Positions 1 through 64,000 of a DNA stretch of 64,000 nt are shown in pieces. The notes below the pieces were generated by a model. It saw nothing but the letters and a program-made list of their open reading frames with translations, made no database searches and was not told where the DNA came from. Where the stretch lies: contig JAHLLJ010000005.1 of assembly GCA_020444205.1 (NCBI GenBank), forward strand, positions 1 through 64,000, read 5' to 3'. How positions within the stretch are numbered: the stretch's first letter is position 1; every line of letters begins with the position of its first letter. Both the position numbers and the translations under genes were made by a program. The DNA comes from Deltaproteobacteria bacterium. GTDB lineage: Bacteria; Desulfobacterota; Desulfarculia; Desulfarculales; Desulfarculaceae.

Positions 1-1
1 G

Positions 2-640
2 CACGGCTTCAACCGCCTGGGCGGCAACTCCCTGGCCGAGACCATCGTGGCCGGGCGTCACGTGGGCATGAAGGTGGTGGAGTTCCTTCAAGGCGCCCAG
101 GTGACCCTCAAGTCCCAGCTGGCCGACGAAGCCGTGGCCAAGATGGCCGATCGCATTGATCGCCTGGTGAACCGCGCCGACGGCTCGGAGAACGTCTACG
201 CCATCAAGGACGCCATGCAGCAGGTGATGATGGAAAAGGTGGGCATCTTCCGCAATGGTGACGACCTGCAATCCGCGGTGGACACCCTGCGCGAAATATA
301 CGCCAAGTCTCAAAAGGTCGGTCTGCGCTCTAGCGGCATCGGGGCCAACCCCGAGCTGTCCCTGGCCCTCAAGGTGTCGGGCATGGTGCGTCTGGCCATC
401 TGCGTGGCCTACGGCGCCCTGATGCGCACCGAGAGCCGGGGCTGCCACGCCCGCGATGACTACAAGGCGCGCAACGACCGTGACTGGCTCAACCGCACCC
501 TGGCCTATTGGCGCGACATGGAGGCGGATTTGCCCACCCTGGAGTACGAGCCTTCCACCAAGGTGATGTACCTGCCGCCCGGCGACCGCGGCTATGGTAA
601 GACCGAGATTATTCCCATGGACGCCCCCAAAGAGGACTAG
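2..640 (+). CDS. frdA: Fumarate reductase/succinate dehydrogenase flavoprotein subunit, C-terminal part (5' truncated by window)
   Basis: The reading frame is open from the first bases. It begins with HGFNRLGGNSLAET, the conserved FAD/substrate-domain block of succinate dehydrogenase/fumarate reductase flavoproteins. The C-terminal helical part follows, with RTESRGCHARDDY, the usual arginine- and histidine-rich motif before the C-terminal domain. The upstream part, including the FAD-linking histidine, lies outside the window. The subunit interconverts succinate and fumarate at a covalent flavin and passes electrons to the iron-sulfur subunit encoded 2 bases downstream. The direction in vivo (respiratory reduction or succinate oxidation) cannot be read from the sequence. 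No membrane cytochrome gene is visible, so it presumably lies upstream. Confidence 0.93.
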   Translation, partial: HGFNRLGGNSLAETIVAGRHVGMKVVEFLQGAQVTLKSQLADEAVAKMADRIDRLVNRADGSENVYAIKDAMQQVMMEKVGIFRNGDDLQSAVDTLREIYAKSQKVGLRSSGIGANPELSLALKVSGMVRLAICVAYGALMRTESRGCHARDDYKARNDRDWLNRTLAYWRDMEADLPTLEYEPSTKVMYLPPGDRGYGKTEIIPMDAPKED

Positions 641-642
641 CC

Positions 643-1407
643 ATGAGCAGGCAACTGAAATTCAATATATTCCGGTTCAACCCCGAGGACCCGAACTCGG
701 AGCCCCATACCGACACCTTCATGCTGGAGGAGACCCCCAGCCTTACCCTGTTTATCGCCTTGAACAAGATCAGGGAGGAACAGGACCCCAGCCTGCAGTT
801 CGACTTCGCCTGCCGCATGGCCATCTGCGGCTCTTGCGGCATGGTCATCAACGGCCGCCCCGGTTTGGCGTGCAAGACCCTGACCGCCGAACTGCCCCAG
901 GAGATCACCCTGATGCCCCTGCCGGTGTTCAAGCTGGTGGGCGACCTCTCGGTGGACACCGGCACCTGGTTCCGCCAAACCAACACCAAGATCGAGTCTT
1001 GGATACACACTGACCAGGAGTTCGATCCCGAAGCTGTTGAAGAACGCATGGAAAACGATCTGGCCAATTCCATTTTTGAGCTGGAGCGCTGCATCGAGTG
1101 CGGCTGCTGCGTGGCTTCCTGCGGCACGGCCAACATGCGCGAGGACTTTGTGGGTGCATTCGCCCTGAACCGCATCGGCCGCTTCATCATGGACCCCAGG
1201 GATAAGCGTACTGATCCCGACTACTTCGACGTGGTCGGCACCGACCAGGGCATCTTCGGCTGCATGGGCCTGCTGGCCTGCGAGGACGTCTGCCCCCGCG
1301 AGCTTCCCCTGCAAGACCAGTTGGGCATCCTGCGCCGCAAGATGGCCTTCGTGGGTCTTAAAAATATCTTCAAACCCAAGGAAAAGGGCCGTCACCGGCG
1401 CTTCTAG
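643..1407 (+). CDS. frdB: Fumarate reductase/succinate dehydrogenase iron-sulfur subunit
   Basis: The 254-residue protein has the expected length and cluster order. A plant-type [2Fe-2S] site uses C57, C62, C65 and C77 (CRMAICGSCG). A CIECGCCVASC block follows at residues 150-160, and CxxxxxCxxxC at about 207-217 (ACEDVCP) supplies the remaining ligands for the [4Fe-4S] and [3Fe-4S] clusters. It transfers electrons between the flavoprotein and the quinone-reactive membrane subunit. The ATG lies 2 bases after the frdA stop, so the two are co-transcribed. A strong hairpin terminator follows directly, making frdB the last gene of the operon. The family is certain; whether it works as a succinate dehydrogenase or a fumarate reductase is not determined. 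Confidence 0.94.
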   Translation: MSRQLKFNIFRFNPEDPNSEPHTDTFMLEETPSLTLFIALNKIREEQDPSLQFDFACRMAICGSCGMVINGRPGLACKTLTAELPQEITLMPLPVFKLVGDLSVDTGTWFRQTNTKIESWIHTDQEFDPEAVEERMENDLANSIFELERCIECGCCVASCGTANMREDFVGAFALNRIGRFIMDPRDKRTDPDYFDVVGTDQGIFGCMGLLACEDVCPRELPLQDQLGILRRKMAFVGLKNIFKPKEKGRHRRF

Positions 1408-1427
1408 GGCCAAGAGGTAAGCTTAAG

Positions 1428-1457
1428 CGGGCCGTCCCTCGGGGCGGCCCGTTTTGT
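1428..1457 (+). terminator. Rho-independent terminator after frdB
   Basis: A GC-rich inverted repeat (CGGGCCG at 1428-1434 pairing with CGGCCCG at 1445-1451, extended by three more pairs) has a very short loop and is followed by TTTTGTTGTT. It lies 20 bases after the frdB stop and would end the frd operon. Confidence 0.8.
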
Positions 1458-1490
1458 TGTTCCCCGCCCCGACTGTCACGGAGTTTATAT

Positions 1491-1520
1491 TTGACACCTC
1501 ACTGGGGTCTGTTCTAGCAT
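1491..1520 (+). promoter_or_regulatory. Sigma70-like promoter upstream of hpt
   Basis: A perfect -35 box TTGACA (1491-1496) is followed after 18 bases by TAGCAT (1515-1520, 4/6 match to the -10 consensus). It sits between the frd terminator and the hpt start, which fits a new transcription unit. Confidence 0.55.
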
Positions 1521-1592
1521 TAGCAGGGATTAACTATTGAAACCGGGTGGTTGTGGCATCAAATCCCGCCCGGGGGTCCACAGGAGCATCAT

Positions 1593-2135
1593 TTGGCAGA
1601 CAACCCGCCCATCAAGATCGTTTTTTCACCCGAGGCCATACAACGTAGGGTGCGGGAGTTGGCGGAGCAAATCACCACCGACTTTGCCGGCCAGGAGCCC
1701 ATAATGTTGGGGGTACTCAAGGGATGCTTCATCTTTTTAAGCGACTTGGTGCGCCAAGTGGACTTCCCCTTGGAGGTGGACTTTGTGCGTCTGGCCTCAT
1801 ATGGCAGCTCAACCACCTCCAGCGGCAGAGTACACTTGATAAAGGCCCCGGAACTCCCCATCAAAGGCCGTCCGGTGGTGGTGGTCGAGGACATAATCGA
1901 CACCGGTGTCACCTTGAAATGGCTCCGTGAGTACCTGGAGTCCATGGAGCCCAGCACGGTGCGCCTGTGCGTGCTGGTGGACAAGGCCGAACGCCGCGAG
2001 GTGGAGGTCGAGGTGGAATACGTGGGTTTCAAGGTCCCGGACGGCTTCCTGGTGGGATACGGCCTGGACTTTGACGAGCAATACCGTTTCCTGCCTGGTA
2101 TCTACGAGTTAACTCAGCACGAGGACGGCCAATAG
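1593..2135 (+). CDS. hpt: Hypoxanthine phosphoribosyltransferase
   Basis: This 180-residue cytosolic purine-salvage enzyme transfers the phosphoribosyl group of PRPP to hypoxanthine or guanine. The PRPP-binding signature VVVVEDIIDTG is intact, and the usual LKGCFIFLSDL and FVRLASYG segments are present. The TTG at 1593 was chosen because AGGAG lies 7 bases upstream and the protein then starts with MADNPPIK, a normal length for the family. The frame extends further upstream to another TTG at 1551, but without a good ribosome-binding site. The DUF3426-type gene follows after 2 bases. Confidence 0.92.
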   Translation: MADNPPIKIVFSPEAIQRRVRELAEQITTDFAGQEPIMLGVLKGCFIFLSDLVRQVDFPLEVDFVRLASYGSSTTSSGRVHLIKAPELPIKGRPVVVVEDIIDTGVTLKWLREYLESMEPSTVRLCVLVDKAERREVEVEVEYVGFKVPDGFLVGYGLDFDEQYRFLPGIYELTQHEDGQ

Positions 2136-2137
2136 CC

Positions 2138-3175
2138 ATGAAGGTTCACTGCCAAGCCTGCGGCACGGATTTTCGCCTGGATGAAAGCATGGTTCCGCCG
2201 GAGGGAGCCTGGGTGCGCTGCTCGCAATGCAAAGAGGTCTTCCAGGTGCTTCCCCAGGCCCAAAAAGAGGCGCCCACCGAGGAAGGCGAGCTACAAGAGC
2301 CGCAACAGCCCGCGCCCGAGCCCTTACAAGAGGAGCCTGAGCCCCAAATCAGGCAGACTGATGCCCAGGCCCCGCAAGAGCCCCAGCCTCAGCTCCAGAA
2401 AACTGGCTCGGAAACCGAGCCCTCCCCGGACAAATCCGCCGGCTTTTGGGCCGAAGAAGCCACGGCCAGCGCCCTGGACCTCTCTCAGATGGACCGGACT
2501 GAGCAGGAAAAGGCCCGCAAACGCGCTGATTTCGGCCTGGAGCAGCGTCCGGAGACCACGGTAGGTCCACCTAGGGGCCCCTTGTTCAAGACGGTTTTCT
2601 GGCTGATTGGCGTGGTGCTCTTGGCCGCCATAACCGCCCTCGGCTCGGTGGTGGTCATGTCGCGCCTAGGGGTGGGGCATGATTTTGTGAACAAGGCCGC
2701 CCGTCTGCCGGGCATGGCCCCCTTGTTGGGCCGCTCCACCAATGGCGGCCCCCAGGCCAAACCAGCGGTAGCGGTGCGCATGAGCTTGGTGGAAGTGAAG
2801 AGCTTCAACCGCATCAATGAGACCTCGGGCCGCATATTCGTGATCCAAGGAAAAGCGGTCAACCATCATCAGCGTCCCCGCGCCTCGGTATTGGTACAGG
2901 GCACCTTGCGAGACGCCACAGGCAAGACGGTTCGCCAAGCCTCGTCCTACGCGGGTAGCGTGTTCACCCCCGAAGAGCTGCGCTTTCTTAGCCTGGGGGC
3001 CATAGAGCGCCGCCTGTCCAGCCCCCTGGCCCTGGACGGCAAGCCCTACGTGGTGGCCCCTGGCGAGCCCTTGCCCTTCATGATCGTCCTGACCAACGTG
3101 CCCGACCAGCCTCTGGAGTATACCGCCGAGGTGATTGGGTCGGAGCCTGCTAAGGAAAGGCCGGTGCTGCGCTGA
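2138..3175 (+). CDS. Zinc-ribbon (MJ0042-type) membrane protein with DUF3426-like C-terminus
   Basis: The 345-residue protein starts with a zinc finger (CQACGTDF ... CSQCKEVF, residues 5-33) of the MJ0042 type. A low-complexity linker of about 90 residues rich in Pro, Glu and Gln follows, then one transmembrane helix (about residues 150-172, TVFWLIGVVLLAAITALG). The periplasmic domain of about 160 residues resembles DUF3426. This arrangement is common in delta- and other proteobacteria, where its role is unknown; a sensor or envelope scaffold is possible but unproven. It lies 2 bases after hpt and probably shares its transcript. Confidence 0.8.
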   Translation: MKVHCQACGTDFRLDESMVPPEGAWVRCSQCKEVFQVLPQAQKEAPTEEGELQEPQQPAPEPLQEEPEPQIRQTDAQAPQEPQPQLQKTGSETEPSPDKSAGFWAEEATASALDLSQMDRTEQEKARKRADFGLEQRPETTVGPPRGPLFKTVFWLIGVVLLAAITALGSVVVMSRLGVGHDFVNKAARLPGMAPLLGRSTNGGPQAKPAVAVRMSLVEVKSFNRINETSGRIFVIQGKAVNHHQRPRASVLVQGTLRDATGKTVRQASSYAGSVFTPEELRFLSLGAIERRLSSPLALDGKPYVVAPGEPLPFMIVLTNVPDQPLEYTAEVIGSEPAKERPVLR

Positions 3176-3228
3176 ATTTCATCAGACAGCGTAAGGCCCG
3201 CAAAGCCTGGTCAGTGCAACCGGCTTAC

Positions 3229-4230
3229 ATGAGCATGATTCGACGCGTAATATGGGGCATAGTCTGCAGCCTGGGCGTGGTGCTTATGGGCACCCTGGGC
3301 TACCGGTGGATGGAAGACTATACCTGGCTCGAGTCCATCTACATGACCATCATCACCGTGACCACGGTGGGCTTTGGCGAGGTGCGCCCCCTCAGTTCCG
3401 CCGGCCGCGTCTTCACCATGGTATTGATGCTCTCGGGCGTGGGAACCATCTTGTATTTGCTCACCACCATCACCCAGCTGGTGGTGGAGGGCAAACTCCG
3501 CGAAATAATGGGGAGAAGAAGCTTGGAAAGAGCCATACGCTCCTTGAAGGATCACTACATCGTCTGCGGTTACGGCCGTATCGGCGCCCTGGTCACCGAG
3601 ATGGTGATCGAAGCGGGCCGCGAGGTGGTGGTCATCGACAACAGCGAGGAAGTTATTCGCCGCCTGGAGGACGAGGGCATCCACTATGTTTTGGGCTCGG
3701 CCACTGAAGACGAAAGCTTGTTGGCCGCGGGAGTGGAGAGGGCCCAGGGGCTCATCGCCACGGTCAGCTCGGACGCGGATAACGTATACATCGTGCTGAC
3801 CGCCAAGGACATGCGCCCGGATATTTTCACCATCGCCAGGGCCACCGAGCCGGGCAGCGAGCGCAAGCTCAAACACGCCGGGGCCGACAAGGTGGTTAGC
3901 CCCTACTTCATCGGAGCCCGGCGAATTGCCCAGACCGTCATCCGGCCCTCGGTGGCCGACTTTATCGACCTTACCTTCCACAGCACCACCGAACAGCCCT
4001 TGCGCATGGAGGAGTTGGCCGTGGGCGCCAAAGCCGAGCTGGCCGGGGTCAGCCTAAAGGACTCGGGCATCCGTCAAACCCTGGACCTCATTGTCTTGGC
4101 TGTCAAGAAGACCGACGGTGGAATGAACTTCAACCCTCCGGCGGACACGGTGGTGGAGGTGGGCGATACCCTCATCGCCATGGGGCCGGGCAGCTCCATG
4201 AGCAAGCTGGCCAAGATATTGGGCAACTGA
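3229..4230 (+). CDS. Potassium channel subunit with RCK (TrkA-N/TrkA-C) domain
   Basis: The layout is a two-helix ion channel: TM1, a pore loop with the canonical TVGFGE selectivity filter, then TM2. It is followed by a cytoplasmic Rossmann-type RCK domain (IVCGYGRIGALVTEM, acidic end of the second strand VVVIDNSEE) and a C-terminal TrkA-C domain (about residues 245-333). This is the MthK-like plan of a ligand-gated K+ channel; NAD(H), ATP or divalent cations could gate it. I chose the ATG at 3229; an in-frame GTG at 3214 is the alternative, and neither has a convincing ribosome-binding site. It stands alone, facing the minus-strand EamA gene. Confidence 0.9.
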   Translation: MSMIRRVIWGIVCSLGVVLMGTLGYRWMEDYTWLESIYMTIITVTTVGFGEVRPLSSAGRVFTMVLMLSGVGTILYLLTTITQLVVEGKLREIMGRRSLERAIRSLKDHYIVCGYGRIGALVTEMVIEAGREVVVIDNSEEVIRRLEDEGIHYVLGSATEDESLLAAGVERAQGLIATVSSDADNVYIVLTAKDMRPDIFTIARATEPGSERKLKHAGADKVVSPYFIGARRIAQTVIRPSVADFIDLTFHSTTEQPLRMEELAVGAKAELAGVSLKDSGIRQTLDLIVLAVKKTDGGMNFNPPADTVVEVGDTLIAMGPGSSMSKLAKILGN

Positions 4231-4235
4231 TCCGG

Positions 4236-5099
4236 CTAACCGGCTATAAGAATAACCACCGCTCCGGCCACCATCAGGCCGCTGGCCATGAGATGCTGAG
4301 CCAGGCGCGCCTCCTTGAGAAATACCCCGCCATAGAGCACGGCCATGATTATACTCAGGCGCTTCACCGCCACCATGTAGGCGGCCGGGGCCAGGGACAA
4401 GGACCAGAAATGACAAACCAGCATGGAGGCCATGCATAGCCCCACCCCCAGGGCGGGCCAGGGGCGGCGCAGCCAGTTCCAGCCCAACTGTCGCCGCGCG
4501 GCCAGCACCAGCAAGATAATCAGGGCCAATCCCAGAGGATAGAGCGAGGCCATGAACCACGGGCTCGAGGCAGCCAGGGCCACCTTGCCCAGGGTGAGAG
4601 TGTAGCCGTAAAGAGCACTGACCGCCAAAGCCAACAAAGAGCCTTTTTCCTTGGTGACCGCCATGAGCGGCGCGGCCCAACCCCGGCGCGCCTGATGCAG
4701 GTTTAGGGCATAGGCTCCGGCCACCACCAAAACCACCCCGCCAAGCCCGGCAGGGCTGGGCAACTCGTTTAAAAACAGCCATCCGGTGCCGATGACGAAT
4801 AATGGGGTGAAGGCCATGAAGGGCATGGTCAAAGACAGCGGCGACACCTGAATGGCCCGCAAATAGCAAAACAGGGCCGCCACTTCAGCGGGCAAAGCCA
4901 GCCCAGCGGCCCAGAAGAAAGCGGTCTTTACCGGAGGCAAGGGGGTAAGAGCCAACACCACCAGGCACACCGGGGCCAGGCCGGTTAGGCGCACCAGGAT
5001 CATCTGTCCCACCGGTAGATCGCTGAAATGGCGCTTGGTGAGATAGTCGGCCGTGGCCAGGAAAAAGGCCGAGCCCAGAGCCAGCCAAAACCAGGTCAT
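4236..5099 (-). CDS. EamA/DMT-family transporter
   Basis: The 287-residue protein is almost entirely hydrophobic with about ten predicted membrane helices in two repeats, the usual size and plan of the drug/metabolite transporter superfamily. The first repeat starts at the N-terminus (WLALGSAFFLATADYLTKR) and the second around residue 150. The substrate cannot be inferred. Its ATG overlaps the stop of the upstream sugar-kinase-like gene by 4 bases (ATGA), so the two are translationally coupled. This makes a transporter for a sugar, nucleoside or similar metabolite an attractive but untested guess. Confidence 0.85.
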   Translation of the reverse strand: MTWFWLALGSAFFLATADYLTKRHFSDLPVGQMILVRLTGLAPVCLVVLALTPLPPVKTAFFWAAGLALPAEVAALFCYLRAIQVSPLSLTMPFMAFTPLFVIGTGWLFLNELPSPAGLGGVVLVVAGAYALNLHQARRGWAAPLMAVTKEKGSLLALAVSALYGYTLTLGKVALAASSPWFMASLYPLGLALIILLVLAARRQLGWNWLRRPWPALGVGLCMASMLVCHFWSLSLAPAAYMVAVKRLSIIMAVLYGGVFLKEARLAQHLMASGLMVAGAVVILIAG

Positions 5100-6058
5100 G
5101 CCCGGCGGTCGCTAATAAAGGCGTCCAGTTCGCGGCGGGTGGGCAAGGCGGTGCGCCCCCCCATGGCCGTAACACTGATGGCTGCCAGGGCGCAGGCTGT
5201 GGCCAGGGCCTGCCGTGGCCCCTGCCCTTCCAAAATGGCGTGGGCCATGCCCGCGTGAAACACATCCCCCGCCCCGGTGGTGTCCTTGGCCTGAACCGCA
5301 TAGCCGGGATGGCTTACCAGCTCCCCCTGCACCAACATCTGGGCGCCTTGCGCTCCCACGGTGCGTCCGGCCCAAAGCGGCCCCATGGCGGCCATGGCGC
5401 TTAGCGCCTCCAAAGGATCATGCTTGCCGGTAAGGCGCTGGGCAAAGTCGCGCTCTCCCATGACCACGTGGCACAAGCCCACCAACTCGGCGGTGCCGTC
5501 GCGTACTTTTTCGGCGTCCAGGGTGACCACCGCCCCCGCGGCGCGGGCTATGCGGGCCGCCTCCAGGCTGGCCCCCATGAAGTGGCCATCCAGATGCAGC
5601 AAACGGCAGGACGCCAGACGCGCGCGGTCCAGGTCGCCAGGCTCCAGAGTGCAGGCATCGTCCCTGGTCCAGATGATGGTGCGCTCGCCGCCCTCTTGTT
5701 CCACTAGGATGAAAGCCTCCTGGCTCTGCACTCCCGGTTTGACCACCAGGCCATCGGTATCCACGCCAAACCGGGCCATCCGAGGCTCGGCCAGGCGCCC
5801 GGCCTGATCATCGCCCACCGCGCCGGCATAGCTCACCCGGTGCCCCAGACGGGCCAAGGCGCAGGCGGCGGTGGCCGCCTGGCCCCCGCCGGAGTTGATT
5901 ATTTGGCGCATACGGATCTTGCTCCCCCGGGTGGGATAGCGGGGGACTAGGCAGAGGTGGTCCGAGGCGTTGAGCCCCAGGCAAATAGCGTCCCAAGGAC
6001 GCTGCCCGGTCGCGGGCAAAGGCAAGGGCCCGCCGCCGGGCAAGGGTTCAGCCCGCAT
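5096..6058 (-). CDS. PfkB-family carbohydrate/nucleoside kinase
   Basis: The 320-residue protein has both PfkB (ribokinase) signatures: a glycine-rich N-terminal block (SGGGQAATAACALARLG) and the C-terminal anion-hole/catalytic motif DTTGAGDVFHAGMAH with the base aspartate. It phosphorylates a hydroxyl of a sugar, nucleoside or related compound using ATP; the substrate is not evident. The first 20 or so residues are proline- and glycine-rich and may precede the true start. It is the first gene of a two-gene unit with the EamA transporter, overlapping by 4 bases. A dispersed repeat lies just upstream. Confidence 0.87.
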   Translation of the reverse strand: MRAEPLPGGGPLPLPATGQRPWDAICLGLNASDHLCLVPRYPTRGSKIRMRQIINSGGGQAATAACALARLGHRVSYAGAVGDDQAGRLAEPRMARFGVDTDGLVVKPGVQSQEAFILVEQEGGERTIIWTRDDACTLEPGDLDRARLASCRLLHLDGHFMGASLEAARIARAAGAVVTLDAEKVRDGTAELVGLCHVVMGERDFAQRLTGKHDPLEALSAMAAMGPLWAGRTVGAQGAQMLVQGELVSHPGYAVQAKDTTGAGDVFHAGMAHAILEGQGPRQALATACALAAISVTAMGGRTALPTRRELDAFISDRRA

Positions 6059-6096
6059 ATTCCATGGGGGCCGCGCGTCCGGCTGCGCCAGCCACC

Positions 6097-6200
6097 GGCA
6101 TACTACGTTGCTGGCCGCGCTCGGGCCTCGACGTAGCTTTGGCTACGCCTACGGCCCTCTCTTGCCAGACGCCTGGTCTTCCGGCGGCTGGCTGTGCCGG
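6097..6200 (+). repeat. Dispersed intergenic repeat, copy 1 (104 nt)
   Basis: This segment is about 75% identical to 8385-8488, has the same length and strand, and resembles 22951-23057 on the opposite strand. It starts with GGCATAC and ends with GGCTGGCTGTGCCGG. A central hairpin CGTAGC-TTTG-GCTACG (6132-6147) is preserved between copies with loop changes. It lies in the 249-base gap between the PfkB and UPF0173 genes. No gene was seen in that gap. Confidence 0.75.
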
Positions 6201-6307
6201 GCTTAGGTTCAAACAACTCTCGGATAAGGCTACCGCGTTTTCCATAAGGAGCGCATAAATACTAGATTAAGATATTTAATGCCGCCCAACCTCATGCAAT
6301 ATGCGGG

Positions 6308-6955
6308 CTATCCTTCCTTGGGCAGGATGCGCACCGGCACTACACCTTCCAAAGCCTCGGCAAAGTGCTTGGCATCGTTGTCATCGCCCACAATGGCCCC
6401 GTAGTGCATGGGAATGGCCAGCTTGGGGCCTATGGCCTGGGCCGCGGTCACCGCCTCGGCAGCGGTCATCACGTAGGTCCCGCTAACCGGCAACAGGGCC
6501 ACGTCCACGTGCAGGTGGTCCATCTCCGGGATGTAGTCGGTGTCTCCGGCGTGGTAGATGCTCACCCCGTCCACGGTGACGATGAATCCCAGCCAGTTGT
6601 TGGCCCGGGGATGGAACTCCTTGTTCAGGTTGTAAGCGGGCACCGTCTGCACGGTTATGTCGCCCAAGGTGACCTTTTGGCCGGGCTCCAGGGCCTTGAC
6701 CTTGCCCGTAAGCTTACCCGCGCTGTCGGACTCGGTGAGAATCACCGTATCCTCGCCCTGAATCTTGGCCACGTCCTCGGGCACGCAGTGATCAAAGTGA
6801 TCGTGGCTCACCAGGATCAAGGAGGCCTTGGGCCCCTCGCTTATCTCGTAGGGGTCAAAGTAGATGGCGCCCTGGGGCCGGTCCAGGCGAAAGCTGTCGT
6901 GGCCCAGCCAATGCAGGTCGCCCACCACCTTGTCGATGGCGGCTTGATCGGCCAT
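6308..6955 (-). CDS. UPF0173-type metallo-beta-lactamase-fold hydrolase
   Basis: The 215-residue protein has the metallo-beta-lactamase ligand set SHDHFDHC (HxHxDH-like), HAGDTDY, and PMHYG near the C-terminus, together with the N-terminal GHDSFRL of the UPF0173 family. Members are cytosolic, bind two metals and hydrolyse unknown phosphoester or ester substrates. The ATG at 6955 has GGGAGGA 5 bases upstream. It is followed upstream on the same strand by the CooT-like and DUF3842 genes with short spacing, so the three probably form one operon. Confidence 0.88.
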   Translation of the reverse strand: MADQAAIDKVVGDLHWLGHDSFRLDRPQGAIYFDPYEISEGPKASLILVSHDHFDHCVPEDVAKIQGEDTVILTESDSAGKLTGKVKALEPGQKVTLGDITVQTVPAYNLNKEFHPRANNWLGFIVTVDGVSIYHAGDTDYIPEMDHLHVDVALLPVSGTYVMTAAEAVTAAQAIGPKLAIPMHYGAIVGDDNDAKHFAEALEGVVPVRILPKEG

Positions 6956-6982
6956 GGTTCCTCCCTTGAATATTGGGTCTTT

Positions 6983-7177
6983 TTATGCCTCGGCCAAAAC
7001 CACCCGGTGGTTGACCAGAGACATGGATTTTATACGCCCGGCCAGGGTCTTTTGTTCGCCGTAGATGGATACCAGCCGAAGCGTTCCGTCCTCTTGAGGT
7101 TCAATAAGGTCCACGTCGGCCAGGTACAACTCTTCCTGGCCGCTTTTATTGAGCAAATAGGCTGTGGCTTCACACAT
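6983..7177 (-). CDS. CooT-family (nickel-binding) small protein
   Basis: This 64-residue protein begins MCEATAYLL, with the Cys2 typical of the CooT family. It is a small beta-rich protein (DVDLIEPQEDGTLRLVS, then a segment ending in VVLAEA). Rhodospirillum CooT binds Ni(II) as a dimer through Cys2 and serves CO dehydrogenase maturation; homologues elsewhere have unknown roles. No CO dehydrogenase is present here, but a NiFe hydrogenase lies 17 kb away. The start (ATG at 7177) overlaps the end of the DUF3842 gene by 8 bases. Confidence 0.75.
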   Translation of the reverse strand: MCEATAYLLNKSGQEELYLADVDLIEPQEDGTLRLVSIYGEQKTLAGRIKSMSLVNHRVVLAEA

Positions 7178-7589
7178 TGGAAAGCATCTCCTTAAGTCGG
7201 ACCTGCACTATGTGGTCCACTTGGTGGGGTAATGGCTCTCGGGCCACACTGGCCACTTCCACGTTTTCCTGGGTAAGGGGCAGGAGAAACTTACGGGCCC
7301 GGCAGGAAGCCACCGCAGCGGCAACGGCCGGGGTAATCTCGCCCATCATGGAGTTTGCCAAAACAATTCCGATGGGGCCGATGATCACATCGGCATCGCT
7401 TATGGTCACCAGGATGGCGTTCTCACCGGTGGCGCCGCGGTTGGCGCCCGCCTTCATCATCTGAGCGGTGGCAATGGCGTTGCTGCCCAGGGCCAGCACC
7501 TCCACCGTTTCGGCGTACTCTTCCTTGAGACGCCTAATGATGACGCTGCCGATGCCACCGCCCTGGCCGTCAATAACACAGATGCGCAA
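7170..7589 (-). CDS. DUF3842 family protein
   Basis: The start is TTG at 7589 with AAGGAGG 7 bases upstream; the 139-residue product begins MRICVIDGQGGGIGS. That N-terminus is a Rossmann-like glycine-rich loop typical of DUF3842, and an ALGSNAIATAQMMKAGA segment follows. The function is unknown; nucleotide binding is suggested only by the loop. The open frame continues upstream to 7688, but that extension lacks a ribosome-binding site and overlaps plsY. It lies directly before the CooT-like gene and is divergent from plsY (98 bases between starts). Confidence 0.8.
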   Translation of the reverse strand: MRICVIDGQGGGIGSVIIRRLKEEYAETVEVLALGSNAIATAQMMKAGANRGATGENAILVTISDADVIIGPIGIVLANSMMGEITPAVAAAVASCRARKFLLPLTQENVEVASVAREPLPHQVDHIVQVRLKEMLSNV

Positions 7590-7686
7590 GCTTGCCTCCT
7601 TGTTTAAAAGAGAATACACTGATGCCCAATAGCTGACAAGCCCGAGTACGGGCGGAGGTCGGCTGGAAAAGGAGAGAATCGAGCGC

Positions 7687-8271
7687 ATGATCCTAGCGGG
7701 GCTGGCCCTGATAATCGGAGGCTATCTTTTAGGTGCCGTTCCATTCGGACTGGTGATCAGCCGAGCCATGGGCGGACCCGACCCCCGCAAGGGAGGCTCC
7801 GGCAACATAGGAGCCACCAACGTGGCCAGGCAGGCGGGCAAGGCCGCCGGGGTGCTCACTCTTGTGTTGGACATAAGCAAGGGCCTGACTCCCGCCCTGC
7901 TGGCCGACTACTGGCTTACTCCCTGGTGGGCCGGCGCGGTGGGCCTGGCCGCCTTTGTGGGCCACTGCTGGCCGGTCTATCTCAGCTTTCGGGGTGGCAA
8001 GGGAGTGGCCACCTTTTTGGGGGTGCTTTTCGGCCTGGCTCCCTGGGCCGGGCTGGCCACCGGCCTGGTGGTTATTCTCTTGGCCGTGGTGAGCAAGCAC
8101 ATGTCCCTGGGCTCCATGGTGGGCTGCACCAGCTCAGTGGGCTGGCTGTGGGTAGTCGGAGCGCCGCTGGCCTTCATGGTTTCGGCCGCGCTGATGAGCC
8201 TTCTGGTTTTATACAAACACCGGGAAAATATCGTGCGGCTTAAAGCCGGGCAGGAGCACGGCTGGCGCTAA
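7687..8271 (+). CDS. plsY: Glycerol-3-phosphate acyltransferase PlsY
   Basis: The 194-residue integral membrane protein has all three PlsY motifs: SGNIGATNVAR (motif 1), the GHCWPVYLSFRGGKGVA block (motif 2) and a conserved C-terminal segment with YKHRENI (motif 3). It acylates sn-glycerol 3-phosphate with acyl-phosphate, the first step of phospholipid synthesis, and would work with PlsX encoded elsewhere. The ATG at 7687 follows GGAGAGAATC. It is transcribed alone, divergent from the DUF3842 gene. A dispersed repeat occupies the following gap. Confidence 0.95.
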   Translation: MILAGLALIIGGYLLGAVPFGLVISRAMGGPDPRKGGSGNIGATNVARQAGKAAGVLTLVLDISKGLTPALLADYWLTPWWAGAVGLAAFVGHCWPVYLSFRGGKGVATFLGVLFGLAPWAGLATGLVVILLAVVSKHMSLGSMVGCTSSVGWLWVVGAPLAFMVSAALMSLLVLYKHRENIVRLKAGQEHGWR

Positions 8272-8384
8272 TCCGGCTGTGCCAGGCAGCGTGCCGCTGC
8301 TGTCATGGGGGTGGTGCAACTAGCTTCCCCGCTCGACTCGTTCTGCCCCACTCGGCACTTTTCGGCAGCCCAACCCTTGGGCCC

Positions 8385-8488
8385 GGCATACGGCGTTGCC
8401 GACTTCGCTCAGGCCTCGACGTAGCTATGGCTACGACTGCGGCCCTCACTCGTCGGTCGCCTTGTCTGCCAATGGCTGGCTGTGCCGG
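8385..8488 (+). repeat. Dispersed intergenic repeat, copy 2 (104 nt)
   Basis: This copy has the same length and orientation as copy 1 (6097-6200). It shares long blocks such as CCTCGACGTAGCT and GGCTGGCTGTGCCGG, and has the hairpin CGTAGC-TATG-GCTACG at 8420-8435. It lies in the 258-base gap between plsY and the convergent NYN-domain gene; the rest of that gap (8272-8384) shows no other recognisable feature. Confidence 0.75.
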
Positions 8489-8529
8489 TTGTGGGAGGGA
8501 ACCACCACAGCCTGCCGCACTAGCCTAAT

Positions 8530-9033
8530 CTATAAGCGATTCTTACGCCGGGCCTTCTTGCGCTGGGCCTTGGGCAGGCGCTTGGCAGGCCCCTTCTTTT
8601 TGGTGGTGAAATCCCAGCCCTCGTCGCCGCCCTCGCCCGCCCCGGGCACCCCCAGGGCTACCTCCAGCAAACGGCTGCCAAACTCCTCGGAGGAGATGAC
8701 CACCGCGCCATGCACCCGGCAACGCCCGGCCAGCTCCCGGTCGCTGGTAACCACGGTGAGGCCGCCCCCTTCCTTGGCCGCCAAGGCGGCGATCACATCG
8801 TCGGCCGAGCGCTCGGCCCCGGAATAACGCACCGGCGTACCGGCTAGATGCTCTTTGTCTCCAGAAGGACTGATACCGCCGTCGAAAATCACCCGCACTT
8901 TGTTCTGAGGGCGTTTTTTGCGGTAGAGGCGCAGAGCCTCCATAAGGGCTTCGCGGCCTTCACCTTTGTCTGAGGCAAAGGCCAACTCGGGCACGGTGTG
9001 GATGAGGTTGTATCCGTCGATAACCAGGCGCAT
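8530..9033 (-). CDS. NYN-domain (YacP-like) RNA-binding/nuclease protein
   Basis: The 167-residue protein begins MRLVIDGYNLIHTVPEL, the canonical first acidic motif of the NYN/PIN-like YacP family. Further acidic positions follow (VIFDGG, SADDVIAALA, VVTSDREL), matching a metal-dependent RNase fold. Its tail is very lysine- and arginine-rich (KKKGPAKRLPKAQRKKARRK), consistent with RNA binding. In Firmicutes the YacP homologue (Rae1) cleaves mRNA on the ribosome; the role here is not known. It lies 9 bases after parB on the same strand and is probably co-transcribed with parAB. Confidence 0.85.
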   Translation of the reverse strand: MRLVIDGYNLIHTVPELAFASDKGEGREALMEALRLYRKKRPQNKVRVIFDGGISPSGDKEHLAGTPVRYSGAERSADDVIAALAAKEGGGLTVVTSDRELAGRCRVHGAVVISSEEFGSRLLEVALGVPGAGEGGDEGWDFTTKKKGPAKRLPKAQRKKARRKNRL

Positions 9034-9042
9034 GGGAAAAGG

Positions 9043-9948
9043 CTATTCGCCGAAAAGCTCCAGCAGGCGCTCCAACTCCTTGTTGGAGGAAAAGCGGATG
9101 GTGATGACCCCCTTTTTGCCCTTGCGCTTTATCTCCACCGGAGCGCCCAGGCGGTAGCGCAGGTCCTCGGCCAGGCTGGATAAATGTACTTCTTCCTGGC
9201 TGGGGGCCTTGGGAGGGGCGGGTGCGGCGGACATCTTCTTGACCAAGGCCTCGGCGGCGCGCACCGAAAGACCCTTGGATACGATCTCGTCACGGGCGGC
9301 GCGCATGGCCGCCTCATTGTCCAGCGACAGCAGGGCCCGGGCGTGTCCGGCGGTGAGCAGCCCGGCGGCCAAGTCCTTTTGCATCTCAACCGGCAGCTTG
9401 AGCAGACGCAGGCTGTTGGCCACGGTGGAACGGTCGCGCCCTACGCCCTTGGCGATATCCTCCTGATTGAGCTGGAACTCCGCGGCCAGGCGGCGGTAGG
9501 CATGGGCCTCTTCCAGGGGGTTGAGGTCCTCGCGCTGCAGGTTTTCCAGCAAGGCCAGCAGCAGGGCCTGCTGGTCCGTAGCCTGGCGCACCACCACCGG
9601 CACGCAAATCAGCCCAGCCACTTGGCTGGCCCTGAGGCGCCTCTCCCCGGCGATGAGCTGATAGCCCTGGTCCACCGGGCGCACCACCAAGGGCTGCAGC
9701 ACCCCGTGCTCGGCTATGGACTCGGCCAGGGCCTTGAGGGCGTCACCATCGAACAGCCGGCGCGGCTGATAGGGGTTGGGCTCCAGGCGTTCGATGGGCA
9801 ACTCCACCACCCGCTCACCCGGGCCGGGCTCAGTGGCCAGGCCTCCGCCGGGATAATCATCATCGCCCAACAGGGCGGCCAGGCCTCTGCCCAGAGCCGG
9901 AACTTTGCGCCTTAGCGGCTTTTTTTTGTCCGTGGTCTTCTCGCTCAT
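9043..9948 (-). CDS. parB: Chromosome-partitioning protein ParB
   Basis: This is a 301-residue ParB/Spo0J protein. The lysine-rich N-terminus is followed by the ParA-stimulating motif LGRGLAALLG. The ParB/Srx CTPase domain comes next (IERLEPNPYQPRRLFD, GERRLRASQVAG, ENLQREDLNPLEEA), then the helix-turn-helix (QEDIAKGVGRDRSTVANSLRLL) and a C-terminal dimerisation domain. It loads on parS sites and slides as a CTP clamp. The ATG at 9948 overlaps the parA stop by 4 bases (ATGA). The frame is open to 10041, but those residues lie within parA. No parS sequence was seen nearby. Confidence 0.95.
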   Translation of the reverse strand: MSEKTTDKKKPLRRKVPALGRGLAALLGDDDYPGGGLATEPGPGERVVELPIERLEPNPYQPRRLFDGDALKALAESIAEHGVLQPLVVRPVDQGYQLIAGERRLRASQVAGLICVPVVVRQATDQQALLLALLENLQREDLNPLEEAHAYRRLAAEFQLNQEDIAKGVGRDRSTVANSLRLLKLPVEMQKDLAAGLLTAGHARALLSLDNEAAMRAARDEIVSKGLSVRAAEALVKKMSAAPAPPKAPSQEEVHLSSLAEDLRYRLGAPVEIKRKGKKGVITIRFSSNKELERLLELFGE

Positions 9949-10745
9949 GCCGCCTGACCCTCCTGTGGCGTTCCGGAGTTGCTCCGGGGTCCGTTCATGA
10001 CTTCCTGGGCCAAGGCCAGATAGCTCTGGGAACCGGCGCAACGGGGGTCATAGAAGATCACCGGCAGGCCGTGGCTGGGCGCCTCGGAAAGCCGCACGTT
10101 GCGCGGTACTACCGTATCGTAAACCATACCCTTGAAATGGCCCCGCACATCCTCGGCCACTTGGTGGGAAAGATTGTTGCGCTGGTCGAACATGGTCAAA
10201 AGGATGCCCTCGATCTGAAGCCCCACGTTCAGGGTGCGGCGCACCCTGGCAATGGTGTGCAACAGTTGGGTGAGCCCCTCCAAAGCATAATATTCGGTTT
10301 GCAAGGGTATGAGCACCCCATTGCAGGCGGTGAGGGCGTTTAGGGTCAGCAAACCCAGCGAAGGGGGACAATCCAGCAGTATATAGCGATAGCTTGAGGT
10401 TAGGGATGCCAAAGCATCAGCCAAAAGGCGCTCGCGCCCCGGAGAACCGGCCAGTTCCACTTCCGCGCCGAACAGGTTGACGTCCGAACCCAGAATGTGC
10501 AGATTTTCCAGGGAAGTGGGGCTCACCGCCTCCGTGGCCTGAACCTGACCGATCATGAGGTGATACAGAGTGGGACTTCCGGGCTCAAGCGCGACCCCCA
10601 GGCCGCTGGTGGCGTTTCCCTGGGGGTCGCAATCAACCAAGAGAGTGGATTGCCCGGCGGTCGCCAGGCACGCGGCCAAGTTGACCGCGGTGGTGGTTTT
10701 GCCCACCCCACCCTTCTGGTTGGCTATGGTTATGATTCGGCCCAT
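9945..10745 (-). CDS. parA: Chromosome-partitioning ATPase ParA/Soj
   Basis: The 266-residue ParA/MinD-type ATPase has a deviant Walker A motif KGGVGKTTT near residue 11, LLVDCDPQGN (Walker A' region) and a switch aspartate in LLDCPPSLG. It binds nucleoid DNA as an ATP dimer, and ParB stimulates its ATPase to move the origin region. The size without an N-terminal helix-turn-helix indicates the chromosomal Soj type rather than a type Ia plasmid ParA. It precedes parB with a 4-base overlap. Confidence 0.95.
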   Translation of the reverse strand: MGRIITIANQKGGVGKTTTAVNLAACLATAGQSTLLVDCDPQGNATSGLGVALEPGSPTLYHLMIGQVQATEAVSPTSLENLHILGSDVNLFGAEVELAGSPGRERLLADALASLTSSYRYILLDCPPSLGLLTLNALTACNGVLIPLQTEYYALEGLTQLLHTIARVRRTLNVGLQIEGILLTMFDQRNNLSHQVAEDVRGHFKGMVYDTVVPRNVRLSEAPSHGLPVIFYDPRCAGSQSYLALAQEVMNGPRSNSGTPQEGQAA

Positions 10746-10797
10746 GCCTTACAACTTAGCCGGGCCAGGCCGGCTCTAGCAAGCCCCAAAGGGCGGT

Positions 10798-12018
10798 TTA
10801 GCGCCGTTTGCCCTTGCCCCGTTTCTTTTTCTTGCCCTTCTTTTGCCGGGCGGCCCCGGCGGCCTTGCCGGAGCTGACTTGGGCGGGAGCCGGCTGTGCC
10901 TCCACTGGGGCCTGACGCGCCGGGGCGGCCTTGGCCGGTTCGGAGCGCCTGATGGCCATGGGCTTGCCTTCGGGCAGCAGCAACAGCACCGGGCTGGCCA
11001 CGAAAACCGAAGAGTAGGTGCCCACCACCACACCCACCAACAGGGCCAGAGCAAAGTCCTCGATAACCCCGCCGCCCAAGATGTACAGGCACAGCAGCAC
11101 GATCAAGGTAGTGCCTGATGTCAGGATGGTGCGGCTCAAGGTCTGGTTGATGGAGGAGTTGATGGTCACGTCCAAGGCCTGCTTACCGGATTTCTTGAGG
11201 TTCTCGCGGATGCGGTCATAGACGATGATGGTGTCGTTGAGCGAGTAACCGATGATGGTCAGCAGGGCTGCCACGGTGGCCAGGGTGAACTCCTTGTCCA
11301 ACAGGCTGAACACGCCCACGGTGATGACCACGTCGTGGATCAGGGCCACGATGGCACCCAGGGCGTAGCGTAGCTTTAAGAGCCAGCAGGCACCCACCGT
11401 CACCACAAGGGCGGTGACGATCAACCCAACCATGCCCGCGCCTTCTTCACCGCCCATGGCACTGATCAGAGCCTGCACCAGCAGGGTGGCTCCCACCAGC
11501 ACTCCGGCCATGACCGCGGCCAAACCCCACTTCTGCTCAAAGCGTCCGGAGATGTACACCGCGATCATGACGATGGCATAGAAGATGGCCAACAGGGCCT
11601 TCTCTCGAAGGTCCTTACCCACCTTGGGGCCCACCATCTCCACCCGGCGCACCTCCACCTTGCCTTGGCCATAGCTCTTGGTCAGGGTTTGGCGCACCCG
11701 GTCGCTAAGGCCCTGAAGCTTCAGGTCCTTCTTTTCGTTGCGGATGAGGAACTCATTGTTATTTTTGTCGCCGAAACCCTGCACCAGGGACTGATCCATG
11801 CCCAGGGGCGCCAGGGCCTTTTTGATGGCCGTGGCGTCGGTGGGCTCGTCGAAGCGCACCTGCACCAGGATGCCGCCGGCAAAGTCGATGCCGTAGTTGG
11901 GGCCGCCGTGGATGAAAAGGCTGGCGATAGTCATCAAGATCAGCAGACCGCTGATGATGAAGGCCTTACCTCGGTTGCCAACAAAATTAAGATTTACGTT
12001 CGGCTTGATAAATTCCAT
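10798..12018 (-). CDS. secF: Protein-export membrane protein SecF
   Basis: SecF, an auxiliary proton-driven subunit of the Sec translocon, has six membrane helices. N-terminal features are IKPNVNLNFVGNRGKAF and YGIDFAGG, and the conserved D/N-rich SLNDTIIVYDRIREN segment lies between later helices. At 406 residues it is longer than usual. The extra C-terminal tail of about 60 residues is alanine- and proline-rich and ends in a very basic KKGKKKKRGKGKRR. The tail is low-complexity and may contact rRNA or lipids. It lies 12 bases after secD. Confidence 0.95.
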   Translation of the reverse strand: MEFIKPNVNLNFVGNRGKAFIISGLLILMTIASLFIHGGPNYGIDFAGGILVQVRFDEPTDATAIKKALAPLGMDQSLVQGFGDKNNNEFLIRNEKKDLKLQGLSDRVRQTLTKSYGQGKVEVRRVEMVGPKVGKDLREKALLAIFYAIVMIAVYISGRFEQKWGLAAVMAGVLVGATLLVQALISAMGGEEGAGMVGLIVTALVVTVGACWLLKLRYALGAIVALIHDVVITVGVFSLLDKEFTLATVAALLTIIGYSLNDTIIVYDRIRENLKKSGKQALDVTINSSINQTLSRTILTSGTTLIVLLCLYILGGGVIEDFALALLVGVVVGTYSSVFVASPVLLLLPEGKPMAIRRSEPAKAAPARQAPVEAQPAPAQVSSGKAAGAARQKKGKKKKRGKGKRR

Positions 12019-12030
12019 GGGTGCTCCACC

Positions 12031-13638
12031 CTAGATCAGCAGCCGCCGGGGCCTGAACTGGTGCAGGTAAAGGTCAAACAGCAACCTGGTGAAGGTGATG
12101 GCCGTGAACAACGACGAGGCGATACCAATGGACAGGGTCACCGCAAATCCCCGGATGGCCCCGGTTCCGAACTGGAACAACACCAGGGCCGCGATCAGGG
12201 TAGTGATGTTGGCGTCCAAAATGGTCAAGGTGGCCTTGCCGTAACCAGCCTCCACCGCCGCAAAGGGCGTCTTGCCCATTCTGGTCTCCTCGCGCACCCT
12301 CTCGAAGATCAGCACGTTGGCGTCCACCGCCATGCCGATGGTCAAGATAATGCCCGCTATACCCGGCAGGGTCAGGGTCGCCTGGAAGGCGGCCAGGGCG
12401 CCGGTGATGATCACCAGGTTGAGCAGAAGGGCCAAGTTGGCGAACACTCCGGCCAGGCGATAGTAGAGCAGAATAAAGACCACCACCAGGCAGAAGCCGA
12501 CCACCATGGACAACAGGCCCTGGTTAATGGAGTCCTGACCAAGGCTGGGGCCCACAGTGCGCTCTTCCAATATCTTCACCGGAGCGGGCAGAGCGCCCGA
12601 ACGCAGCACCACGGCCAGGTCCCGGGCTTCTTCCATGGTGAAGTCGCCGGTGATGCGGGCCTCGCCGCCGGTGATGGGCTCCTGGATAACCGGAGCCGAT
12701 TGCACCTTGCCGTCAAGAATGATGGCCAAACGCTTTTTCACGTTGCGAGTAGTCAGATCGGCGAACTGGCGGGCTCCGGCGCTGTCAAAGGCCACCGAAA
12801 CGTAGGGCTGATTGTACTGGGAGTCCATCTGCACCCTGGCGTCGGTAATGGTGGCCCCGGTCATGGCCACCCGCCGGTGCACCACCACGGGCTCTTTGTC
12901 CACCCGGCCGCTGACATGGTCGCGGCGATACATGGTGAGAACCTCGTCGCCCGGCGGCAAGGTGGCCTTGGTCACCGCGGCCGGATTCACCGAGTCGTCG
13001 ACCAGCTTAAACTCCAACTGGGCGGTCTTGCCGATGAGAGCCACCGCTCGCTGAGGGTCCTTGACGCCCGGAAGCTGAACCAGGATACGCCCGTCAGACT
13101 GGGGCAGGATCTCCGGCTCGCTCACACCGAACTGGTCCACCCGGTTGCGGATGGTTTCCAGGGCCTGGGTAGAGGCCTGCTCGGCGATGTGCTTGGCCGC
13201 CTTGGAAGTAAGCTGCAAGACCATCTGGATCTTGCCGTCCTCCAAGGTGCGGCTGGAGGCCACATTGTAGTCGGGGTATTCCTGCTTTACCAGGTCCTCC
13301 AGCTTGGCCCGGTCGTTGTTGTGCAAAAGCACTAGGCTGATGGTGTTGTCTTTACCGGCTTGGGGGCGGATGGCGCGAATGTTGTCTTCGCGGATTTTGC
13401 GCTGCAGCTCTTGGCTGGTGCGCTCCACCGAGGCGGACACCGCTTTTTGGGTCTCCACCTCCAGAATCAAATGCATGCCCCCCTGCAGGTCCAAGCCCAA
13501 GCGAATCCGGTCACTGGGCAAGGTGTTGGTCCACCAGGAAGGCAGATTACCGCTTCCCAAGGTGGGCACCAGGTACAGCAGGGCCAGAATTATGACCGCA
13601 GCCACCAGGGTTGACTTCAAAAAGAAGTTCTTAGGCAA
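12031..13638 (-). CDS. secD: Protein-export membrane protein SecD
   Basis: The 535-residue SecD starts with a TTG at 13638 preceded by AGGAG. TM1 is followed by LGLDLQGGMHL, the large periplasmic P1 domain, and the C-terminal five-helix region with GMAVDANVLIFERVREE. It pulls substrate proteins from the periplasmic face of SecYEG using the proton gradient, together with SecF just downstream. The run queA, tgt, yajC, secD, secF is the classic arrangement in many proteobacteria. Confidence 0.96.
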   Translation of the reverse strand: MPKNFFLKSTLVAAVIILALLYLVPTLGSGNLPSWWTNTLPSDRIRLGLDLQGGMHLILEVETQKAVSASVERTSQELQRKIREDNIRAIRPQAGKDNTISLVLLHNNDRAKLEDLVKQEYPDYNVASSRTLEDGKIQMVLQLTSKAAKHIAEQASTQALETIRNRVDQFGVSEPEILPQSDGRILVQLPGVKDPQRAVALIGKTAQLEFKLVDDSVNPAAVTKATLPPGDEVLTMYRRDHVSGRVDKEPVVVHRRVAMTGATITDARVQMDSQYNQPYVSVAFDSAGARQFADLTTRNVKKRLAIILDGKVQSAPVIQEPITGGEARITGDFTMEEARDLAVVLRSGALPAPVKILEERTVGPSLGQDSINQGLLSMVVGFCLVVVFILLYYRLAGVFANLALLLNLVIITGALAAFQATLTLPGIAGIILTIGMAVDANVLIFERVREETRMGKTPFAAVEAGYGKATLTILDANITTLIAALVLFQFGTGAIRGFAVTLSIGIASSLFTAITFTRLLFDLYLHQFRPRRLLI

Positions 13639-13714
13639 GGTGAACTCCTAACGCAGCATAACCCATCCCGGCCCCGAAGGGCCTGGGATGAGCGAGACAA
13701 ATTCCAGCTTGCAG

Positions 13715-14095
13715 CTACTTCTTTGGCGCGGGAGCGGGCGGAGCGCCGGTGGCGCCGACCACGCCGGCAATGTGTCCCCGGCTGACCTTGATGCGAACCT
13801 GGGGAGCGATCTCCAAAGTCAGGGTCTGATCGTCCAGACCGGTGACGCGGCCGTAAATGCCGCCGTTGGTCAGAATCTTGTCGCCCTTTTTGATGGCGCC
13901 CAACATGGCCTTGTGGGCCTTGGCTTTTTTCTGCTGGGGCCTGATGAGCAGAAAGTAGAAAATCACGAACATAAGCACGAGCATGGGGATGGGGCCGGAA
14001 AGTAGTCCGCCCAAGCCGCCGGCTCCTTCGCCGCCGCCGCCTTGCTGCCCGGCGCCCATGGCCCAGGCGGTGCTCGTGGTCAACCAATCTAACAT
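13715..14095 (-). CDS. yajC: Preprotein translocase subunit YajC
   Basis: This 126-residue small membrane protein has one N-terminal helix (IPMLVLMFVIFYFLLIRPQQKK), the YajC hallmark ending in LIRPQQKKAK. The beta-rich cytosolic domain follows (LGAIKKGDKILTNGGIYGRV). It associates with SecDF and YidC. A Gly-rich stretch (GAGQQGGGGEGAGG) precedes the helix. The ATG at 14095 has GGAGG 5 bases upstream, and tgt ends 10 bases before it on the same strand. Confidence 0.94.
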   Translation of the reverse strand: MLDWLTTSTAWAMGAGQQGGGGEGAGGLGGLLSGPIPMLVLMFVIFYFLLIRPQQKKAKAHKAMLGAIKKGDKILTNGGIYGRVTGLDDQTLTLEIAPQVRIKVSRGHIAGVVGATGAPPAPAPKK

Positions 14096-14105
14096 CGTAT
14101 CCTCC

Positions 14106-15239
14106 CTAGGTTAACGCCGCCCGCTCTTGGCCCGGGGGCTCCAGCCCCTCAAGCACCTGGCGAGCATAAGTCTCGTATCTGTTTTCGGCGATGGCTTGGC
14201 GCAGCCCAGCCATCAACTGAAGAATGTAGTGCAAGTTGTGCACGGTATTCAAGCGATAAGCCAACAACTCCTTGGCCATTATCAAATGACGCAGGTAAGC
14301 CCGGCTGTAATGGCGGCAGGTAGGGCACTCACAGCCCTCCTCCACCGGAGCGGGATCGTCCTTGAACCGGCTGTTGCGCAGGTTCAACCTTCCCTTGGAG
14401 GTCAGCAGGGTTCCGTTGCGGGCCATGCGGGTGGGGAGCACGCAATCAAACATGTCCACTCCCAAGCCCACACAGCGCACCAAATCGGCCGGTTCGCCCA
14501 CTCCCATGAGGTAAACCGGTTTGTCCGCCGGCAACTGGGGCACGGTGGTGTCGATGACCTCCATCATCCGGGGCTTGGGTTCGCCCACACTGAGCCCACC
14601 CAATGCATACCCGTCCAAATCAAGGCCGGTAAGCAGCTCCACACTGCGGGCTCGCAGGTCACTATACACCCCACCCTGCACTATTCCCAGCAACGCGCCT
14701 CCTTTATCGGTGCGCGCGGCCAGGGCGCGGGCCGCCCAGCGGGCGTCGCGCTCCAGGGACTGAGCCAAATACTCCCTGGAAGAGCCTGCTGGGGGGCATT
14801 CGTCCAGGACCATCATAAGGTCCGAGCCCAGCATCTCCTGGGCCTGGATCACCGACTCCGGGGTCATGCGCAGCAATTGGCCGTCCAGATGGGAGCGGAA
14901 GCTGGCCCCCTCCTCGTCCAAGCTACGCAGGCCGCTCAGGGAAAACACCTGATATCCCCCGCTATCGGTGAGGATAGAGCCGGGCCAGTTCATAAAGCCG
15001 TGCAGTCCGCCCAGCTTGGCCACGGTTTCCACCCCCGGCCGAAGCATGAGGTGGTAGGTGTTGCCCAGGATTATCTGGGCCCCCAGGCCGGAGACCTCCT
15101 CGGGCAGCAGGCCCTTGACCGTGCCCTGGGTGCCCACGGGCATAAAGGCCGGGGTGTCCACCACTCCCCGGCGGGTATGCAGGCGCCCGGTGCGAGCCCT
15201 TCCGCTGGTGGCGGATATTTCAAAACTCAAACGCGCCAT
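14106..15239 (-). CDS. tgt: Queuine/preQ1 tRNA-guanine transglycosylase
   Basis: The 377-residue TIM-barrel enzyme swaps guanine-34 of GUN-anticodon tRNAs for preQ1. Visible motifs are TPAFMPVGTQGTVKG, DSGGYQVFSL (general acid/base Asp), the nucleophile region MFDCVLPTRMARNG, and the zinc site CECPTC ... H (C-x-C-x2-C followed by a later His). The ATG at 15239 was chosen because it gives the standard N-terminus and overlaps the queA stop as TGATG. The frame is open further upstream but inside queA. Confidence 0.96.
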   Translation of the reverse strand: MARLSFEISATSGRARTGRLHTRRGVVDTPAFMPVGTQGTVKGLLPEEVSGLGAQIILGNTYHLMLRPGVETVAKLGGLHGFMNWPGSILTDSGGYQVFSLSGLRSLDEEGASFRSHLDGQLLRMTPESVIQAQEMLGSDLMMVLDECPPAGSSREYLAQSLERDARWAARALAARTDKGGALLGIVQGGVYSDLRARSVELLTGLDLDGYALGGLSVGEPKPRMMEVIDTTVPQLPADKPVYLMGVGEPADLVRCVGLGVDMFDCVLPTRMARNGTLLTSKGRLNLRNSRFKDDPAPVEEGCECPTCRHYSRAYLRHLIMAKELLAYRLNTVHNLHYILQLMAGLRQAIAENRYETYARQVLEGLEPPGQERAALT

Positions 15240-16330
15240 CAGATTATCAACATGGCGTCGCCGAAGCTGTAAAAACGATACTCCCGCCGCATGGCCTCCT
15301 GGTAGGCGGCCAATATCCTCTCGCGCCCGGCCAAGGCGGCCACCAGCATGAGCAAGGTGGTGCGGGGCAAATGGAAATTGGTAATCAGACCGTCGGCCAC
15401 CCGGAAGCCGTGCCCCGGAGCAATAAGCAGGTCGCACCAGCCCGCACTGGGCTGAGGCACACCGCCGGGCCCGGGGCGCCACTCCAGGGAACGCAGGCTG
15501 GTGGTGCCCACGGCTATGACCCGGCCTCCCCGCTTTTTGGCTTCAGCCACGGCCAAGGCTGCCTCTGGGGAGACTTCCACCCATTCGGAATGCAGCCGCC
15601 CCGCGGCCAGTTGGGCCGGGTCGGGCTCGGCAAAGGTGCCGTAGCCCACGTGCAGGGTCAAACGGGTGTGCTCCACCCCCCGGCGGGTCAAGGCGGCCAA
15701 AAGCTCGCGGCTAAGGTGCAAACCAGCCGTGGGTGCGGCCACCGCGCCGGGTTGGGAAGCGTAGACCGTCTGGTAGCGGGAGGCGTCGGTGGCGTCAGGC
15801 CCCTGGGGCCGCTTTATATATGGCGGCAAGGGAGTGGCTCCCCGCGCAGCGGCCATGTCCAGGGCTGAAGCGGGAAACTCCACCAGGGCCTGGCCCCTTT
15901 CGCCCCGCTCCAACACCCTAAGCCGGGCCTCAGGCTCGCCGGCCAAACGCAAACTCAGCCCCGCCTGCAGAGGCTTGTGGGAACGCAGCAGGCACTGGTG
16001 CACCTCGCGGCCGTCTTCCAGGCGTTGGTGGGGTTGGGCTGGAGACAGCAGCAGGACCTCAACCCGCCCGCCGGTGGGCTTGGTGGCAAAAAGGCGCGCC
16101 GGCACCACCCCGGTGTCATTGAGCACCAAGAGGTCGCCGGGCCTTAACAAGCGAGTGAGGTCCGCCACCTTGTGATGGCCCATCCCCCCCTGATAACGGG
16201 GTAGGTGCAGCAGCCGGGCCTGCACCCGCCGCCGGGCCGGCTTTTGGGCTATGAGCTCTGAAGGCAGCTCATAATCATAGGCGGCCAGAAGGTCCTGGGA
16301 GCCGGTATTGTGGGCGATGGTCTCTGCCAT
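15239..16330 (-). CDS. queA: S-adenosylmethionine:tRNA ribosyltransferase-isomerase
   Basis: QueA transfers and isomerises the ribosyl moiety of SAM onto preQ1-tRNA to form epoxyqueuosine. Family blocks are YELPSELIAQKPARRR, LLRPGDLLVLNDTGVVPAR, a GYGTFAEPD segment, and the C-terminal TNFHLPRTTLLMLVAALAG. The start at ATG 16330 gives 363 residues, close to the usual length of about 350. An upstream in-frame ATG at 16381 would add 17 residues. It overlaps tgt by one base and heads the queA-tgt-yajC-secDF run. A good promoter lies about 110 bases upstream. Confidence 0.94.
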   Translation of the reverse strand: MAETIAHNTGSQDLLAAYDYELPSELIAQKPARRRVQARLLHLPRYQGGMGHHKVADLTRLLRPGDLLVLNDTGVVPARLFATKPTGGRVEVLLLSPAQPHQRLEDGREVHQCLLRSHKPLQAGLSLRLAGEPEARLRVLERGERGQALVEFPASALDMAAARGATPLPPYIKRPQGPDATDASRYQTVYASQPGAVAAPTAGLHLSRELLAALTRRGVEHTRLTLHVGYGTFAEPDPAQLAAGRLHSEWVEVSPEAALAVAEAKKRGGRVIAVGTTSLRSLEWRPGPGGVPQPSAGWCDLLIAPGHGFRVADGLITNFHLPRTTLLMLVAALAGRERILAAYQEAMRREYRFYSFGDAMLII

Positions 16331-16436
16331 GAATCCCGCTTTTGGGTCCCGCAGGGGATTTACCGTAAATAGTCCGGGCATATTAACCGGTTAGCCGCAT
16401 TATCCCCACAAAGGGATTAATACGGTCGAACTATGC

Positions 16437-16465
16437 ATATTACGGTGAGCACCCCGGCTTGTCAA
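16437..16465 (-). promoter_or_regulatory. Sigma70-like promoter of the queA-tgt-yajC-secDF run
   Basis: Read on the minus strand, TTGACA (16465-16460) is followed after exactly 17 bases by TAATAT (16442-16437, 4/6 match). It points toward queA. The predicted transcript would have a leader of roughly 100 bases before ATG 16330. Confidence 0.65.
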
Positions 16466-16628
16466 GCAGGGCCAGACGCCACAACTGCTTTAATCCAAAG
16501 CACTTGAGGGTTTTTGCTTGACAGAAACGGCCTTGGCAAACAACCATAGGCAGGTGCTATCAACAAGTGCGGTTATTATTACCAAACGCCCAGCCGGGCG
16601 CTCGTATAACCCTAGCCGGAGTGGGCAT

Positions 16629-16805
16629 ATGGCCATTTACGTTAAGTGCAAAACCGAAGACTGCGACAATGAAATCCTGGCGCCGGAATACGCTCAGGTT
16701 CCCTTTGATAAACTGGAAGACGCGCTGCACAAGAAAAACTACTACCTGTGTCCTAAATGCGGCGTGGTCAATCCTTATCTCCAGGAAGACCACTTCGAAA
16801 AATAG
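16629..16805 (+). CDS. Small zinc-ribbon protein (58 residues)
   Basis: The ATG at 16629 has GGAG 8 bases upstream. The product has two cysteine pairs, CKTEDC (residues 7-12) and CPKC (around residue 41), consistent with a single treble-clef or zinc-ribbon fold, and an acidic surface. The function is unknown; such proteins in this group are usually cytosolic with no annotated role. The frame is open upstream to 16518, but that part looks non-coding. A TTGACA at 16518-16523 could be a -35 box, though the matching -10 is poor. A terminator follows 20 bases after the stop. Confidence 0.7.
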   Translation: MAIYVKCKTEDCDNEILAPEYAQVPFDKLEDALHKKNYYLCPKCGVVNPYLQEDHFEK

Positions 16806-16825
16806 ACCGCAGGCTTAAAGAATTG

Positions 16826-16857
16826 GGGCGGGCCAAAGCGGCTCGCCCTGTTTTTTT
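16826..16857 (+). terminator. Rho-independent terminator
   Basis: A 9-bp stem (GGGCGGGCC pairing with GGCTCGCCC, one G-U pair) with loop AAAGC is followed by a run of seven T. It ends the small zinc-ribbon transcript. The convergent gene at 16866 begins immediately after it. Confidence 0.85.
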
Positions 16858-16865
16858 GCCTGGTC

Positions 16866-17576
16866 TCAGGAGCGCCTGCGGTCAACGTTGCCTATGGAGC
16901 GGATGCCCATAAGCACCAGGAATCGCAAAAACTCGATAAACAACAGGCCCACCACTATCAACGCAGTGACCGAGAGAATGCGGGGCAGGAAGTTATCCCA
17001 GCTCCACTCGTGGCCCGAAAAAACCCCTTCATCCTCGAACAGCCAGCCCAGGATGCCCGAGGCCCCGCCCGAAGGTGACCGGGCACCTGGCCCCTTGAGC
17101 AAACCCACCGCGGATTGCTCACGCACATAGCCGGGAAAAAGCAGCTTGAGCATCAAGGGAATACCCGGTCCAGGAAGCTGGCGGTAAATGCGGCTCTTTT
17201 CCTCAGCCTCGGCGACCTGCAAATGGCGGTGAAGGGCCCGGCTGTAAAGCAGGTACATCTGCGCCGACAACAGCGGCAGCACCGTGGTGGTGTTGTGCCC
17301 AAAGGCCTCTACCTCCACCAAATGCTCGTCGCGAATCATCTCATCGGTCAGATAGGGGATGATTTCGGTCTGGCGGTAAATGCGCCACCCCATGCCCTTT
17401 TCAGGCGGATGGTCGGAAAAATCGTTCAGGCGCGTGGCCACATCCTTGAGGTCATCGTTGTAAAGGTGCTGGGCGCTGTACACAAAGGAGTGGGCGGTGG
17501 GAGCAGCCGCTCCGAGCACCACAACCACCACTAAGATTGCCAAGCCCAAGCGGGATATCAATTGCCTACTCCCCAA
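16866..17576 (-). CDS. Unrecognised membrane-anchored protein
   Basis: I do not recognise this 236-residue protein. It has an N-terminal signal peptide or anchor (LGLAILVVVVVLGAAAPTAHS) and an extracytoplasmic region of about 150 residues. That region contains HNTTTVLPLLSAQMYLLYSRALHRH and a Gly/Ser/Pro-rich stretch. A second hydrophobic helix near the C-terminus (about residues 195-222) is followed by basic residues. The topology suggests an inner-membrane protein with a periplasmic loop. It stands alone, convergent with the small zinc-ribbon gene and divergent from the Yip1 gene. Confidence 0.65.
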   Translation of the reverse strand: MGSRQLISRLGLAILVVVVVLGAAAPTAHSFVYSAQHLYNDDLKDVATRLNDFSDHPPEKGMGWRIYRQTEIIPYLTDEMIRDEHLVEVEAFGHNTTTVLPLLSAQMYLLYSRALHRHLQVAEAEEKSRIYRQLPGPGIPLMLKLLFPGYVREQSAVGLLKGPGARSPSGGASGILGWLFEDEGVFSGHEWSWDNFLPRILSVTALIVVGLLFIEFLRFLVLMGIRSIGNVDRRRS

Positions 17577-17677
17577 AAGGAATTCACGCGGACCGAGCGA
17601 TCATTCCAGTAAATAATATAGCACCAGCTCAAAGCAAATACCAAGAATCGCTCTCGGAGTTAAGCTCCTACCCTTGC

Positions 17678-17706
17678 TTGACAGCCGGGCTCCCATGGCA
17701 TAGCGT
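17678..17706 (+). promoter_or_regulatory. Possible promoter of the Yip1 gene
   Basis: TTGACA (17678-17683) is followed after 17 bases by TAGCGT (17701-17706), a weak -10 (3/6). It lies 33 bases before the ATG at 17740. Confidence 0.4.
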
Positions 17707-17739
17707 GCCCCCATATGCCAAGTTCGCCTGGAGGCCCTT

Positions 17740-18339
17740 ATGGCACAAATGGTCAGGGATTTCGACTGGCGCCGGCCGGGAACTTTTTTGCCGGTGGCCA
17801 TGGCTGCATCCTTCAAGACCAAGACCTTTTTCAGCCAAATGGACAACCGGGGCGACCTGATTGCCCCGCTTATGTTCCTGGCGTGGGTCCACCTGCTTGG
17901 CTCCCTGGCCGCGCTCATCGCCGGGTTCCCCATAACCGCCGTGGCCTGGGGTTTCATCACCCGCCTGGTGGTGGACCTCATCTTCATCGGCCTGGTCTAC
18001 ACCATTGGCCACCACATAATGCGCAACCCTCTGAATGCAGGGGGGTTTTTGCGCGTGGTCTGCTATTGTCTCGGGATCAAGATCGTTGCGGTGATTCTGC
18101 CTTTTTTAGCAGGCTACCAGGACGCCCTGATGGTGTTGGTTTATGTGTATTTTTTCGTGACTCTGTACTTTGGGCTTCGCGCGGCCGCGGGGTTCACTTT
18201 CCTGCAGTCCGCCACCTGCGTGCTGCTTTCGGTGGTGGGCATGGTGCTGCTGATGAGCCTTATCAGCAGCTTCACGGTGAGCGTGCCGATCCAGGGACCG
18301 GCCGGGGCCTCGGCGCCGGGACTCGGGCAACCCAAGTAG
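17740..18339 (+). CDS. Yip1-domain membrane protein
   Basis: The 199-residue protein has a short cytosolic N-terminus (MAQMVRDFDWRRPG ... FSQMDNRGDL) and five hydrophobic helices. It matches the bacterial YIP1 family plan: FITRLVVDLIFIGLVYTIGHH, then GGFLRVVCYCLG near the third helix. The function is unknown in bacteria. It precedes the MacA-like adaptor gene by 61 bases and may share its transcript. The last 15 residues are Gly/Ala/Pro-rich. Confidence 0.75.
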   Translation: MAQMVRDFDWRRPGTFLPVAMAASFKTKTFFSQMDNRGDLIAPLMFLAWVHLLGSLAALIAGFPITAVAWGFITRLVVDLIFIGLVYTIGHHIMRNPLNAGGFLRVVCYCLGIKIVAVILPFLAGYQDALMVLVYVYFFVTLYFGLRAAAGFTFLQSATCVLLSVVGMVLLMSLISSFTVSVPIQGPAGASAPGLGQPK

Positions 18340-18400
18340 CGGCCTTCATCGCCACAGTATAAAATCAGACAAATTGGCGTCTTCTTAGAGGGAGTGGATC

Positions 18401-19651
18401 TTGGGAAAAGCCAGGGGGCTGAAATGGGCGGTTACCGGGGTGGTGATTGTGGCCTTGGCAGGGGGGCTGTGGGCCTGGTGGCCCGACGGCGATCAGAAGC
18501 GGCAGATTCAAGGCAAGGACTTTCAGGTTAAGCGCGGCACCATCCGGCGCATGGTGGTTTCCACCGGCACGGTGAAACCCCAGGTGGGGGCTGAAGTCAA
18601 GGTGGGCGCCCGGGTGAGCGGCCGGGTGGAAAAGCTTTTGGTCAGCATCGGTCAGAAGGTCCAGGCGGGCCAGGTGGTGGCCGTAATCGAGCACCGCGAC
18701 CTGGAGGCCAAGCTAAGCCAGGCCCAGGCCGAGCTGAATGCGGATAAAGCCCGTCTGCAAAGGATAAAGACCACCGGACCCAAAGAGATCGCTCGAGCCG
18801 AGTTCGAGCTGGCCGAAGCCAAAGCCACCCTGGACTTATCGTCCCTGGATTTCCAACGTCAGGAAAAAATGCGCACCAGCGATCTGGTGGCTCAGGATGC
18901 CCTGGACCGGGCCCGGGAGAAACACCTGGTGGCCCAGGCCCGCCTCAACGCGGCCAAAGCCAAGCTCAACCAGGCTCAGCACAGCTATCAACAAGACCTC
19001 AAGGTGGCCGAGGCCGACTTGGCCGCCTCCCAGGCCCGCCTGGTCACCGCCCAGGTCAACCTAAACTACGCCACCATTCGGGCTCCCATAACCGGCGTGG
19101 TGTCCAGCGTATCCACCCAGGAGGGCGAGACCGTGGCGGCCAGCCTGAGCGCCCCCACCTTTATCAACATCGTGGACCTGTCCCGTTTGCAGGTCGACGA
19201 CTTTGTGGACGAGACCGACATCGGAATGGTCAAGGTGGACCAGAAAGCCTTTTTCACGGTGGACGCCTATCCGCACAAAAAGTTCATGGGTGTGGTGGAG
19301 TCCATCCAACCCTCGGCCAACATCGTGGACGATGTGGTCTACTACCCGGTGACCATAAAAATACTGGGCGATTACCAAGACCAGCTAAAGCCGGAGATGA
19401 CCGCCACGGTGAGCATCATCACCGGGGTGCGGCGCGACGTGCTCATCGTGCCGGCTCCGGCCATCCGGCGCAAAGGCGGCAAGAGCATGGTCCATGTACG
19501 CCGGGACGGCCAGGTCAGCCTACAGCCGGTGCAGGTGGGCTGGACCGAGGATTCATGGGCGGAAATCACCGAGGGTCTTGAGCAAGGCCAGACTTTGATC
19601 GTCCCCATGAATACCCCCATGGCCGCCTCGCGATCAGGCGGGAGGCACTGA
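18401..19651 (+). CDS. MacA/HlyD-type periplasmic adaptor subunit
   Basis: The 416-residue protein starts at TTG 18401 (GAGGGAG upstream). It has an N-terminal membrane anchor (WAVTGVVIVALAGGLWAWW), a biotinyl-lipoyl-like half (VGARVSGRVEKLLVSIGQKV) and a long coiled-coil hairpin (about residues 105-215, rich in Ala, Lys, Glu and Gln). The second lipoyl half follows (YATIRAPITGVVSSV), then beta-barrel and membrane-proximal domains. It would link the MacB-like exporter encoded downstream to an outer-membrane channel. No outer-membrane TolC gene is adjacent. Confidence 0.9.
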   Translation: MGKARGLKWAVTGVVIVALAGGLWAWWPDGDQKRQIQGKDFQVKRGTIRRMVVSTGTVKPQVGAEVKVGARVSGRVEKLLVSIGQKVQAGQVVAVIEHRDLEAKLSQAQAELNADKARLQRIKTTGPKEIARAEFELAEAKATLDLSSLDFQRQEKMRTSDLVAQDALDRAREKHLVAQARLNAAKAKLNQAQHSYQQDLKVAEADLAASQARLVTAQVNLNYATIRAPITGVVSSVSTQEGETVAASLSAPTFINIVDLSRLQVDDFVDETDIGMVKVDQKAFFTVDAYPHKKFMGVVESIQPSANIVDDVVYYPVTIKILGDYQDQLKPEMTATVSIITGVRRDVLIVPAPAIRRKGGKSMVHVRRDGQVSLQPVQVGWTEDSWAEITEGLEQGQTLIVPMNTPMAASRSGGRH

Positions 19652-19659
19652 GGCCTACC

Positions 19660-20388
19660 TTGATCAAGCTAAAAGGCATCACCAAGACCTACTACCGGGG
19701 CAAGGTGGACACCCCCGCCCTTTTGGGCATAGACCTGCACGTGCGCGCCGGTGAGTTCCTGGCCATCATGGGCCCCTCGGGATCGGGCAAATCCACCCTG
19801 TTGCACATCTTGGGCCTTTTGGACCGCCCCAGCGACGGCTCCTACCGCCTGGACGGCACGGAGGTCTCCTCTCTGAGTGACGACGAGCTGGCCCGCCTGC
19901 GCAACGACAAGCTGGGCTTCGTGTTCCAATCCTTTCATCTTTTGCCCAAATCCACCGCCCTGGACAACGTGCTCTTGCCCTTCACCTATGCCGGGCAATT
20001 TCCCGCCGACGCCCGGGAGCGGGCCAAACGGGCCCTGGCCCGGGTGGGCCTGGAGCCCCGCCTGCACCACCGCCCCGGCGAGATGAGCGGCGGCGAGTGT
20101 CAGCGGGTGGCCATCGCCCGGGCGCTGGTCAACGACCCTGAGGTGATCTTTGCCGACGAACCCACCGGCAACCTGGACCAACGCTCATCCTTGGAAATCA
20201 TATCCATCCTGCAGGAGCTGCATGCCGAAGGGCGCACCATCGTTTTGGTCACCCACGACGCGGCAGTGGGCTGCATGTGCAACCGTGTGCTGCGGGTGGT
20301 CTACGGCAAGGTGCAAAGCGATGAGCTGGTGCCCGCGCCCACCCAGGCTGCCCAGCAATTGCAAGCCCTGCCCGAGACCGCCAAGTGA
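19660..20388 (+). CDS. MacB/LolD-type ABC transporter ATPase
   Basis: The 242-residue ATPase has Walker A GPSGSGKST, a Q-loop in FVFQSFHLLPK, the signature MSGGECQRVAIARAL (C after SGGE instead of the usual Q), Walker B VIFADEPTGNLD and the H-loop VTHD. The FVFQ...LLP and EPTGNLD blocks are typical of the MacB/LolD/FtsE group that powers mechanotransmission rather than classical transport. The start is TTG at 19660, 8 bases after the adaptor stop. It overlaps the next permease by 4 bases. Confidence 0.92.
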   Translation: MIKLKGITKTYYRGKVDTPALLGIDLHVRAGEFLAIMGPSGSGKSTLLHILGLLDRPSDGSYRLDGTEVSSLSDDELARLRNDKLGFVFQSFHLLPKSTALDNVLLPFTYAGQFPADARERAKRALARVGLEPRLHHRPGEMSGGECQRVAIARALVNDPEVIFADEPTGNLDQRSSLEIISILQELHAEGRTIVLVTHDAAVGCMCNRVLRVVYGKVQSDELVPAPTQAAQQLQALPETAK

Positions 20389-21599
20389 ACCTGGCCTGGC
20401 GCCTGCTCAGGGCTGCGGTCGGCTCCCTGTGGGCCTTCCGCTCCTATTCTGCCTTGATGATGATCGGCCTGATCATCGGCATCGCCTCGCTCACCGTAAT
20501 TCACCAGATCGGACAAGGAGCCCAAAGGGAGGTTTCGGCCAGAATGGCTTCCATGGGCTTTGGGGCCGACGCCTTTTACATCTCTCCCGGCGGGGGCCGC
20601 TTGGGGGTGCGCCACGGCATGAAACGCACCATGACCTTGACCCCCCAAGACGCGGCGGCCATCTCCCGGGTGGAAGGCGTGGCCCAGGTGGTGCCCCATA
20701 AAAATATTTCCCGCACCCAGGTGGCCGCCGGGGGCAACAACACCATCACCCGGGTCCGGGGAACCCCGCCCAGCTGGGCCGCGGCCCGCAACTGGCCCAT
20801 ACTCTATGGCCGCTTCATCACCGCAAACGACATTAGACAAAACACCAGGGTGGCGGTGCTGGGCACCACGGTGATGGGCGAGCTTTTCGGCGACACCAAT
20901 CCCTTGGGCAAACGCATCAGGGTGGGACGCACCCCTTTTGTTGTGGTGGGGGTGTTGGAGTCCAAGGGCTCCAGCGGCTGGAACGATCGCGACGACATGG
21001 TGGTGATCCCCATGTCCACGGCACTCAACCGCCTGAGCCGCAACGACAAGATCAGCGGTATGCGTGTGCACATGACCGATACCTCCCAGGCGGCGCGAAT
21101 CAAAGCCGAAGTAACCGCCCTGTTGCGTGAGAGGCATTCCCTGGGGGCGGGAGTGCCCGACGATTTCCTCATCATCACCCCCGAGGAGCTCATGAAGCTC
21201 TATACCCGCCAGAGCCGCTCCCTGGTGGCCATGCTCACCTTTGTCGGCGCGGTGAGCCTTTTCGTCTCCGGGGTGGTGATCATGAACATCATGCTGGTGG
21301 CGGTGAGCGAGCGGGCCTATGAGATCGGAGTGCGCCGGGCGGTGGGGGCCAGGCGGCGCGACATCCTCTACCAGATATTTATGGAGTCGCTCATAGTGGC
21401 GGCGATCGGCGGGTTATGCGGTTTGCTCGTAGGCCAACTGCTCTCTTACCTGGCCACCTGGCTGCTGGCCATCCCCACCGCCTTCAGCCCCACCGGCTTT
21501 TTGTGGGCTCTGGGTTTCAGCGCGGGAGTGGGCCTGTTGTTCGGAGTGGCCCCAGCTAAAAAGGCGGCCGATCTCAACCCGGTGGAGGCTCTCCGATGA
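20385..21599 (+). CDS. MacB/FtsX-type ABC permease, first of two
   Basis: The 404-residue permease has the MacB plan: TM1 near the N-terminus, a large periplasmic domain (about residues 45-270) and three C-terminal helices. The FtsX signature ERAYEIGVRRAVGARRRDIL precedes the third helix. The GTG start overlaps the ATPase stop (GTGA). With the ATPase and adaptor it would form an efflux or lipoprotein-extraction machine in the inner membrane. It shares blocks of sequence with the next gene, showing an old tandem duplication. Confidence 0.9.
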   Translation: MNLAWRLLRAAVGSLWAFRSYSALMMIGLIIGIASLTVIHQIGQGAQREVSARMASMGFGADAFYISPGGGRLGVRHGMKRTMTLTPQDAAAISRVEGVAQVVPHKNISRTQVAAGGNNTITRVRGTPPSWAAARNWPILYGRFITANDIRQNTRVAVLGTTVMGELFGDTNPLGKRIRVGRTPFVVVGVLESKGSSGWNDRDDMVVIPMSTALNRLSRNDKISGMRVHMTDTSQAARIKAEVTALLRERHSLGAGVPDDFLIITPEELMKLYTRQSRSLVAMLTFVGAVSLFVSGVVIMNIMLVAVSERAYEIGVRRAVGARRRDILYQIFMESLIVAAIGGLCGLLVGQLLSYLATWLLAIPTAFSPTGFLWALGFSAGVGLLFGVAPAKKAADLNPVEALR

Positions 21600-22822
21600 A
21601 CCCGGGGCGCTCCCGCCGCCTCATGGCCGCCGCCTGGGAAGGGCTGTGGGGGCACCGGTTGCGCGCGGCCTTGGCCGCCGGGGGCCTGTTGGTGGGAGTT
21701 GCCGCGGTGGTGGTCATGGTAGCCGTGGGCCAGGGTACGCGCAACCAAGTCCTGGAGCGCATAACCGCCCTGGGCACCAACATCGTTTGGGTGCACGCGG
21801 CCAAACGCTCCTTTAGCGGAACGCGGGGCCGCACCACCAGCGAGGTAGTTGCCTTGCAGCCCGCCGACGCCGAGGCCATGGCGCGCCTGGAAGGAGCCGA
21901 GACCGCCTCGGCCCTGGATACGCGCCTGTTGCGCATATCCGGACCGGAAGGCACCACCGACTCCCGGGTGATATCCGCCCTGCCCAATATTTTCGCCTTG
22001 GAGGGCCAGGGCTTGCGCGAAGGCCGCTATTTCACCGCCAAGGAGAATCGGGCACGTAAACGGGTGGCGGTTATCGGTCCGACCCTGCGTAAGCATTTAT
22101 CCGGAGACATCTCTCTGGTGGGGCGGACCATAGAGGTGAAAAAGCAACCCTTCCTGGTGGTGGGAGAGCTGCTGCCCAAAGGGGTGGACGCCAATGGCAA
22201 TGACCTGGACGACCGCCTCTACGTGCCGCTAAAGACCGGTCAGTCGCGCCTCATGGGCGGCAGGCGCCACGTGGGCCTGCTGGTGGCCAGAGCCGAAAGC
22301 GAGGCAACCATGGAAACCCTGGTGCGGGAGATTACCCGGCTGTTGCGCCAGCGGCACAACCTGCGCCCCGGTCAGCCCGATGATTTCTCGCTTTTCACCC
22401 AAACGGAAATCATCAAGCGAAGGGAGGAGTCCAACCGCCTTTTTTCGGCCACCACAACCGGGGTGGCGGCGGTAAGCCTGCTGGTGGCCGGGGTGGGAAT
22501 CATGGCCGTGCTGCTCATATCGGTAAAGGAGCGCACCACCGAGATCGGGCTGCGCCGGGCGGTGGGGGCCAGGCGGCGTGACATTCTCTGGCAGTTCTTG
22601 GCCGAAGCCATAATTCTCGGCCTGGCCGGAGGCGGCGGGGGAGCTTTGCTGGGCTTGGCCGTTGCGGTGGCGGTGCGCCTTTTTGGTCCCCTGGAGTTCG
22701 CCCTGCCCGTGGGCCCGGCCCTGGGCGCGGGCTTTTTGGGCCTGGCCATATCCATGGTCTTTGGCTTGGCCCCGGCGCGGCGGGCGGCGGGCCTCACCCC
22801 GGTGGACGCCCTCAGAGACTAG
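21596..22822 (+). CDS. MacB/FtsX-type ABC permease, second of two
   Basis: This 408-residue protein has the same topology as the preceding permease: TM1, a periplasmic domain and three C-terminal helices. The same signature RTTEIGLRRAVGARRRDILW is present. The DNA encoding this signature is nearly identical to that at about 21332-21369. The two permeases could form a heterodimer, unlike the homodimeric single-chain MacB. The ATG overlaps the preceding stop by 4 bases. It is the last gene of the four-gene operon. Confidence 0.9.
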   Translation: MNPGRSRRLMAAAWEGLWGHRLRAALAAGGLLVGVAAVVVMVAVGQGTRNQVLERITALGTNIVWVHAAKRSFSGTRGRTTSEVVALQPADAEAMARLEGAETASALDTRLLRISGPEGTTDSRVISALPNIFALEGQGLREGRYFTAKENRARKRVAVIGPTLRKHLSGDISLVGRTIEVKKQPFLVVGELLPKGVDANGNDLDDRLYVPLKTGQSRLMGGRRHVGLLVARAESEATMETLVREITRLLRQRHNLRPGQPDDFSLFTQTEIIKRREESNRLFSATTTGVAAVSLLVAGVGIMAVLLISVKERTTEIGLRRAVGARRRDILWQFLAEAIILGLAGGGGGALLGLAVAVAVRLFGPLEFALPVGPALGAGFLGLAISMVFGLAPARRAAGLTPVDALRD

Positions 22823-22950
22823 CCCCCTTCCCTCAAAAGCAACAAGGCCATTCGCAACCGCGAACAGCCTCATTAGCCTTAGGCAGCCGGTGGCACCGCC
22901 TCCATAAGCAGCTATTTAAAAAGCAGTAGGCCGACCAGGGGCGCATCCTT

Positions 22951-23057
22951 GCGGCACAGCCAGGAAGCGCCAGGCAAGGCGTTCGGCAAGCGAAAGCCGG
23001 AGGCGCAGTTTAAGCTACATCGAGGCTTGAGCGCCGCCGCCAACGCAGCATAGCGCC
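22951..23057 (-). repeat. Dispersed intergenic repeat, copy 3 (about 107 nt, inverted)
   Basis: On the minus strand this resembles copies 1 and 2: GGCACAGCCAG at one end, GCTACATCGAGGC in the centre and CAACGCAGCATAGC at the other end. The central hairpin persists as GTAG pairing with CTGC, a compensating change with one G-U pair. It lies in the 251-base gap between the permease operon and the hydrogenase operon. The rest of the gap shows no other feature. Confidence 0.6.
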
Positions 23058-23073
23058 GCTTGGCGAAGCCGCA

Positions 23074-23292
23074 CTAGCCTCCAAACTCGCTGCCGCAATA
23101 GGGGCAGTACTTAAAACCGGTATCATGAAGCACCTCGCCGCAGGCGCTGCAGCGGGTGATCATCTCGTTGGCGCAAAAGGGGCAGTACAAGAAGCAGCCG
23201 CACTGATCGCGCACTTCCATAGGCAGATCCTGCCACTGGTCCTGGCAATCGGTTTCCTGGCAGACCTTTTCCTTGCGGGCCAAATCGGACAT
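23074..23292 (-). CDS. Small double zinc-ribbon protein
   Basis: The 72-residue protein has CPFCANEM and CSACGEVLHDTGFKYCPYCG, a pattern of CxxC pairs able to bind two zinc ions, plus further cysteines in its N-terminal half (CQETDCQ). It is the last gene after the hydrogenase structural and maturation genes, 2 bases after hypC, and so belongs to that operon. It may help metal delivery or a maturation step, but its function is unknown. HypA-type zinc sites are superficially similar, yet it lacks the HypA N-terminal nickel motif. Confidence 0.72.
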   Translation of the reverse strand: MSDLARKEKVCQETDCQDQWQDLPMEVRDQCGCFLYCPFCANEMITRCSACGEVLHDTGFKYCPYCGSEFGG

Positions 23293-23294
23293 GT

Positions 23295-23534
23295 TTATTC
23301 TCCCGTTCCCTCTTGGGGAACTCGGTTGGTAAGGTCCCTGAGCAACTCGATGGAGGCCAAGGCATCGGCCTCTTCCACCTTGTGCAGCGCAAAGCCGGCG
23401 TGGGTGATCACATAATCGCCCAACTGCAAATCAGGCACCATCAGGGTGGACACGCGGCGCTCTACCCCGCCCACCTCCACGGTGGCCATGTCCTCGCCCA
23501 GCTCAATGATCTTGGCGGGTATGGCTAAACACAT
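23295..23534 (-). CDS. hypC: Hydrogenase assembly chaperone HypC
   Basis: The 79-residue protein starts MCLAIPAKI, the invariant HypC/HybG N-terminus whose Cys2 binds the Fe(CN)2CO precursor. It has the expected GDYVITHAGFALHKV block. It carries the iron centre from HypD to the large subunit precursor. The start overlaps the end of the maturation-protease gene by 32 bases in another frame, an unusually long overlap. HypA, B, D, E and F are not in the window. Confidence 0.93.
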   Translation of the reverse strand: MCLAIPAKIIELGEDMATVEVGGVERRVSTLMVPDLQLGDYVITHAGFALHKVEEADALASIELLRDLTNRVPQEGTGE

Positions 23535-24048
23535 CGGTCACCTCGCGGGGTTGCACGGCTGGTTGGGCCGGAGAGCCCAGCCGCTCCAGTTCCTTGAGCA
23601 CCTGGTCCATGAGGGGCTCCACCGCCTGCTCCACCTGGGGGGTCAATTCCAGGCCGTAATTGTCGATGTCGCCGAACTCCACTCCTATGACCACCACCTC
23701 TGGCGGATCGCCCAACAGGGGTAGCATGGCCATGGTTTCCATTAGGTCGATCTGGTGCAGGCTGTCCTTGTATTGGATGTGCTCGGGCCTGGCGTCCCAG
23801 GGAAAGCGGTAAACCGTGCCGGGCGCCTCGCCGCCGCGCACCGCGTCCACCACTATCACCCGCCGGGCCTCCATCATTCGCCCGGCCAGGGACAGGCCCA
23901 GCACCCCTCCGTCCATTACCTTGACGTTGGGCGGAAAATCATAGCGGGCCATCAGCTCATGAGCCACCCGCACTCCCACGCCTTCGTCGGTGAGCAATAC
24001 GTTGCCCACGCCCAGAATCAGGATCTTTTGTGTCTCGGCCTGGTTCAT
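23503..24048 (-). CDS. NiFe hydrogenase maturation endopeptidase (HyaD/HycI type)
   Basis: The 181-residue protein matches the HyaD/HybD protease family: ILILGVGNVLLTDEGVGVR with the nickel-sensing Glu, a conserved Asp in VVDAVRGG, and a His in SLHQIDL. It removes the C-terminal extension of the large subunit after nickel insertion. The large-subunit gene upstream encodes DPCIACGVH followed by a 15-residue tail, the substrate expected. The ATG at 24048 was chosen from the family N-terminus; the open frame runs further up into the spacer. Confidence 0.9.
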   Translation of the reverse strand: MNQAETQKILILGVGNVLLTDEGVGVRVAHELMARYDFPPNVKVMDGGVLGLSLAGRMMEARRVIVVDAVRGGEAPGTVYRFPWDARPEHIQYKDSLHQIDLMETMAMLPLLGDPPEVVVIGVEFGDIDNYGLELTPQVEQAVEPLMDQVLKELERLGSPAQPAVQPREVTDVFSHTRQDH

Positions 24049-24121
24049 GTTGGCCTCGAGTATAGCAGAAAGGCAACGGGGCGGCGAGAATCCCGCCGCC
24101 CCGTTGATTGGGGTTAGGTGC

Positions 24122-25780
24122 TTAACAAACCTTGAATTTGCGCACTTCGTTGGTATCCGGGTCAATGACGTGCACGCCGCAGGCAATGCAGGGGTCAAAC
24201 GAGTGCACGGTGCGGATGATCTCCAGGGGAGCCTTGGGATCGGCGATGGGCGTGCCGATCAGGGCCTCTTCCACCGGCCCCACCTGGCCCTTGGCGTCGC
24301 GCGGCCCCAGGTTCCAGGTGGAAGGCACCACCAACTGGTAGTTGGCGATTTTGTTTTCCTTGTCCTGGTGGATCCAGTGGCCCAGGGCGCCGCGAGGCAC
24401 GTCGATAAGGCCGTAGCCCATGGCCTCTCCCGGCCATTTCCACTGGGCTGCGGTCTCCAGCTTGCCCGCCTTGATCAGGCCGATGGCCTCGGTGACCCAG
24501 GCGGCCATCTCGTCGGCGATCACCTTGGTCTCGATGGCCCTGGCCGCAGTACGCCCCAGGGTGCTGAACAGGGCGTTGGCCGGCACGTTGAGGTGCTGGA
24601 GCGCCGCGGAGACCAAAGCCACGGTGGGCTTGTGGCCCCGGGCAAAGGCGGCCAACACCTGGGCCAAGGGGCCCACTTCCATGGGCCTGCCGTCGTAGCG
24701 AGGGGCCTTGAACCAGGAGTACTTGCCCTCGTAGTCAAAGCGGGCGTCGTCCAGCGGCTGGGTCACGCCCTTGGACGGAGGCAAGGCCGGCCCGTTCTTG
24801 TACCAGGCCCTGGTCACCTCCTCGGTTATCATGTCGGGATTCACGTCGGCGATCTTACCCAAAGCGCGGTCCATGATCACGCCGCCGGGCAGGAACATCT
24901 TTTCATCCATGTAGCGGCCCGAGTTTTGCGGGAAGTTGCCATAGGCCAGGAAGTTGGTGCATCCGCCGATGTTGCGCGCGCCCCAGTCCTTGTAGAAGCT
25001 GGCCACGGCCAGCACGTCGGGTATGTAGACGTTGTCGATAAACGCCTGCATTTCCTTGAGATAGTAAAGGAACTCGGCCAGGCGGTCCACGTCGAGCATA
25101 TCCTTCACACAGGTCACACCGCCGGTGCAGTAGCTCTGGATGTGGGGGTTCTTGCCGCCGAACAGGGCCATCATTCGAGCAGCCTTGACCTGTAACCGAA
25201 GCAGCATAAGGTAGTGAGACACAGCCAACAGGTTGGCCTCCGGGGGCAGACGGAAGTCCGGGTGCCCCCAATAGCCGTTGGCAAACGGCCCCAACTGACC
25301 GCTGGCAACGAAGGTCTTGAGCTTGTCCTGCACCGCCTTAAAATCAGAGGCGCCGCTATTGGGATAATCCCCCAGCTGACCGGCCAACACGGCTGTTTTC
25401 TTGGGATCGGCCTTGAGGGCGCTGACCACGTCCACCCAGTCCAGAGCGCTCAGTACGTAGAAATGCACCGTGTGGTCGTGCAGGAACTGGGCTCCGTGCA
25501 CCAGGTTGCGGCAGATCCGGGCCAAGGGAGGGATTTTGACCCGAACCGCGTCATCCAGGGCGCGGATAGAGGCCAGGGCGTGCACCTCGGTGCACACGCC
25601 GCAGGCGCGTTGGGTGATCCACGGCGCGTCGCGCGGATCGCGGCCCTGCAGGATTATCTCCAGGCCGCGAAAGAGCTGGGCCGAAGACCAAGCGTTGGTT
25701 ACCTTACCGCCTTCAATTTCCACATCGATACGCAGGTGTCCCTCGATGCGGGTAATCGGATCGATGGTGTATTTTGCCAT
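24122..25780 (-). CDS. hynA: NiFe hydrogenase large subunit
   Basis: The 552-residue catalytic subunit has the N-terminal nickel motif RACGVCTEVHALASI and the C-terminal motif DPCIACGVH, giving the four cysteines of the NiFe site. The residues after the final His (VIDPDTNEVRKFKVC) form the peptide removed by the protease encoded next. RITRIEGHLRIDVE-type sequence at the N-terminus is typical of group 1 uptake hydrogenases. With the Tat-exported small subunit it would oxidise H2 in the periplasm. It lies 60 bases after the small-subunit gene. Confidence 0.95.
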   Translation of the reverse strand: MAKYTIDPITRIEGHLRIDVEIEGGKVTNAWSSAQLFRGLEIILQGRDPRDAPWITQRACGVCTEVHALASIRALDDAVRVKIPPLARICRNLVHGAQFLHDHTVHFYVLSALDWVDVVSALKADPKKTAVLAGQLGDYPNSGASDFKAVQDKLKTFVASGQLGPFANGYWGHPDFRLPPEANLLAVSHYLMLLRLQVKAARMMALFGGKNPHIQSYCTGGVTCVKDMLDVDRLAEFLYYLKEMQAFIDNVYIPDVLAVASFYKDWGARNIGGCTNFLAYGNFPQNSGRYMDEKMFLPGGVIMDRALGKIADVNPDMITEEVTRAWYKNGPALPPSKGVTQPLDDARFDYEGKYSWFKAPRYDGRPMEVGPLAQVLAAFARGHKPTVALVSAALQHLNVPANALFSTLGRTAARAIETKVIADEMAAWVTEAIGLIKAGKLETAAQWKWPGEAMGYGLIDVPRGALGHWIHQDKENKIANYQLVVPSTWNLGPRDAKGQVGPVEEALIGTPIADPKAPLEIIRTVHSFDPCIACGVHVIDPDTNEVRKFKVC

Positions 25781-25840
25781 CTGAATCGTCCTCCTTCATG
25801 GAGCGAGGTTTTCTTTACCTAAACCTTCCATCGGCCCGGC

Positions 25841-26779
25841 TTAGATAGGCTCATAGAAGGGGGACTGCTCGTCCCAGAACTGCGGCTCGGAACACCCGAT
25901 GCAGGGGTGCCCTGCCCCAATGGGCCAGTTGGTGCCGTCGTTGAACTTGACGATGGGACAGTTGTTGTAGGTGTTGGGGCCCTTGCAACCCATTTCGGCC
26001 AGGCAGTAGCCCTTCATGGCTCCCTTGTCGCCGAACTTCTGCACGAACTCGCCGTTCTCGTAGTGGGAGCGGCGCGGGCACTTTTCATGAATGGTGTAGC
26101 CATAGGCGAAAATGGGCCGCCCATAGTCATCCAGGGCGGGCAGCTTGCCCAAAAGCAGGAAGTGCACCACCGTGGAGACCATGTTCACCGCGTTGGGCGG
26201 ACAGCCGCTGATATTCACCGTCTTGGTGCCGGTGGCCTTGCCCACGCTCATGGTCTTGGTGGGGTTGGGCGCGGCGGCCTGAACCCCGCCGAAACAGGCG
26301 CAGTTTCCCACGCAAATGGTGGCCATGGCATGCTTGGTGGCCTTCTTGGCGATATCCAGCATGGTGTGGCCCCCCACCCTGCCGTAGATGCCGTCGTTTT
26401 TCGTGGGGACGCCCCCCTCGCAAACCAGGATGTACTTGCCGTCGTACTCCTTCATGGCATCGGTAAGGGACTTTTCGGCGTTGTGACCCGAGGGCGCCAT
26501 GATGGTCTCATGGTAGGCCACGTTGAGCACATCCAGCACGATCTGGTCGATCCAAGGGTAGGTGCTGCGAATGAAGGCCTCGGTGCAACCGGTGCACTCG
26601 GCGAAGTGCAGCCAGATTACCGTCGGGCGCTTCTTGATGGCCATGGCCTCGGCCACCTTGGGCACCATGCTGGGCGCCAAACCCAGCACCGAGGTAACCA
26701 CTGTGGCGTATTTTATGAAATCACGCCGGCTTACCCCCTTGGCATCAATTTTTTCCAGAACCTCTGCCTTTATCTCCAT
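25841..26779 (-). CDS. hynB: NiFe hydrogenase small subunit, Tat-exported
   Basis: The 312-residue subunit has a twin-arginine signal (SRRDFIKYA at residues 17-25, then a hydrophobic stretch). Iron-sulfur ligands are seen in ECTGCTEA, GNCACFGG, SGCPPN (proximal cluster), HEKCPRRSHYENG with CLAEMGCKGPNTYNNC (distal and medial clusters), and HPCIGCSEPQFWDE. Electrons from H2 would pass through these clusters to a periplasmic cytochrome c3 or membrane cytochrome encoded elsewhere; no cytochrome b or Hmc gene is adjacent. The ATG at 26779 has AAGGAGGGAAAGG upstream. It is the first gene of the operon. Confidence 0.95.
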   Translation of the reverse strand: MEIKAEVLEKIDAKGVSRRDFIKYATVVTSVLGLAPSMVPKVAEAMAIKKRPTVIWLHFAECTGCTEAFIRSTYPWIDQIVLDVLNVAYHETIMAPSGHNAEKSLTDAMKEYDGKYILVCEGGVPTKNDGIYGRVGGHTMLDIAKKATKHAMATICVGNCACFGGVQAAAPNPTKTMSVGKATGTKTVNISGCPPNAVNMVSTVVHFLLLGKLPALDDYGRPIFAYGYTIHEKCPRRSHYENGEFVQKFGDKGAMKGYCLAEMGCKGPNTYNNCPIVKFNDGTNWPIGAGHPCIGCSEPQFWDEQSPFYEPI

Positions 26780-27207
26780 TACCCTTTCCCTCCTTGTCCC
26801 CCCACCCTTGCGGTACGGAGAAACAGAACGAACGCGAACGACTTAGGTCGTTTCGCACTTCTCCACCTAAACACTGCGGACCAGTGCTAACACGGATTAT
26901 CCGCAGGTGGCAGGCGATGATTTTCAGGATGGTTTGCGGTGCGATGCAGGATGGGAACCGCGGACCTGGGGCAGAGGTCAGAGAGAACAGCAGAGATTGT
27001 GCATAAGTGCTCGTCACACCACATTTGTTGATAATCATGCAATTTTTCGCGCATTGTGGTCAAATTGGTTTTGTCTATAAATAAAGATTGATATAATATA
27101 TTTTAAACTCCTTGTAAAAGCCGGTCTTTTACAGTTGTACAAGGCCCACTTTACACCTTGCCTTGCCCCCCCTATACTCCAAGAATCCTTTTTACCGGAG
27201 CCGAAAC
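26780..27207. other. Divergent intergenic region between hydrogenase and chelatase genes
   Basis: About 430 bases without a gene. The part next to the hydrogenase holds the hairpin at 26834-26856. The part from about 27020 to 27130 is AT-rich and has a perfect TATAAT (27092-27097) on the plus strand with a weak TTGTCT 15 bases upstream, a possible promoter for the chelatase gene. I found no sigma54 -24/-12 site. Confidence 0.4.
26834..26856 (-). other. Hairpin in the hydrogenase operon leader
   Basis: GCGAACGAC and GTCGTTTCGC form a 9-bp stem with one bulged base and a four-base loop, 55-78 bases upstream of the small-subunit start. It could shape the leader RNA. No poly-T run follows, so a terminator is unlikely. 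Confidence 0.4.
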
Positions 27208-29244
27208 GTGGCCCTTGCGCCCCAAACCACTGCGCCCATTACGATAATGGGCTACCCCTTTTCCGCCATCGTGGGGCAGCAACGGCTGAAAACCGCCCTG
27301 TTGCTCTTGGGGGTGGACTTGGGCCTGGGCGGGGTCTTGCTGCGGGGTGAAAAGGGTACCGCCAAATCCACCGCAGCCCGGGCTTTGGCCCGGCTGTTGC
27401 CGCCCCTCAGGGTGGTGGAAGGCTGCCCAATAGGTTGCGACCCCAATGGGCCCTTGTGCGCGGCTTGCGCCTGCCAAACCACTCCCCTGCAAGTACGTCA
27501 AGTTCCCACTCCTTTTGTAGAGTTGCCCCTGGGCGCGGGTGAGGACTGCCTGGCCGGCAGCCTTGACCTGGCGGCGGCGGTACGCCGGGGAGAGCTCAGC
27601 GCCCGCCTGGGCCTTTTGGCCCGGGCTCACAGGGGGGTGCTCTACATTGACGAGGTAAATCTACTTCCTCCCCACCTGGCTCATTTGGTGCTGGATGCGG
27701 CGGCCAGCGGGGTGGCGGTGTTGGAGCGCGAGGGGATCAGCCTGACCCACCCGGCCCGCTTCGCCCTGGTGGCCTCTTACAACCCCGAGGAAGGCCCCCT
27801 GGGGCCCCAGCTGGCCGATCGCTTTGGCTTGTGCGTGCGCGTCGCGGGCGAACAAGACCCAGCCCTGCGGGTGGAGGTGCTCAAACGCCGCCTCGCCTTT
27901 GAGAACGACCCCGCCGGGTTTGCGCAGCAATGGGCCAAAGAGGAAGACGCCCTGCGCTCCCGCCTGATGCTGGCGCGGGAGCTTTTGGCCCAAGTTGAGG
28001 TGGGGCCTCAAGCCCGCCGCCAGGCCGCCTTGTTGGCTGCCCGAGCCGCCAGCCAGGGGCAACGGGGCGAATTGGCCTGCATACGCGCGGCGCGGGCCCT
28101 GGCCGCTTGGCGCGGCTTAAAAAGCGTCACATCCGAAATGGTGGACGAGGTGGCCCCGTTGGCCCTCATGCATCGCGCCAGGGAGGTTCAAAGCCACCAG
28201 CCCCCTCCCCTGCCCCGGGTCCTGCGCGAGGAATTACCGCCCGATGAAGTCCAACCCTCCCGGGCCGAGCCGTTGGAGCGGGAAATGCAAAAAAGCGGGG
28301 GCCAGGCCGGCCAGGAGCGGGGCCTGCGCATCCTGAGCCCCGGAGAGGTACTCCCGGTGGCCACCCGTTTGCCCGCCAGAGAGGCTACCAGCCGGGTGCA
28401 GGCGGGCCGCCGCGACAGCCGCGAGGTGTCAGGCGCGAGGGGCCGTTACATCCGGGCCTCGGCCCAGCGCCTGGGCCGGGGCTTGGCCATAGACGCCACC
28501 TTCCGGGCCGCGGCGCCGCACCAAAAAAGCCGCCGTACTCCGGGCGGCCCGGCCCTGGTGGTCAAGGAGCCAGACATCCGCGAAAAGGTGCGTGCCTCCC
28601 GGCGGGGCCGCCTATTGTTGTTTTGCGTTGACGCCTCCGGCTCCATGAACGCGGCCGCGCGCATGAAAACCACCAAGGCGGCGGTGCTGGGGGTGCTCAC
28701 CGAGGCCTACCAAAAACGCGACCGGGTAGGATTGGTTGCCTTTGGCGGGGACGGAGCCCGAGAGCTCTTGCCTCCCACCTCCAGCGTGGAAGTGGCCCGG
28801 CGCATGCTGGCCGAGCTGCCCACCGGCGGCAAGACCCCATTGGCCGCCGGGCTGGTGCATCTGGCCGCCGTGTTGGAGAGGGAACTGGCCGCGGACCCCA
28901 AGCTCACCCCCCTGGCCATCATCATGACCGACGGGAGACCCAATGTGCCCTTGGCCGCCAGTCAAGGCCTGGGCTATGATCCCGGCAAGGCGGGAAACAA
29001 GGGGGGCGGCTGGGGAGACGGCTGGGGAGACGGCGGTTATGCCGACCGGGAGGTGCTCAACCTGGCCCGGCGCTTAAACCACAGCTTTAGGGCCCGCTTC
29101 GTGGTGGTGGACACCGACACCGGCCACCACCACGAGATAAACCTGTGCCGGGCCATGGCCGAATATCTGGGGGCCTATTGCGTGTCCCTGCGCCGCCTGA
29201 CCATCGAGGGAGTGTTGGACTTGGTGCGGCGGCATTGGGAGTGA
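27208..29244 (+). CDS. Magnesium-chelatase-type AAA+/VWA protein (BchD/ChlD-like, fused ATPase and VWA)
   Basis: The 678-residue protein joins a chelatase AAA+ domain (Walker A RGEKGTAKSTAARAL, VLYIDEVNLLPPH, NPEEGPLGPQLADRFG) to a charged linker. A C-terminal von Willebrand A domain follows with the MIDAS motif DASGSMN, a conserved Thr in GGKTPLAAGL, and MTDGRPN. This is the layout of ChlD/BchD and of stand-alone cobaltochelatase-like proteins. It would assist metal insertion into a tetrapyrrole with a large chelatase subunit that is not in the window. The GTG at 27208 (GGAG 8 bases upstream) was preferred over an ATG at 27163. A Gly/Trp-rich repeat (GGGWGDGWGDGGY) occurs near the C-terminus. 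Confidence 0.85.
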   Translation: MALAPQTTAPITIMGYPFSAIVGQQRLKTALLLLGVDLGLGGVLLRGEKGTAKSTAARALARLLPPLRVVEGCPIGCDPNGPLCAACACQTTPLQVRQVPTPFVELPLGAGEDCLAGSLDLAAAVRRGELSARLGLLARAHRGVLYIDEVNLLPPHLAHLVLDAAASGVAVLEREGISLTHPARFALVASYNPEEGPLGPQLADRFGLCVRVAGEQDPALRVEVLKRRLAFENDPAGFAQQWAKEEDALRSRLMLARELLAQVEVGPQARRQAALLAARAASQGQRGELACIRAARALAAWRGLKSVTSEMVDEVAPLALMHRAREVQSHQPPPLPRVLREELPPDEVQPSRAEPLEREMQKSGGQAGQERGLRILSPGEVLPVATRLPAREATSRVQAGRRDSREVSGARGRYIRASAQRLGRGLAIDATFRAAAPHQKSRRTPGGPALVVKEPDIREKVRASRRGRLLLFCVDASGSMNAAARMKTTKAAVLGVLTEAYQKRDRVGLVAFGGDGARELLPPTSSVEVARRMLAELPTGGKTPLAAGLVHLAAVLERELAADPKLTPLAIIMTDGRPNVPLAASQGLGYDPGKAGNKGGGWGDGWGDGGYADREVLNLARRLNHSFRARFVVVDTDTGHHHEINLCRAMAEYLGAYCVSLRRLTIEGVLDLVRRHWE

Positions 29245-29255
29245 TGCGCTAAGTT

Positions 29256-29292
29256 AAAAAGTATGGTGGAATATTAACTCCCAATACTTTTT
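29256..29292. other. AT-rich inverted repeat after the chelatase gene
   Basis: AAAAAGTAT (29256-29264) is the inverse of ATACTTTTT (29284-29292), giving a 9-bp stem with a 19-base interior. On the plus strand it ends in five T, so it may act as a weak terminator after the chelatase gene, isolating the AT-rich cyclase gene that starts 21 bases later. Confidence 0.5.
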
Positions 29293-29313
29293 GTATGGAG
29301 AAGGTTCAAGGCA

Positions 29314-30030
29314 ATGCAAACGACTGGCTTCCCGCACTTTAAGCCGACTGCTAGCCGTGCTCAGAATGGCGTGGCCATGATTTTTGATTTGGAAGGCTTC
29401 TCCAACTTTTTCGGACAACCAGATGTTCACGAATACGTGCCAACCTACCTAAACAAGATTTTTACGGCTATCGATATTTGCATTTTTGGTGGGAACGCTT
29501 TTTGGTTGAATGATGAACTGGATGGCGACCCTCTAATCCCCCGCCCGGTGCACAGGAAATTCTTGGGCGATGGGGCATTATATGTGTGGCTCCCGCAAAA
29601 AAACAAAGATGTATTCGATACCAACTTCACAACATATCTTCCCAATAGGTTGTGGACAATAAAAAACCATTTTGGTGAAATTAATAAATCATGCGTTGAT
29701 GATATTCCCCTTTTAGAGCTACCTAAAAGGATTCGTTTTGGAATTGCACGAGGAACAATATACGAGCTTAGTTTTGCCCATAGTAAAACCAAAGAGTATA
29801 TCGGGTATTGCATCAATTTAGCGGCACGCCTCCAAAGTTACTGCAAAGAATTAGGTTTCATCGTTTCCGCGAGGATGAGAATTAGTCAAGAAACGATAGA
29901 CAAGCACAACTATTTAAAGGTTGTTGCCACAAAAATTAAAGGATTTCCGCGAGAACTTGTAATCGTTGACAAAAGGGAATTTGAGTCGCTGTCTGATGAC
30001 AAAAGGGACGACTTATTTGAAACCCTATAG
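29314..30030 (+). CDS. Class III nucleotidyl-cyclase-like protein, AT-rich
   Basis: The 238-residue protein has features of a class III cyclase homology domain. MIFDLEGFSNFF supplies a first metal-binding Asp, HRKFLGDGALYVW carries the second Asp in a GDG turn, and YIGYCINLAARLQSYCKELG matches the conserved N/R helix. It has no membrane segment and no other domain. Base composition is much lower in GC than its neighbours (many AAA, TTT and ATT codons), suggesting recent transfer. It may make cAMP, cGMP or another cyclic nucleotide; no effector lies next to it. It interrupts what otherwise would be a chelatase gene cluster. Confidence 0.65.
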   Translation: MQTTGFPHFKPTASRAQNGVAMIFDLEGFSNFFGQPDVHEYVPTYLNKIFTAIDICIFGGNAFWLNDELDGDPLIPRPVHRKFLGDGALYVWLPQKNKDVFDTNFTTYLPNRLWTIKNHFGEINKSCVDDIPLLELPKRIRFGIARGTIYELSFAHSKTKEYIGYCINLAARLQSYCKELGFIVSARMRISQETIDKHNYLKVVATKIKGFPRELVIVDKREFESLSDDKRDDLFETL

Positions 30031-30065
30031 TCGACTAGGCATCTAAACAGCACAATCTTTCGGAA

Positions 30066-30575
30066 ATGTCGGCACCTATGCGAAAGTACCTTAACATGGC
30101 CAAGGAATTGGGCATGACCAACGCCCTGGTCATTGGCCCGGAGCAGATATTTTTCGATCCCCGGGCGGTGCTCAAGTGCCGCTGGGGTTGCGAGGACTTT
30201 GCCAAGCGAACCATCAAATGCGGCTCTCGCGGCCTGAGCCACGCCGAGTGCGTGAAAATGATCAGCAGCTACGACAACATCCTGCTGCTGCACGGCCACG
30301 ACGGCCGCCAACTCAGCAAGGCGGTGCTGGCCTTGGAGCGGGCCGCTTTTCTGGACGGCCACTACTTCGCCTTTGGGGTGCGCCACTGCAAGCTTTGCAA
30401 GGCCTGCGCCTTGGACCAGGGAAAGGACTGCTTGCAGCCTGAAAAGGTGCGCCCCTGCGATCAGGCCATGGGTATAGACATGTACCGCACCGCCCGGGAG
30501 GCTGGCCTACCCTGCCAGGTATTGCAGAGCAGGGACGAGCAGCAGAACCGGTACGGGTTCGTGCTGATTAACTGA
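30066..30575 (+). CDS. DUF2284 metal-binding protein
   Basis: The 169-residue protein is cysteine-rich and matches the DUF2284 plan. CRWGCEDF and TIKCGS lie in the N-terminal half, and CKLCKACALDQGKDCLQPEKVRPC lies in the C-terminal half, the latter resembling a site for an iron-sulfur cluster. Members are annotated as predicted metal-binding proteins without a defined function. It is followed after 20 bases by the second chelatase ATPase gene, suggesting an electron-transfer or metal-related role beside the chelatase. The ATG at 30066 has no strong ribosome-binding site; 30078 is an alternative. Confidence 0.8.
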   Translation: MSAPMRKYLNMAKELGMTNALVIGPEQIFFDPRAVLKCRWGCEDFAKRTIKCGSRGLSHAECVKMISSYDNILLLHGHDGRQLSKAVLALERAAFLDGHYFAFGVRHCKLCKACALDQGKDCLQPEKVRPCDQAMGIDMYRTAREAGLPCQVLQSRDEQQNRYGFVLIN

Positions 30576-30595
30576 GCTATTTAAGGAAAGCAGCC

Positions 30596-31630
30596 TTGGA
30601 CAAGCAAACATCGGCCAAAGCCACAAACTCTGCCGCCTACCCCTTTGCGGCCATTGTGGACCAGAACGACATGAAGCTGGCCCTGATAATCAACGTGGTC
30701 AACCCCAAAGTGGGCGGGGTTCTTATTCGCGGGGAAAAAGGTACGGCCAAGTCCACGGCGGTGCGGGCTCTGGCCCGCCTTCTGCCCGCCCAGCCCACGG
30801 TGGCCGACTGCCCCTACAACTGCGACCCGGAGCATCCTTGCCCTGCCTGTCAACAGCGCCTGGCCGAAGGCGAGAGCTTGCCCGTGGAGCAGCGGCGGGT
30901 GCGGGTGGTGGAGTTGCCGGTGGGGGCCACCGAGGACCGTCTGCTGGGAACTTTGGACCTGGAAGCAGCGCTCAGCGAGGGCGAGGCCCGCTTCTCGCCG
31001 GGCATTTTAGCCTCAGCCAACCGCCAGATCCTCTACGTGGACGAGGTCAATCTTCTGGACGATCACCTGGTGGACGTACTGCTGGACGCGGCGGCCATGG
31101 GAGTAAACACCGTGGAGCGCGAGTCGGTGAGCCTTAGCCATCCGGCGGCCTTCACCTTGGTGGGCACCATGAACCCCGAGGAAGGCGAGCTGCGCCCCCA
31201 ACTTACCGACCGCTTCGGGCTGTGCGTGCAGGTCAAAGGCCTGGCCGATCCCAAACTACGCCAAGAGGTGATCGTGCGTCAGCTGGCCTGGGAGGCGGAT
31301 CCGGCCGCTTTTGCCGACTCCTGGGCGCACGAGGGCCAAACCATCGGCGAGGCTATTGTCAAGGCCAGGGAGCTGATGCCTTTGGTGCAGGCCGGGCCGG
31401 GGGTGTTGGAGCGGGTGGTGACGGTCAGCCTGGGCCTGGGCACCGACGGCCACCGGGGCGATCTGACCCTGCTCAAGAGTGCGCTGACCCTGGCCGCCTG
31501 GGAGGGGCGCAATCAGGCTACCACGCAAGACGTGGACACAGCGGCGCTGTTGGCCCTGCCCCATCGCCTGCGCAGGCGCCCTCTGGCCGAGATGGAGTTC
31601 GATATCGCCGACAAGATCGGGCGGATCTGA
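30596..31630 (+). CDS. Magnesium-chelatase-type ATPase subunit (BchI/ChlI-like)
   Basis: The 344-residue AAA+ protein has Walker A IRGEKGTAKSTAVRAL, Walker B ILYVDEVNLLDDH, a sensor region MNPEEGELRPQLTDRFG and the C-terminal chelatase lid. It also has an insertion with CPYNCDPEHPCPAC, a cysteine-rich loop shared with the chelatase protein at 27208. The domain is closely similar to that protein's AAA+ half, so the two are paralogues that likely form the I-D complex. The start is TTG at 30596 after AAGGAAAG. The large metal-inserting subunit (CobN/BchH) is absent from the window. Confidence 0.88.
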   Translation: MDKQTSAKATNSAAYPFAAIVDQNDMKLALIINVVNPKVGGVLIRGEKGTAKSTAVRALARLLPAQPTVADCPYNCDPEHPCPACQQRLAEGESLPVEQRRVRVVELPVGATEDRLLGTLDLEAALSEGEARFSPGILASANRQILYVDEVNLLDDHLVDVLLDAAAMGVNTVERESVSLSHPAAFTLVGTMNPEEGELRPQLTDRFGLCVQVKGLADPKLRQEVIVRQLAWEADPAAFADSWAHEGQTIGEAIVKARELMPLVQAGPGVLERVVTVSLGLGTDGHRGDLTLLKSALTLAAWEGRNQATTQDVDTAALLALPHRLRRRPLAEMEFDIADKIGRI

Positions 31631-31649
31631 CCTGGCCTGGATTTGCCGA

Positions 31650-31748
31650 TTAGCCTGCGTATTCACCACCAGCGGTGCGCTGGCGAACTGGGAACCCAGG
31701 CGCATTCCACCTACGCCGAGGATCGAGTGATGCCCACAGCGCAGGCAG
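31650..31748 (-). repeat. Possible divergent fourth copy of the dispersed repeat
   Basis: Between the chelatase gene and the convergent HTH/zinc gene, a stretch including AGGCGCATTCCACCTACGCC and the following ATCGAGTGATGCCCACAGCG resembles copy 3 with many mismatches and small gaps. The match is suggestive only; an alignment score would be needed to accept it. Confidence 0.3.
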
Positions 31749-31771
31749 GTGGGGTCTGGCGTTGCCGGGGT

Positions 31772-32131
31772 TCAGTCCTGGTCTTTAAAGTGTTTGAAAG
31801 CGCGTCCGCCGTCAGGCATCATGGCCCCCCGGACCAGCTCCATGTGCCTCAGGGCTGCTATCTCGCGCATCAGGGACGCCTCGTCCAGGCTGGTGGCCTT
31901 CATTAACTCCTCCAGAGTGGCGTGGCCCTGTTTAGTAATCAACTTGAGAATGGTGTCCTGGGATGGATTCAAGTCCTGGCTTTCCAACCGGCTGGCGGTG
32001 TAAGTGGCCCAGGGATCGCAGGTCTTGGCCGGGCTGATGGCGTCGATGTAGCAATCCTCGCACAGTTTGAGCCCCCCGTACTCGCGCATATCATCCGGCT
32101 CCATGGCAGCGTTGCACTTGTCGCAAATCAT
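31772..32131 (-). CDS. Small protein with N-terminal zinc ribbon and C-terminal winged-helix-like domain
   Basis: The 119-residue protein starts at ATG 32131 (GGAGGAAAGC upstream). It has two CxxC pairs (CDKC at residues 3-6 and CEDC near 24), forming a zinc ribbon like that of phage/bacterial TraR or late-control proteins. The C-terminal half has a predicted winged helix (DTILKLITKQGHATLEELMKATSLDEA). It may be a DNA-binding regulator. The function is unknown. It faces the sigma54 activator gene divergently, with 209 bases between the starts and no clear promoter seen. Confidence 0.65.
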   Translation of the reverse strand: MICDKCNAAMEPDDMREYGGLKLCEDCYIDAISPAKTCDPWATYTASRLESQDLNPSQDTILKLITKQGHATLEELMKATSLDEASLMREIAALRHMELVRGAMMPDGGRAFKHFKDQD

Positions 32132-32340
32132 GCTTTCCTCCAAGCTTGTCCCTATCTTTGGGATACCTGAGCAAGGGTCGTTATGCAAGGAAACAAACCC
32201 GCACATGCTATAAGTGCGCGGCTGGCGCGGCAGGAGGCTAGGCTTTCATGAAATATGAAGTTAAAGCCCTGGCCAAAACCAGGCTCATGACGGCATAATT
32301 GGTTAGCCCTGCCCATGGCTATTATCAAGGACGCTCATAA

Positions 32341-33804
32341 ATGACTGCCCGTTTCCGTACGGCTAAGCTCACCGCTCAGGCTAAAAAACCCGTGGTGTTG
32401 GTCATGGCCCAAAATCAAACCGTTTTGGACAGCATCCATCATGGCCTTAAAAAATCTTACGATCTCAGCGTGGTTTCCGACTATCAACAGGTGCTGCAAT
32501 CCCTGCAGGAGCATCCCATTGACCTGTTTCTGGTGGAGATACACCAGGTGGGCACCGACCTGCCCGAGCTGATCAGCGAAGCCAGGGCCCACGCCCCCAA
32601 TATCTCCATCATCCTGCTGGCCGGCCTGGGCGAGGTGGACTACGCCCTGGACGCCATCAGCCTGGGGGCTAACGACTATTTACGCAAACCCTTCACCACC
32701 AGCGAGCTGCGCCACCTGGTAAGCCGCAGCCTGGAGCGGCAACGCCTGCTCAACGAAATGCGAACCCTGCGCTCCGGGCCGCCCCGCACTTTAGCGGGGA
32801 TCATCGCCCAAGACGAGCGTATGAAGGAGGTCTGCCGCCTGGCCGAAACCGTGGCCGGAGCCGACGTCACCGTGCTGCTCAGCGGCGAGACAGGCACCGG
32901 CAAGGGGCTTTTCGCCAAGGCCATCCACAACAGCTCACCCCGGCGCGAGGGCCCCTACGTGGAGATCAATTGCGCGGCCATTCCCGCCACCCTCATCGAG
33001 AGCGAGCTTTTCGGCCACGAGCGGGGTGCCTTCACCGGGGCGGTGGCCCGCAAGATAGGCCGGGTGGAAGCGGCGGCCAAGGGCACCTTGCTCCTGGACG
33101 AGGTGGGCGAGATGCCCCTGGACATGCAGGCCAAAATGCTGCGTTTTTTACAAGAGTTCACCTTCGAAAGGGTGGGTGGCAATGAAAAACTCAGCGCGGA
33201 CGTACGCATTATCGCGGCCAGCAACCGCGACCTGGGTCAGGCGGTGCGTGAGGGCCTTTTCCGTGAGGACCTTTTCTATCGCCTGCACGTGATTGAACTC
33301 AGGGTGCCCGCCCTTCGCGAACGCCGTGAGGACATCATGCCCTTGGCCGAGTATTTCCGGGAAATGTTCGGGGCCAAGTACGACAAGCCGGTGCTGGGCT
33401 TTACCCCAGCCGCCACGGGCCAGATGCTCAATCATCCCTGGCCGGGCAACGTGCGTGAGATGGAGCACGCGGTGGAACGAGCGGTGATCCTCTGCCCCGG
33501 TGAAGTCATCGAACGCCTGGATTTGGCCACCGACTCCTTACCCGGCGAAACCTCTGTTGCCCCTGCCCAAATTTCCTTACAAGCTCCTGGGCCTAACCTG
33601 GACCACTCCTTGGCGGAGCATCTGGCCCTATGCGAAAAGGACTACCTACAGGCTCAACTACAACGAACCCAAGGCAAGATAAGCCGCACTGCCCAGGCCG
33701 CAGGTTTAAACCCTAAGACCCTGTATTTAAAGATGGTTCGCCACGGACTCCGCAAGGAGGATTTCCGCGGCGGCAATGGTGAATCAAAACAGGGCCAAGG
33801 CTAA
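32341..33804 (+). CDS. NtrC-family sigma54-dependent activator with degenerate receiver domain
   Basis: The 487-residue protein has a receiver-like domain (about residues 17-130), a sigma54 AAA+ domain and a Fis-type helix-turn-helix (ISRTAQAAGLNPKTLYLKM). The AAA+ domain has Walker A GETGTGKGL, the sigma54-contacting GAFTGA loop and Walker B TLLLDEVGEMP, all intact. In the receiver, the phospho-acceptor Asp is replaced by Glu66 (DLFLVEIHQ), and the acidic pair is replaced by Met-Ala (VLVMAQN). The conserved Lys (YLRKPF) remains. It should therefore activate sigma54 promoters without ordinary phosphorylation. No histidine kinase gene is adjacent. Confidence 0.93.
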   Translation: MTARFRTAKLTAQAKKPVVLVMAQNQTVLDSIHHGLKKSYDLSVVSDYQQVLQSLQEHPIDLFLVEIHQVGTDLPELISEARAHAPNISIILLAGLGEVDYALDAISLGANDYLRKPFTTSELRHLVSRSLERQRLLNEMRTLRSGPPRTLAGIIAQDERMKEVCRLAETVAGADVTVLLSGETGTGKGLFAKAIHNSSPRREGPYVEINCAAIPATLIESELFGHERGAFTGAVARKIGRVEAAAKGTLLLDEVGEMPLDMQAKMLRFLQEFTFERVGGNEKLSADVRIIAASNRDLGQAVREGLFREDLFYRLHVIELRVPALRERREDIMPLAEYFREMFGAKYDKPVLGFTPAATGQMLNHPWPGNVREMEHAVERAVILCPGEVIERLDLATDSLPGETSVAPAQISLQAPGPNLDHSLAEHLALCEKDYLQAQLQRTQGKISRTAQAAGLNPKTLYLKMVRHGLRKEDFRGGNGESKQGQG

Positions 33805-33893
33805 TAATTAGCAATCGAGCCGGTTGCGTGTAATAATATCGACATAAATTGTTGATGATCAGCAATGGCAAGACATTTAAAGGAGAAGCTCTG

Positions 33894-34298
33894 ATGTTCA
33901 GGAAAATCGCATCGCTCGGTCTTTGCCTGCTATTGGGTATCAGCCTGTTGGCGGTAGGCTGCGCCTCGGTGAGCAAATCCGATATGGAAGGTGCCGGAGT
34001 GGGCGCGGCCACCGGTGCGGTGGCGGGGGCCTTGCTCGATTCCAACGGCTGGCGCGGCGGCGTGATCGGCGGTGCCCTGGGCGCCCTGGCCGGCGGAGCC
34101 ATCACCCACATCGCCACCCACGCCTCCAAGCAAGCGGCTCAGACCAATCAGCCGGTGGTCTACCAAAAGAACGACGGCACCGAAAAGGTCACCTCCACAC
34201 CCGTCAAGGCTACCGGCAACAACTGCCACCTGGTCAAGGAGCGCTACTACAAGAACGGCCAGATGTATAAAGAGGTGGAGCGCGAGGTCTGCAACTAA
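33894..34298 (+). CDS. Glycine-zipper outer-membrane-type lipoprotein
   Basis: The 134-residue protein starts at ATG 33894 with AGGAG 8 bases upstream. It has a lipoprotein signal ending in LLAVGC (lipobox) and then a glycine-zipper region (AGVGAATGAVAGALL, VIGGALGALAGGAITH) typical of OmpA-like or SmpA-like small lipoproteins. A C-terminal beta-rich part follows with CHLVKERYYKNG. It is probably lipid-anchored in the envelope; its function is unknown. It lies between the sigma54 activator and cobD and has its own terminator. Confidence 0.85.
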   Translation: MFRKIASLGLCLLLGISLLAVGCASVSKSDMEGAGVGAATGAVAGALLDSNGWRGGVIGGALGALAGGAITHIATHASKQAAQTNQPVVYQKNDGTEKVTSTPVKATGNNCHLVKERYYKNGQMYKEVEREVCN

Positions 34299-34328
34299 GC
34301 CCCCTCCTCATTACGATTCGACACCTCT

Positions 34329-34364
34329 CCGGCCGGAGCCCCCAAGGGTCCGGCCGGGCCTTTT
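34329..34364 (+). terminator. Rho-independent terminator after the lipoprotein gene
   Basis: CCGGCCGGA (34329-34337) pairs with TCCGGCCGG (34349-34357), with a possible inner CCC/GGG stem. It is followed by GCCTTTTA, making a moderately strong terminator 30 bases after the stop. Confidence 0.7.
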
Positions 34365-34384
34365 ACCCGCGGGGAAACCACATT

Positions 34385-35530
34385 GTGAGCGATAATGATC
34401 TAGAGAAAAAGCAGGAGCGCGCCCTGGCTGTATTTGGCGGCGACGCGGTGCACGGCGGGGACATCTGGGGATGGTCGCGGCACCTGGACATGCCGGTGGA
34501 AGACATCTTGGACTTGTCGGCCTCGCTGAACCCCTTGGGGCCGCCGCCCGGCCTGGACCAGGTGGTATCCCAGGCCATGAGCGGAGTGTGCCATTACCCC
34601 GACCGCCTGGCCTATGCCTTTCGCAAGGCCCTGGCCCAGAGCTTGGGGGTCAGCGCCTCCTGCCTGCTGCCGGGCAACGGCTCCACCGCTCTAATACGCA
34701 TGATCTCGCGTGTGCTGGACCTCAAAAACATCGTGCTCGTCGCCCCCGCTTTCGGCGAGATGGCCCGCTCCCTGGCCATTGCCGGGCGTCACTTCCACTA
34801 CCTGCTCACCAAGGAACAAGACGATTTCGTGCCCACGGCCCATGACCTGGAGACCCTGTGGGACATGGACCCCTCGGTGGTGATCTTCAGCAATCCCACC
34901 ACTCCGGCGGGCACCCTGATCCCCCGGGAAATCCTGGACAGCATCGTTCATATGGCGGCTCGCCGGCGGGTTTGGGTGGTAGTGGACGAGGCTTTCATTG
35001 ATTTTGCCGACGACCAAACCCGCTCCTGGGCCACCGAGGCCATCAAGCAGCACAAGCGCCTAATAATTCTGCGCTCACTCACCAAGTTTTACTGCATTGC
35101 CGGGCTGCGCTTGGGCTTTGCCCTGGCCAATGCCGACACCTTGAGCGACTTCGCGCCCATGGGGCAACCCTGGTCGGTAAACACCTTGGCCCAGGCCGCC
35201 GGGGTCTTTTGCCTGGCCCAGGACGACTACGCCCAAAAAACCCGCCAGTCCATAAACCATTGGCGAGAAGAACAGGCCGCAGCCCTTGGGCAACTGGGGC
35301 TCAACCCCATGCCCAGCGTGGCCAACTATCTGCTTTGCCGCCTGCCCGTCACCGGCCCCACCGCCGCGCAGGTGGCTGAATACACCGCCCGCCAGGGCGT
35401 GTTGCTGCGCCCGGCCGCATCATTCGTGGGTTGCGGTGATTATCACCTGAGGGTGGCAGTGACCACCAGCCAGGAGCAGCAACGGCTGATGGCGGCCCTG
35501 GAGCAGGCTCTCGCTCAGAAACCGGACTAG
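34385..35530 (+). CDS. cobD: CobD-like L-threonine-O-3-phosphate decarboxylase / HisC-type aminotransferase
   Basis: The 381-residue fold-type I PLP enzyme has the HGGD motif near residue 20, ASLNPLGPPPG, a substrate loop SNPTTPAGTLIP, an Asp in VVVDEAFIDFA, and the PLP lysine in LRSLTKFYCIAGLRLGF. These match CobD/CobC-type proteins, which make (R)-1-amino-2-propanol phosphate for the cobalamin lower loop; HisC is the main alternative. The HGGD N-terminus favours CobD. The GTG at 34385 has GGGGAAACC upstream. Its end overlaps the end of the convergent radical SAM gene by 4 bases. Confidence 0.78.
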   Translation: MSDNDLEKKQERALAVFGGDAVHGGDIWGWSRHLDMPVEDILDLSASLNPLGPPPGLDQVVSQAMSGVCHYPDRLAYAFRKALAQSLGVSASCLLPGNGSTALIRMISRVLDLKNIVLVAPAFGEMARSLAIAGRHFHYLLTKEQDDFVPTAHDLETLWDMDPSVVIFSNPTTPAGTLIPREILDSIVHMAARRRVWVVVDEAFIDFADDQTRSWATEAIKQHKRLIILRSLTKFYCIAGLRLGFALANADTLSDFAPMGQPWSVNTLAQAAGVFCLAQDDYAQKTRQSINHWREEQAAALGQLGLNPMPSVANYLLCRLPVTGPTAAQVAEYTARQGVLLRPAASFVGCGDYHLRVAVTTSQEQQRLMAALEQALAQKPD

Positions 35531-36558
35531 ATTTTACGGTACTTGGCCAGCTTGTTTTTGACCTTGCCCGCAAACAGGGCGGGATCGCGCCGCGCTTCGT
35601 AGAGGTACTTGTTGTACATGGCCAAGCGGCTGGGGTTGCGGTTGTCCGGGCACTTGGGATCGCACCAGGAGTAGTCGTCGCGCAGGATCTTTTGCTGAAA
35701 GCGCTCACGCTTGGTGCTGGATAGGATGTCCTCGATGCCCTGGCGAAAGGTGTTGCCGATAACCTGCCAGGTGGCGCAGCAAACCCGCACGTCGCCCTTT
35801 TCATCCACCACCAGGTTTCTTTGCGGCATGGGACACGGCGGCAGGGCGGCGGGCTGCTCCCCAGCTCCCAGGGGATAGCCCACCCGGTGGGCAAAGGCAT
35901 CCAGCCCCTCCGAGCGAATCCCCTCTTCGTCGATAAACTCATAAGCCTCGGCCAGCAGCTCATGCAGCTCAGCCTTGGGGGGCAGGTTCTGATACGTGAG
36001 GATGGGATCGACCCCAAAGTTGATCTCACGCACCCCCAGGGAGTGACCCAGCTTTAGGAATTGGGCGATCTCGCGCACATTGGCCCGAATTATGACCATG
36101 GACATGGCCACCCTTAGGGTCCCCTTTCGGTTTTGCTCCACCAGCTTAGCGATGTTGCCGACCGCCTTGTCAAAGCTGCCGTGGATCACGATCTGCTCAT
36201 AGGAGCCCTTGCTGCCCGCGTTGAGCGACACGTTCACGTATTGCCCCTGGTTGAGGAAAACGTCCAACCAGAACTGGTTCATGAAGATGCCGTTGGTGGT
36301 GACCGCGATCTTCATCTGGGGATAGTCGCGGGCCAGGAGGCAAAACTCTTTGCAGTTGCGCATCACCGTGGGCTCGCCGCCTTGCAGCTTCACGGTCTTA
36401 ATTTGAGAGTAGAGAGGCTTCAGATGGTCCTGGTAAACCACCGCTGGCATGCTGTGGTCGCGGGAAAAACTGGTCTGATAGCACATTACGCAACGGACGT
36501 TGCAGTGCACCCCCATTATTAGGTGAAGTCGTTCCAGGCCGCTGAAATCCAAGTTCAT
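35527..36558 (-). CDS. Radical SAM protein with SPASM-like C-terminus
   Basis: The 343-residue protein has the radical SAM cluster motif CNVRCVMC (residues 19-26), GGEPTV for SAM binding, and a beta strand ending in NFGVDPI. A C-terminal cysteine-rich part follows: CPMPQRNLVVDEKGDVRVCCATW, then CDPKCPDN. This C-terminal pattern is typical of SPASM/twitch domains with auxiliary Fe-S clusters. Its substrate is unknown; such proteins modify peptides, glycans or small molecules. It is next to a GT-C glycosyltransferase on the same strand, with 22 bases between them, so polysaccharide modification is possible but not proven. Confidence 0.85.
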   Translation of the reverse strand: MNLDFSGLERLHLIMGVHCNVRCVMCYQTSFSRDHSMPAVVYQDHLKPLYSQIKTVKLQGGEPTVMRNCKEFCLLARDYPQMKIAVTTNGIFMNQFWLDVFLNQGQYVNVSLNAGSKGSYEQIVIHGSFDKAVGNIAKLVEQNRKGTLRVAMSMVIIRANVREIAQFLKLGHSLGVREINFGVDPILTYQNLPPKAELHELLAEAYEFIDEEGIRSEGLDAFAHRVGYPLGAGEQPAALPPCPMPQRNLVVDEKGDVRVCCATWQVIGNTFRQGIEDILSSTKRERFQQKILRDDYSWCDPKCPDNRNPSRLAMYNKYLYEARRDPALFAGKVKNKLAKYRKI

Positions 36559-36580
36559 CCTCTTTTGTGCAACACAAGCA

Positions 36581-38104
36581 TCAATTCAGGCGATAGACCT
36601 GGTACAAACGGTTGGACCAGGCAGGGCTCATATGGGGGTCGGCCTCGGCCCTGGCTACCGCGCCTATCCCAGCTTGCCGGACAGGGAACAGCCAGGAGAA
36701 TTGCTTGCGCGCCGAGGTGATGCCTTCCCGGGAGGCGGGCTTGCGCAAGATCAACCATTGCACCCCACGCTCGCGCATGCGCGCCTTCATGGCCTCCCAA
36801 TCCTCGCCTGGGTAATACTTGTCCCCCACTTGGCCGCTGAACAGGGCGGTCACCCTGGGTGTGTCCACCAGGTAGGTATGGCCTTGCGCCGCATGCTCAG
36901 CCACCCAGATGTAAAGGTCCCGGTCGCCCGGCCGGTTAACTATGTCGCCATCATATCGCCAAAGCAGGGCTGTGTTAAGCATATTGACCAGCAGCCCGGC
37001 CACAAGCAGCAACCCAACCGCGCCGAAGGCCCGGAGCTTGCCGGGCAAACGGCGTGCGCTAAAAAACTCCATCAACCCTTCGGCAAAATACAGCAGGAGC
37101 AAACCTGCCACAGGGGCGTATAGTCTGGGTCCCTCCACAAAAGGCCAGGCCAGGATCATCAAAAGGTACAGCACCAGGAAGGCATCCACCGCGTCCCAGC
37201 CGCCAAGACGCCTCCTGCGCTTGTACCAGCCCCAGGCGGCCACGGCCATGAAAGGCAAGGCGGCCATAGCCTCCAGCGTAGCGGCCAGAGGATGCCCACC
37301 GCGATAAACCGGAAAATAAAAGCCCACCACCTTGGCCGCCTTACTGGGCAGACCCCAAGCCACTTTGCTCAGCCAACCCGCGGGGTCGTGCAACAAATGG
37401 AAATAGCCGCTGCTGGAGGCTCCCAGGACGCTTTGCACCAGGCTCGCCGCCACGAACCCGGCCACGGTCAATGCCGCCGCGCCCCAGGATCGGCGTTGAA
37501 ACAGCATGACCAGCAGGGCCGCGCCCACCAAGGCAATCCCGGCTGATCGAACCAGCACCGAGCAGAAAGCAAAGACCAGAAAAAGGGCCAGCCAAGCGTT
37601 TTGGCGAGAGCCCCCTTCCCGCCAATTGAGCAAGGCCCACAGGGCGGCGGTAACCAGGAAGGTGAAGGGAACGTCGGAGAGCACACTCTGCTTGAACAAA
37701 AAAAACCAGGGGCAGAAAAGCATGAACAAAAAGGCGGAAAGGGCAATTGTTTGCCCCAGGCGGCGGCGAAAAATACAAAACAGCACCAAGCAGTAAAGCG
37801 GCCAGAACACCAGATTCAGGCTTTTGAGCAGCATAAGGTTGACCCCGCCCGCGGCCAACAACGGAGCCAGCATGGCCGGAAAGCCGGGCGGGTAGTTGTG
37901 GAAAGGAACCTGGGGAACGAACACCCCATGGCGGTAAGGCAGGCCCTGCCACATGTTCTGAGCGTGAATGATGTATTGGGCGAAATCGCCGCCCGCCGGG
38001 TGGCCGTGGTTCAGGGTAAACAGGTTTACCACTCCCCACAGCAGCACGGCCAAAGCCATCAACCATGCGTGCCAGCCAGGACTACCCTCCAGGGGCCGAC
38101 TCAC
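36581..38104 (-). CDS. GT-C (GT39/ArnT-like) membrane glycosyltransferase
   Basis: The 507-residue protein has about ten membrane helices. An Asp-containing first periplasmic loop (HPAGGDFAQYIIHAQNM) is the catalytic position of lipid-phosphate-sugar transferases of the GT39/PMT class. The C-terminal periplasmic domain begins around residue 385 (RPGDRDLYIWVAEHA). It probably uses a polyprenyl-linked sugar to glycosylate a lipid, polysaccharide or protein. Its ATG overlaps the end of the LpdD-like gene by 4 bases, coupling the two, which is odd given their unrelated families. Confidence 0.8.
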   Translation of the reverse strand: MSRPLEGSPGWHAWLMALAVLLWGVVNLFTLNHGHPAGGDFAQYIIHAQNMWQGLPYRHGVFVPQVPFHNYPPGFPAMLAPLLAAGGVNLMLLKSLNLVFWPLYCLVLFCIFRRRLGQTIALSAFLFMLFCPWFFLFKQSVLSDVPFTFLVTAALWALLNWREGGSRQNAWLALFLVFAFCSVLVRSAGIALVGAALLVMLFQRRSWGAAALTVAGFVAASLVQSVLGASSSGYFHLLHDPAGWLSKVAWGLPSKAAKVVGFYFPVYRGGHPLAATLEAMAALPFMAVAAWGWYKRRRRLGGWDAVDAFLVLYLLMILAWPFVEGPRLYAPVAGLLLLYFAEGLMEFFSARRLPGKLRAFGAVGLLLVAGLLVNMLNTALLWRYDGDIVNRPGDRDLYIWVAEHAAQGHTYLVDTPRVTALFSGQVGDKYYPGEDWEAMKARMRERGVQWLILRKPASREGITSARKQFSWLFPVRQAGIGAVARAEADPHMSPAWSNRLYQVYRLN

Positions 38105-38505
38105 GCAGGGCCCCGCTGGATCAGCAGGGCATCCAAAAGCATTTGGCCCAGGCGGTGGCCATTGGTGCTCACCTGCACGATGCCCTCGGGGTCAAGATTG
38201 TCCCAGTGGCAGCCCGCAGTGACCACCACCCTGGTCTCCAGCTTGGCCGAGAGCAATTCGGCGGTGGCCTGGGCCAGGCGGTCCTCTTTGTGGCTGGGAT
38301 AAGTAAACACCGAGGCGGTGGCGCTGGTAATGGATGGGTCGGCCAGTGAGGGCCGCGGCGCGGCCATGGCTACCGCGCCTACATGAGGCGCCTCGCCTCC
38401 GCTGATAAGCACTACCAGATCCGGACCCACCCAAAAGGCCTGAGCGCTGAGGTCCAGGCGGCCGGAACCGGTACTGACCGTCAAGCTGTTGTGGGTATCG
38501 GGCAT
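38101..38505 (-). CDS. LpdD-like prenylated-flavin chaperone family protein
   Basis: The 134-residue protein, from ATG 38505 (AGGGAG upstream), has blocks I associate with LpdD/gallate decarboxylase subunit D: HVGAVAMAAPRPSL, a TYPSHKEDRLAQATAELL stretch and VVVTAGCHWDNLDPEGI. LpdD-like proteins are proposed to help load the prenylated FMN cofactor into UbiD-type decarboxylases. There is one UbiD gene in this window, 6-8 kb away on the same strand, not in the same operon. The frame is open further upstream to 38640 in a Pro/Ala-rich part that is unlikely to be translated. Confidence 0.7.
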   Translation of the reverse strand: MPDTHNSLTVSTGSGRLDLSAQAFWVGPDLVVLISGGEAPHVGAVAMAAPRPSLADPSITSATASVFTYPSHKEDRLAQATAELLSAKLETRVVVTAGCHWDNLDPEGIVQVSTNGHRLGQMLLDALLIQRGPA

Positions 38506-38597
38506 GGGCTCTCCCTGGGCAGGTATGCTTCGATGCTTTTTCACCAAAGGCCTGGCCGCCGTGACCGCCGGGCGTTTTTCCTCTGCGCCGGCCTCTA

Positions 38598-39380
38598 CTA
38601 TTGCAGGGGCTCCAGCTTTTGGTTCTGGCTGAGGGCCCACACGTCTTCAAAGGCCGCCACAGGTACCGCGCCGCGCATGACCACCCCGGCGGTTATAAAG
38701 GCCGGAGTGCCTTGCACCTTGAAGGACTTGGCCTCGGCCAGGTCATCATCCAGACGCTTGGCCAGGGCCTTGTCGGCCAGATCTCGGGTTAGCCGGGCCT
38801 GGTCCACACCCAGCTTTTTCAACAGGGGCTGCACCGCGGAAAGCCCCTTGTCGGCGATCATATCCTGGTCCAGGAAAACCTTTTGGTAAAACTCCCAGGC
38901 CTTGGCTGGGGACTGCCGTCCTATGGCCTCGTAGTACAGGGCCAGTTGGCGCGCGGAGTCCGAGCCGGGCAAATGCTTTACCAGCAGCTTAAAGCGGTTG
39001 GGGTCCTTGGCCAAAAGACGCTCCATATTATGGGCCGCCTGGCGGCATGAGGGGCAGAGGAAATCAGTGTACTCCACCACCATGACCTTGGCCTCGGGAT
39101 CGCCCAGAAGAACCCGCTTGGGGCTGATGTGGGGCACCAGGGGGTTGGCCAAGCCGCGTTTTATGTTGGCGCGCCAGATCATCCTTTGGCGTATATCGCG
39201 CCCCTGCAAGACCAGGTTGTAGAGCTCCACCTTATGCTTGGCGAGCACATCCATGACCACCTCGGGGTGGTCCTTCAGGTAGGCCCTGACTTGCTCTTCG
39301 CTGGGTGTCTTGGCCCAGGCCGACGCGGGTAACAGGCACAGGCACAGTAGCGCTAAAAAGCTGAACCTTTTGAGGTGCAA
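38598..39380 (-). CDS. DsbA-like thioredoxin-fold periplasmic protein
   Basis: The 260-residue protein has a signal peptide (FSFLALLCLCLLPASAWA), a linker helix region (residues 30-75), then a thioredoxin-fold domain. Its active site is CPSC in VVEYTDFLCPSCRQA, and the conserved cis-Pro is in QGTPAFI. The arrangement fits the DsbA/DsbG-like disulfide oxidoreductase group (BdbD-type 'thioredoxin_4'). It probably forms or isomerises disulfides in exported proteins. It lies 93 bases upstream of the LpdD-like gene on the same strand. A partner DsbB is not seen. Confidence 0.85.
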   Translation of the reverse strand: MHLKRFSFLALLCLCLLPASAWAKTPSEEQVRAYLKDHPEVVMDVLAKHKVELYNLVLQGRDIRQRMIWRANIKRGLANPLVPHISPKRVLLGDPEAKVMVVEYTDFLCPSCRQAAHNMERLLAKDPNRFKLLVKHLPGSDSARQLALYYEAIGRQSPAKAWEFYQKVFLDQDMIADKGLSAVQPLLKKLGVDQARLTRDLADKALAKRLDDDLAEAKSFKVQGTPAFITAGVVMRGAVPVAAFEDVWALSQNQKLEPLQ

Positions 39381-39489
39381 GGTTCATAACCTCCTTGGTG
39401 CCGGCTCCAGGCCGGCGGCGGTGGAATTTTCTGCGGTAAGCTTGCCACAGCCCGACGGCTTGCACAACAGTGCCTAAGGTCGTGCGTCT

Positions 39490-40587
39490 TTATAATGGTC
39501 CGGACAGCGCCACTTGGTCGCGTCCCAGTTTTTTGGCTTGATACATGGCTCGGTCGGCCCGTTGCAAAAGCTGGTCAGTGGATTCGCCGGGAATAAACTC
39601 GGCGATGCCGATGCTCACCGTCATTTTCAAATCCGACAACCCCTCGCCGAAGTCCAAGTTGCGCACCTTATCCATCAGACGCTGCCCCACCGTAAGGGCT
39701 GCGGCCTGGTCGGCCTGGCTCAACACCGCCAAAAACTCTTCCCCGCCGAAACGCGCCAAGCAATCGATCTCACGCAACTGATCCGCCATTTCCCTGGAAG
39801 TTTTTTGCAACACCAAATCACCGACATTGTGCCCATAGAGGTCGTTGACATCCTTGAAATGGTCCAGGTCCAAATAGCAAATGGAAAAGCAATACCCACC
39901 ACGCTCGGCCAGGGCCTTTTGCCCCCGCAAAAAACGCATGAGGTGACGGCGGTTCCACAGGCCGGTTAGTTCATCGGTTTCCACGAGCACGCTGATCCTG
40001 TCCATGGCCGCCGAAAGCATCTGCCTTTGCTTGCGGTACTTGCGCCTGAGGGCGCTCAGGTTGGACCCAAGCAAGGCAAAGGAAGTCATCACCACCGAAA
40101 AACACATCCATTGGATGTACTCTACACGCAGGTTAAGTATTTCCGCTTGATTGTAAACCAAGGCGAAAATCACCAAGCCATAGCCCACGATGGCTAGGCC
40201 GCTGATGAACAGGAACTCTTTGAGGCGCAGGCGGTAGGCCCCGAAGATCATGACCAGCAGGTAGTACATGAGCACCACCATGCGCAGGTCATAGATGAAA
40301 TACAGGGTGATCATGATACAGATGGTGGCCCAGGTCATCTGATACAGGGTGAGGCTGGGGTCTTTAAAGCGCTGGTTAATACCCAGCACTATCAGCAACG
40401 GAAAGCTAAGGTGCACCAACCAGAAAAAGCCGAACAGGTAAAAAAATTCTTGGGGCGTGGCCCGAAAAAAATTCCATTGCAAAAACACCCAGCACAAGAA
40501 GGTGTGAACCGCCCCCCCGGCGATCGCATACAAGGTACGTTTGAGCCGAAGCTCCTGTTTGGGGTCTTGCATGGCAGGAAAGAGCAT
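39490..40587 (-). CDS. GGDEF-domain diguanylate cyclase with membrane sensor
   Basis: The N-terminal half has six hydrophobic segments (about residues 20-190) typical of a MASE-like membrane sensor. A short coiled region is followed by a GGDEF domain starting with TDELTGLWNRRHLMRFL. The active-site motif is GGEEF (ARFGGEEFLAVL), competent for making c-di-GMP. An allosteric I-site RxxD is not visible five residues upstream of GGEEF; RSID is not the same spacing, so product inhibition is uncertain. ATG 40587 was chosen; 40572 and 40659 are alternatives. Confidence 0.87.
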   Translation of the reverse strand: MLFPAMQDPKQELRLKRTLYAIAGGAVHTFLCWVFLQWNFFRATPQEFFYLFGFFWLVHLSFPLLIVLGINQRFKDPSLTLYQMTWATICIMITLYFIYDLRMVVLMYYLLVMIFGAYRLRLKEFLFISGLAIVGYGLVIFALVYNQAEILNLRVEYIQWMCFSVVMTSFALLGSNLSALRRKYRKQRQMLSAAMDRISVLVETDELTGLWNRRHLMRFLRGQKALAERGGYCFSICYLDLDHFKDVNDLYGHNVGDLVLQKTSREMADQLREIDCLARFGGEEFLAVLSQADQAAALTVGQRLMDKVRNLDFGEGLSDLKMTVSIGIAEFIPGESTDQLLQRADRAMYQAKKLGRDQVALSGPL

Positions 40588-40738
40588 ATAACCCTTCAGA
40601 AAGCCCCTACCGACCGCCGCCCCCCTTGGCGGTCGGGATCGGGGTGTTATGCAATTCACCGGTCTATATTAATAAATTTTTCCCTTGAAATGGACGTCCT
40701 TTTTAGCTTTCCGCTCGATGATGGCTCATAGGTAGCAC

Positions 40739-41827
40739 TCAATACAGGTCCTGGCGATGTTTGGTGAGCCTTACCGCCCCTTCCGGGCTGACCCAATAAG
40801 TGTCTTCCACCCTGAGGCCGCCCACGCTGCGGTCGTAGGCCGTGGTCTGCATCAGGGCTATCACCATGTTCTCCTTTAGCTCGGTGCCGCTGTGCCGTTC
40901 GATCACCGGGTGGAACTCCGACTGCCTCAACCCCACTCCGTATCCCAGATCACTGGGCAACAGGCGCTCCAGCCCCTGTGATGCGAACACCTCGCGCGCC
41001 GCCGCGTAGACCTCTTTGGCCAAGGCGCCGGGCTTGATGGCCGCCGCCGCTGATTCCTGAGCTTTGAACACCAGACGCAAGCGGTCGCGCTGCTCCGGGG
41101 TGGGCTCGCCCACAAAGGTGGTGCGGCAAAGGTCGGATGAGTAGCCGGCAACTACCGCGCCCAAGTCGATGACCACCGCCTCTCCCGGCTGCATGATCTT
41201 GGGTGAAGCTATGGGGTGGGCCAATAAAGTGCGCTCTCCAGAGGCAACGAAGGTGCTGAAGGCGGTGCGCAGGGATCCTGCCTTGCGCATTACATACTCC
41301 GCTTCGGCAGCCACTTCCAGTTCACTGACTCCGGGAGCAACGGCGGCCAAGGCGGCTTCCATGGCTTGGTCGGCCATGGCCGCAGCCGCTTTGATGTGCT
41401 CCAATTCCTGAGGTGTCTTGATGGCCCTGAGACCATCGATCACCGGAGTGATATGCACCAGCTCGGCCTGAGGAAACTCGCTGGTGAGCATCTCGTATTG
41501 GCGCGCCACCATGAAGTCCTTTTCAATGCCTATGCGTTTAGGTTCAAGACCGCCCTGTTTGCGCACCATCTTAATCATGCGCCCCACCAGGCTTTGCTCG
41601 GGGAACACATAGGTGCCTACCCGGGACAAGGCGCATTTCTCACGGGCCTCCGGGGCATCCAACCATAAAGTGCAAAAAACCGGCTCCTGCTCGGATGTCA
41701 TGAGCACCCCGGAGCAGACCGAAGCATAGGAGGAGAGATAAAAGACGTCATGGGGCTTGAGCACGAAGGCGACGTCGATATTTTGTGAATCCAACTCTTG
41801 CTGCAGGCGTTCAATGGGTGATTGCAT
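40739..41827 (-). CDS. M24-family 'pita-bread' hydrolase (Xaa-Pro peptidase/DoeA-like), metal site incomplete
   Basis: The 362-residue protein has the two-domain plan of M24B peptidases: an N-terminal creatinase-like domain (about residues 1-130) and a C-terminal pita-bread domain. Two aspartate positions are present (VVIDLGAVVAGYSSDLCRT) and the last Glu (LRVEDTYWV). The ligand His of GHG is Tyr (LGYGVGLRQSEFHP), and the third ligand Glu of the usual EPG segment is absent (MVIALMQTTAY). This is similar to metal-free members such as creatinase or ectoine hydrolase DoeA. It may not be a peptidase at all. It lies 3' of the ior operon. Confidence 0.8.
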   Translation of the reverse strand: MQSPIERLQQELDSQNIDVAFVLKPHDVFYLSSYASVCSGVLMTSEQEPVFCTLWLDAPEAREKCALSRVGTYVFPEQSLVGRMIKMVRKQGGLEPKRIGIEKDFMVARQYEMLTSEFPQAELVHITPVIDGLRAIKTPQELEHIKAAAAMADQAMEAALAAVAPGVSELEVAAEAEYVMRKAGSLRTAFSTFVASGERTLLAHPIASPKIMQPGEAVVIDLGAVVAGYSSDLCRTTFVGEPTPEQRDRLRLVFKAQESAAAAIKPGALAKEVYAAAREVFASQGLERLLPSDLGYGVGLRQSEFHPVIERHSGTELKENMVIALMQTTAYDRSVGGLRVEDTYWVSPEGAVRLTKHRQDLY

Positions 41828-41872
41828 GCTCTAGTCTCCGCCCACCATCATGGGGGCTAGTGAAAGTAAAGG

Positions 41873-41917
41873 AAAGGCCCGAGCACACCGGAGGGAGTTA
41901 CCGGTGGCCGGGCCTTT
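41873..41917 (-). terminator. Terminator of the ubiD-ior operon (bidirectional)
   Basis: AAAGGCCCG (41873-41881) and CGGGCCTTT (41909-41917) form a perfect 9-bp stem with an inner CACCGG/CCGGTG stem. A-rich and T-rich ends on both sides allow termination in either direction; its position just after iorB fits termination of the minus-strand operon. Confidence 0.75.
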
Positions 41918-41978
41918 ATTGTAACGCCATCCCCCGAAGCGGTGCCAGGGGTTGGCTGCGTGGGGTAATTTTAAAAGC

Positions 41979-42587
41979 CTAGGCCACGGTTTCGATACCC
42001 CGCTGCAAGGCCTGATAGTTGAGGTCCAGCTTACTGGGCGGGAAAGTGGAGCGCATGTCCTGCTTAACCTCGTCCTCGTTGATGGGCAGCAGCTTGGCGC
42101 CCAGCAATGCACCCAGCAGCACGATGTTGGACACGATGGGCGCGCCCAGCTCCACGGCGATATCGGTGGCCGGAGTGAAGATAGCCTTGGCGCTGAGCTC
42201 CTCGATGGCGCCGCGCAGCTTATCCTCGGTGGGATAATCGGCGCGGCCAGCCAACGCGCCCACCGGCATGGTGGTCTGGGTGTTGCTGAGAGTGACCACA
42301 TTCTCGTTGCCGAAGTTGCTGAGCAGGCGCAGGGTTTCCAGCGGCTCCAGGCTCACGATCAAATTGGCCCCGCCCTTGGGGATCAAGGGGCCATAGGTAC
42401 GCGTCTTGGAGATACGCAGGCTGGAAAACACCGAGCCGCCGCGCTGGGCCGCGCCAAAGGTCTCGCCAATGGCCAGGTAGTAGCCGTTGTTGGCCAGGAT
42501 GCGGCCGATGAGCCGGGCGATAAGGATGTTGCCCTGTCCGCCCACGCCGCAAACGATCAGATTATAGGGGTCCGTGGCAAGGCTCAT
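41979..42587 (-). CDS. iorB: Indolepyruvate:ferredoxin oxidoreductase beta subunit
   Basis: The 202-residue protein is a gamma-type subunit of 2-oxoacid:ferredoxin oxidoreductases, with the N-terminal NLIVCGVGGQGNILIARLIG and SVFSSLRIS blocks. It works with IorA to oxidise arylpyruvates (indolepyruvate, phenylpyruvate and similar) to aryl-acetyl-CoA, CO2 and reduced ferredoxin. Its ATG overlaps the iorA stop by 4 bases (ATGA). It is the last gene of a run beginning with the TRAP permease and ubiD. Confidence 0.93.
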   Translation of the reverse strand: MSLATDPYNLIVCGVGGQGNILIARLIGRILANNGYYLAIGETFGAAQRGGSVFSSLRISKTRTYGPLIPKGGANLIVSLEPLETLRLLSNFGNENVVTLSNTQTTMPVGALAGRADYPTEDKLRGAIEELSAKAIFTPATDIAVELGAPIVSNIVLLGALLGAKLLPINEDEVKQDMRSTFPPSKLDLNYQALQRGIETVA

Positions 42588-44503
42588 TTGGGCACCTCCT
42601 GTATCTCAATAGCCTTGAAGGGGCAGACCGAGGCGCATGCGCCGCAGCCAGGGCAGGCGTCCTCGCGGATGCTGGCCTTACCGGTTTCCGGGTCCTTGAG
42701 CAAGGCGGGGCAGCGGAACTTGCTGTAACAGGTGCCGCACTCTTCGCCCTTGCACTTTTCTTGATTTACCACCACCTTGTAGGGCTTGTTCTTGAGCGCC
42801 TTCATGCGCACCAGTTCGCAGGTGCGCCGCAGCACCAAGATGCGCACGCCCTCCTTCTCGGCCATCAGGCCGCGCAGGGCCTTGGTGGTGCCCCTCAGGT
42901 CAAAGGGGTCGGCCACGGTGACCGGCACGCCCAGGGCCTCGCACAGCTTGACCACGTCGATGCGCGGGGCGTCCTCGCCTATGGCGTTGTAGCCGACTCC
43001 GGCGTGGGCCTGGAAGCCGGTCATGGCCGTGGCATCGTTGTCCAGCACCACGTGGATGAGGTTGGACTGGTTGTAAATGGCGCTGACCAAACCGGGCAAA
43101 ACCGCGTGATAGAAGGTGGAGTCGCCGCAAATGCTCACCACCGGCTTGTCCCAGCCGAACTTGTGCATCTGACCCAGACCGGCGGCCAGGCCAATACTGG
43201 AGCCCATGGCGTGCAGCATGTTCATCTGGCACTTGCCCTCGGGGAACACGTCCAGGGTGTAACAACCGATGTCACCGGTCACGTACACCTCGCCGCCCTC
43301 GGCCTTTATTGCCTTGTCCAGGGCCCAGAAGCTGGCCCGGTGGGGGCAACCGGGGCACCAGGTCAGACCGCGGCTGATGAGGATGTCGTCGGTGATCTCT
43401 TTGAGCTTGGCCTGGTAGGCCTCGCTGGGGCCGTCATAGGTTTTGCCGGTGATCTTGCACAGGGCGTCCAGGGCGCGGTCGGGAGTGATCTCGCCCTCCA
43501 TGGGCACGTGGCCCGATTCCTTGCCCAAGACCTCCACCGTGGCGGACTCGGTGCCGTTGAGAGCGTCCTTGACCAGGACCTCCACCACCGGGTCCACCTC
43601 TTCCAGAATCAGGATCTGCTTGGCGTTCTTGGCGTGCTTGCGCACCAGGTCCACCGGGAAAGGCCACAGGGTGGCCAGCTTGAGCACGCCCACCTGATCC
43701 TGCAGGCCCAGCATGTCCAAGGCTTCCTGGCCACAGGAAAGGCCGTTGCCGCTGGCGATCACCACCAGCTCGGCGTCTTCAGGGCCAAAGTACTGGTTGA
43801 ACTTGGAAGCCTCGAAGACCTCCTTGATCTTGGCCAAACGCTCCAAGGCCATCACGTGATGGTCCTTGCCCAGGTAGGGGTTGACCGCCGCGTCGCAGTC
43901 GGGATGGGCCTGGCCCACCTTGGCCTCGGGCAAGGGGCCCAGCTCCACGATGCTCGATCCGTGGGAGAGCCTGGTGTAGCTGCGCAGGAACACATAGCAG
44001 CCATACTCGCGGGAGAGATCAAAGCAGTAGCGGATCATCTCCCTGGCCTCGTTGACGTTGGTGGGCTCCAACATGGGAGCATAGGCAAAGCGCGCCTGCC
44101 AACGGCTGTCGGTCTCGTCGCCGCTGGAGTGAGCATCCGGGTCATCGCAGACCACCACCACCATGGACCCGCCCTGGCCGCCCAGGCCGGTAAGGCTGCA
44201 GTGGGTAAGGAAGTCCAGGGCCACGGCCAGGCCGGCGTTCTTCATGGCTGACAGGGTGTTGAGCCCGGCCACCGCCGCCGCTCCGGCGCCCTCGCAGGCC
44301 ACCTTCTCGTTGGACGACCATTCCACGTGAAGGCCGCGCTCCTTGGCTACCCGGGAAAGGCGCTCGATGATCTCCGAAGAAGGGGTACCGGGGTAGGCCG
44401 AGGCGAAGTTTACACCCGCTTCCAGGGCGCCTCGCACCAAGGCCTCGTTACCCAGCAGAAAGACCTTCTCCGTCTCTGCCGTCTTTGATTTTTGATTGCT
44501 CAT
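42584..44503 (-). CDS. iorA: Indolepyruvate:ferredoxin oxidoreductase alpha subunit
   Basis: The 639-residue subunit has the pyrimidine-binding domain near the N-terminus (SAYPGTPSSEIIE), a TPP-binding domain (TGDIGCYTLDVFPEG, then CGDSTFYHAVLPGL) and the C-terminal ferredoxin domain. That domain carries two [4Fe-4S] sites: CKGEECGTCYSKFRCPAL, slightly irregular, and CPGCGACASVCPFKAI. It catalyses TPP-dependent oxidative decarboxylation of aromatic 2-oxo acids. The ATG at 44503 follows TGAGG. The small zinc-ribbon gene and ubiD lie directly upstream, an unusual pairing. Confidence 0.95.
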   Translation of the reverse strand: MSNQKSKTAETEKVFLLGNEALVRGALEAGVNFASAYPGTPSSEIIERLSRVAKERGLHVEWSSNEKVACEGAGAAAVAGLNTLSAMKNAGLAVALDFLTHCSLTGLGGQGGSMVVVVCDDPDAHSSGDETDSRWQARFAYAPMLEPTNVNEAREMIRYCFDLSREYGCYVFLRSYTRLSHGSSIVELGPLPEAKVGQAHPDCDAAVNPYLGKDHHVMALERLAKIKEVFEASKFNQYFGPEDAELVVIASGNGLSCGQEALDMLGLQDQVGVLKLATLWPFPVDLVRKHAKNAKQILILEEVDPVVEVLVKDALNGTESATVEVLGKESGHVPMEGEITPDRALDALCKITGKTYDGPSEAYQAKLKEITDDILISRGLTWCPGCPHRASFWALDKAIKAEGGEVYVTGDIGCYTLDVFPEGKCQMNMLHAMGSSIGLAAGLGQMHKFGWDKPVVSICGDSTFYHAVLPGLVSAIYNQSNLIHVVLDNDATAMTGFQAHAGVGYNAIGEDAPRIDVVKLCEALGVPVTVADPFDLRGTTKALRGLMAEKEGVRILVLRRTCELVRMKALKNKPYKVVVNQEKCKGEECGTCYSKFRCPALLKDPETGKASIREDACPGCGACASVCPFKAIEIQEVPK

Positions 44504-44572
44504 TTAAACCTCATTTTCCTGCTAGTCCGCTCCACCCAGGCAATGCCGTGAGCTTGTTATATTTGAACGCCG

Positions 44573-44755
44573 CTATTGGCCCCAGGTCATCTTGGAGTTT
44601 TTCTTGTCGAACTCCGCGTGACAAAAGGGGCAGTGCAGCGGAAGGCTGTCGAACTGTGGCTCGTAGAAGGAGCGGTCTATGTAAAAAAGCTGGTTGCACT
44701 CCGGGCAGGTGACCCAAACGTCCTTGGGGGTTCCCACCTTTTCCACTACTTCCAT
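44573..44755 (-). CDS. Small zinc-ribbon protein between ubiD and iorA
   Basis: The 60-residue protein has two CxxC pairs (CPECNQLFYIDR and CPFCHAEFDK), forming a zinc ribbon. It ends KKNSKMTWGQ. It is translated from ATG 44755 with GAGGGAGACAC upstream. It lies 18 bases after ubiD and 69 bases before iorA on the same strand, so it is an operon member. The function is unknown. A scaffold or redox-linked partner of one of its neighbours is possible. Confidence 0.75.
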   Translation of the reverse strand: MEVVEKVGTPKDVWVTCPECNQLFYIDRSFYEPQFDSLPLHCPFCHAEFDKKNSKMTWGQ

Positions 44756-44773
44756 GGTTGTGTCTCCCTCCTG

Positions 44774-46216
44774 CTAGTAGGAACCCGGATAGTCGTTGAC
44801 TTTGTCCAGGTCCACGTAGTCCTCCACCTGAATGGCGGAGGCCACCTCCTCGGGGGTTTTGTTGACCATCTGATAGAAACGGGGCAGCCCGTTTCCGATG
44901 GGCGGAGGCATGGTGGCGTCGATGCCGCCCCGGGTGCCGATGTTACCCGGCGAGGGCAAACTGGGGTCCAAGGGGAACACCGCCGCGCCCTTTACCGTGA
45001 CCAGGTCCTTGTCCCATTGGCTTCGGTAGGCCACCGACCAGAGCACCTCGCTCTCGTTGAACAAATCGATGTCCTCGTCCACCACGATCACGTGCTTCAG
45101 GCGGCTGTCGCAGGGCAAAGTGGCCATGATGGCTTCCTTGCCGATGCCCGGCCGGGTTTTCTTGACCTGCACGTACACGTGGTTGCGCCGCCCGGAGATG
45201 GGCACGTACACATTCATCAGCTCGGGCAACACGCTTTTCACCACGCTGTAGATGCGCGCTTCCATGGGGAAGTTGCCCAGAAGCACCAGATGGTCGGCCA
45301 GGCCCACCCCGATGCCGTGGTAGATGGCGTCCTTGCGGTAGGTGACGCACTTGACGTCGATCACGTTGCTGGGGCGCTGGGGGCCGATGTAGCCGGGGTA
45401 TTCGCCAAAGGGCCCCTCGGCCTCGAACACCTCCTTGGGCACGTAGCCCTCGATGACCATCTCCGCGTCGGCCGGGACCATCAGGTCGCTGCCAAAGGTC
45501 TGGCTGGGCACCAGGCGAAGCGACTCTCCCAGCACACCGCCCACCGAAGGATAGTGGCTCTCGGGGTAACCCAGGCGAGACTGGGCCCCGGCCACTGCCG
45601 CCGGATGGTGGCCGATCCACACGGCCACGGGCATGTCCTCTCCCCTGTCCCACCAGGCGCGCAGGTTGTTCATGGTGTGGCTGGTCACCGCCGGCCACAG
45701 GCCGGTACGCCGAGGACTTTTTACCCAGATGCGCTGCAAACAAGTATTGTCAACGCCGCTGTCGGGGTCGGTGGTGGTCACAAAACCGGTACCGATGTAG
45801 GGGCCGGGGTCCATGTAGTTGTGAGTGAGGATGGGGAACTTGAGCAGGTTGACTTCCTCGCCGGTTTCCACAACCTGTTTCACCGGGGCTTGGTCGACAG
45901 ACACCACCACCGGGTCGATTTTGTTGGAAACCTTGGCGGCGTACTCCATGGCCACCCGGCGGGGATCGATGTCCAGGATTTCGGCGCAAAGGTCGCGGCT
46001 GGCGGTTAGGTTGGTTACCACCGGGAAGGCGCTCTCAGTGCCATCGTCCAGGATGGGGCGCTCTACGATGATCACCGGGTACTTCTTCATGGCGTCCAGC
46101 TTGCGCTGCAAGGCGGTGATCTCGTAAGCAGCCTTTAGCGGTTCTTTTATGCGCAAAACCGCCTCGGGCTTTTCCCGCTCCAGTTGCTCCAGGTAGGTTC
46201 TCAAGTCTTGAGGCAT
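44774..46216 (-). CDS. UbiD-family prenylated-FMN-dependent decarboxylase
   Basis: The 480-residue protein has the UbiD landmarks. MDPGPYIGTGFVTTTDPD and NTCLQRIWVKSPRRTG supply cofactor and substrate-site residues. EMVIEGYVP and EGPFGEYPGYIGP supply the conserved glutamates. It reversibly (de)carboxylates aromatic or alpha,beta-unsaturated acids using prenylated FMN made by a UbiX, which is absent here. Being in one run with an aryl-pyruvate oxidoreductase and a TRAP permease argues for a catabolic role, not ubiquinone synthesis. I therefore leave the gene unnamed. Confidence 0.92.
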   Translation of the reverse strand: MPQDLRTYLEQLEREKPEAVLRIKEPLKAAYEITALQRKLDAMKKYPVIIVERPILDDGTESAFPVVTNLTASRDLCAEILDIDPRRVAMEYAAKVSNKIDPVVVSVDQAPVKQVVETGEEVNLLKFPILTHNYMDPGPYIGTGFVTTTDPDSGVDNTCLQRIWVKSPRRTGLWPAVTSHTMNNLRAWWDRGEDMPVAVWIGHHPAAVAGAQSRLGYPESHYPSVGGVLGESLRLVPSQTFGSDLMVPADAEMVIEGYVPKEVFEAEGPFGEYPGYIGPQRPSNVIDVKCVTYRKDAIYHGIGVGLADHLVLLGNFPMEARIYSVVKSVLPELMNVYVPISGRRNHVYVQVKKTRPGIGKEAIMATLPCDSRLKHVIVVDEDIDLFNESEVLWSVAYRSQWDKDLVTVKGAAVFPLDPSLPSPGNIGTRGGIDATMPPPIGNGLPRFYQMVNKTPEEVASAIQVEDYVDLDKVNDYPGSY

Positions 46217-46285
46217 TTATCTCACGTCCTTTCTGGGGCGTGACAGGGGCGCTCCATGACGGAGCGGGCCTTCCGGTTGCCGAAT

Positions 46286-48157
46286 CTAGAGCGCGACCGC
46301 GGCTTCACTTTTTTGCTTACGGGTCATGGTTATAACCACCGCCAAAAGGGCGAAGCCCACGATATTGGTAATCACCGGGTACACGGTGAGCCACAACACT
46401 ATGGCGGCCGCTGCGAACAACAGGCGCTCAGTGGCGTTGAGCCGCCGTGAGAAGATGCCCATGATGGCCGCGGTGAAGGCCATGACGATCAGCGCTGCCT
46501 TGAAGATGGCGAAGGCTACCTCGTACCACTCGCCGAAAAGCATGAGCGGCGGATAGGTAGCCAGCAAAAACGGTATCAAGTACAGGGTCAGGCCCATGGT
46601 GCAGGCCTTGATGCCCACGGTGCTGGAGTTGGCGTCGGCTATACCCGCCCCGGCATAGGCGGCCAGAGCCACCGGCGGGGTCACCATGGAAAGGTTGGCG
46701 AAGTAGAAACCAAAGAAGTGGGCGGTGAGCACCGGGATGCCGCCCTTGATAAGGGCTGGAATGGCCAGGATGGCCACGGTGATGTAAGCCGCGCTGGTGG
46801 GCATGCCCATGCCCAGTACCAGGCATATGAGCGAGGTGATTAAAAGCAGCCACAGGATGTTGCTGCCCGCCACGCTCAGAATAATCTCTGTGAACTTGAG
46901 CCCCAGGCCGGTAAGGGTGAGCACACCCACTATGATGCCGGCAATGGCACAGGGCACGGCCACGGCGATGGAGCTCTTGGCGCCGTCTTCCAAGGCCTTT
47001 ACAAAGATGCCCAGGTCCTTCCATTCCTTGCGGGCCACGATGGGGATCACCGAGACGAAGAAGGAGGCCAGGATGGCCATGGTGGCCGACAAGGTGATGG
47101 AATAGCCAGAGCCCAAGTAATAGATGATCACCACAATGGGCAGGAACATGTATCCCTTGGATACCATCAGCTTGAGGATGGGCTTGCGCTCGTCCTGCAT
47201 GGTCCCCAGCCCCGTGGCGATGGACTCGAAGTGCACTGCCGAGTAGACCACGATGTAATACAGCACCGAGGGGATGATGGCCGCCACCGCGATGGTCCAA
47301 TAGGGGATGCGGGTCAGCTCGGCCATGATAAAGGCCGCTGCACCCATAATGGGCGGCACCAGCTGGCTGCCCGTGGAGGCCAGGGCCTCGATGGCTCCGG
47401 CAGCCACCGGGGTATAGCCCGCCCGTTTCATCATGGGGATGGTGAAGGTGCCCGAGGTGGATACGTTGGCCACCGCGCTGCCGCTGATGGTACCCAGCAG
47501 GCTGGAGCTGATCACCGCCACCTTGCCCGGCCCGCCGCGCATGCCACCGGCCACGGACACGGCAAGGTCGTTATAAAACTCGCCCAGGCGGCCATATTTG
47601 AGGAAGGCCCCAAATAGCACGAACAAGAACACATAGGTAGTGGACACCCTCAGCGGTATGCCGAAGATGCCCTCCTGGGTGAGCACCATGAACTCGGTAA
47701 AGCTGTCCAGATTGACCGAGCTGTGCCCCAGGGAGCCGGGCACCAAAAAGCCCAGGAAAGCGTAGGCAATGGCGATCACCCCAAGAATGGAAAGGCCCCA
47801 GCCCATCAGGCGGCGGCCGCCCTCCAGGACCAGGAAGATAATGGCGATACAGGCGGCGATGTCAGAGACGAAAACCTCGTCCACAAAACGGATACGCTCC
47901 ACGATGCGCGGGTAGCTGTAAAGGAAGTAAATCCCCACCGCCACCGAGAGCAGCACCAGGAAATAGTCGGCCACGCCCTTTTTATTCAGGAAGCCCGGGC
48001 CCGGCCTCAGCAAAAAGGTCAGAACCAGGGCAAAGGTGATATGCAACATTTCCACCTGGAGGATATCCAGGGCAAAGGTGAAGGCGCAGTAGAGCTGCAA
48101 CAAGGACCACAATATAGCGGTGCCGGCGATGAGTCTCTTTTTAACCTGGGGGTCCAA
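46286..48157 (-). CDS. TRAP transporter fused permease (4TM/12TM, DctQM type)
   Basis: The 623-residue protein has about 17 hydrophobic helices. The N-terminal four form a DctQ-like small permease, and the rest a DctM-like large permease with characteristic GTISGSAVANVSTSGTFTIP and MGMPTSAAYITVAILAIPAL segments. Fused permeases of this kind normally pair with a TAXI-type periplasmic binding protein; none is in the window. It imports an organic acid using the sodium gradient. The TTG at 48157 was chosen (GGGG 9 bases upstream); a GTG at 48226 would add 23 residues. It lies upstream of ubiD with a 69-base gap and probably begins the operon. Confidence 0.9.
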   Translation of the reverse strand: MDPQVKKRLIAGTAILWSLLQLYCAFTFALDILQVEMLHITFALVLTFLLRPGPGFLNKKGVADYFLVLLSVAVGIYFLYSYPRIVERIRFVDEVFVSDIAACIAIIFLVLEGGRRLMGWGLSILGVIAIAYAFLGFLVPGSLGHSSVNLDSFTEFMVLTQEGIFGIPLRVSTTYVFLFVLFGAFLKYGRLGEFYNDLAVSVAGGMRGGPGKVAVISSSLLGTISGSAVANVSTSGTFTIPMMKRAGYTPVAAGAIEALASTGSQLVPPIMGAAAFIMAELTRIPYWTIAVAAIIPSVLYYIVVYSAVHFESIATGLGTMQDERKPILKLMVSKGYMFLPIVVIIYYLGSGYSITLSATMAILASFFVSVIPIVARKEWKDLGIFVKALEDGAKSSIAVAVPCAIAGIIVGVLTLTGLGLKFTEIILSVAGSNILWLLLITSLICLVLGMGMPTSAAYITVAILAIPALIKGGIPVLTAHFFGFYFANLSMVTPPVALAAYAGAGIADANSSTVGIKACTMGLTLYLIPFLLATYPPLMLFGEWYEVAFAIFKAALIVMAFTAAIMGIFSRRLNATERLLFAAAAIVLWLTVYPVITNIVGFALLAVVITMTRKQKSEAAVAL

Positions 48158-48287
48158 GTCCTTATCCCCTTTAACTGCCACCGGTGCCGGCCTTGACGTG
48201 CCGCAGCCACCGAAGGCTTCAATCACAGCATGTGCCAGAGGCTTTAGGGGCAGATCATTGGTGTCTTCTGGCCTCTAATATTTGAAA

Positions 48288-48337
48288 GCGGGGGCGCCAT
48301 GTGTGCTGTGCCTAGGTGATTAAATTGGCGCCCCCGC
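48288..48337 (-). promoter_or_regulatory. Long-stem hairpin in the TRAP-ubiD-ior leader
   Basis: GCGGGGGCGCCA (48288-48299) is perfectly complementary to TGGCGCCCCCGC (48326-48337), a 12-bp GC-rich stem with a 26-base loop. No poly-T follows on either strand, so it is not a plain terminator. It may stabilise the leader or be a protein-binding site. Confidence 0.55.
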
Positions 48338-48680
48338 CTGGGGGGCATGGTTAGCTACATCCACCTCGCGGTAGTGTCGGCCTTGTCCGCGTCCTGAGCG
48401 TTCACGGGCTCGGCTGGGAAAAAACAATGTTGGCCAGGCCAACGCTGCAAGTTTTTCTTTTCCCAAGTTTCGCATTCCCGGTTCCACATTCTGATAAACC
48501 AGGGTGAGATTCCACGACCCAATGGTATGGTTCATTCCTTTGATTCGAGGCGCTGTACTTTTCCAATTCCTTGCGCCTAGTTGCCGAAGTTGAGAACCAA
48601 ATACATTGGAGCCGGCTCCTTGGGTCAACCGCATAGCGCATGATGAAGTTTCTTATTGTGAAATACACTATGCATGTTAT

Positions 48681-48710
48681 AAATTACTAGGCACCAGCGA
48701 CCCCTGTCAA
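48681..48710 (-). promoter_or_regulatory. Possible promoter for the TRAP-ubiD-ior operon
   Basis: On the minus strand, TTGACA (48710-48705) is followed after 18 bases by TAATTT (48686-48681), a weak -10. TATAAC lies 5 bases further downstream at a less suitable spacing. This would give a leader of about 450-500 bases containing the 12-bp hairpin. Confidence 0.35.
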
Positions 48711-49058
48711 GTTTTTTTAAAAGCAAAATGGCGGGCCCGTAAGGGATGTCTGGTCAGGGTCCTATTCGAACGCTAGAATATTGTCTGAGCCGATTGGTAC
48801 CCGATGCTGGGTTTGCAAAAGAAAACAAAGTCCGCCAAGCGCCTGCGGAGATGGTCTTGGCAAGCGGTACGAGGACTGTTTTTTCTTATATATTACTGTT
48901 AGCGGCGAGACGTTTCCTGCAACGTTGTGCAGCCGACCCAACCTGGAAAGGATATGGCCTTGGCGCCTTTAACCCTTAAATCTTCTAAATCGTGGGGGCG
49001 ATGCATGTTTTTCAAGCCAGAGCTACCAATTGGCAACCGTTTATCGCAGTTTTTTCCC

Positions 49059-49088
49059 TTGACAGGGCAGGCCGGGCAAGAATATGTT
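49059..49088 (+). promoter_or_regulatory. Sigma70-like promoter of the IclR gene
   Basis: TTGACA (49059-49064) is followed after 18 bases by TATGTT (49083-49088, 4/6). It lies 26 bases before the ATG at 49114, giving a short leader with GAGG as ribosome-binding site. Confidence 0.55.
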
Positions 49089-49113
49089 ATATTTGAATTG
49101 AGGAATTCATAAT

Positions 49114-49923
49114 ATGAAAAATAACGGCAACGGCGACAACGGGAAATACCGCATCAAGGTGCTTCAAAAAGCCTTCCGGCTTTTGGAGCTGTTCCACGAC
49201 AAGGTTGAGGAGCTCTCGGCCACCGAGATCACCGAAAAGCTGCAATACAACAAGACCACGGTGTTCAGGATCATCTCCAACCTTGAAGAAGAAGGTTACC
49301 TGGAAAAGAACCCGGAGACGGGCAAGTACCGCCTGGGTATGAAGCTGTTTTTTCTAGGCAGCTTGGTAAAACCCTATCGCCACCTCAAGAGCACGGCCAA
49401 GCCCCTGTTGCGTAGCCTGAACCAGCAAACCGGTGAGACGGTTCATCTGGCGGTGTTACACAAGAACCAGGCCCTGTATCTGGACAAAATCGAGAGCAAT
49501 CACACTGTGAGGGTGGTCGTCTCCCAGATCGGGCAAAAGCTGCCCGCCCATTGCTCCGGAGTAGGTAAGGTCCTTCTGGCCCACTTGCCCGAAGACGATG
49601 TCAAGGGAGCGGTTGAGGAAACCGGGCTGCCCGCCTTTACCCAGAACACCATCACCACTTGGAACCAGTTAAGGACTGAGTTGGAGAAGGTGCGCTCTCA
49701 GGGCTTTGCCCAAGACAACGAAGAAATCGAAATGGGTCTCAAGTGCGTGGCCGCGCCGGTATTTCTCGATAGCCAGGTAGTGGCCGCTCTGAGCGTTTCG
49801 GTTCCCAAAGACCGTTTTGAAAAAACTCCGCACGACATTACTCGCATGGTGATGCAAGCTGCCGACGAGCTAAGCGGGGTATTGCAAAATTCCATAGTAA
49901 ATCTCAGGCCCACGGCGGGTTGA
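49114..49923 (+). CDS. IclR-family transcriptional regulator
   Basis: The 269-residue regulator has an N-terminal winged helix (LSATEITEKLQYNKTTVFRI, residues 33-52) and the IclR effector domain starting with GMKLFFLGSLV, including DKIESNHTVRVV and LPAHCSGVGKVLLA. IclR proteins bind small organic acids. Located between the TRAP-ubiD-ior run and the plus-strand ferredoxin-LarA-like-AOR-Liv run, it is the obvious candidate regulator of one or both. It is followed by the ferredoxin gene after 54 bases, so it may itself be in that operon. Confidence 0.93.
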   Translation: MKNNGNGDNGKYRIKVLQKAFRLLELFHDKVEELSATEITEKLQYNKTTVFRIISNLEEEGYLEKNPETGKYRLGMKLFFLGSLVKPYRHLKSTAKPLLRSLNQQTGETVHLAVLHKNQALYLDKIESNHTVRVVVSQIGQKLPAHCSGVGKVLLAHLPEDDVKGAVEETGLPAFTQNTITTWNQLRTELEKVRSQGFAQDNEEIEMGLKCVAAPVFLDSQVVAALSVSVPKDRFEKTPHDITRMVMQAADELSGVLQNSIVNLRPTAG

Positions 49924-49977
49924 TCCCCATTACTGCCCCGGCTCGGCCGCGCCTGGCGCATGGGTTAGGAGAAGGAA

Positions 49978-50598
49978 ATGAAGACGGTTAGGGTTCAGGC
50001 CCAGGTGGACATGGATCTCTGCCAGGGTTGCAAAACTTGCCAAATGGTCTGCCCTGTCTACGCCATTGAGGTGTCGCGGGTGGACGGCAAACCCCAAGTC
50101 AAAATTGATCATGATATCTGTGTCGGTTGCTGGAACTGTGAACAGCGCTGTCCCGACCACGCCATTTCCATGGCTCCTTGCGAGCCCTTCGACCTGGCCA
50201 CCGACGTATCCAAGTTCGACTACGACGAGATACGCGCGCTATGCCGCAAGGCCCATTTCCATCCCAAGCAGATCGTGTGCTACTGCACCGCTACCCGGGC
50301 CGAGGAGCTGGCCGCCGCCATCTTGGACGGCGCCTCCAACCCCGCCGAGTTGGTGCGCGCCAGCGGCGCGGGCTCTGGTTGCGGCATCGAGTGCAACCAG
50401 CCCATCCTGCGCTTCCTGGAAGCAGCGGGCAAGACCTATGAGCGGCCCAAGCAGAGCTATCAGTGGTACGGCCGCACAGCCACCGTCTGGGACGTGAGCG
50501 ACAAGGTCAAGAAAGAGCACCCCGGCTTCCGCTTTGACAGCGACCGCGAGCTGTTAAACAGCGTGGTGGAAGCTCCCATCGACAACGCGAAATCCTAA
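49978..50598 (+). CDS. Ferredoxin/BFD-like iron-sulfur protein
   Basis: The 206-residue protein has two [4Fe-4S] motifs (CQGCKTCQMVCP, then CVGCWNCEQRCP) at residues 15-57. A BFD-like [2Fe-2S] domain follows, with CYC ... SGCGIEC (residues about 100-140). The last 60 residues are unassigned. It is likely an electron carrier for the aldehyde oxidoreductase encoded 4 kb downstream in the same run. Translation starts at ATG 49978 after GGAGAAGGAA. It is 17 bases upstream of the LarA-like gene. Confidence 0.85.
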   Translation: MKTVRVQAQVDMDLCQGCKTCQMVCPVYAIEVSRVDGKPQVKIDHDICVGCWNCEQRCPDHAISMAPCEPFDLATDVSKFDYDEIRALCRKAHFHPKQIVCYCTATRAEELAAAILDGASNPAELVRASGAGSGCGIECNQPILRFLEAAGKTYERPKQSYQWYGRTATVWDVSDKVKKEHPGFRFDSDRELLNSVVEAPIDNAKS

Positions 50599-50615
50599 AG
50601 GGAAAGGCAGACGCC

Positions 50616-52064
50616 ATGTATAACAAGGCACTCCCCCCTGCCCCCACCCGGGTCTCCCAATACGGCGTTGACCCCAAATGTGTCGTTAAGCGGGGCGCTG
50701 AACTGAAAGATATCGTGGGCGTTCCGCTCAACGATTTGGTCACCGGCCTTCCGCCGGTCATCTTCCCCAGCGGCGACAACGACGTGGCCGTTATCCGCAA
50801 AGAGACCGAGGCGGCCCTGGCCAAGGTGGACATGTCCAAGATCACCCCGGGCAGCACCGTGAATATTTTGGCCTCTCACCACGGCTTCACCTTTTTCGGC
50901 GGCCAGCCTTATGCCGAGATGCTCAGGACCATCAAAGACGTGGTGGAGCAGCGCACCGGGTGCAAGGAAGTGCGTCTGCGCGCCGGCCTGGGCATGCGCT
51001 TCCGCGAGACCGAGGAATACATCAAGGCCCACGGCCTGGACGAGTACTTTAAAGGCAAGGCCCTGGGCATCGCCCCCATCGACGCGGGCATCCCTATCGA
51101 GACCGAGCTGGGCACCCTGTTCGGCCTGCGCAAGGCCTACGACGCCGACTTCATCATCCACGCCCACAACAGCGACGTGCGCGAGGTGCACTTCCACCGC
51201 CAAGTGGACCGGGCGGTCAAGCCTTTTGGCATGAGCTACGCCCGCTGTGAAACTCGCTCCACCTACCACATGAACCTGGGACCCCGGGCGGCCAACTTCG
51301 TGGCCCGCTCCATCTTTGAGTCCGAGTTCGTGCAAAGCAAGTTCGCCTTTGCCTGCTTCCTCACCATGTCTCCGGCCGGAGCCACCGGCGTGGACGCCGA
51401 CGCCGACCTCTACGCCCTCAACGACCGGGTGACCGTGGCCGGCATGCGCGACTATGGCAAGATCATGACCCTGTTCGGGGCCATCGACGAGTGCATCGTG
51501 GTTTTGGACTTCCCCTGCCCGGTGCCCTACGTGTTTGCCTGCGGGGTCATCTACGCCAACATGACCTGCGCCAACCTGGATGTGTTCGACCTTGACTACC
51601 CGCTGCCGCCCTACACCTGGTACACCGAGACCATGTACGACGACAACGGTAAGCCCCTGATCCCCGAGGTCCCGCCGGTCAACCCGGCCATTAAGACCGT
51701 GGTGCATAACTATGCATGGATCGGCTACCCCTCGGTGTTCTTCGCCGAGAAGAGCCCCACCATCGTGGTGGGTAAGGAGCAGGCCGAGTTGTTCGACCGC
51801 GACCCCATGAACCTCAACTACATGAAGCACGCCCTGTTGGCCGACAACCTGGACGGGGCCATGGAGTTCGCCTATCACACCACGGGCACCGACAAGGTGA
51901 TCCTGTTCGACGGCGCGGCCGGCGGCCTCAACGTCAGCAACGCCTTGGCTGAGCATCTCTACAAGGTCGCCCCCGGCGTGATGGAGAGGGTTGAACAAAA
52001 GCTGTTGCCCAAGTGGTTGGCTCAACGCAACGTGGACCCATCGATGTTGGACCAAGTGGCATAA
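50616..52064 (+). CDS. Remote LarA-like (nickel-pincer racemase family, DUF2088) protein, tentative
   Basis: I do not recognise this 482-residue protein with certainty. Its domain order resembles LarA. STVNILASHHGFTFFGG matches the N-terminal Rossmann strand. The block ADFIIHAHNSDVREVHFHRQ, followed by VDRAVKPFG, lines up with the LarA segment carrying His174 and the cofactor-tethering Lys184. A later His (TYHMNLGPRAANF) lines up with His200. The C-terminal LDGAMEFAYHTTGTDKVILF resembles the LarA C-terminal strand-helix. The catalytic His108 position appears absent, so lactate racemisation is not expected. It starts at ATG 50616 and is followed by a QPRT-like gene with a 1-base overlap. Confidence 0.5.
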   Translation: MYNKALPPAPTRVSQYGVDPKCVVKRGAELKDIVGVPLNDLVTGLPPVIFPSGDNDVAVIRKETEAALAKVDMSKITPGSTVNILASHHGFTFFGGQPYAEMLRTIKDVVEQRTGCKEVRLRAGLGMRFRETEEYIKAHGLDEYFKGKALGIAPIDAGIPIETELGTLFGLRKAYDADFIIHAHNSDVREVHFHRQVDRAVKPFGMSYARCETRSTYHMNLGPRAANFVARSIFESEFVQSKFAFACFLTMSPAGATGVDADADLYALNDRVTVAGMRDYGKIMTLFGAIDECIVVLDFPCPVPYVFACGVIYANMTCANLDVFDLDYPLPPYTWYTETMYDDNGKPLIPEVPPVNPAIKTVVHNYAWIGYPSVFFAEKSPTIVVGKEQAELFDRDPMNLNYMKHALLADNLDGAMEFAYHTTGTDKVILFDGAAGGLNVSNALAEHLYKVAPGVMERVEQKLLPKWLAQRNVDPSMLDQVA

Positions 52065-52900
52065 TGAACCTTTGTGCGCCCGCAACCTCCGTGAACTGGT
52101 GGCCGCCGGATATTCGGCAACGGATATTCGACGGTCACCAGTGTCGTTTGGTGCGCGCGCATATCACCGCTGAAAAGGCTGGAGTGCTCAGCGGCATCAA
52201 GCGTGCCGCCGAGGTGGCGGCCAACACCAGGGTGAGCTTCGACTCATCCCTGGCTGATGGTCAGGAGGTGGCCGCCGGGCAGGTAGTCGCCACCCTGACC
52301 GGAACCCCTTTTTACATCGTCAGAGCCGAAGACCTCCTCTTGGGAGAGTTGTCCAAGACCTCGGGCATAGCCACCCAGGCCCGCCAAGCCCTTGAAGGGG
52401 CCAACGGCCACTTCATCGTGGTATGCGGAGCCTTTAAAAAAATGCCCCACGCCATCAAGGACCAGATCCGCCAGGCCGTAGCCCACGGCGGATTGCGCAT
52501 GCGCATGGCCCCCCACCCTTTTGTGTACGTGGACAAAAACTACGTGCGCATCTTGGGCGGCGTGGCTAAGGCCATGCAGGCGGTGGCTCCCCTGGAGCGC
52601 CCGGTGGTCATCCAGTTGCGCGGCGAGTTGGAGCCTATCGCACAGGAGGCGATCACCGCCGCCCGTATGGGCGCGGCCACCCTGATGGTGGACACCGGCG
52701 AGTTGGACGACTTGGAAGCCGTCTCCACCGCCCTTCGCGGCGAGGGCCTGCGCGAAAAGGTCAAACTGGCCTTTGCGGGCAACCTTAGCCTGGAAGACTT
52801 GCCGGGGCTTTCCGGGCACGACGTGGACGCGGTGGATATCGGCTACAGCGTGGTGGATGCCCCGTGCCTGCCCATGCGCTTTGACGTGATCGAGGACTAA
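52064..52900 (+). CDS. QPRT-like (quinolinate phosphoribosyltransferase/ModD-type) protein
   Basis: The 278-residue protein matches the plan of nicotinate-nucleotide pyrophosphorylase/ModD: an N-terminal alpha/beta sandwich and a TIM-like barrel. The blocks LLGELSKTSGIATQARQALEGA, LMVDTGELDDL and DAVDIGYSVVDAPCLPM can be seen. Classical QPRT uses quinolinate plus PRPP to make nicotinate mononucleotide; the arginine- and lysine-rich quinolinate site cannot be verified by eye. Its ATG overlaps the preceding stop as TAATG, so it is translationally coupled to the LarA-like gene. Its presence may relate to a nicotinate-derived cofactor, but that is conjecture. Confidence 0.6.
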   Translation: MNLCAPATSVNWWPPDIRQRIFDGHQCRLVRAHITAEKAGVLSGIKRAAEVAANTRVSFDSSLADGQEVAAGQVVATLTGTPFYIVRAEDLLLGELSKTSGIATQARQALEGANGHFIVVCGAFKKMPHAIKDQIRQAVAHGGLRMRMAPHPFVYVDKNYVRILGGVAKAMQAVAPLERPVVIQLRGELEPIAQEAITAARMGAATLMVDTGELDDLEAVSTALRGEGLREKVKLAFAGNLSLEDLPGLSGHDVDAVDIGYSVVDAPCLPMRFDVIED

Positions 52901-52910
52901 GCGAGCGGTC

Positions 52911-53804
52911 ATGCAGTACCGTCTTCTTGAAAAGACCGAAATCTGGATAACTCCCCTGCGCCTGCACGAGGCTGATTTGGCCGCCTGTGCCCAAGCGGCG
53001 GGCGAAGTCTTGGGCCTCACCCCCGAGCAGATAATGGTCACCGACGCTCAAACCGAGCATCTGGTATTCGACGTGCTCACTCCCACTGTGGAGGCCAGGC
53101 AGATCGTGGCCCGCAAGGGCGCCTTGCTGGATGCTCTGAGCCGGGTGCCGGGCGTGGAGATCAACGAAAACACCGAAGTTCATTCAGACGGCATCCTGGG
53201 CATGATCAGCCTGGGGACGGACGAGGGGCGCGAAGTTCTGGAGCGCACCGAAAAGCTCCAGGCCCAGCTAAAAGAACGCCTGGCCCGCAGGGCCAAGGTG
53301 TTTCCCACCGGCACCGAGGTAATCAACGGCCAGATCAAGGACACCAACACCCCATTCCTGGTGCAGGAACTGGAGACCATGGGCTTCACCGTGGCCACCT
53401 CTCCTCCCCTGCCCGACCAGCTCAACCGCATCGCCAACTCCCTGCGCAACGCGGTGGAAGAAGGATACGGCCTGGTCATCACCACCGGAGGGGTGGGGGC
53501 CGAGGGCAAGGATCAGACCGTGGAAGCTCTCTTGGCCCTGGACCCCGAAGCGGCCACACCTTACGTGCTCAAGTTTACCAAGGGCCAAGGCCGCCACGCC
53601 AAGGACGGCGTGCGCCTGGGGGTGGGCCGCTTGGGCCAATGCATCATGGTCACCCTACCTGGGCCCAATGATGAGGTGCGTTTGACCTGGCCGGTGCTCA
53701 GCCAAGGGCTTAGCGAAAACTGGCCCAAGGAGCGCCTGGCCGCTCACCTGGCCGATGCCCTACGCCAAAAGTTTCTGGATCATCAACCGCATCACGCCCA
53801 CTGA
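52911..53804 (+). CDS. MoCF/CinA-like molybdopterin-binding domain protein
   Basis: The 297-residue protein has a C-terminal MoCF_biosynth domain (KVFPTGTEVINGQIKDTNTP, then LVITTGGVGAEGKDQT) of the type found in CinA and MoeA. The N-terminal region of about 120 residues is unassigned (beginning MQYRLLEKTEIWITPLRL). CinA-type domains bind molybdopterin or pyridine-nucleotide-like substrates. Adjacent genes are QPRT-like (10 bases upstream) and an MhpD-like hydratase downstream, and a pterin-dependent aldehyde oxidoreductase lies 1 kb further. So a pterin-linked or nucleotide-linked role is plausible. Confidence 0.75.
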   Translation: MQYRLLEKTEIWITPLRLHEADLAACAQAAGEVLGLTPEQIMVTDAQTEHLVFDVLTPTVEARQIVARKGALLDALSRVPGVEINENTEVHSDGILGMISLGTDEGREVLERTEKLQAQLKERLARRAKVFPTGTEVINGQIKDTNTPFLVQELETMGFTVATSPPLPDQLNRIANSLRNAVEEGYGLVITTGGVGAEGKDQTVEALLALDPEAATPYVLKFTKGQGRHAKDGVRLGVGRLGQCIMVTLPGPNDEVRLTWPVLSQGLSENWPKERLAAHLADALRQKFLDHQPHHAH

Positions 53805-53832
53805 TCAGCGGCCTGAGCGGGGAGGAATAATA

Positions 53833-54618
53833 ATGAGTTTGAGCCAAGAACAACTATCCCAAGCCGCTCAGAGTCTTTTCCAGGCGTCTCGGGACCTGAA
53901 GCCCATTGCCGCGCTTACCGAAACCTTCCCGGGCATCACCGTGGAAGAGGCCTATCAAATTCAGACCACCAACATAGACGCCCGCATAAAGGCGGGGGCC
54001 CGCGTGGTGGGTAAAAAGATCGGCCTGACCAGCCCGGCCATGCAGCAGATGTTGGGGGTTGGCGAGCCTGACTACGGCATGCTCCTGGACGACATGCTGC
54101 TCTACCAGGGCGTGGACTTTGATACCACCATCTTGTTGCAGCCCCGTATCGAAGGCGAGATCGCCTTTGTCATGAGCCAGGACATCATGGGCCCGGTGAC
54201 CCCGGCGGAAGTGGCCATGGCCACCGCCGGAGTTACCCCCGCCCTGGAGATCATCGACAGCCGGGTCAAGGATTGGAAGATCAAAATTCAGGACACCGTG
54301 GCAGACAACGCTTCAGCGGCCGCCTTTGTCATCGGAGCCACCCTGGTGCCCCTGGGTTCCATGGACCTGCGCCATGTGGGCTTCGTGCTCACCAAGAACG
54401 GCCAGTTGGCCGGCACCGGCGCCGGGGCTGCGGTATTGGGCAGCCCGATTCAGTCGGTGGCCTGGCTCATCAACAAGATGGGCGAAATGGGCGTGGGCGT
54501 AAAAGCCGGCGAGATCATCCTTTCCGGCGCCGCTTCCGCCGCGGTGGATGTGGCCCCTGGCGATTCCATTCACCTGGTGGTGGATCGTTTGGGCGAGGTA
54601 GGTTGCCGTTTCGCCTAG
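53833..54618 (+). CDS. 2-keto-4-pentenoate hydratase/4-oxalocrotonate decarboxylase-like (MhpD family)
   Basis: The 261-residue protein starts at ATG 53833 with GGAGG 7 bases upstream. It has the MhpD-type blocks KIGLTSPAMQQMLGV, metal-binding IEGEIAFVMSQD and ALEIIDSRVKDW. The family hydrates 2-hydroxypentadienoate to 4-hydroxy-2-oxovalerate or decarboxylates 4-oxalocrotonate in meta-cleavage pathways. No ring-cleaving dioxygenase is seen, so the substrate here is open. The frame is open upstream to 53755, overlapping the preceding gene, but the RBS decides for 53833. Confidence 0.85.
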   Translation: MSLSQEQLSQAAQSLFQASRDLKPIAALTETFPGITVEEAYQIQTTNIDARIKAGARVVGKKIGLTSPAMQQMLGVGEPDYGMLLDDMLLYQGVDFDTTILLQPRIEGEIAFVMSQDIMGPVTPAEVAMATAGVTPALEIIDSRVKDWKIKIQDTVADNASAAAFVIGATLVPLGSMDLRHVGFVLTKNGQLAGTGAGAAVLGSPIQSVAWLINKMGEMGVGVKAGEIILSGAASAAVDVAPGDSIHLVVDRLGEVGCRFA

Positions 54619-54637
54619 GCCCTGAGGAGAAGATTTA

Positions 54638-54688
54638 ATGCCTGCGGACATTTTCATTCCAAACCCAAGGGTATTGCGACTGACATAG
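54638..54688 (+). CDS. Possible 16-residue leader peptide before the aldehyde oxidoreductase
   Basis: ATG 54638 is preceded by GAGGAGA (54624-54630) and opens a 16-codon frame (MPADIFIPNPRVLRLT) ending TAG at 54686-54688. It lies in the 141-base gap between the hydratase and aldehyde oxidoreductase genes and is followed by an imperfect hairpin. It may be a leader peptide or simply a decayed gene start. The gap holds nothing else that I recognise. Confidence 0.3.
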   Translation: MPADIFIPNPRVLRLT

Positions 54689-54703
54689 TTTCATCACCAG
54701 ATT

Positions 54704-54748
54704 TTTAGCCTGCCCAGCTGCCTTAAGGGTAAAAAGCTGCGCCTAAAA
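54704..54748 (+). promoter_or_regulatory. Imperfect hairpin in the leader of the aldehyde oxidoreductase gene
   Basis: TTTTAGCCTGCCCAGCT is largely complementary to AGCTGCGCCTAAAA with a short internal mismatch, giving a stem of about 13 pairs. It ends just before the AAAAGG ribosome-binding site of the gene starting at 54760, so it could affect access to that site. The pairing is not perfect. Confidence 0.4.
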
Positions 54749-54759
54749 GGAAGTGAACA

Positions 54760-56616
54760 TTGAGTTTCACATTAGGAAATATCCTCCACGTAGACCTTAC
54801 CCAGGGAAGCATCCGAACCGAACCCGCCGACGAACAGGTGTTGCGCGGATACATGGGCGGCTGTGGTTATGGCGCCTACGTTCTGGCCCAGACCCTGCCC
54901 AATCCTCCCGAACCTCTGGACCCGGCCAGCCCCCTGGTATTCAGTTGCGGACCCATCACCGGGACCGCTGTGCCCACCTCGGGACGCCACACCGTGGTGG
55001 CCCGTTCTCCGCTCACCGGCATCTGGGGCGAGGCCTCCATCGGCGGCTCCTGGGGCCGCGAGCTGCGCCGCGCGGGTTACTTGAGCATAGTCATTACCGG
55101 TAAGGCTCCCAGGCCCACCTACCTGTGGATAACCAATGACGGCGTGGAACTGCGTAGCGCTGAAAAGGTCTGGGGCCAAGAGTGCGAGGAAAGCGACACC
55201 CTGCTCAAGGCCGAGACCGACCCCAAGGCGGTGGTCTCCACCATAGGCCCGGCGGGCGAGCGCATGATCCCGGTGTCGGGCATCTTCAGCGACGGCGAGC
55301 ACGCCAGGGTGGCGGCCCGCTGCGGCCTGGGCGCGGTGGCCGGCTCCAAGAACTTAAAGGCCATTGTGGTTCGCGGCACCCAGACCGTACCGGTGCATGA
55401 CTCCGCCGCGTTAAAGGCCATAACCAAGCCCCTGCTCGATACCTACCGCGTCTTGGCCAAGGGCCTGGGCGGCTACGGCACTCCCAACCTGGTGCACCCC
55501 TGCGCGGACGTAGGCACCATGCCCTTCCAGAACTGGCGCAAGGGCAAATGGGAAGGCGCGGAAAAAATAAACGGCGAAGAGCTGAAGCAGCGCTTTTCCA
55601 AAGGCAACTTCCGCTGCGCCGGATGCCCCATCGGCTGCGGCCGCAAGATCGAGCTGGACGGCAAGATCATCGGTGGGCCCGAGTATGAGACCTTGGCCCT
55701 GTTCGGCGGCGGCTGCCTCATAGACGACCTTGAGGCCCTGTGCCGCCTCAACCGCCGCTGCAACCAGTTGGGCATCGACACCATGGAGGCGGGTTCGCTT
55801 ATCGGCCTATCCATGGAGCTCTACGAAAAAGGCATCATCGACAAGGAAGATACCGGCGGCCTGGAGCTCAACTGGGGCAGCGTGCCCGCGGCCACCGAAT
55901 TGGTGGAGCAGATGGGCAAGGGTGAAGGCCTGGGTGCCCTTCTGGGTCAAGGCATGAACACGGTGGTTCAAAAGCTGGGCGGCCTGGCCTCGGAGTACGC
56001 GGTGCAGGTCAAGGGCATGGCCTCGGCGGCCCACGATCCCAGGGCCTACAACAGCATCGCCGTGGGCTATGCCACCTCCAACCGGGGCGCCTGCCACTTG
56101 CAGGGATTCAGCCACGTTTTCGAGCGCAACGTTTCCATGCCCGAGTGGGGCCTCAATGAGCCGGCCGACCGCCTGGACCCCGAGGGCAAGCCCCTTTTGG
56201 TTATGCGGGCCCAGGACCTTATGTGCTTGTTCGATTCGGTGGCCATGTGCAAGTTCTCCCTGTTCGCCGGGGTCAACCCCGGCATCATGACCGGATGGAT
56301 CAACGCCATCACCGGATGGGACATGACCTCGCAAGAGCTTATGAAAAGCGGGGAGCGCATCTTCAATCTCAAGCGGCTCTACAACAACCATCTGGGCATA
56401 AGCCGCAAGGACGACACCTTGCCCGGACGCTTTCTTACCCATAAACGCGGCGAGGGGGGCACGGTAAAGAGCCTGCCGCCGCTCAACCTGATGCTTAGCG
56501 ATTACTACGAACTGCGCGGCTGGAGTGAGGAAGGCATACCCCAGCCCGAAAAAGTGACTGAACTGGGCTTGGAGCAGTGGGACCTGCCCCGTAAGGCCAA
56601 AGTTGCTTTCGGATAA
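54760..56616 (+). CDS. Tungsten/molybdenum aldehyde:ferredoxin oxidoreductase
   Basis: The 618-residue protein starts at TTG 54760 (AAGGAAG upstream). It has the AOR fold blocks GYMGGCGYGAYV near the N-terminus, SGRHTVVARSPLTG, and the [4Fe-4S] site CAGCPIGCGRKI with a later Cys (DLMCLFDSVAMC region). The pterin-binding region GFSHVFER follows. It oxidises aldehydes to acids with ferredoxin, or reduces acids in the reverse direction, in the cytosol. It sits upstream of the ABC transporter and in the same run as a ferredoxin and an iron alcohol dehydrogenase, which would complete an acid-aldehyde-alcohol interconversion. Confidence 0.93.
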   Translation: MSFTLGNILHVDLTQGSIRTEPADEQVLRGYMGGCGYGAYVLAQTLPNPPEPLDPASPLVFSCGPITGTAVPTSGRHTVVARSPLTGIWGEASIGGSWGRELRRAGYLSIVITGKAPRPTYLWITNDGVELRSAEKVWGQECEESDTLLKAETDPKAVVSTIGPAGERMIPVSGIFSDGEHARVAARCGLGAVAGSKNLKAIVVRGTQTVPVHDSAALKAITKPLLDTYRVLAKGLGGYGTPNLVHPCADVGTMPFQNWRKGKWEGAEKINGEELKQRFSKGNFRCAGCPIGCGRKIELDGKIIGGPEYETLALFGGGCLIDDLEALCRLNRRCNQLGIDTMEAGSLIGLSMELYEKGIIDKEDTGGLELNWGSVPAATELVEQMGKGEGLGALLGQGMNTVVQKLGGLASEYAVQVKGMASAAHDPRAYNSIAVGYATSNRGACHLQGFSHVFERNVSMPEWGLNEPADRLDPEGKPLLVMRAQDLMCLFDSVAMCKFSLFAGVNPGIMTGWINAITGWDMTSQELMKSGERIFNLKRLYNNHLGISRKDDTLPGRFLTHKRGEGGTVKSLPPLNLMLSDYYELRGWSEEGIPQPEKVTELGLEQWDLPRKAKVAFG

Positions 56617-56750
56617 AAATTAGTTAGCGGGATAACTGGGGGGACAAATAGTGAGTGAGCGCTCGCCTGATTACAGAAAACAAAGGTGGGAGCTCCACTA
56701 CGGACATGGAGACATGTCTATTCACCATCTACATCGAGGGAGAGGAATTC

Positions 56751-57983
56751 ATGTTCAAAGTAGGAGCAAAAATCACATCCGCCCTGTTTAGCATTTGCCT
56801 CTTGATTGCCGGTTTGTTGCTGCTGGGCCCGGCATCGGCCCAGGCCGGCGCGCCTGACGAAATTCTTATTGGAACCACGGTTAGCGAGTCCGGCTACATG
56901 GCCGAAGACAGCATTCCGTCTTTTAAGGGTCGCAAGTTGGCCGTGGATCTAGTGAACAAGGACGGAGGCCTGTTCCTGTCCAAGTTCAACAAAAAGGTGC
57001 CCGTGAAGCTGGTCTACTACGATGACAAGAGCGAGCCCTCGGCCGCGGTGCGCAGCTTCCAGCGCCTGGCCAACATGGACAAGGTCGACTTCTTCCTGTC
57101 CGCCCACGGCTCCACCCTGTCCTTCGCGGTGGCCAAGATCGCCGAAACCTCCAAGATTCCCATGACCATCTACGCTGGTTACGCCAACAAGATTTGGACC
57201 CAGGGCTACAAGTACATCTTCAACGTTGGCCCCACCGCCTCCCAGTACTGCGAGGCTTTCGTGAACCTGGTCAAGAGCCTTCCGGACAAGCCCAAGGTGG
57301 GCCTGATCCACGAAGACGGCCTGTGGGCCAAGGCGGTTTCCGGCGCCATGGCCAAGATGGGCAAGGCAGCAGGCGTGCAGATCGACGTTGTGGACGTCTA
57401 CCCTTCCGACAGCAAGGACGTGAGCTCCTCGGTCAACAAGGTCATCGCCGAGGGCTACCCCATCATCGGCACCGTCAGCCACGTGCGCAACGACCTGCTG
57501 GTTACCCGCACCATCCTGGAGATGGGCGTGACAAACAAGTTCAGGATGATCTACGTGCAGACCGCCACCGGCTACCCCTCTTTTGCCCAGAAGTTCAAGC
57601 CTGAGCAGATTCAGGGCATCGTGGGCACCAGCGTGTGGGCCTCCAGCATCAAGACCTACTTCAACTCCGAGTTCCAGAAGGCCTACAAAAAGGCCTACGG
57701 CGAGGAGCCCAGCTGGGTTTCGGCCATCGGCTTTGCCGGTGCCCAGGCCATGCTGGAAGCCATCAAGGAAGCCGGCACCAACGACCGCGAGGCGGTACGT
57801 CAGGCTTTCGTGAGCAAGGACATCAAGACAATCATCGGCGACCTGAAGTTCAAAAAAGACGGCACCTCCAACGGCAGCGCCCTGGTTTGCCCCCAGATGC
57901 AGGGCGGCATCCCCGAGGTGGTCTACCCGGCCGATTTCGCCACCAAGAAGCTGATCTACCCCCAACCGACCTACAAGAAATAA
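56751..57983 (+). CDS. Branched-chain-amino-acid-type ABC transporter periplasmic binding protein
   Basis: The 410-residue protein has a signal peptide (FSICLLIAGLLLLGPASAQA) followed by a periplasmic-binding-protein fold I domain (ILIGTTVSESGYM, then KRKLAV-like LVNKDGGLFLSK and SAHGSTLSFAVAKIAE). It belongs to the LivJ/LivK-like group, whose members bind amino acids, amides or aromatic acids. The ATG at 56751 with GGGAGAGG upstream was chosen over an earlier start at 56655. A strong hairpin follows, before the ATPase genes. It probably binds an aromatic or branched acid, in line with its neighbours. Confidence 0.92.
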   Translation: MFKVGAKITSALFSICLLIAGLLLLGPASAQAGAPDEILIGTTVSESGYMAEDSIPSFKGRKLAVDLVNKDGGLFLSKFNKKVPVKLVYYDDKSEPSAAVRSFQRLANMDKVDFFLSAHGSTLSFAVAKIAETSKIPMTIYAGYANKIWTQGYKYIFNVGPTASQYCEAFVNLVKSLPDKPKVGLIHEDGLWAKAVSGAMAKMGKAAGVQIDVVDVYPSDSKDVSSSVNKVIAEGYPIIGTVSHVRNDLLVTRTILEMGVTNKFRMIYVQTATGYPSFAQKFKPEQIQGIVGTSVWASSIKTYFNSEFQKAYKKAYGEEPSWVSAIGFAGAQAMLEAIKEAGTNDREAVRQAFVSKDIKTIIGDLKFKKDGTSNGSALVCPQMQGGIPEVVYPADFATKKLIYPQPTYKK

Positions 57984-57991
57984 GGCTCCCT

Positions 57992-58028
57992 AGGGGGAGG
58001 AGGTCATTCCTCCTCCCCCTTAATCTTT
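57992..58028 (+). terminator. Attenuator-type hairpin between binding-protein and livG genes
   Basis: A perfect 11-bp stem (GGGGGAGGAGG, 57993-58003, with CCTCCTCCCCC, 58009-58019; a further A-T pair at the base) has loop TCATT and is followed by TTAATCTTTCT. It could reduce transcription into the ATPase and permease genes and keep the binding protein in excess. Confidence 0.7.
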
Positions 58029-58048
58029 CTCCCAAGGGATTTATCGCC

Positions 58049-58777
58049 ATGCTTGAAGTTAAACAAGTTAGCAAGTACTTCGGCGGGGTCCAGGCGGTGG
58101 AAAATGTGAGCCTTGCGGTTGATCAAGGAGAGATCGTGGGGCTCATAGGCCCCAACGGTTCGGGGAAGACCACCCTGTTCAATTTGATTACTCGCATCTA
58201 CCCCCTGACGGCAGGCGACATCTATTTTCAAGGCAAGCTCATCAACAAGATGAGCCCCTCGGACGTATGTCACCTGGGCATCTCCCGCACCCACCAGATA
58301 CCCCGGCCCTTCCACAGCCTTAGCGTGCGCCAAAACGTGAGTCTGGCCTATCTCTACGGCCGCAAGGACTCAGGAGACCGCGCCAAGGCCAACAGCGAGG
58401 CCGAGCGCCTATTGGACTTGGTGGGACTGAAGGAATACGCCCAAAACCCGGCGTCGCAACTCAACGACGTGCAATGCAAGGTCTTGGAGTTGGCCCGTTC
58501 CCTGGCCACCGATCCCAAGCTTTTGCTCTTGGACGAGATTTTGGCCGGCCTCAACCCCGCCGAGCTCTCGTTTTTCCAGGATTTGATTCTCAAGATCCGC
58601 TCGGAGCTGGGGATCACCGTTTTCTGGTGTGAGCATATTATGCGCGTGTTGATGAAAACCGTGGACCGGGTGGTCTGCCTGGATTATGGCCGCAAGGTCT
58701 GCGAGGGCTCGCCCTCGGAGGTGGCCAACAACCCCGAGGTTATCGAGTGTTACCTGGGCAAGGCAGCGGGTGAATAA
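58049..58777 (+). CDS. livG: LivG-type ABC transporter ATPase
   Basis: The 242-residue ATPase starts at ATG 58049 and has Walker A IGPNGSGKTTL, and Walker B LLLLDEILAGLNPAE. The C-terminal half has the EHIMRVLMKTVDRVV pattern of LivG. The ABC signature segment is unusual (ASQLNDVQCKVLELARSL, with LNDVQ where LSGGQ is expected). Asparagine and aspartate replace Ser-Gly, yet the rest of the ATPase is intact; this may affect activity. It is followed by livF 2 bases later. Confidence 0.88.
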   Translation: MLEVKQVSKYFGGVQAVENVSLAVDQGEIVGLIGPNGSGKTTLFNLITRIYPLTAGDIYFQGKLINKMSPSDVCHLGISRTHQIPRPFHSLSVRQNVSLAYLYGRKDSGDRAKANSEAERLLDLVGLKEYAQNPASQLNDVQCKVLELARSLATDPKLLLLDEILAGLNPAELSFFQDLILKIRSELGITVFWCEHIMRVLMKTVDRVVCLDYGRKVCEGSPSEVANNPEVIECYLGKAAGE

Positions 58778-58779
58778 AA

Positions 58780-59490
58780 GTGTTGGAAGTCAAAAACCTC
58801 AGCGTTGGATACGGCAACCTGCAGGTGATCCACGAAATCTCCTTTGCCTTGGGCAAGGGGGAGATGGTGGCCCTGTTGGGCGGCAACGGCGCGGGCAAAA
58901 CCACCACCCTCAAGGCGGTGATGGGCCTGCTTCCCCCCTGGGGCGGCGAGGTCCTGCTCGACGGCAAACCCATTCACGAACTTAAAACCCCCAGTATCGT
59001 CTCCCTGGGGCTGGCCTACGTGCCTGAGCACAAATCGGTTTTCCCCAAAATGACAGTTTTGGAAAACCTGGAGTTGGCCCTGAACTCCGAAAAGGCCAAA
59101 GAGAAAAAAGACGAAACCATGCAGGAGGTCTTCGACCTCTTCCCCCGCATCTCCAGCAAGACCAAGCTTCGCCAAATGGCCGGCACCCTCTCCGGTGGAG
59201 AACAGCGCATGCTGGTTATCGCCCGGGCCCTGATGTCCCTTCCAACTTATTTATTGTTGGACGAGCCTTCTTTGGGCCTGGCCCCCCGGCTGGTGCAAGA
59301 CCTATTCGAGGCCATCAAGAGGATTCACGCCGGAGGCGTGCCCATCTTCCTTGTGGAGCAGAACGTAAACCTCACCTTGCAGATCGTCGATCGCGCCTAC
59401 GTGCTGGAGCAGGGCAAGATCGTTCTGGAGGGCTCGGGAACCGAACTCAGCGAGATGCCGCACATCCGCGAGTCCTACCTGGGCATCTGA
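58780..59490 (+). CDS. livF: LivF-type ABC transporter ATPase
   Basis: The 236-residue ATPase begins with a GTG at 58780, two bases after the livG stop. Walker A is LGGNGAGKTTTL, the signature GTLSGGEQRMLVIARALM, and Walker B LLLDEPSLGLAP. These are standard LivF motifs and there is no sign of degeneration. It is the second ATPase of the heteromeric transporter; with livG it drives the LivHM permeases encoded downstream. Confidence 0.93.
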   Translation: MLEVKNLSVGYGNLQVIHEISFALGKGEMVALLGGNGAGKTTTLKAVMGLLPPWGGEVLLDGKPIHELKTPSIVSLGLAYVPEHKSVFPKMTVLENLELALNSEKAKEKKDETMQEVFDLFPRISSKTKLRQMAGTLSGGEQRMLVIARALMSLPTYLLLDEPSLGLAPRLVQDLFEAIKRIHAGGVPIFLVEQNVNLTLQIVDRAYVLEQGKIVLEGSGTELSEMPHIRESYLGI

Positions 59491-59509
59491 GGAAAGGGAG
59501 AGCGAACGC

Positions 59510-60376
59510 ATGGACTACTCAACCCTGGCAGTACAGCTGTTCTTGACGGGAATATTCCTGTCATCGCTATACATATTGGTAACCTTCGGCCTCACCATGA
59601 TCTTCGGGGTCATGGAGATCGTCAACTTCGCTCACGCCTCCTTTGCCATTCTGGGCGGCTACGCCTGCCTGATGGCGGTGACCGCCTTGGGCTTGGACCC
59701 CTTCGTGGCCCTGGTGCCGGTGGTGGCCTTCATGGCCTTGGTGGGTTGGCTCACCTTTGAGTTCTTCGCCCGCTACACCCTGGATGTGGGCGATGCCCAC
59801 GTGGTGCACTACTACGCCCTTTTGTTGATCATCTCCAACGTCCTGGCTCTCATCTTCGGCCTGGACTATAAGTTCGTGCCCTCGGGTCTGGGTTACTCCC
59901 AGATCCACTTGGGGCCCTTCAAGTACCCTCTGCTCAAATTCATCGTGGCCATCATAAGCCTGGCCACCGTGGCGGGGCTGAGCCTTTACTTGAAGAAGTC
60001 GGTGATCGGCAAGAAGATCCGGGCCGTGTCCCAGAGCAAGGAGTCGGCCGAGATCATGGGCATCGACTCGCTCAAGATCCGGCGCATCACCTGGATCATC
60101 GGCGTAAGCTCCGCCGGTCTCATGGGCGCCCTGGTCGGACTGGTGAACCCCTTCTCGCCCTACGCGGGAGCCACCTATCTGATCGTGGCCTTCAGCGTGG
60201 CCATCCTGGGCGGCATGGGCTCTTTGTACGGAACCATCGTGGCCGGGTTCATAATCGGCATGACCGAGAGCCTGTTCTCCCTATTCCTACCCTCCCAGAT
60301 TTCTCCGGTGGTGGCCTTTGTATTCATCATCGGCGTGCTGATGGTCAAACCAGAGGGCCTCTTCAGCCGGGCCTAG
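59510..60376 (+). CDS. livH: LivH-type ABC transporter permease
   Basis: The 288-residue permease has eight or so membrane helices. It includes a FGLTMIFGVMEIVNFAHAS segment (the LivH N-terminal motif) and the conserved EAA-like loop SKESAEIMGIDSLKIR, then GVSSAGLMGALVG. ATG 59510 follows GGAAAGGGAGAGC. It forms the membrane channel with LivM. Confidence 0.93.
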   Translation: MDYSTLAVQLFLTGIFLSSLYILVTFGLTMIFGVMEIVNFAHASFAILGGYACLMAVTALGLDPFVALVPVVAFMALVGWLTFEFFARYTLDVGDAHVVHYYALLLIISNVLALIFGLDYKFVPSGLGYSQIHLGPFKYPLLKFIVAIISLATVAGLSLYLKKSVIGKKIRAVSQSKESAEIMGIDSLKIRRITWIIGVSSAGLMGALVGLVNPFSPYAGATYLIVAFSVAILGGMGSLYGTIVAGFIIGMTESLFSLFLPSQISPVVAFVFIIGVLMVKPEGLFSRA

Positions 60377-60411
60377 GCTCAGGCTAGAGAGAAACAGGCG
60401 AGGAAACCAAT

Positions 60412-61395
60412 ATGCAAGCCAAGAACCAAGGCAATAAAAAAACCACAATCGTACTGGGCATCTTGACCCTGGCCGCCCTGGCCTTGCCCCTGGTGGGCAT
60501 CCCGTACCAGGAATACGCCATGTCGGTGCTCACCTTCGCGTTTATTTACACCCTGCTGGGCCAGTCCTGGAACTTTATGGGCGGCCTGGCCAAGCAGTTC
60601 TCCCTGGGCCACGCGGCCTTCTTCGGCCTGGGCGCCTTTGCCACCGCCGCCTGCAGCAGCGTGGGCATGCCCGCCCTGGTCTCGCTGGCCTTAGGCGGAC
60701 TGGCGGTAGCCGTGTTCAGCCTACCCATAGGCCTTATCTGCTTCTCGGCCCGGGGGCCCTACTTCACCATCATCACCCTGGCCATTGCCGAAATTCTCAG
60801 GATCGTGTTCCTGTGGCGGCCAGAGCTTTCCGGCTCCGAGGGCATTCTTTTGCCCCCAAGCATCTTCTCCACCCGCGAGGGCATCTACTACCTGACTCTG
60901 GTGCTCACCGCCGCGTCCATCTTCACTTTCCGATGGATGGCGCGCAGCAAGCAGGGCTTGGCCCTGGTGGCCATCGGTGATGATGAAGACGCCTGCTCGG
61001 AGATCGGCATCAAGGTGAAGTACATCAAGTCCTCCACCTTGTTCGTAAGCGCGGGCATGGCCGCGGTGGCCGGCGGTTGCTACGGCCTGTTCACCCAGTA
61101 TCTGTCCCCCAACGATGTTTTCTCCATCAACTACTCCCTGGAGGCCATCTTCATTTCCACCATCGGCGGCATAAGCAACGCCTTCGGCCCCTTGGTGGGA
61201 GCATTGTTGGTCAGCCTTTTGGAGGAAACCCTGAACCCGTTGGTTCCCGGCGCGCACCTGTTGGTGCTGGGCGCCATCCTCATATCCATCATGTTCCTGC
61301 TGCCCAAGGGCTTGGTCACACTTTTCAGCAAGTCCGACAACAAGCAGGATGCTCCCATGAAGATAAAGATCAAGCGCCGCCAATCGGCCGCTTAG
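60412..61395 (+). CDS. livM: LivM-type ABC transporter permease
   Basis: The 327-residue permease has a short positively charged N-terminus and about nine membrane helices. The LivM motif SWNFMGGLAKQFSLGHAAFF lies in the first helices, and the EAA loop IGDDEDACSEIGIKVKYIK lies between later helices. The C-terminal cytosolic tail is basic. It is the last of the transporter genes, 28 bases before the iron alcohol dehydrogenase gene. Confidence 0.92.
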   Translation: MQAKNQGNKKTTIVLGILTLAALALPLVGIPYQEYAMSVLTFAFIYTLLGQSWNFMGGLAKQFSLGHAAFFGLGAFATAACSSVGMPALVSLALGGLAVAVFSLPIGLICFSARGPYFTIITLAIAEILRIVFLWRPELSGSEGILLPPSIFSTREGIYYLTLVLTAASIFTFRWMARSKQGLALVAIGDDEDACSEIGIKVKYIKSSTLFVSAGMAAVAGGCYGLFTQYLSPNDVFSINYSLEAIFISTIGGISNAFGPLVGALLVSLLEETLNPLVPGAHLLVLGAILISIMFLLPKGLVTLFSKSDNKQDAPMKIKIKRRQSAA

Positions 61396-61423
61396 TCTGC
61401 CCCGGCACTGAAGGATATGGATT

Positions 61424-62575
61424 ATGAATACCTTTGATCTGCAAATGGACTTCCGGGTGGTTTTTAAAGACCAGGCCCAGGAGTCCACCGCCGGGCTGCT
61501 TGGCCAAATGGGCGCTCAGCGAGTGTTGCTGGTAACCGATGCGGGCATCCAAGGAGCCGGTCTGGACCAAGCCTACCGCGAGGCCTTGGCTGCCCAGGGC
61601 ATTGAAGTGGCGGTGTTCAACGACGTGGAGCCTAATCCCACCACCGCCAACGTGGAGGCGGGCTTGGCCCTGGCCAAGGAGTTCAAGCCCCAGGCCCTGT
61701 TGGGTATCGGCGGGGGCAGCGTGTTGGACTGCGCCAAAGCCATCAATATCCTGCTCAATCGTGGTGGCAAAATGAGCGACTACGCAGGGCCCCAGCAAGG
61801 CGGAGCCGCTTTGCTGCCCCTGGTGGCCGCCCCCACCACCGCCGGCACCGGCAGCGAGGTCTCGCCCTTTTTGCTTATCTCCGACAGCGAGACCCACGCC
61901 AAAATCGTGTGCAAGGACTGGCAGGCCATCCCCAAGGTGGCGGTCCTGGACCCCAGCCTGAGCCTGACCCTGCCGCCCATGGCCACGCTTTTTGCCGGTC
62001 TGGACGCCTTGGTGCACGGCTTTGAGGCCTATGTGGCCAAAGGCAGCCAGCCCTACACCCAGGCTTTGGCGCTTAAATCCATTGGCCTGGTTTACCAAAA
62101 CTTGCCCAAGGTCATGGAAACGCCCTCAGACGTGGAAGCCCGGGGCAACATGCTGCTGGCCAGCAACCTGGCGGGCATGGCCTTTGCCCTGAGCTATTTG
62201 GGGCTGTCTCACTCCCTGGCCAACGCCTTGACCAAAATGAAGGGTACGCCTCACGGCCTGGCCGTGGGCATGATGCTAGGGGCGGTGATTCGCTTCAACG
62301 CTCCGGTGTGCGGCGCGGACTATGAGCATATAGCGCGCTACCTGCTGGGCGAAGGCTGCCCGGCTGAGCAGCAAGCAGCCTGCCTGGCTCTGGCCGACGC
62401 GGTGGAAAAGATGGCTCATTCTCTGGGTATGCCCAAAAACTTGGGCGAACTGGAGTTCCAGGAAAGCCAAATCCCGGAGCTGGTGGAGGAGGCTCTGCGT
62501 CAGGCCACCATCCAGTTCAACCCGCGTACCCCTACGGCCGAGGAGCTTACCACCTTGTTGGAGTCCTGCTTCTAG
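61424..62575 (+). CDS. Iron-containing alcohol dehydrogenase
   Basis: The 383-residue protein has a group III iron-ADH layout: nucleotide-binding GGGSVLDCAKAI, TTAGTGSEVSPF, and the metal site DALVHGFEAY (Asp and His), SHSLANALTKMKGTPHG (two more His). It is in the cytosol and interconverts an alcohol and an aldehyde with NAD(P)H. Following the AOR and transporter genes, it would reduce or oxidise an aldehyde in the same pathway. It is the last gene before a strong terminator. Confidence 0.92.
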   Translation: MNTFDLQMDFRVVFKDQAQESTAGLLGQMGAQRVLLVTDAGIQGAGLDQAYREALAAQGIEVAVFNDVEPNPTTANVEAGLALAKEFKPQALLGIGGGSVLDCAKAINILLNRGGKMSDYAGPQQGGAALLPLVAAPTTAGTGSEVSPFLLISDSETHAKIVCKDWQAIPKVAVLDPSLSLTLPPMATLFAGLDALVHGFEAYVAKGSQPYTQALALKSIGLVYQNLPKVMETPSDVEARGNMLLASNLAGMAFALSYLGLSHSLANALTKMKGTPHGLAVGMMLGAVIRFNAPVCGADYEHIARYLLGEGCPAEQQAACLALADAVEKMAHSLGMPKNLGELEFQESQIPELVEEALRQATIQFNPRTPTAEELTTLLESCF

Positions 62576-62596
62576 CCGGCTTTTCACCTAAAACCC

Positions 62597-62631
62597 AACC
62601 CCAAGCCACATCGTGGCTTGGGGTTTTTTTA
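62597..62631 (+). terminator. Strong rho-independent terminator after the alcohol dehydrogenase gene
   Basis: A 13-bp perfect stem (AACCCCAAGCCAC with GTGGCTTGGGGTT, three-base loop ATC) is followed by seven T. It closes the run that starts near 49059. Confidence 0.95.
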
Positions 62632-62730
62632 TTGCCGGCCCAATGTGAATAAAACCTTTTAAAAAAGGGGAATATACCGATAACAACCCGCCAAGACCGC
62701 CTTAGCATTTCGCCTCCTGAAACTTTTTGA

Positions 62731-62760
62731 TTGACAAACTGCAAACGTTTGCGATATCCA
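62731..62760 (+). promoter_or_regulatory. Promoter of the LacI-type regulator gene
   Basis: TTGACA (62731-62736) is followed after 18 bases by TATCCA (62755-62760, weak). The operator palindrome lies in the spacer, which would allow repressor binding to block RNA polymerase. It is 33 bases before ATG 62794. Confidence 0.5.
62741..62752. promoter_or_regulatory. LacI-type operator, site 1
   Basis: The perfect palindrome GCAAACGTTTGC has the central CG and flanking arms typical of LacI/GalR-family operators. An identical copy occurs at 63874-63885. It lies within the promoter spacer of the LacI-type gene, suggesting autoregulation. Confidence 0.8.
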
Positions 62761-62793
62761 AAATCATACCCTAGCGGAGGGAGCAAGGGGTTC

Positions 62794-63807
62794 ATGGCCA
62801 CTATCAAGGAAATCGCTAAAAAAGCCGGGGTTTCCTATTCGTCCGTTTCACGGGCCCTGAACAACCAGGCCGGGGTACGCCCCGAAATCCGCAAAAAAGT
62901 CTTGGAAATCGCCCAAGAACTCAATTACCATCCCCATTCATCCGCCAAGGCCCTGGTGCAGAACCGTATAGGCGTCCTGGGGGTGGTCATCCCCCGCACC
63001 AGCGAGTTCGCCTTCCAAAATCCTTATTATTCTCATATGTTACTTGGCCTAAGCTCGGTGGCCAACGACATGGGATACAACTTGATGCTGGTGATAAACC
63101 AGCAGGAGAGTCATGCCACTTTGTACCATCGCCATTTGGTGGATGGTCTCATCGTGGTGGCCAACCGCATAGATGACCCTTATATCCCCGATCTGGTCAG
63201 GGACGATGTCCCCACCGTGGTGATTCCAGGCTACCCTGATGAATGGGATTTCGACATCCCCAGCGTCAACTCCGAGAATTACCAGGACGTATATAGGGCC
63301 ATCACCTACCTCATCAACCTGGGCCACCGGGATATAGCCTTTATCCTGGGTGGCATGAATTCCTTATACTCCCTGGTTCGTCTGGACGCCTACAAGGCGG
63401 CCTTTCGAGATAAGGGACTGGAATACAAAGAAAAATATATCAAAGAAAGCGACTTCTCCAAAACCGATGCTTTTCGCATTATGGGGGAGTTGCTCAACCT
63501 GCCCGACCCGCCCAGCGCAGTAATCAGCATCAATGACGCCACCACCCCCGGCGTCTTGCACCAAATCAACAGTCGCGGGCTGAGAATTCCCGAAGATATT
63601 TCCGTGGTGGCCATTGGCTGCTCGGACTTGGTGGACTTGACTGACCCGCCCCTTACCGCCATTAAGGTCCCCGTGACCCAGGTCGGTAGGGCAGCGGCAA
63701 GAGTTCTCATTGAATTAATTGAAAAAGGCGATTGCCGCGAGCGGCATGTCGTTATCCCCTCCGCCTTTGTGGTCCGGGAATCCACCGGAGTATGGCCCAG
63801 CCGCTGA
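62794..63807 (+). CDS. LacI/GalR-family transcriptional regulator
   Basis: The 337-residue regulator starts at ATG 62794 with GGAGGGAG upstream. Its N-terminal helix-turn-helix is TIKEIAKKAGVSYSSVSRAL with hinge helix SAKALVQNRIG. The periplasmic-binding-like effector domain has IGVLGVVIPR and VVAIGCSDLVD. The likely effector is a sugar or sugar-like compound. Two identical operator sites, before its own gene and before the next, suggest it controls itself and the downstream gene cut by the window. Confidence 0.94.
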   Translation: MATIKEIAKKAGVSYSSVSRALNNQAGVRPEIRKKVLEIAQELNYHPHSSAKALVQNRIGVLGVVIPRTSEFAFQNPYYSHMLLGLSSVANDMGYNLMLVINQQESHATLYHRHLVDGLIVVANRIDDPYIPDLVRDDVPTVVIPGYPDEWDFDIPSVNSENYQDVYRAITYLINLGHRDIAFILGGMNSLYSLVRLDAYKAAFRDKGLEYKEKYIKESDFSKTDAFRIMGELLNLPDPPSAVISINDATTPGVLHQINSRGLRIPEDISVVAIGCSDLVDLTDPPLTAIKVPVTQVGRAAARVLIELIEKGDCRERHVVIPSAFVVRESTGVWPSR

Positions 63808-63873
63808 GACGGTGGGGCCAACGCGAGCAATGCGGAGGGTCGCTATGAGAACCCGGAATTTTTGCTGTTAGCT

Positions 63874-63885
63874 GCAAACGTTTGC
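63874..63885. promoter_or_regulatory. LacI-type operator, site 2
   Basis: Same 12-bp palindrome as site 1, with the same flanks (CT before, GA after). It lies 65 bases after the LacI-type stop and 64 bases before the start of the following gene, so it probably controls that gene. Confidence 0.8.
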
Positions 63886-63949
63886 GAATACAACTGAAAA
63901 ATGGCCCTGTTGCCTACATCTGACGGGGCGCGAGAAAGGGTGTTCAGCC

Positions 63950-64000
63950 ATGGATTACGGCATACCCGCCGACCGCGTGGTTATCACTGTGGCCCAAACC
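63950..64000 (+). CDS. Start of an unidentified gene, cut by the window end
   Basis: ATG 63950 opens a frame of 17 codons (MDYGIPADRVVITVAQT) that runs off the window. AAAGGG lies 9 bases upstream of the ATG. Too short to assign. The adjacent operator suggests it belongs to the regulon of the LacI-type protein, probably sugar or polyol metabolism. Confidence 0.45.
   Translation, partial: MDYGIPADRVVITVAQT

Follow-up and report, generated by a model that had tools for sequence, protein, structure and literature searches.

A composite gene cluster of a Desulfarculaceae bacterium joins a UbiD decarboxylase unit to an orphan-protein module and may break down furan-like or other aromatic acids

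Introduction

In a Desulfarculaceae bacterium (GenBank assembly GCA_020444205.1, contig JAHLLJ010000005.1), genes for a TRAP permease, a UbiD-family decarboxylase, a small zinc ribbon and the two subunits of an IorAB-type oxidoreductase follow one another, and an IclR gene diverges from them. Which pathway would use a UbiD decarboxylase together with IorAB? The first-pass annotation of this DNA could name none, and our literature search likewise turned up no description of an operon with UbiD and IorAB, nor of an anaerobic pathway for furoate. Here, we analysed the first 64,000 nucleotides of the contig (the window) and compared the locus with related genomes. The operon is a composite of two older gene sets. 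One is the portable unit TRAP-UbiD-zinc ribbon, hereafter module A. The other, module B, comprises genes on the opposite strand, and IorAB and an M24 gene appear from their synteny to belong with it. Together, the two modules may form an unreported anaerobic route that breaks down furan-like or other aromatic acids.

Results and Discussion

Layout of the operon and its control region

Profile searches confirmed the row of five same-strand genes described earlier. They lie on the minus strand in the order TRAP permease, UbiD, zinc ribbon, IorA and IorB, separated by gaps of 69, 18 and 69 nt and then by a 4-nt overlap, and they look like one operon. The features of this part of the window are as follows.

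40739..41827, minus strand, M24/creatinase-like protein (PF00557, 176 bits; synteny with the X482 module)
41873..41917, both strands, bidirectional intrinsic terminator (inverted repeat folding as a hairpin)
41979..42587, minus strand, IorB-like 2-oxoacid:ferredoxin oxidoreductase, beta subunit (TIGR03334, 157 bits; PF01558, 101 bits)
42584..44503, minus strand, IorA-like 2-oxoacid:ferredoxin oxidoreductase, alpha subunit, with C-terminal 4Fe-4S domains (TIGR03336, 569 bits)
44573..44755, minus strand, zinc ribbon of 60 amino acids, probable VdcD-like accessory subunit (C17, C20, C42, C45; adjoins UbiD in relatives)
44774..46216, minus strand, UbiD-family decarboxylase, probable catalytic subunit (TIGR00148, above cut-off)
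46286..48226, minus strand, TRAP transporter fused permease (TIGR02123, 603.6 bits; homologs precede UbiD in module A)
48638..48728, no strand assigned, intergenic stretch, candidate promoter/operator region (blastn match in G006)
49114..49923, plus strand, IclR-family regulator, divergent, between both runs (PF01614, PF09339)

The longest ORF of the permease has a GTG start at 48226, and 48157 is an alternative TTG start. The terminator was rightly called strong and bidirectional, as its hairpin folds on both strands, with energies of -35.4 and -33.8 kcal/mol (z of -2.5 and -2.2). The M24 gene does lie just beyond it, 151 nt from IorB, and it is part of the X482 module and no chance neighbour.

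Common control had been suggested from the position of the IclR gene, and the two runs on either side of it do belong together. Both sister genomes (G005 and G006), which have lost UbiD and the permease at this locus, retain the IclR gene at 91-95% identity. The intergenic stretch 48638..48728 is also kept in both despite the decay of flanking genes: blastn aligned it at 81% over 91 nt in G006, and nearly the whole of it falls within a 72% match in G005. A sigma-70 scan gave 4 sites, no excess over the mean of 4.0 in shuffles, and no Rfam family matched within 40500-54000. Descent of the regulator from module A is only suggested by the IclR tree, in which its nearest neighbours are module-A IclRs with weak support; neither this tree nor that of TRAP has a starred branch.

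Two gene sets joined in one cluster

The run on the other side of the IclR gene comprises the following features.

49978..50598, plus strand, FdBFD, two 4Fe-4S motifs and a BFD-like 2Fe-2S domain (PF00037, PF04324)
50616..52064, plus strand, X482, orphan protein of 482 amino acids, proposed catalytic partner of FdBFD (family alignment)
52121..52900, plus strand, QPRT-like phosphoribosyltransferase, ORF open from 52013 (PF02749, PF01729)
52911..53804, plus strand, MoCF (molybdopterin-binding-fold) domain protein (PF00994, 78 bits)
53833..54618, plus strand, DmpE-like FAH-fold hydratase (best match TIGR03220)
54760..56616, plus strand, aldehyde:ferredoxin oxidoreductase family protein (PF01314, PF02730)
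56655..61395, plus strand, branched-chain-type ABC transporter genes SBP, LivG, LivF, LivH and LivM (Pfam)

In all five of the other genus copies fetched (L084-L088), TRAP-UbiD-zinc ribbon occurs without IorAB. Two genomes, G002 and G003, have IorAB and M24 in one run with FdBFD-X482-QPRT-MoCF-DmpE, and their modules A and B lie at separate places; G447 has IorA and M24 together with the same five genes. Relatives of IorA of at least 60% are confined to X482 modules. In the sister genomes, UbiD, TRAP and zinc ribbon have decayed at the locus through different deletions, with UbiD and TRAP left as broken remnants, while module B is intact and module A is retained elsewhere in both. The last genes of the plus-strand run are less constant. 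The aldehyde:ferredoxin oxidoreductase gene is not conserved at the locus, where G005 has a piece of 253 aa and G006 nothing that matches, and the ABC transporter genes are absent at the corresponding place in both sister genomes.

Module A

The permease scores well above the cut-off of the fused-permease profile (320.65), and no TAXI receptor gene matched within the window. The same genome holds a second TRAP-UbiD-zinc ribbon copy on contig C319, which is preceded by a TAXI gene. UbiX, for which no gene was found within the window, is also present on C319 (TIGR00421, 245 bits against a cut-off of 108.9), as a source for prFMN. UbiD is encoded twice in the genome; the window copy scores 287.9 with TIGR00148 (cut-off 244.85) and 185.6 with PF01977 (cut-off 23.3). 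Its stretches QRIWV, EMVIEG and GPFGEYPG start at residues 161, 252 and 268, and their R and E residues, which we take to be the E-R-E triad, align with those of 6h6v. This PtHmfF structure is its best solved relative (phmmer, 229.8 bits). For UbiD and TRAP of the window, dN/dS is 0.18-0.23.

The cysteines of the zinc ribbon form two pairs, C17xxC20 and C42xxC45, 22 residues apart, and the gene adjoins UbiD in relatives. The protein is probably an accessory subunit of the UbiD protein. A motif scan that covered 30 of 74 loci matched such a gene in 5; it missed L001, where the gene was seen by tblastn, and L003, where the contig ends 25 nt past the UbiD match.

Module B: IorAB, M24 and the orphan protein X482

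The IorAB domains PF02775, PF17147, PF01855, PF12837 and PF01558 are all above their cut-offs, which places the pair in the 2-oxoacid:ferredoxin oxidoreductase superfamily. Both subunits fall short of the indolepyruvate equivalogs, IorA with 569 bits against 650.9 and IorB with 157 against 205.8. The earlier statement that IorAB oxidises aryl-pyruvates therefore goes beyond the profile evidence. UbiD enzymes act on aromatic acids, and this, with the IorAB family match, is what speaks for an aromatic acid decarboxylation followed by aryl-pyruvate oxidation through a canonical indolepyruvate oxidoreductase, as the first-pass annotation had it. Given the missed cut-offs, and the fact that the conserved partners of the pair are FdBFD, X482, QPRT, MoCF, DmpE and M24, we regard this reading as extremely improbable. 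In M24 enzymes, the complete metal site consists of two Asp, one His and two Glu; all seven homologs have Tyr at the His position, and all seven lack Glu at the middle Glu position.

X482 has no Pfam and no NCBIfam match in profile searches, and its relatives were found neither in viral contigs nor in plasmids. FdBFD lies immediately upstream of it in 24 of 24 loci. Its fusion to a Pyr_redox_2/Fer4_20 flavoprotein in G141 marks FdBFD as an electron carrier. Both QPRT and MoCF have the look of cofactor genes. By its cut-off, QPRT (TIGR00078, 92 bits against 198) is not NadC. A single-sequence AlphaFold model of X482 has a mean pLDDT of 38.

The invariant residues K202, E212-T213 and H218 of X482 are spaced like K, ET and H in aligned LarA proteins. 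Homology to LarA found no support beyond this: the hhalign probabilities are 3% and 1.2%, not significant, and the 1.2% match, the best among 19 families compared, aligned at another place. A profile search of PDB sequences and Pfam likewise gave no support to this kinship.

The surroundings of X482 vary. Of the 24 loci, 8 also encode a 2-oxoacid:ferredoxin oxidoreductase in the stretch that holds FdBFD-X482; six are of the IorA type and two (G276 and G469) of a three-subunit type, which in G469 is directly upstream of FdBFD. X482 loci carry many different transporters and downstream enzymes. DmpE, M24 and IorAB are absent from several of them (L134, L135, L137, L174 and L175 among others), and acyl-CoA ligase and MaoC genes are present at some, so X482 serves more than one pathway.

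Does the UbiD unit belong to the same pathway?

X482 is present in all seven genomes whose UbiD shares at least 77% identity with that of the window. It was found in none of 19 controls, which are 3 congeners without a window-type UbiD and 16 genomes with UbiDs at most 42% identical (Fisher p of 1.5e-6 overall and 0.018 within the genus, with kinship ignored). Because most of the compared genomes are incomplete drafts, these absences are soft. X482 does not need a window-type UbiD, since ten genomes have it without a UbiD of the window group; in eight of these the best UbiD is 27-32% identical, and in G141 and G324 no UbiD was found at the search threshold used. An intact UbiD occurs in the same stretch as X482 at only 3 of 21 loci. 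An HmfF-like UbiD gene (454 bits to PtHmfF) lies inside the module of G276, overlapping the M24 gene (L132), G137 has a UbiD flanked on each side by an FdBFD-X482 pair (L136), and the contig of G468 (L187) starts within a zinc-ribbon gene and continues into FdBFD-X482.

TRAP-UbiD-zinc ribbon could have landed between IorA and IclR as a hitch-hiker, with a promoter in common but not a pathway. The separation of the modules in G002 and G003, the decay of the insert by different deletions in G005 and G006 and the second UbiD copy in the genome would agree with this. The co-occurrence of UbiD with X482, their separate linkage in G276, G137 and probably G468, and the low dN/dS of UbiD and TRAP argue against it, and we consider hitch-hiking unlikely. 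The first-pass annotation had considered a random neighbourhood more likely if the combination were not conserved in relatives. The UbiD-IorAB order is indeed not conserved, but a random neighbourhood does not follow, because the plus-strand module has IorAB and M24 as conserved companions and UbiD co-occurs with X482.

Proposed pathway

We tentatively favour a composite catabolic cluster in which decarboxylation by module A would feed module B, with a furan(di)carboxylate as the substrate, and give this reading a probability of about 0.4. Its reactions, the role of the zinc ribbon and the direction of electron flow are what we infer. Module A would import a carboxylated aromatic or heteroaromatic acid and decarboxylate it by a two-part VdcCD-like prFMN enzyme. 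Electrons from FdBFD would pass to X482, which would reduce and open the ring in a ferredoxin-dependent reaction. The DmpE-like hydratase (TIGR03220, 2-oxopent-4-enoate hydratase, 281 bits against a cut-off of 408.8) would add water to the resulting 2-hydroxydienoate; such a reaction would give a 4-hydroxy-2-oxo acid. IorAB would then decarboxylate the 2-oxo acid oxidatively to an acyl-CoA and hand electrons back to ferredoxin, which would make the route redox-neutral. The placing of IorAB paralogs of the genus in 2-hydroxy/2-oxo acid routes speaks for this reading too.

As a specific guess, furan-2,5-dicarboxylate (FDCA), a bioplastic monomer, would yield 2-furoate (C5H4O3), and addition of 2[H] would give 2-hydroxypenta-2,4-dienoate (C5H6O3). 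Hydration to 4-hydroxy-2-oxopentanoate and conversion by IorAB would lead to 3-hydroxybutyryl-CoA. A furan(di)carboxylate would thus fit the stoichiometry of the scheme. FDCA specificity of the window UbiD itself is doubtful because its kinship to HmfF is distant (230 bits, against 454 for the G276 enzyme) and the HmfF stretch SREH is LADH in the alignment with 6h6v.

The same two modules might instead act on another unsaturated acid, for example a (di)carboxylate of pyrrole, pyridine or benzene, which X482 would reduce. The window UbiD group forms its own branch, 32-35% identical to the G276 HmfF type, a BenE-type benzoate permease adjoins X482 in G447, and the varied transporters and downstream enzymes at X482 loci would suit such substrates. 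The C5 chemistry of the best DmpE match, on the other hand, suits furoate without extra steps, and G276 has its HmfF-like enzyme in the same run. We see a non-furan substrate as possible, if somewhat unlikely.

X482 and FdBFD could also work oxidatively, turning a 2-hydroxy acid into the 2-oxo acid for IorAB, with ferredoxin accepting electrons from both steps. Other IorAB paralogs in the genus adjoin LarA and FAD-linked oxidase genes, i.e. they belong in 2-hydroxy/2-oxo acid routes. UbiD and the DmpE-like hydratase are hard to place in such a scheme, and its two successive ferredoxin-reducing steps would require another electron sink; we consider this reading distinctly unlikely.

X482 might even be a very divergent LarA-type enzyme whose pyridine-nucleotide (nickel-pincer-like) cofactor is produced or modified by QPRT and MoCF. 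Fed by FdBFD, it would carry out net redox chemistry in which a heteroaromatic ring, such as that of 2-furoate, is opened reductively. We hold this to be highly doubtful. LarC is uninformative on the nickel-pincer idea, as it was found in 13/15 X482 genomes and in 9/9 of the other genomes searched. If this reading were true, the locus would encode the central part of an anaerobic pathway for furan carboxylates that is yet to be described and that works without oxygen and without activating the ring acid with CoA.

If the wider scheme is true, an orphan family that no model of Pfam or NCBIfam covers can be proposed as a ring reductase; strict synteny ties it to its electron carrier, and co-occurrence to a decarboxylase. 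A short zinc ribbon encoded next to UbiD would then probably be an enzyme subunit. Strict anaerobes would then have a concrete route for using furan or similar carboxylates.

Comparison with known systems

According to the available text of PMC8379154, VdcD is a zinc ribbon required for the activity of VdcC, and ShVdcD has its cysteines at C3, C6, C28 and C31. The window resembles VdcCD in that UbiD is followed by a protein of about 60 residues with the cysteine spacing of VdcD, a likeness assessed on this spacing alone. It differs in the score of UbiD with the VdcC model (244.6 against a cut-off of 650) and in the location of UbiX outside the window. HmfF is a furan-2,5-dicarboxylate decarboxylase, as the available part of PMC8988006 describes it. 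Its structure (PDB 6h6v) is the best solved relative of both the window UbiD and the G276-module UbiD, whereas the window enzyme belongs to a distinct branch with a zinc-ribbon partner and is not closely related to PtHmfF. The 'Magic' benzene cluster of Desulfobacterota is a different system, for which the available text of PMC13101534 names no UbiD, QPRT or indolepyruvate oxidoreductase.

LarA nickel-pincer racemases are encoded beside the IorAB paralogs of the genus and share the K/ET/H spacing of X482, which has no significant profile match to them. With the indolepyruvate:ferredoxin oxidoreductase IorAB, the window pair shares the TPP, PFOR core and ferredoxin domains and a POR-type small subunit; it differs in lying below both curated cut-offs and in its conservation with the X482 module. 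The lower meta-cleavage pathway has the same DmpE-type hydratase step. Unlike that pathway, the proposed route would proceed without an oxygenase and would deliver its 2-oxo acid to IorAB and not to an aldolase.

Results

The window operon and its edges

An operon of TRAP, UbiD, zinc-ribbon, IorA and IorB genes with a divergent IclR gene had been claimed in the first-pass annotation, and all of them are present, the five lying in a row on the minus strand:

48226-46286, minus strand, TRAP-fused permease (above curated cut-off)
46216-44774, minus strand, UbiD (above curated cut-off)
44755-44573, minus strand, zinc ribbon, 60 aa
44503-42584, minus strand, IorA (below curated cut-off)
42587-41979, minus strand, IorB (below curated cut-off)
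49114-49923, IclR, divergent from the five-gene run

From TRAP to IorA the gaps are 69, 18 and 69 nt, and IorA and IorB overlap by 4 nt. The proposed bidirectional terminator corresponds to a hairpin at 41873-41917 that folds well on either strand. Aryl-pyruvate oxidation, also proposed, is not sustained: both Ior subunits miss their curated cut-offs, and IorAB is therefore called a 2-oxoacid:ferredoxin oxidoreductase without assigned specificity. The window UbiD, TRAP, IorA and IorB genes look to be under selection (dN/dS 0.11-0.23, no internal stops). Upstream of TRAP, positions 48288-48337 hold a 12-nt perfect inverted repeat with a 26-nt loop, which has no Rfam match.

After IclR, the plus strand carries FdBFD (an iron-sulfur carrier with two 4Fe-4S motifs and a BFD-like domain), X482 (a 482-aa orphan protein), QPRT-like, MoCF-like, DmpE-like, AFOR, Liv-type ABC transporter, Fe-ADH and LacI-like genes, the last recognised by eye.

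Two modules in the genus

A search of 118 genomes gave UbiD orthologs (at least 77%) in five members of the genus, the window's own genome included, and two more genomes (L003, L005) also carry one; loci L001, L002 and L004 were counted as the same genomes as G002:C4, G005:C43 and G003:C108, respectively. The five other genus copies (contig C319 of the same genome, G002, G003, G005, G006) read nitroreductase-(ATC hydrolase)-TAXI-TRAP-UbiD-zinc ribbon, some accompanied by CdsB-like, MFS, UbiX and GntR genes. The UbiD-IorAB combination is not conserved there, IorAB being absent from all five stretches (19-20 kb each); G005 has an IorA paralog (56%) about 13 kb from this UbiD on the same strand. 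At L084, L086, L087 and L088, nitroreductase, ATC-hydrolase-family and SDH_alpha (CdsB-like, resembling cysteine desulfidase) genes precede TAXI-TRAP-UbiD. A zinc-ribbon gene is also found with more distant (40%) UbiD genes in Myxococcota and Telmatospirillum draft genomes (L006, L009); the two-part arrangement is therefore wider than the window UbiD group.

The IorAB and X482 genes belong to a second module. G002 and G003 carry IclR-FdBFD-X482-QPRT-MoCF-DmpE-IorA-IorB-M24 as a single run lacking UbiD, with an additional ABC transporter in G002, and their IorAB is the closest to the window's (65-66%), its sister genomes aside. In G447, which belongs to another family, the order is QPRT-MoCF-DmpE-FdBFD-X482-BenE permease-M24-IorA.

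The same locus occurs in the window's sister genomes, G005 and G006 (IorA 93% and 90%, IclR 95% and 91%), with IorA, IorB, M24, IclR and FdBFD through DmpE undamaged. Between IorA and IclR, G005 keeps only a TRAP N-terminus with stop, window position 44605 joining 48027, and G006 keeps the zinc-ribbon end, UbiD residues 1-88 and a scrap of the TRAP C-terminus. On the simplest reading, the common ancestor would have carried the five-gene operon and two distinct deletions then took the TRAP, UbiD and zinc-ribbon genes, which both genomes retain elsewhere (L086, L087). The AFOR, Liv transporter and Fe-ADH genes that separate DmpE from LacI (54760-62575) are missing in G006 and reduced to an AFOR piece in G005; this block is therefore variable too. 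Tree paths from the window IclR (0.61 and 0.97 to the IclRs adjoining the TRAP-UbiD module in G002 and L003; 1.77 to that of the X482 run in G002) weakly suggest that it is nearest the former.

X482 co-occurs with the window-type UbiD

If the combination were not conserved in relatives, a random neighbourhood had been named as the likelier reading. X482 is present in 7/7 genomes with the window-type UbiD, against 0/3 congeners lacking it and 0/16 genomes whose UbiDs are at most 42% identical (Fisher test; the genomes are non-independent and many are incomplete, which weakens the absences). The association is not random. Across 395 genomes sampled over the phylum, X482 occurs in 11. The reverse fails: ten X482 genomes have no detectable UbiD of the window group. 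In G276 the M24 gene overlaps by 4 nt, within the module, a UbiD gene whose product is close to PtHmfF; in G137 a UbiD sits between two FdBFD-X482 pairs. One G468 contig begins within a zinc-ribbon gene followed by MFS-FdBFD-X482, and the UbiD of that genome (L003) stops 25 nt short of the end of a different contig, which suggests, without proving, a single run.

X482 probably acts catalytically together with an iron-sulfur electron carrier and is linked to the oxidation of 2-oxo acids, because FdBFD lies immediately upstream in 21/21 loci and 3/3 further ones, QPRT and MoCF both occur in 13/21 stretches, G141 has FdBFD in fusion with a Pyr_redox_2 flavoprotein, and a 2-oxoacid:ferredoxin oxidoreductase is found in 8/24 (six IorA type, two three-subunit type). 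Some X482 loci lack DmpE, M24 or IorAB (e.g. L135, L174, L175), and X482 is therefore not confined to one pathway. By eye, molybdenum-hydroxylase-like genes can be made out at L185 (G469:C71), upstream of a 2-oxoacid:ferredoxin oxidoreductase of the three-subunit type and of FdBFD-X482-QPRT. Members of the X482 family (window 50616-52064 and compared loci) share 40-95% identity with the window protein, come from at least eight genera and match neither a Pfam nor an NCBIfam model; K202, E212-T213 and H218 are invariant in 21 aligned sequences. Single-sequence structure modelling of X482 gave no usable fold, and kinship with LarA is not supported, the similarity being non-significant. The usual His is missing from M24 in 7/7 homologs; M24 is therefore probably no normal peptidase.

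Other IorAB paralogs in the genus adjoin LarA and FAD-linked oxidase genes, or UxaA-like dehydratases (UxaA by eye), and again appear to point to 2-hydroxy/2-oxo acid routes. At L153, L154, L155 and L159 they stand beside LarA (Lar_N), together with transporter genes and genes for either an FAD-linked oxidase or a UxaA-like dehydratase, a recurrent 2-hydroxyacid to acyl-CoA layout.

Discussion

Family knowledge leads us to propose, at a probability of roughly 0.4, a four-step scheme in which UbiD and its zinc ribbon would decarboxylate the substrate, FdBFD and X482 would reduce and open the ring, the DmpE-like enzyme would hydrate the product, and IorAB would yield an acyl-CoA. That the substrate is a furan, a choice drawn from the same knowledge, is unlikely. 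For 2-furoate the formulas agree: C5H4O3 + 2[H] would give C5H6O3, 2-hydroxypenta-2,4-dienoate. The latter is a DmpE-type substrate. IorAB would then convert 4-hydroxy-2-oxopentanoate to 3-hydroxybutyryl-CoA, ferredoxin being re-reduced.

Among known systems, HmfF acts on furan dicarboxylic acid, as stated in PMC8988006. For vanillate decarboxylase, PMC8379154 reports that the UbiD protein VdcC strictly requires activation by VdcD, a zinc ribbon, and the Cys spacing of VdcD is matched by the window zinc ribbon.

Follow-up and report, generated by a model that had tools for sequence, protein, structure and literature searches.

A conserved gene cluster with a LarA-like protein and an iron-sulfur partner: a candidate for reductive opening of heteroaromatic acids by anaerobes

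We examined if the gene run at positions 49978-62575 of a Desulfarculaceae contig (JAHLLJ010000005.1; "the window" is the whole analysed stretch of 64,000 nucleotides) encodes one pathway, as a sequence-only reading had supposed, and what reaction a LarA-like protein would catalyse there. The nickel-pincer enzymes characterised so far catalyse isomerisations; if one branch has an Fe-S electron carrier of its own and a pair of accessory proteins, the range of the cofactor would grow to include net redox reactions. Sequence and family searches confirmed every gene that had been named in the run, all on the plus strand, in two blocks separated by a 141-nt gap: block 1 (49978-54618) holds the Fe-S/BFD, LarA-like, QPRT-like, MoCF and MhpD genes, and block 2 (54760-62575) the AOR, Liv importer and Fe-ADH genes. 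Two starts were revised, the QPRT-like gene most likely beginning at ATG 52064 (1-nt overlap, TAATG), not GTG 52013, and the hydratase gene at ATG 53833, behind GGAGG, not 53755.

40739-41827, minus: M24-family metallohydrolase, a recurrent neighbour
about 41985-42587, minus: IorB (67% to IorB of locus L009)
42584-44503, minus: IorA-type 2-oxoacid:ferredoxin oxidoreductase alpha subunit (TIGR03336, 569 bits, below the cut-off of 651)
44774-46216, minus: UbiD-family decarboxylase; HmfF (FDCA decarboxylase) is the closest solved relative (36% identity)
46286-48226, minus: TRAP transporter DctM fusion (PF06808)
49114-49923, plus: IclR-family regulator (Pfam IclR_C/HTH_IclR), between the two divergent arms
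49978-50598, plus: Fe-S partner, two [4Fe-4S] motifs and a C-terminal BFD-like [2Fe-2S] domain (Pfam Fer4 and Fer2_BFD)
50616-52064, plus: LarA-fold protein P0001 (predicted structure; without Pfam/NCBIfam match)
52064-52900, plus: QPRT-like protein with altered acid-binding pocket (Pfam QRPTase_N/C)
52911-53804, plus: MoCF/CinA/Mog-like domain protein with an extra N-terminal domain (MoCF_biosynth, PF00994, 5.8e-22)
53833-54618, plus: 2-hydroxypenta-2,4-dienoate (2-oxopent-4-enoate) hydratase family, MhpD/DmpE-like (TIGR03220)
54760-56616, plus: aldehyde:ferredoxin oxidoreductase (AOR), tungsten pterin type (AFOR_N/AFOR_C)
56655-61395, plus: Liv-type ABC importer, with binding protein, two ATPases and two permeases (Peripla_BP_6, ABC_tran x2, BPD_transp_2 x2)
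61424-62575, plus: iron-containing alcohol dehydrogenase, Fe-ADH (Fe-ADH/ADH_Fe_C)
62597-62625, plus: intrinsic-terminator-like hairpin, 13 pairs, then T-run

Comparison with related loci showed that only block 1 is conserved with the LarA-like gene, its Fe-S, LarA-like, QPRT-like, MoCF and hydratase genes being kept together across phyla. The AOR is broken and the Liv genes absent in genome G005 (L007), neither AOR nor Liv genes occur in G006 (L056), and distant AORs were found in 5 of 19 Bacillota loci. The AOR, Liv importer and Fe-ADH are thus a separate variable neighbour block, and because this block varies between loci, the idea that all 12.6 kb form a single conserved pathway was rejected; the supposed co-occurrence holds for block 1 and fails for block 2. 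The IclR regulator recurs in the same position (6 loci including the window; 17/19 Bacillota loci). The minus-strand divergent neighbours (M24, IorB, IorA, UbiD, TRAP DctM), which the sequence-only reading did not mention, are also found at other loci belonging to the same family. A 13-bp-stem terminator had been placed at the end of the run; the 13-pair hairpin is there, but such hairpins in the region are near chance level (20 found vs 17 expected). The cluster was also found in several single-contig Bacillota genomes, and a search of plasmids for homologues found none.

The reading that we favour, with a probability of roughly 0.55, is that the conserved cluster encodes a nickel-pincer oxidoreductase of the LarA branch together with its Fe-S partner, which would open a heteroaromatic acid reductively, MhpD acting downstream.

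Fold and residues of the LarA-like protein

The tentative assignment of P0001 to the LarA family was borne out by its predicted structure (pTM 0.85), which matched LarA-family structures with Z of 16.3-17.3 over 329-351 residues, the next fold scoring 6.6. LarA-family structures took the top four places in Foldseek, and the best structural match was 9q3k (Z 17.3, tied with Mar2). The HMM search for LarA gave no Pfam or NCBIfam match to P0001 or to four other family members, Lar_N (PF09861) included, and hhalign profile-profile comparison of the P0001 family with canonical LarA was not significant; the residue equivalence that follows therefore rests on fold, spacing and register. K202 and H218 were invariant in 30/30 non-redundant sequences, and their 16-residue spacing equals that of LarA K184 (tether) and H200 (Ni ligand), with which they are in register in the alignment. 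Other catalytic positions have diverged. The position of LarA H108 is occupied by R21/A4/G4/T1 and that of H174 by H17/Y9/D4, the window having His (H192) as does about half of the family, and the DxxR substrate motif has been lost ('SDxTRP' to 'SHHGF'). The P0001 family is probably a new branch of the LarA superfamily, and the predicted fold and conserved pair suggest that P0001 probably carries a nickel-pincer nucleotide (NPN) tethered to Lys202, its nickel being bound by His218.

Catabolic neighbours and the proposed reaction

The hydratase scored 281 bits against TIGR03220, the best of four hydratase/decarboxylase models (cut-off 409), and MhpD was present in 26/28 members of the window's clade (clade I) and in 0/14 outside it. 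What follows MhpD within this clade is MhpF/MhpE in Bacillota (both in 18/19 loci, the L012 copies scoring over cut-off) and IorAB in Desulfarculaceae, with IorA directly downstream of MhpD in L009. BenE importers occur in 12/19 Bacillota loci. HmfF-like UbiD was found in two loci only, L013 (57% identical to HmfF) and L011 (48%). Both keep H296, R304 and R331, which we take to be FDCA contacts of HmfF; the window UbiD has R304 changed to M. Of the genes that recur beside the cluster, none was recognised as a ring-cleaving dioxygenase. HmfF (6H6V) is a furandicarboxylate decarboxylase (PMC8988006), and oxidation of furfural to furoate is known for tungsten AORs (PMC9424855); the role of the AOR here is possibly furfural or acetaldehyde oxidation.

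The sequence-only reading had supposed uptake and conversion of a cyclic or unsaturated acid, which gains support from the BenE, HmfF-like UbiD and MhpD/E/F neighbours. On balance they favour some small aromatic or heteroaromatic acid as substrate, and 2-furoate is a tentative candidate within that class: 2-furoate plus 2 H has the exact formula of the MhpD substrate. P0001 and the two-[4Fe-4S]/BFD protein would together form a net oxidoreductase, not a hydroxyacid racemase. The most economical chemistry would deliver hydride to C5 of the heteroaromatic 2-carboxylate and then break the C5-O bond (2-furoate + 2 e- + 2 H+ -> 2-hydroxypenta-2,4-dienoate); we infer the redox direction from the formula balance and the ferredoxin partner. 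MhpD would then form 4-hydroxy-2-oxopentanoate, which MhpE/MhpF would convert to pyruvate and acetaldehyde and on to acetyl-CoA, and which IorAB in Desulfarculaceae may convert to 3-hydroxybutyryl-CoA, CO2 and reduced ferredoxin. This scheme assigns no step to the M24 hydrolase. In its most specific form the proposal is speculative: in strict anaerobes, an NPN enzyme of net redox function would draw on ferredoxin to open the 2-furoate ring reductively, and the QPRT-like and MoCF proteins would finish a variant of its pincer cofactor. We found no report of a reductive furoate route or of a ferredoxin-linked NPN enzyme in the open-access literature.

It is doubtful, and yet worth weighing, that the same enzyme logic serves another clade I substrate, either a different small ring acid (pyrrole-2-carboxylate, for instance) or a hydroxylated or unsaturated C5 acid that is oxidised, not reduced. 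By chemical reasoning, reductive opening of pyrrole-2-carboxylate with ammonia loss would also lead to 2-oxopent-4-enoate, a C-N bond could be the target of M24, and most loci are without HmfF-like UbiD; against this stand the residues kept by UbiD of L011 and L013, and the formula match of 2-furoate.

The iron-sulfur partner and the companion proteins

The Fe-S gene adjoins the LarA-like gene, for every paralogue, in all loci whose contig extends that far, and its product has invariant Cys in 21 sequences (positions 15, 21, 25, 48, 51, 54, 58, 89, 101, 103, 135 and 139). It is duplicated with each P0001 paralogue while the QPRT-like and MoCF genes are not, as expected of an enzyme partner, and L048 has it as a fusion with an NAD(P)H flavoprotein. 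We propose that the Fe-S protein is the electron carrier of the LarA-like enzyme. P0001 could instead be a usual LarA-type NPN hydroxyacid isomerase of unusual substrate, the Fe-S protein serving cofactor assembly (e.g. sulfur insertion), and every characterised LarA-family enzyme is indeed a racemase or epimerase (PMC7583248, PMC11770544), with the His174 equivalent retained in the window; but the loss of H108 and of the DxxR motif, along with the duplication pattern and flavoprotein fusion of the Fe-S gene, makes this unlikely.

The QPRT-like protein scored 92 bits against the nadC model (cut-off 198) and far below the modD cut-off as well, and its best PDB relatives are QPRTs. Alignment with NadC sequences showed the R105, R139 and H161 positions changed, K140 and the PRPP-side Asp positions being kept, and true NadC was found alongside in several genomes. 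An ordinary NadC was rejected. Simple synthesis of nicotinate mononucleotide, as had been assumed, is probably not the function of the protein, since its quinolinate pocket has changed and several genomes also have true NadC. The MoCF protein model matched CinA, Mog and MoeA structures, and an invariant TTGGVGAExKD motif is conserved; for the extra N-terminal domain, structure search gave matches to the MoCF core alone.

Both companions are all-or-none with P0001 (5/5 genus members having P0001, 0/3 without it), they are single-copy in G002, G053, G490 and G525 despite 2-4 P0001 paralogues each, and they are fused to one another in L091. They are constant while the catabolic neighbours differ between the two P0001 clades. 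LarB and LarE each exceeded cut-off in 19/21 genomes searched, and LarC was in all but G490; G750 is without LarB, and G490 (85% complete) is without LarB and LarC. At least one of LarE/LarB/LarC adjoins the cluster in 7/19 Bacillota loci, and the alphaproteobacterium G065, without canonical LarA, has LarB, LarC, LarE, MoCF, QPRT-like and LarA-like genes on one contig. This clustering and the all-or-none pattern strengthen the idea that the run has its own cofactor supply. The companions serve the P0001 family, most likely in the synthesis or the final steps of a variant cofactor, although their part is harder to explain where LarB/C/E are also present. A replacement of LarB by the two companions is not supported, given LarB over cut-off in 19/21 genomes, G750 and G490 being possible exceptions.

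Quite unlikely is that the companions act on the substrate, an N-heterocyclic (e.g. pyridine) acid being phosphoribosylated, reduced by the LarA-like enzyme and then released, for which the QPRT fold with its changed acid pocket, the resemblance of MoCF to CinA (a nucleotide-acting family) and the nearby M24 hydrolase might speak, whereas the constancy of the pair between clades, the single copy serving 2-4 paralogues, the free carboxylate suggested by BenE and HmfF, and the nitrogen-free MhpD product all argue against it.

Relation to known systems

As early as 1983 a strict anaerobe was reported to grow on furfural (Brune et al., as cited in PMC6604932), and a 2018 review (PMC6604932) still hoped for other furan pathways from anaerobes. 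The cluster is a concrete candidate for furan-ring opening by such organisms. The pathway looks undescribed: an anaerobic route in which a LarA-like enzyme and Fe-S partner would turn a small ring acid into a product for standard enzymes. Several Bacillota genomes that carry the cluster are single contigs, so cultured strains may offer a way to test the idea.

The QPRT-like protein shares with NadC and ModD the fold, K140 and PRPP-side Asp positions, and differs in its low scores, changed Arg and His positions and coexistence with true NadC. P0001 resembles the LarA/DUF2088 racemases and epimerases (PF09861) in its two-domain fold, in the Lys/His spacing of NPN tether and Ni ligand, and in the clustering of its gene with LarB/C/E, seen in several genomes; unlike them it escapes Pfam, NCBIfam and profile comparison, has lost H108 and DxxR, and has an obligate Fe-S/BFD partner with QPRT-like and MoCF companions. 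The single-histidine LarA-like enzymes of Blautia and Streptococcus (PMC12611868; 9q3j/9q3k) likewise have an incomplete catalytic His pair, but there the first His is kept and the second is Asn, whereas in P0001 the first is lost, and the available text of that source reports no Fe-S partner. The Bacillota loci share with the lower meta-cleavage pathway (MhpD/MhpE/MhpF, DmpEFG) a hydratase, an aldolase and an acylating acetaldehyde dehydrogenase, encoded in one cluster with the LarA-like gene; the dienoate would here come from an anaerobic reductive step, not from a recognised dioxygenase. The aerobic furfural/HMF pathway of Cupriavidus (HmfABCDE and HmfFG; PMC6604932) has in common the FDCA decarboxylase HmfF and 2-furoate as the proposed entry, but it proceeds through furoyl-CoA and hydroxylation to 2-oxoglutarate, whereas the route proposed here would be a CoA-free reductive opening to 2-hydroxypenta-2,4-dienoate.

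Gene order in the window and the AOR-Liv-FeADH block

The window derives from a metagenome-assembled genome (82% complete), whose relatives that carry the cluster are Desulfarculaceae. All genes named in the sequence-only reading were found in the window, with two starts revised (to 52064 and 53833); the one continuous run it described is instead two blocks, and the core is flanked divergently by TRAP DctM, UbiD, IorAB and M24 hydrolase genes.

40739-41827, M24-family hydrolase
49978-54618 (+), core block (Fe-S/BFD, LarA-like P0001, QPRT-like, MoCF and MhpD-like genes)
54760-62575, AOR-Liv-FeADH block

The M24 hydrolase recurs at loci L007, L011, L012 and L056 and at 11 of the 19 Bacillota loci, though it has no role in the proposed pathway. 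The AOR-Liv-FeADH block is specific to the window: the AOR is broken in L007 and there is none in L056. The L007 remnant (14138-14917) lies between MhpD and LacI, in a locus that has no Liv or Fe-ADH genes. Distant AORs (36-38% identity) occur in five Bacillota loci and distant Fe-ADH (31-32%) in four. Since tungsten AORs oxidise furfural to furoate (PMC9424855), AOR and Fe-ADH may yield furoate from furfuryl alcohol and furfural; or they may handle acetaldehyde.

P0001 and the LarA family

We found no Pfam or NCBIfam match for P0001 (482 aa), relaxed thresholds included, and no Pfam match for four divergent family members. The tentative LarA assignment made from sequence was borne out by an AlphaFold model (alignment of 15 sequences, pTM 0.85), which matched LarA-family structures with Z 16.3-17.3 versus 6.6 for the next fold in a structure search. 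Profile comparison of the P0001 family with canonical LarA was not significant, and P0001 is therefore a deep branch. The best register places LarA H174, K184 and H200 on P0001 H192, K202 and H218. Among 30 family sequences (non-redundant at 90%), K202 and H218 were invariant (30/30); the LarA H108 position was Arg in 21, Ala in 4, Gly in 4 and Thr in 1, and the DxxR substrate motif of LarA was lost. The cofactor tether looks to have been kept, and the racemase chemistry lost.

Two clades and 2-furoate as candidate substrate

The maximum-likelihood tree divided the family into two clades. MhpD was present at 26 loci of the 28 members of the window's clade (lacking at L101, whose contig ends too soon, and L043, a long-branch paralogue) and in 0/14 members outside it. 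The usual Bacillota order is (IclR)-QPRT-MoCF-MhpD-MhpF-MhpE-FeS-LarA-like-BenE-M24, and therefore 2-hydroxypenta-2,4-dienoate, the substrate of MhpD, should be the product of the LarA-like step. Desulfarculaceae clusters do not include MhpE/MhpF and have IorAB nearby (directly after MhpD at L009); there IorAB would convert 4-hydroxy-2-oxopentanoate to 3-hydroxybutyryl-CoA, returning reduced ferredoxin. Neighbours of the second clade are different (CurA-like reductase, MaoC-like proteins, E. coli-type UbiD), so its enzymes must act on other substrates.

BenE, a benzoate-type importer, scored 260 bits (cut-off 203). The UbiD proteins beside the LarA-like gene at L013 and L011 (57% and 48% identity to HmfF, 6H6V) keep H296, R304 and R331, which we take to be furandicarboxylate (FDCA) contacts of HmfF. 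The window's UbiD is distantly HmfF-like (36% identity; R304 replaced by Met). UbiD appears truncated (L056:8385-8762) in G006, the closest complete genome. The 6H6V enzyme is HmfF of Pelotomaculum thermopropionicum (PMC8988006); HmfF converts FDCA to 2-furoate (PMC6644310). The formulae balance exactly: 2-furoate (C5H4O3) plus two hydrogens gives 2-hydroxypenta-2,4-dienoate (C5H6O3). Hydride addition to C5 of 2-furoate, then C5-O cleavage, would form this product in a single step, and a hydride-storing, ferredoxin-recharged pincer cofactor would suit such ring opening.

Co-inheritance and the proposed link to a nickel-pincer nucleotide

P0001 homologues occur in Thermodesulfobacteriota, Myxococcota, Alphaproteobacteria, Bacillota and one Propionibacteriaceae bin; their presence in 11/395 and 27/398 genomes of phylum samples, and in 1/385 of the Alphaproteobacteria sample, makes the distribution scattered. 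The Fe-S/BFD gene adjoins the LarA-like gene at every locus with a long enough contig (that of L013 stops short there). QPRT-like and MoCF genes recur nearby in shuffled order, and are fused in a single 595-aa protein at L091:5155-6939. In the window's genus, five genomes have LarA-like, QPRT-like and MoCF genes and three have none of them, a split with a chance of 1 in 56 by simple counting. LarA-like paralogues number 2, 3, 2 and 4 in G002, G053, G490 and G525, with QPRT-like and MoCF single copy in each, as would be seen if several enzymes shared their maturation proteins. Each enzyme copy comes with its own Fe-S gene, which fits a catalytic partner. At L048:11074-13191 a 706-aa protein joins the Fe-S/BFD partner to a GltD/Nfn-like NAD(P)H flavoprotein.

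L046 (G525) has three pairs of LarA-like and Fe-S genes within 20 kb, and the fourth LarA-like gene lies elsewhere in that genome (L047). A putative FdhD-like protein, called from sequence alone, is encoded just ahead of the Fe-S and LarA-like genes (L053:2116-2961). MoaD/ThiS-like small proteins lie near LarA-like or AOR genes (L045:59-304, L046:19499-19744, L087:13248-13496).

Of the P0001-bearing genomes tested, G490 (85% complete) alone had no LarC; LarB (lacking in G490 and G750) and LarE each passed cut-off in 19 of 21 genomes searched. This is weak evidence for a nickel-pincer link, because relatives without P0001 also have LarB/LarC/LarE and most hosts have canonical LarA. Physical clustering is stronger evidence. 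In G065, LarC, LarB, LarE, MoCF, QPRT-like, LarA-like and Fe-S genes share one 15.4-kb contig, and canonical LarA was not found in this bin, which may be incomplete. LarE, LarB and/or LarC, representatives of which pass curated cut-offs, adjoin the cluster in 7/19 Bacillota loci (L085, L087, L093, L095, L096, L097, L098).

Aligned with NadC, the QPRT-like protein keeps K140 and the PRPP-side Asp and is altered at R105, R139 and H161 (numbering and roles as in known QPRTs). Several genomes have true NadC as well. No NadC-like gene was found in G001, G004 and G007, and therefore the window's genus may be without the usual quinolinate route to NAD. In an alphaproteobacterium, NadD (nicotinate nucleotide adenylyltransferase; L016:3511-4299) lies directly upstream of the QPRT-like gene. 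The MoCF protein matches CinA, Mog and MoeA structures. Mog and MoeA carry out nucleotidylation and metal insertion, and QPRT forms pyridine nucleotides; by analogy, the QPRT-like and MoCF proteins would build a modified pincer nucleotide or complete its synthesis.
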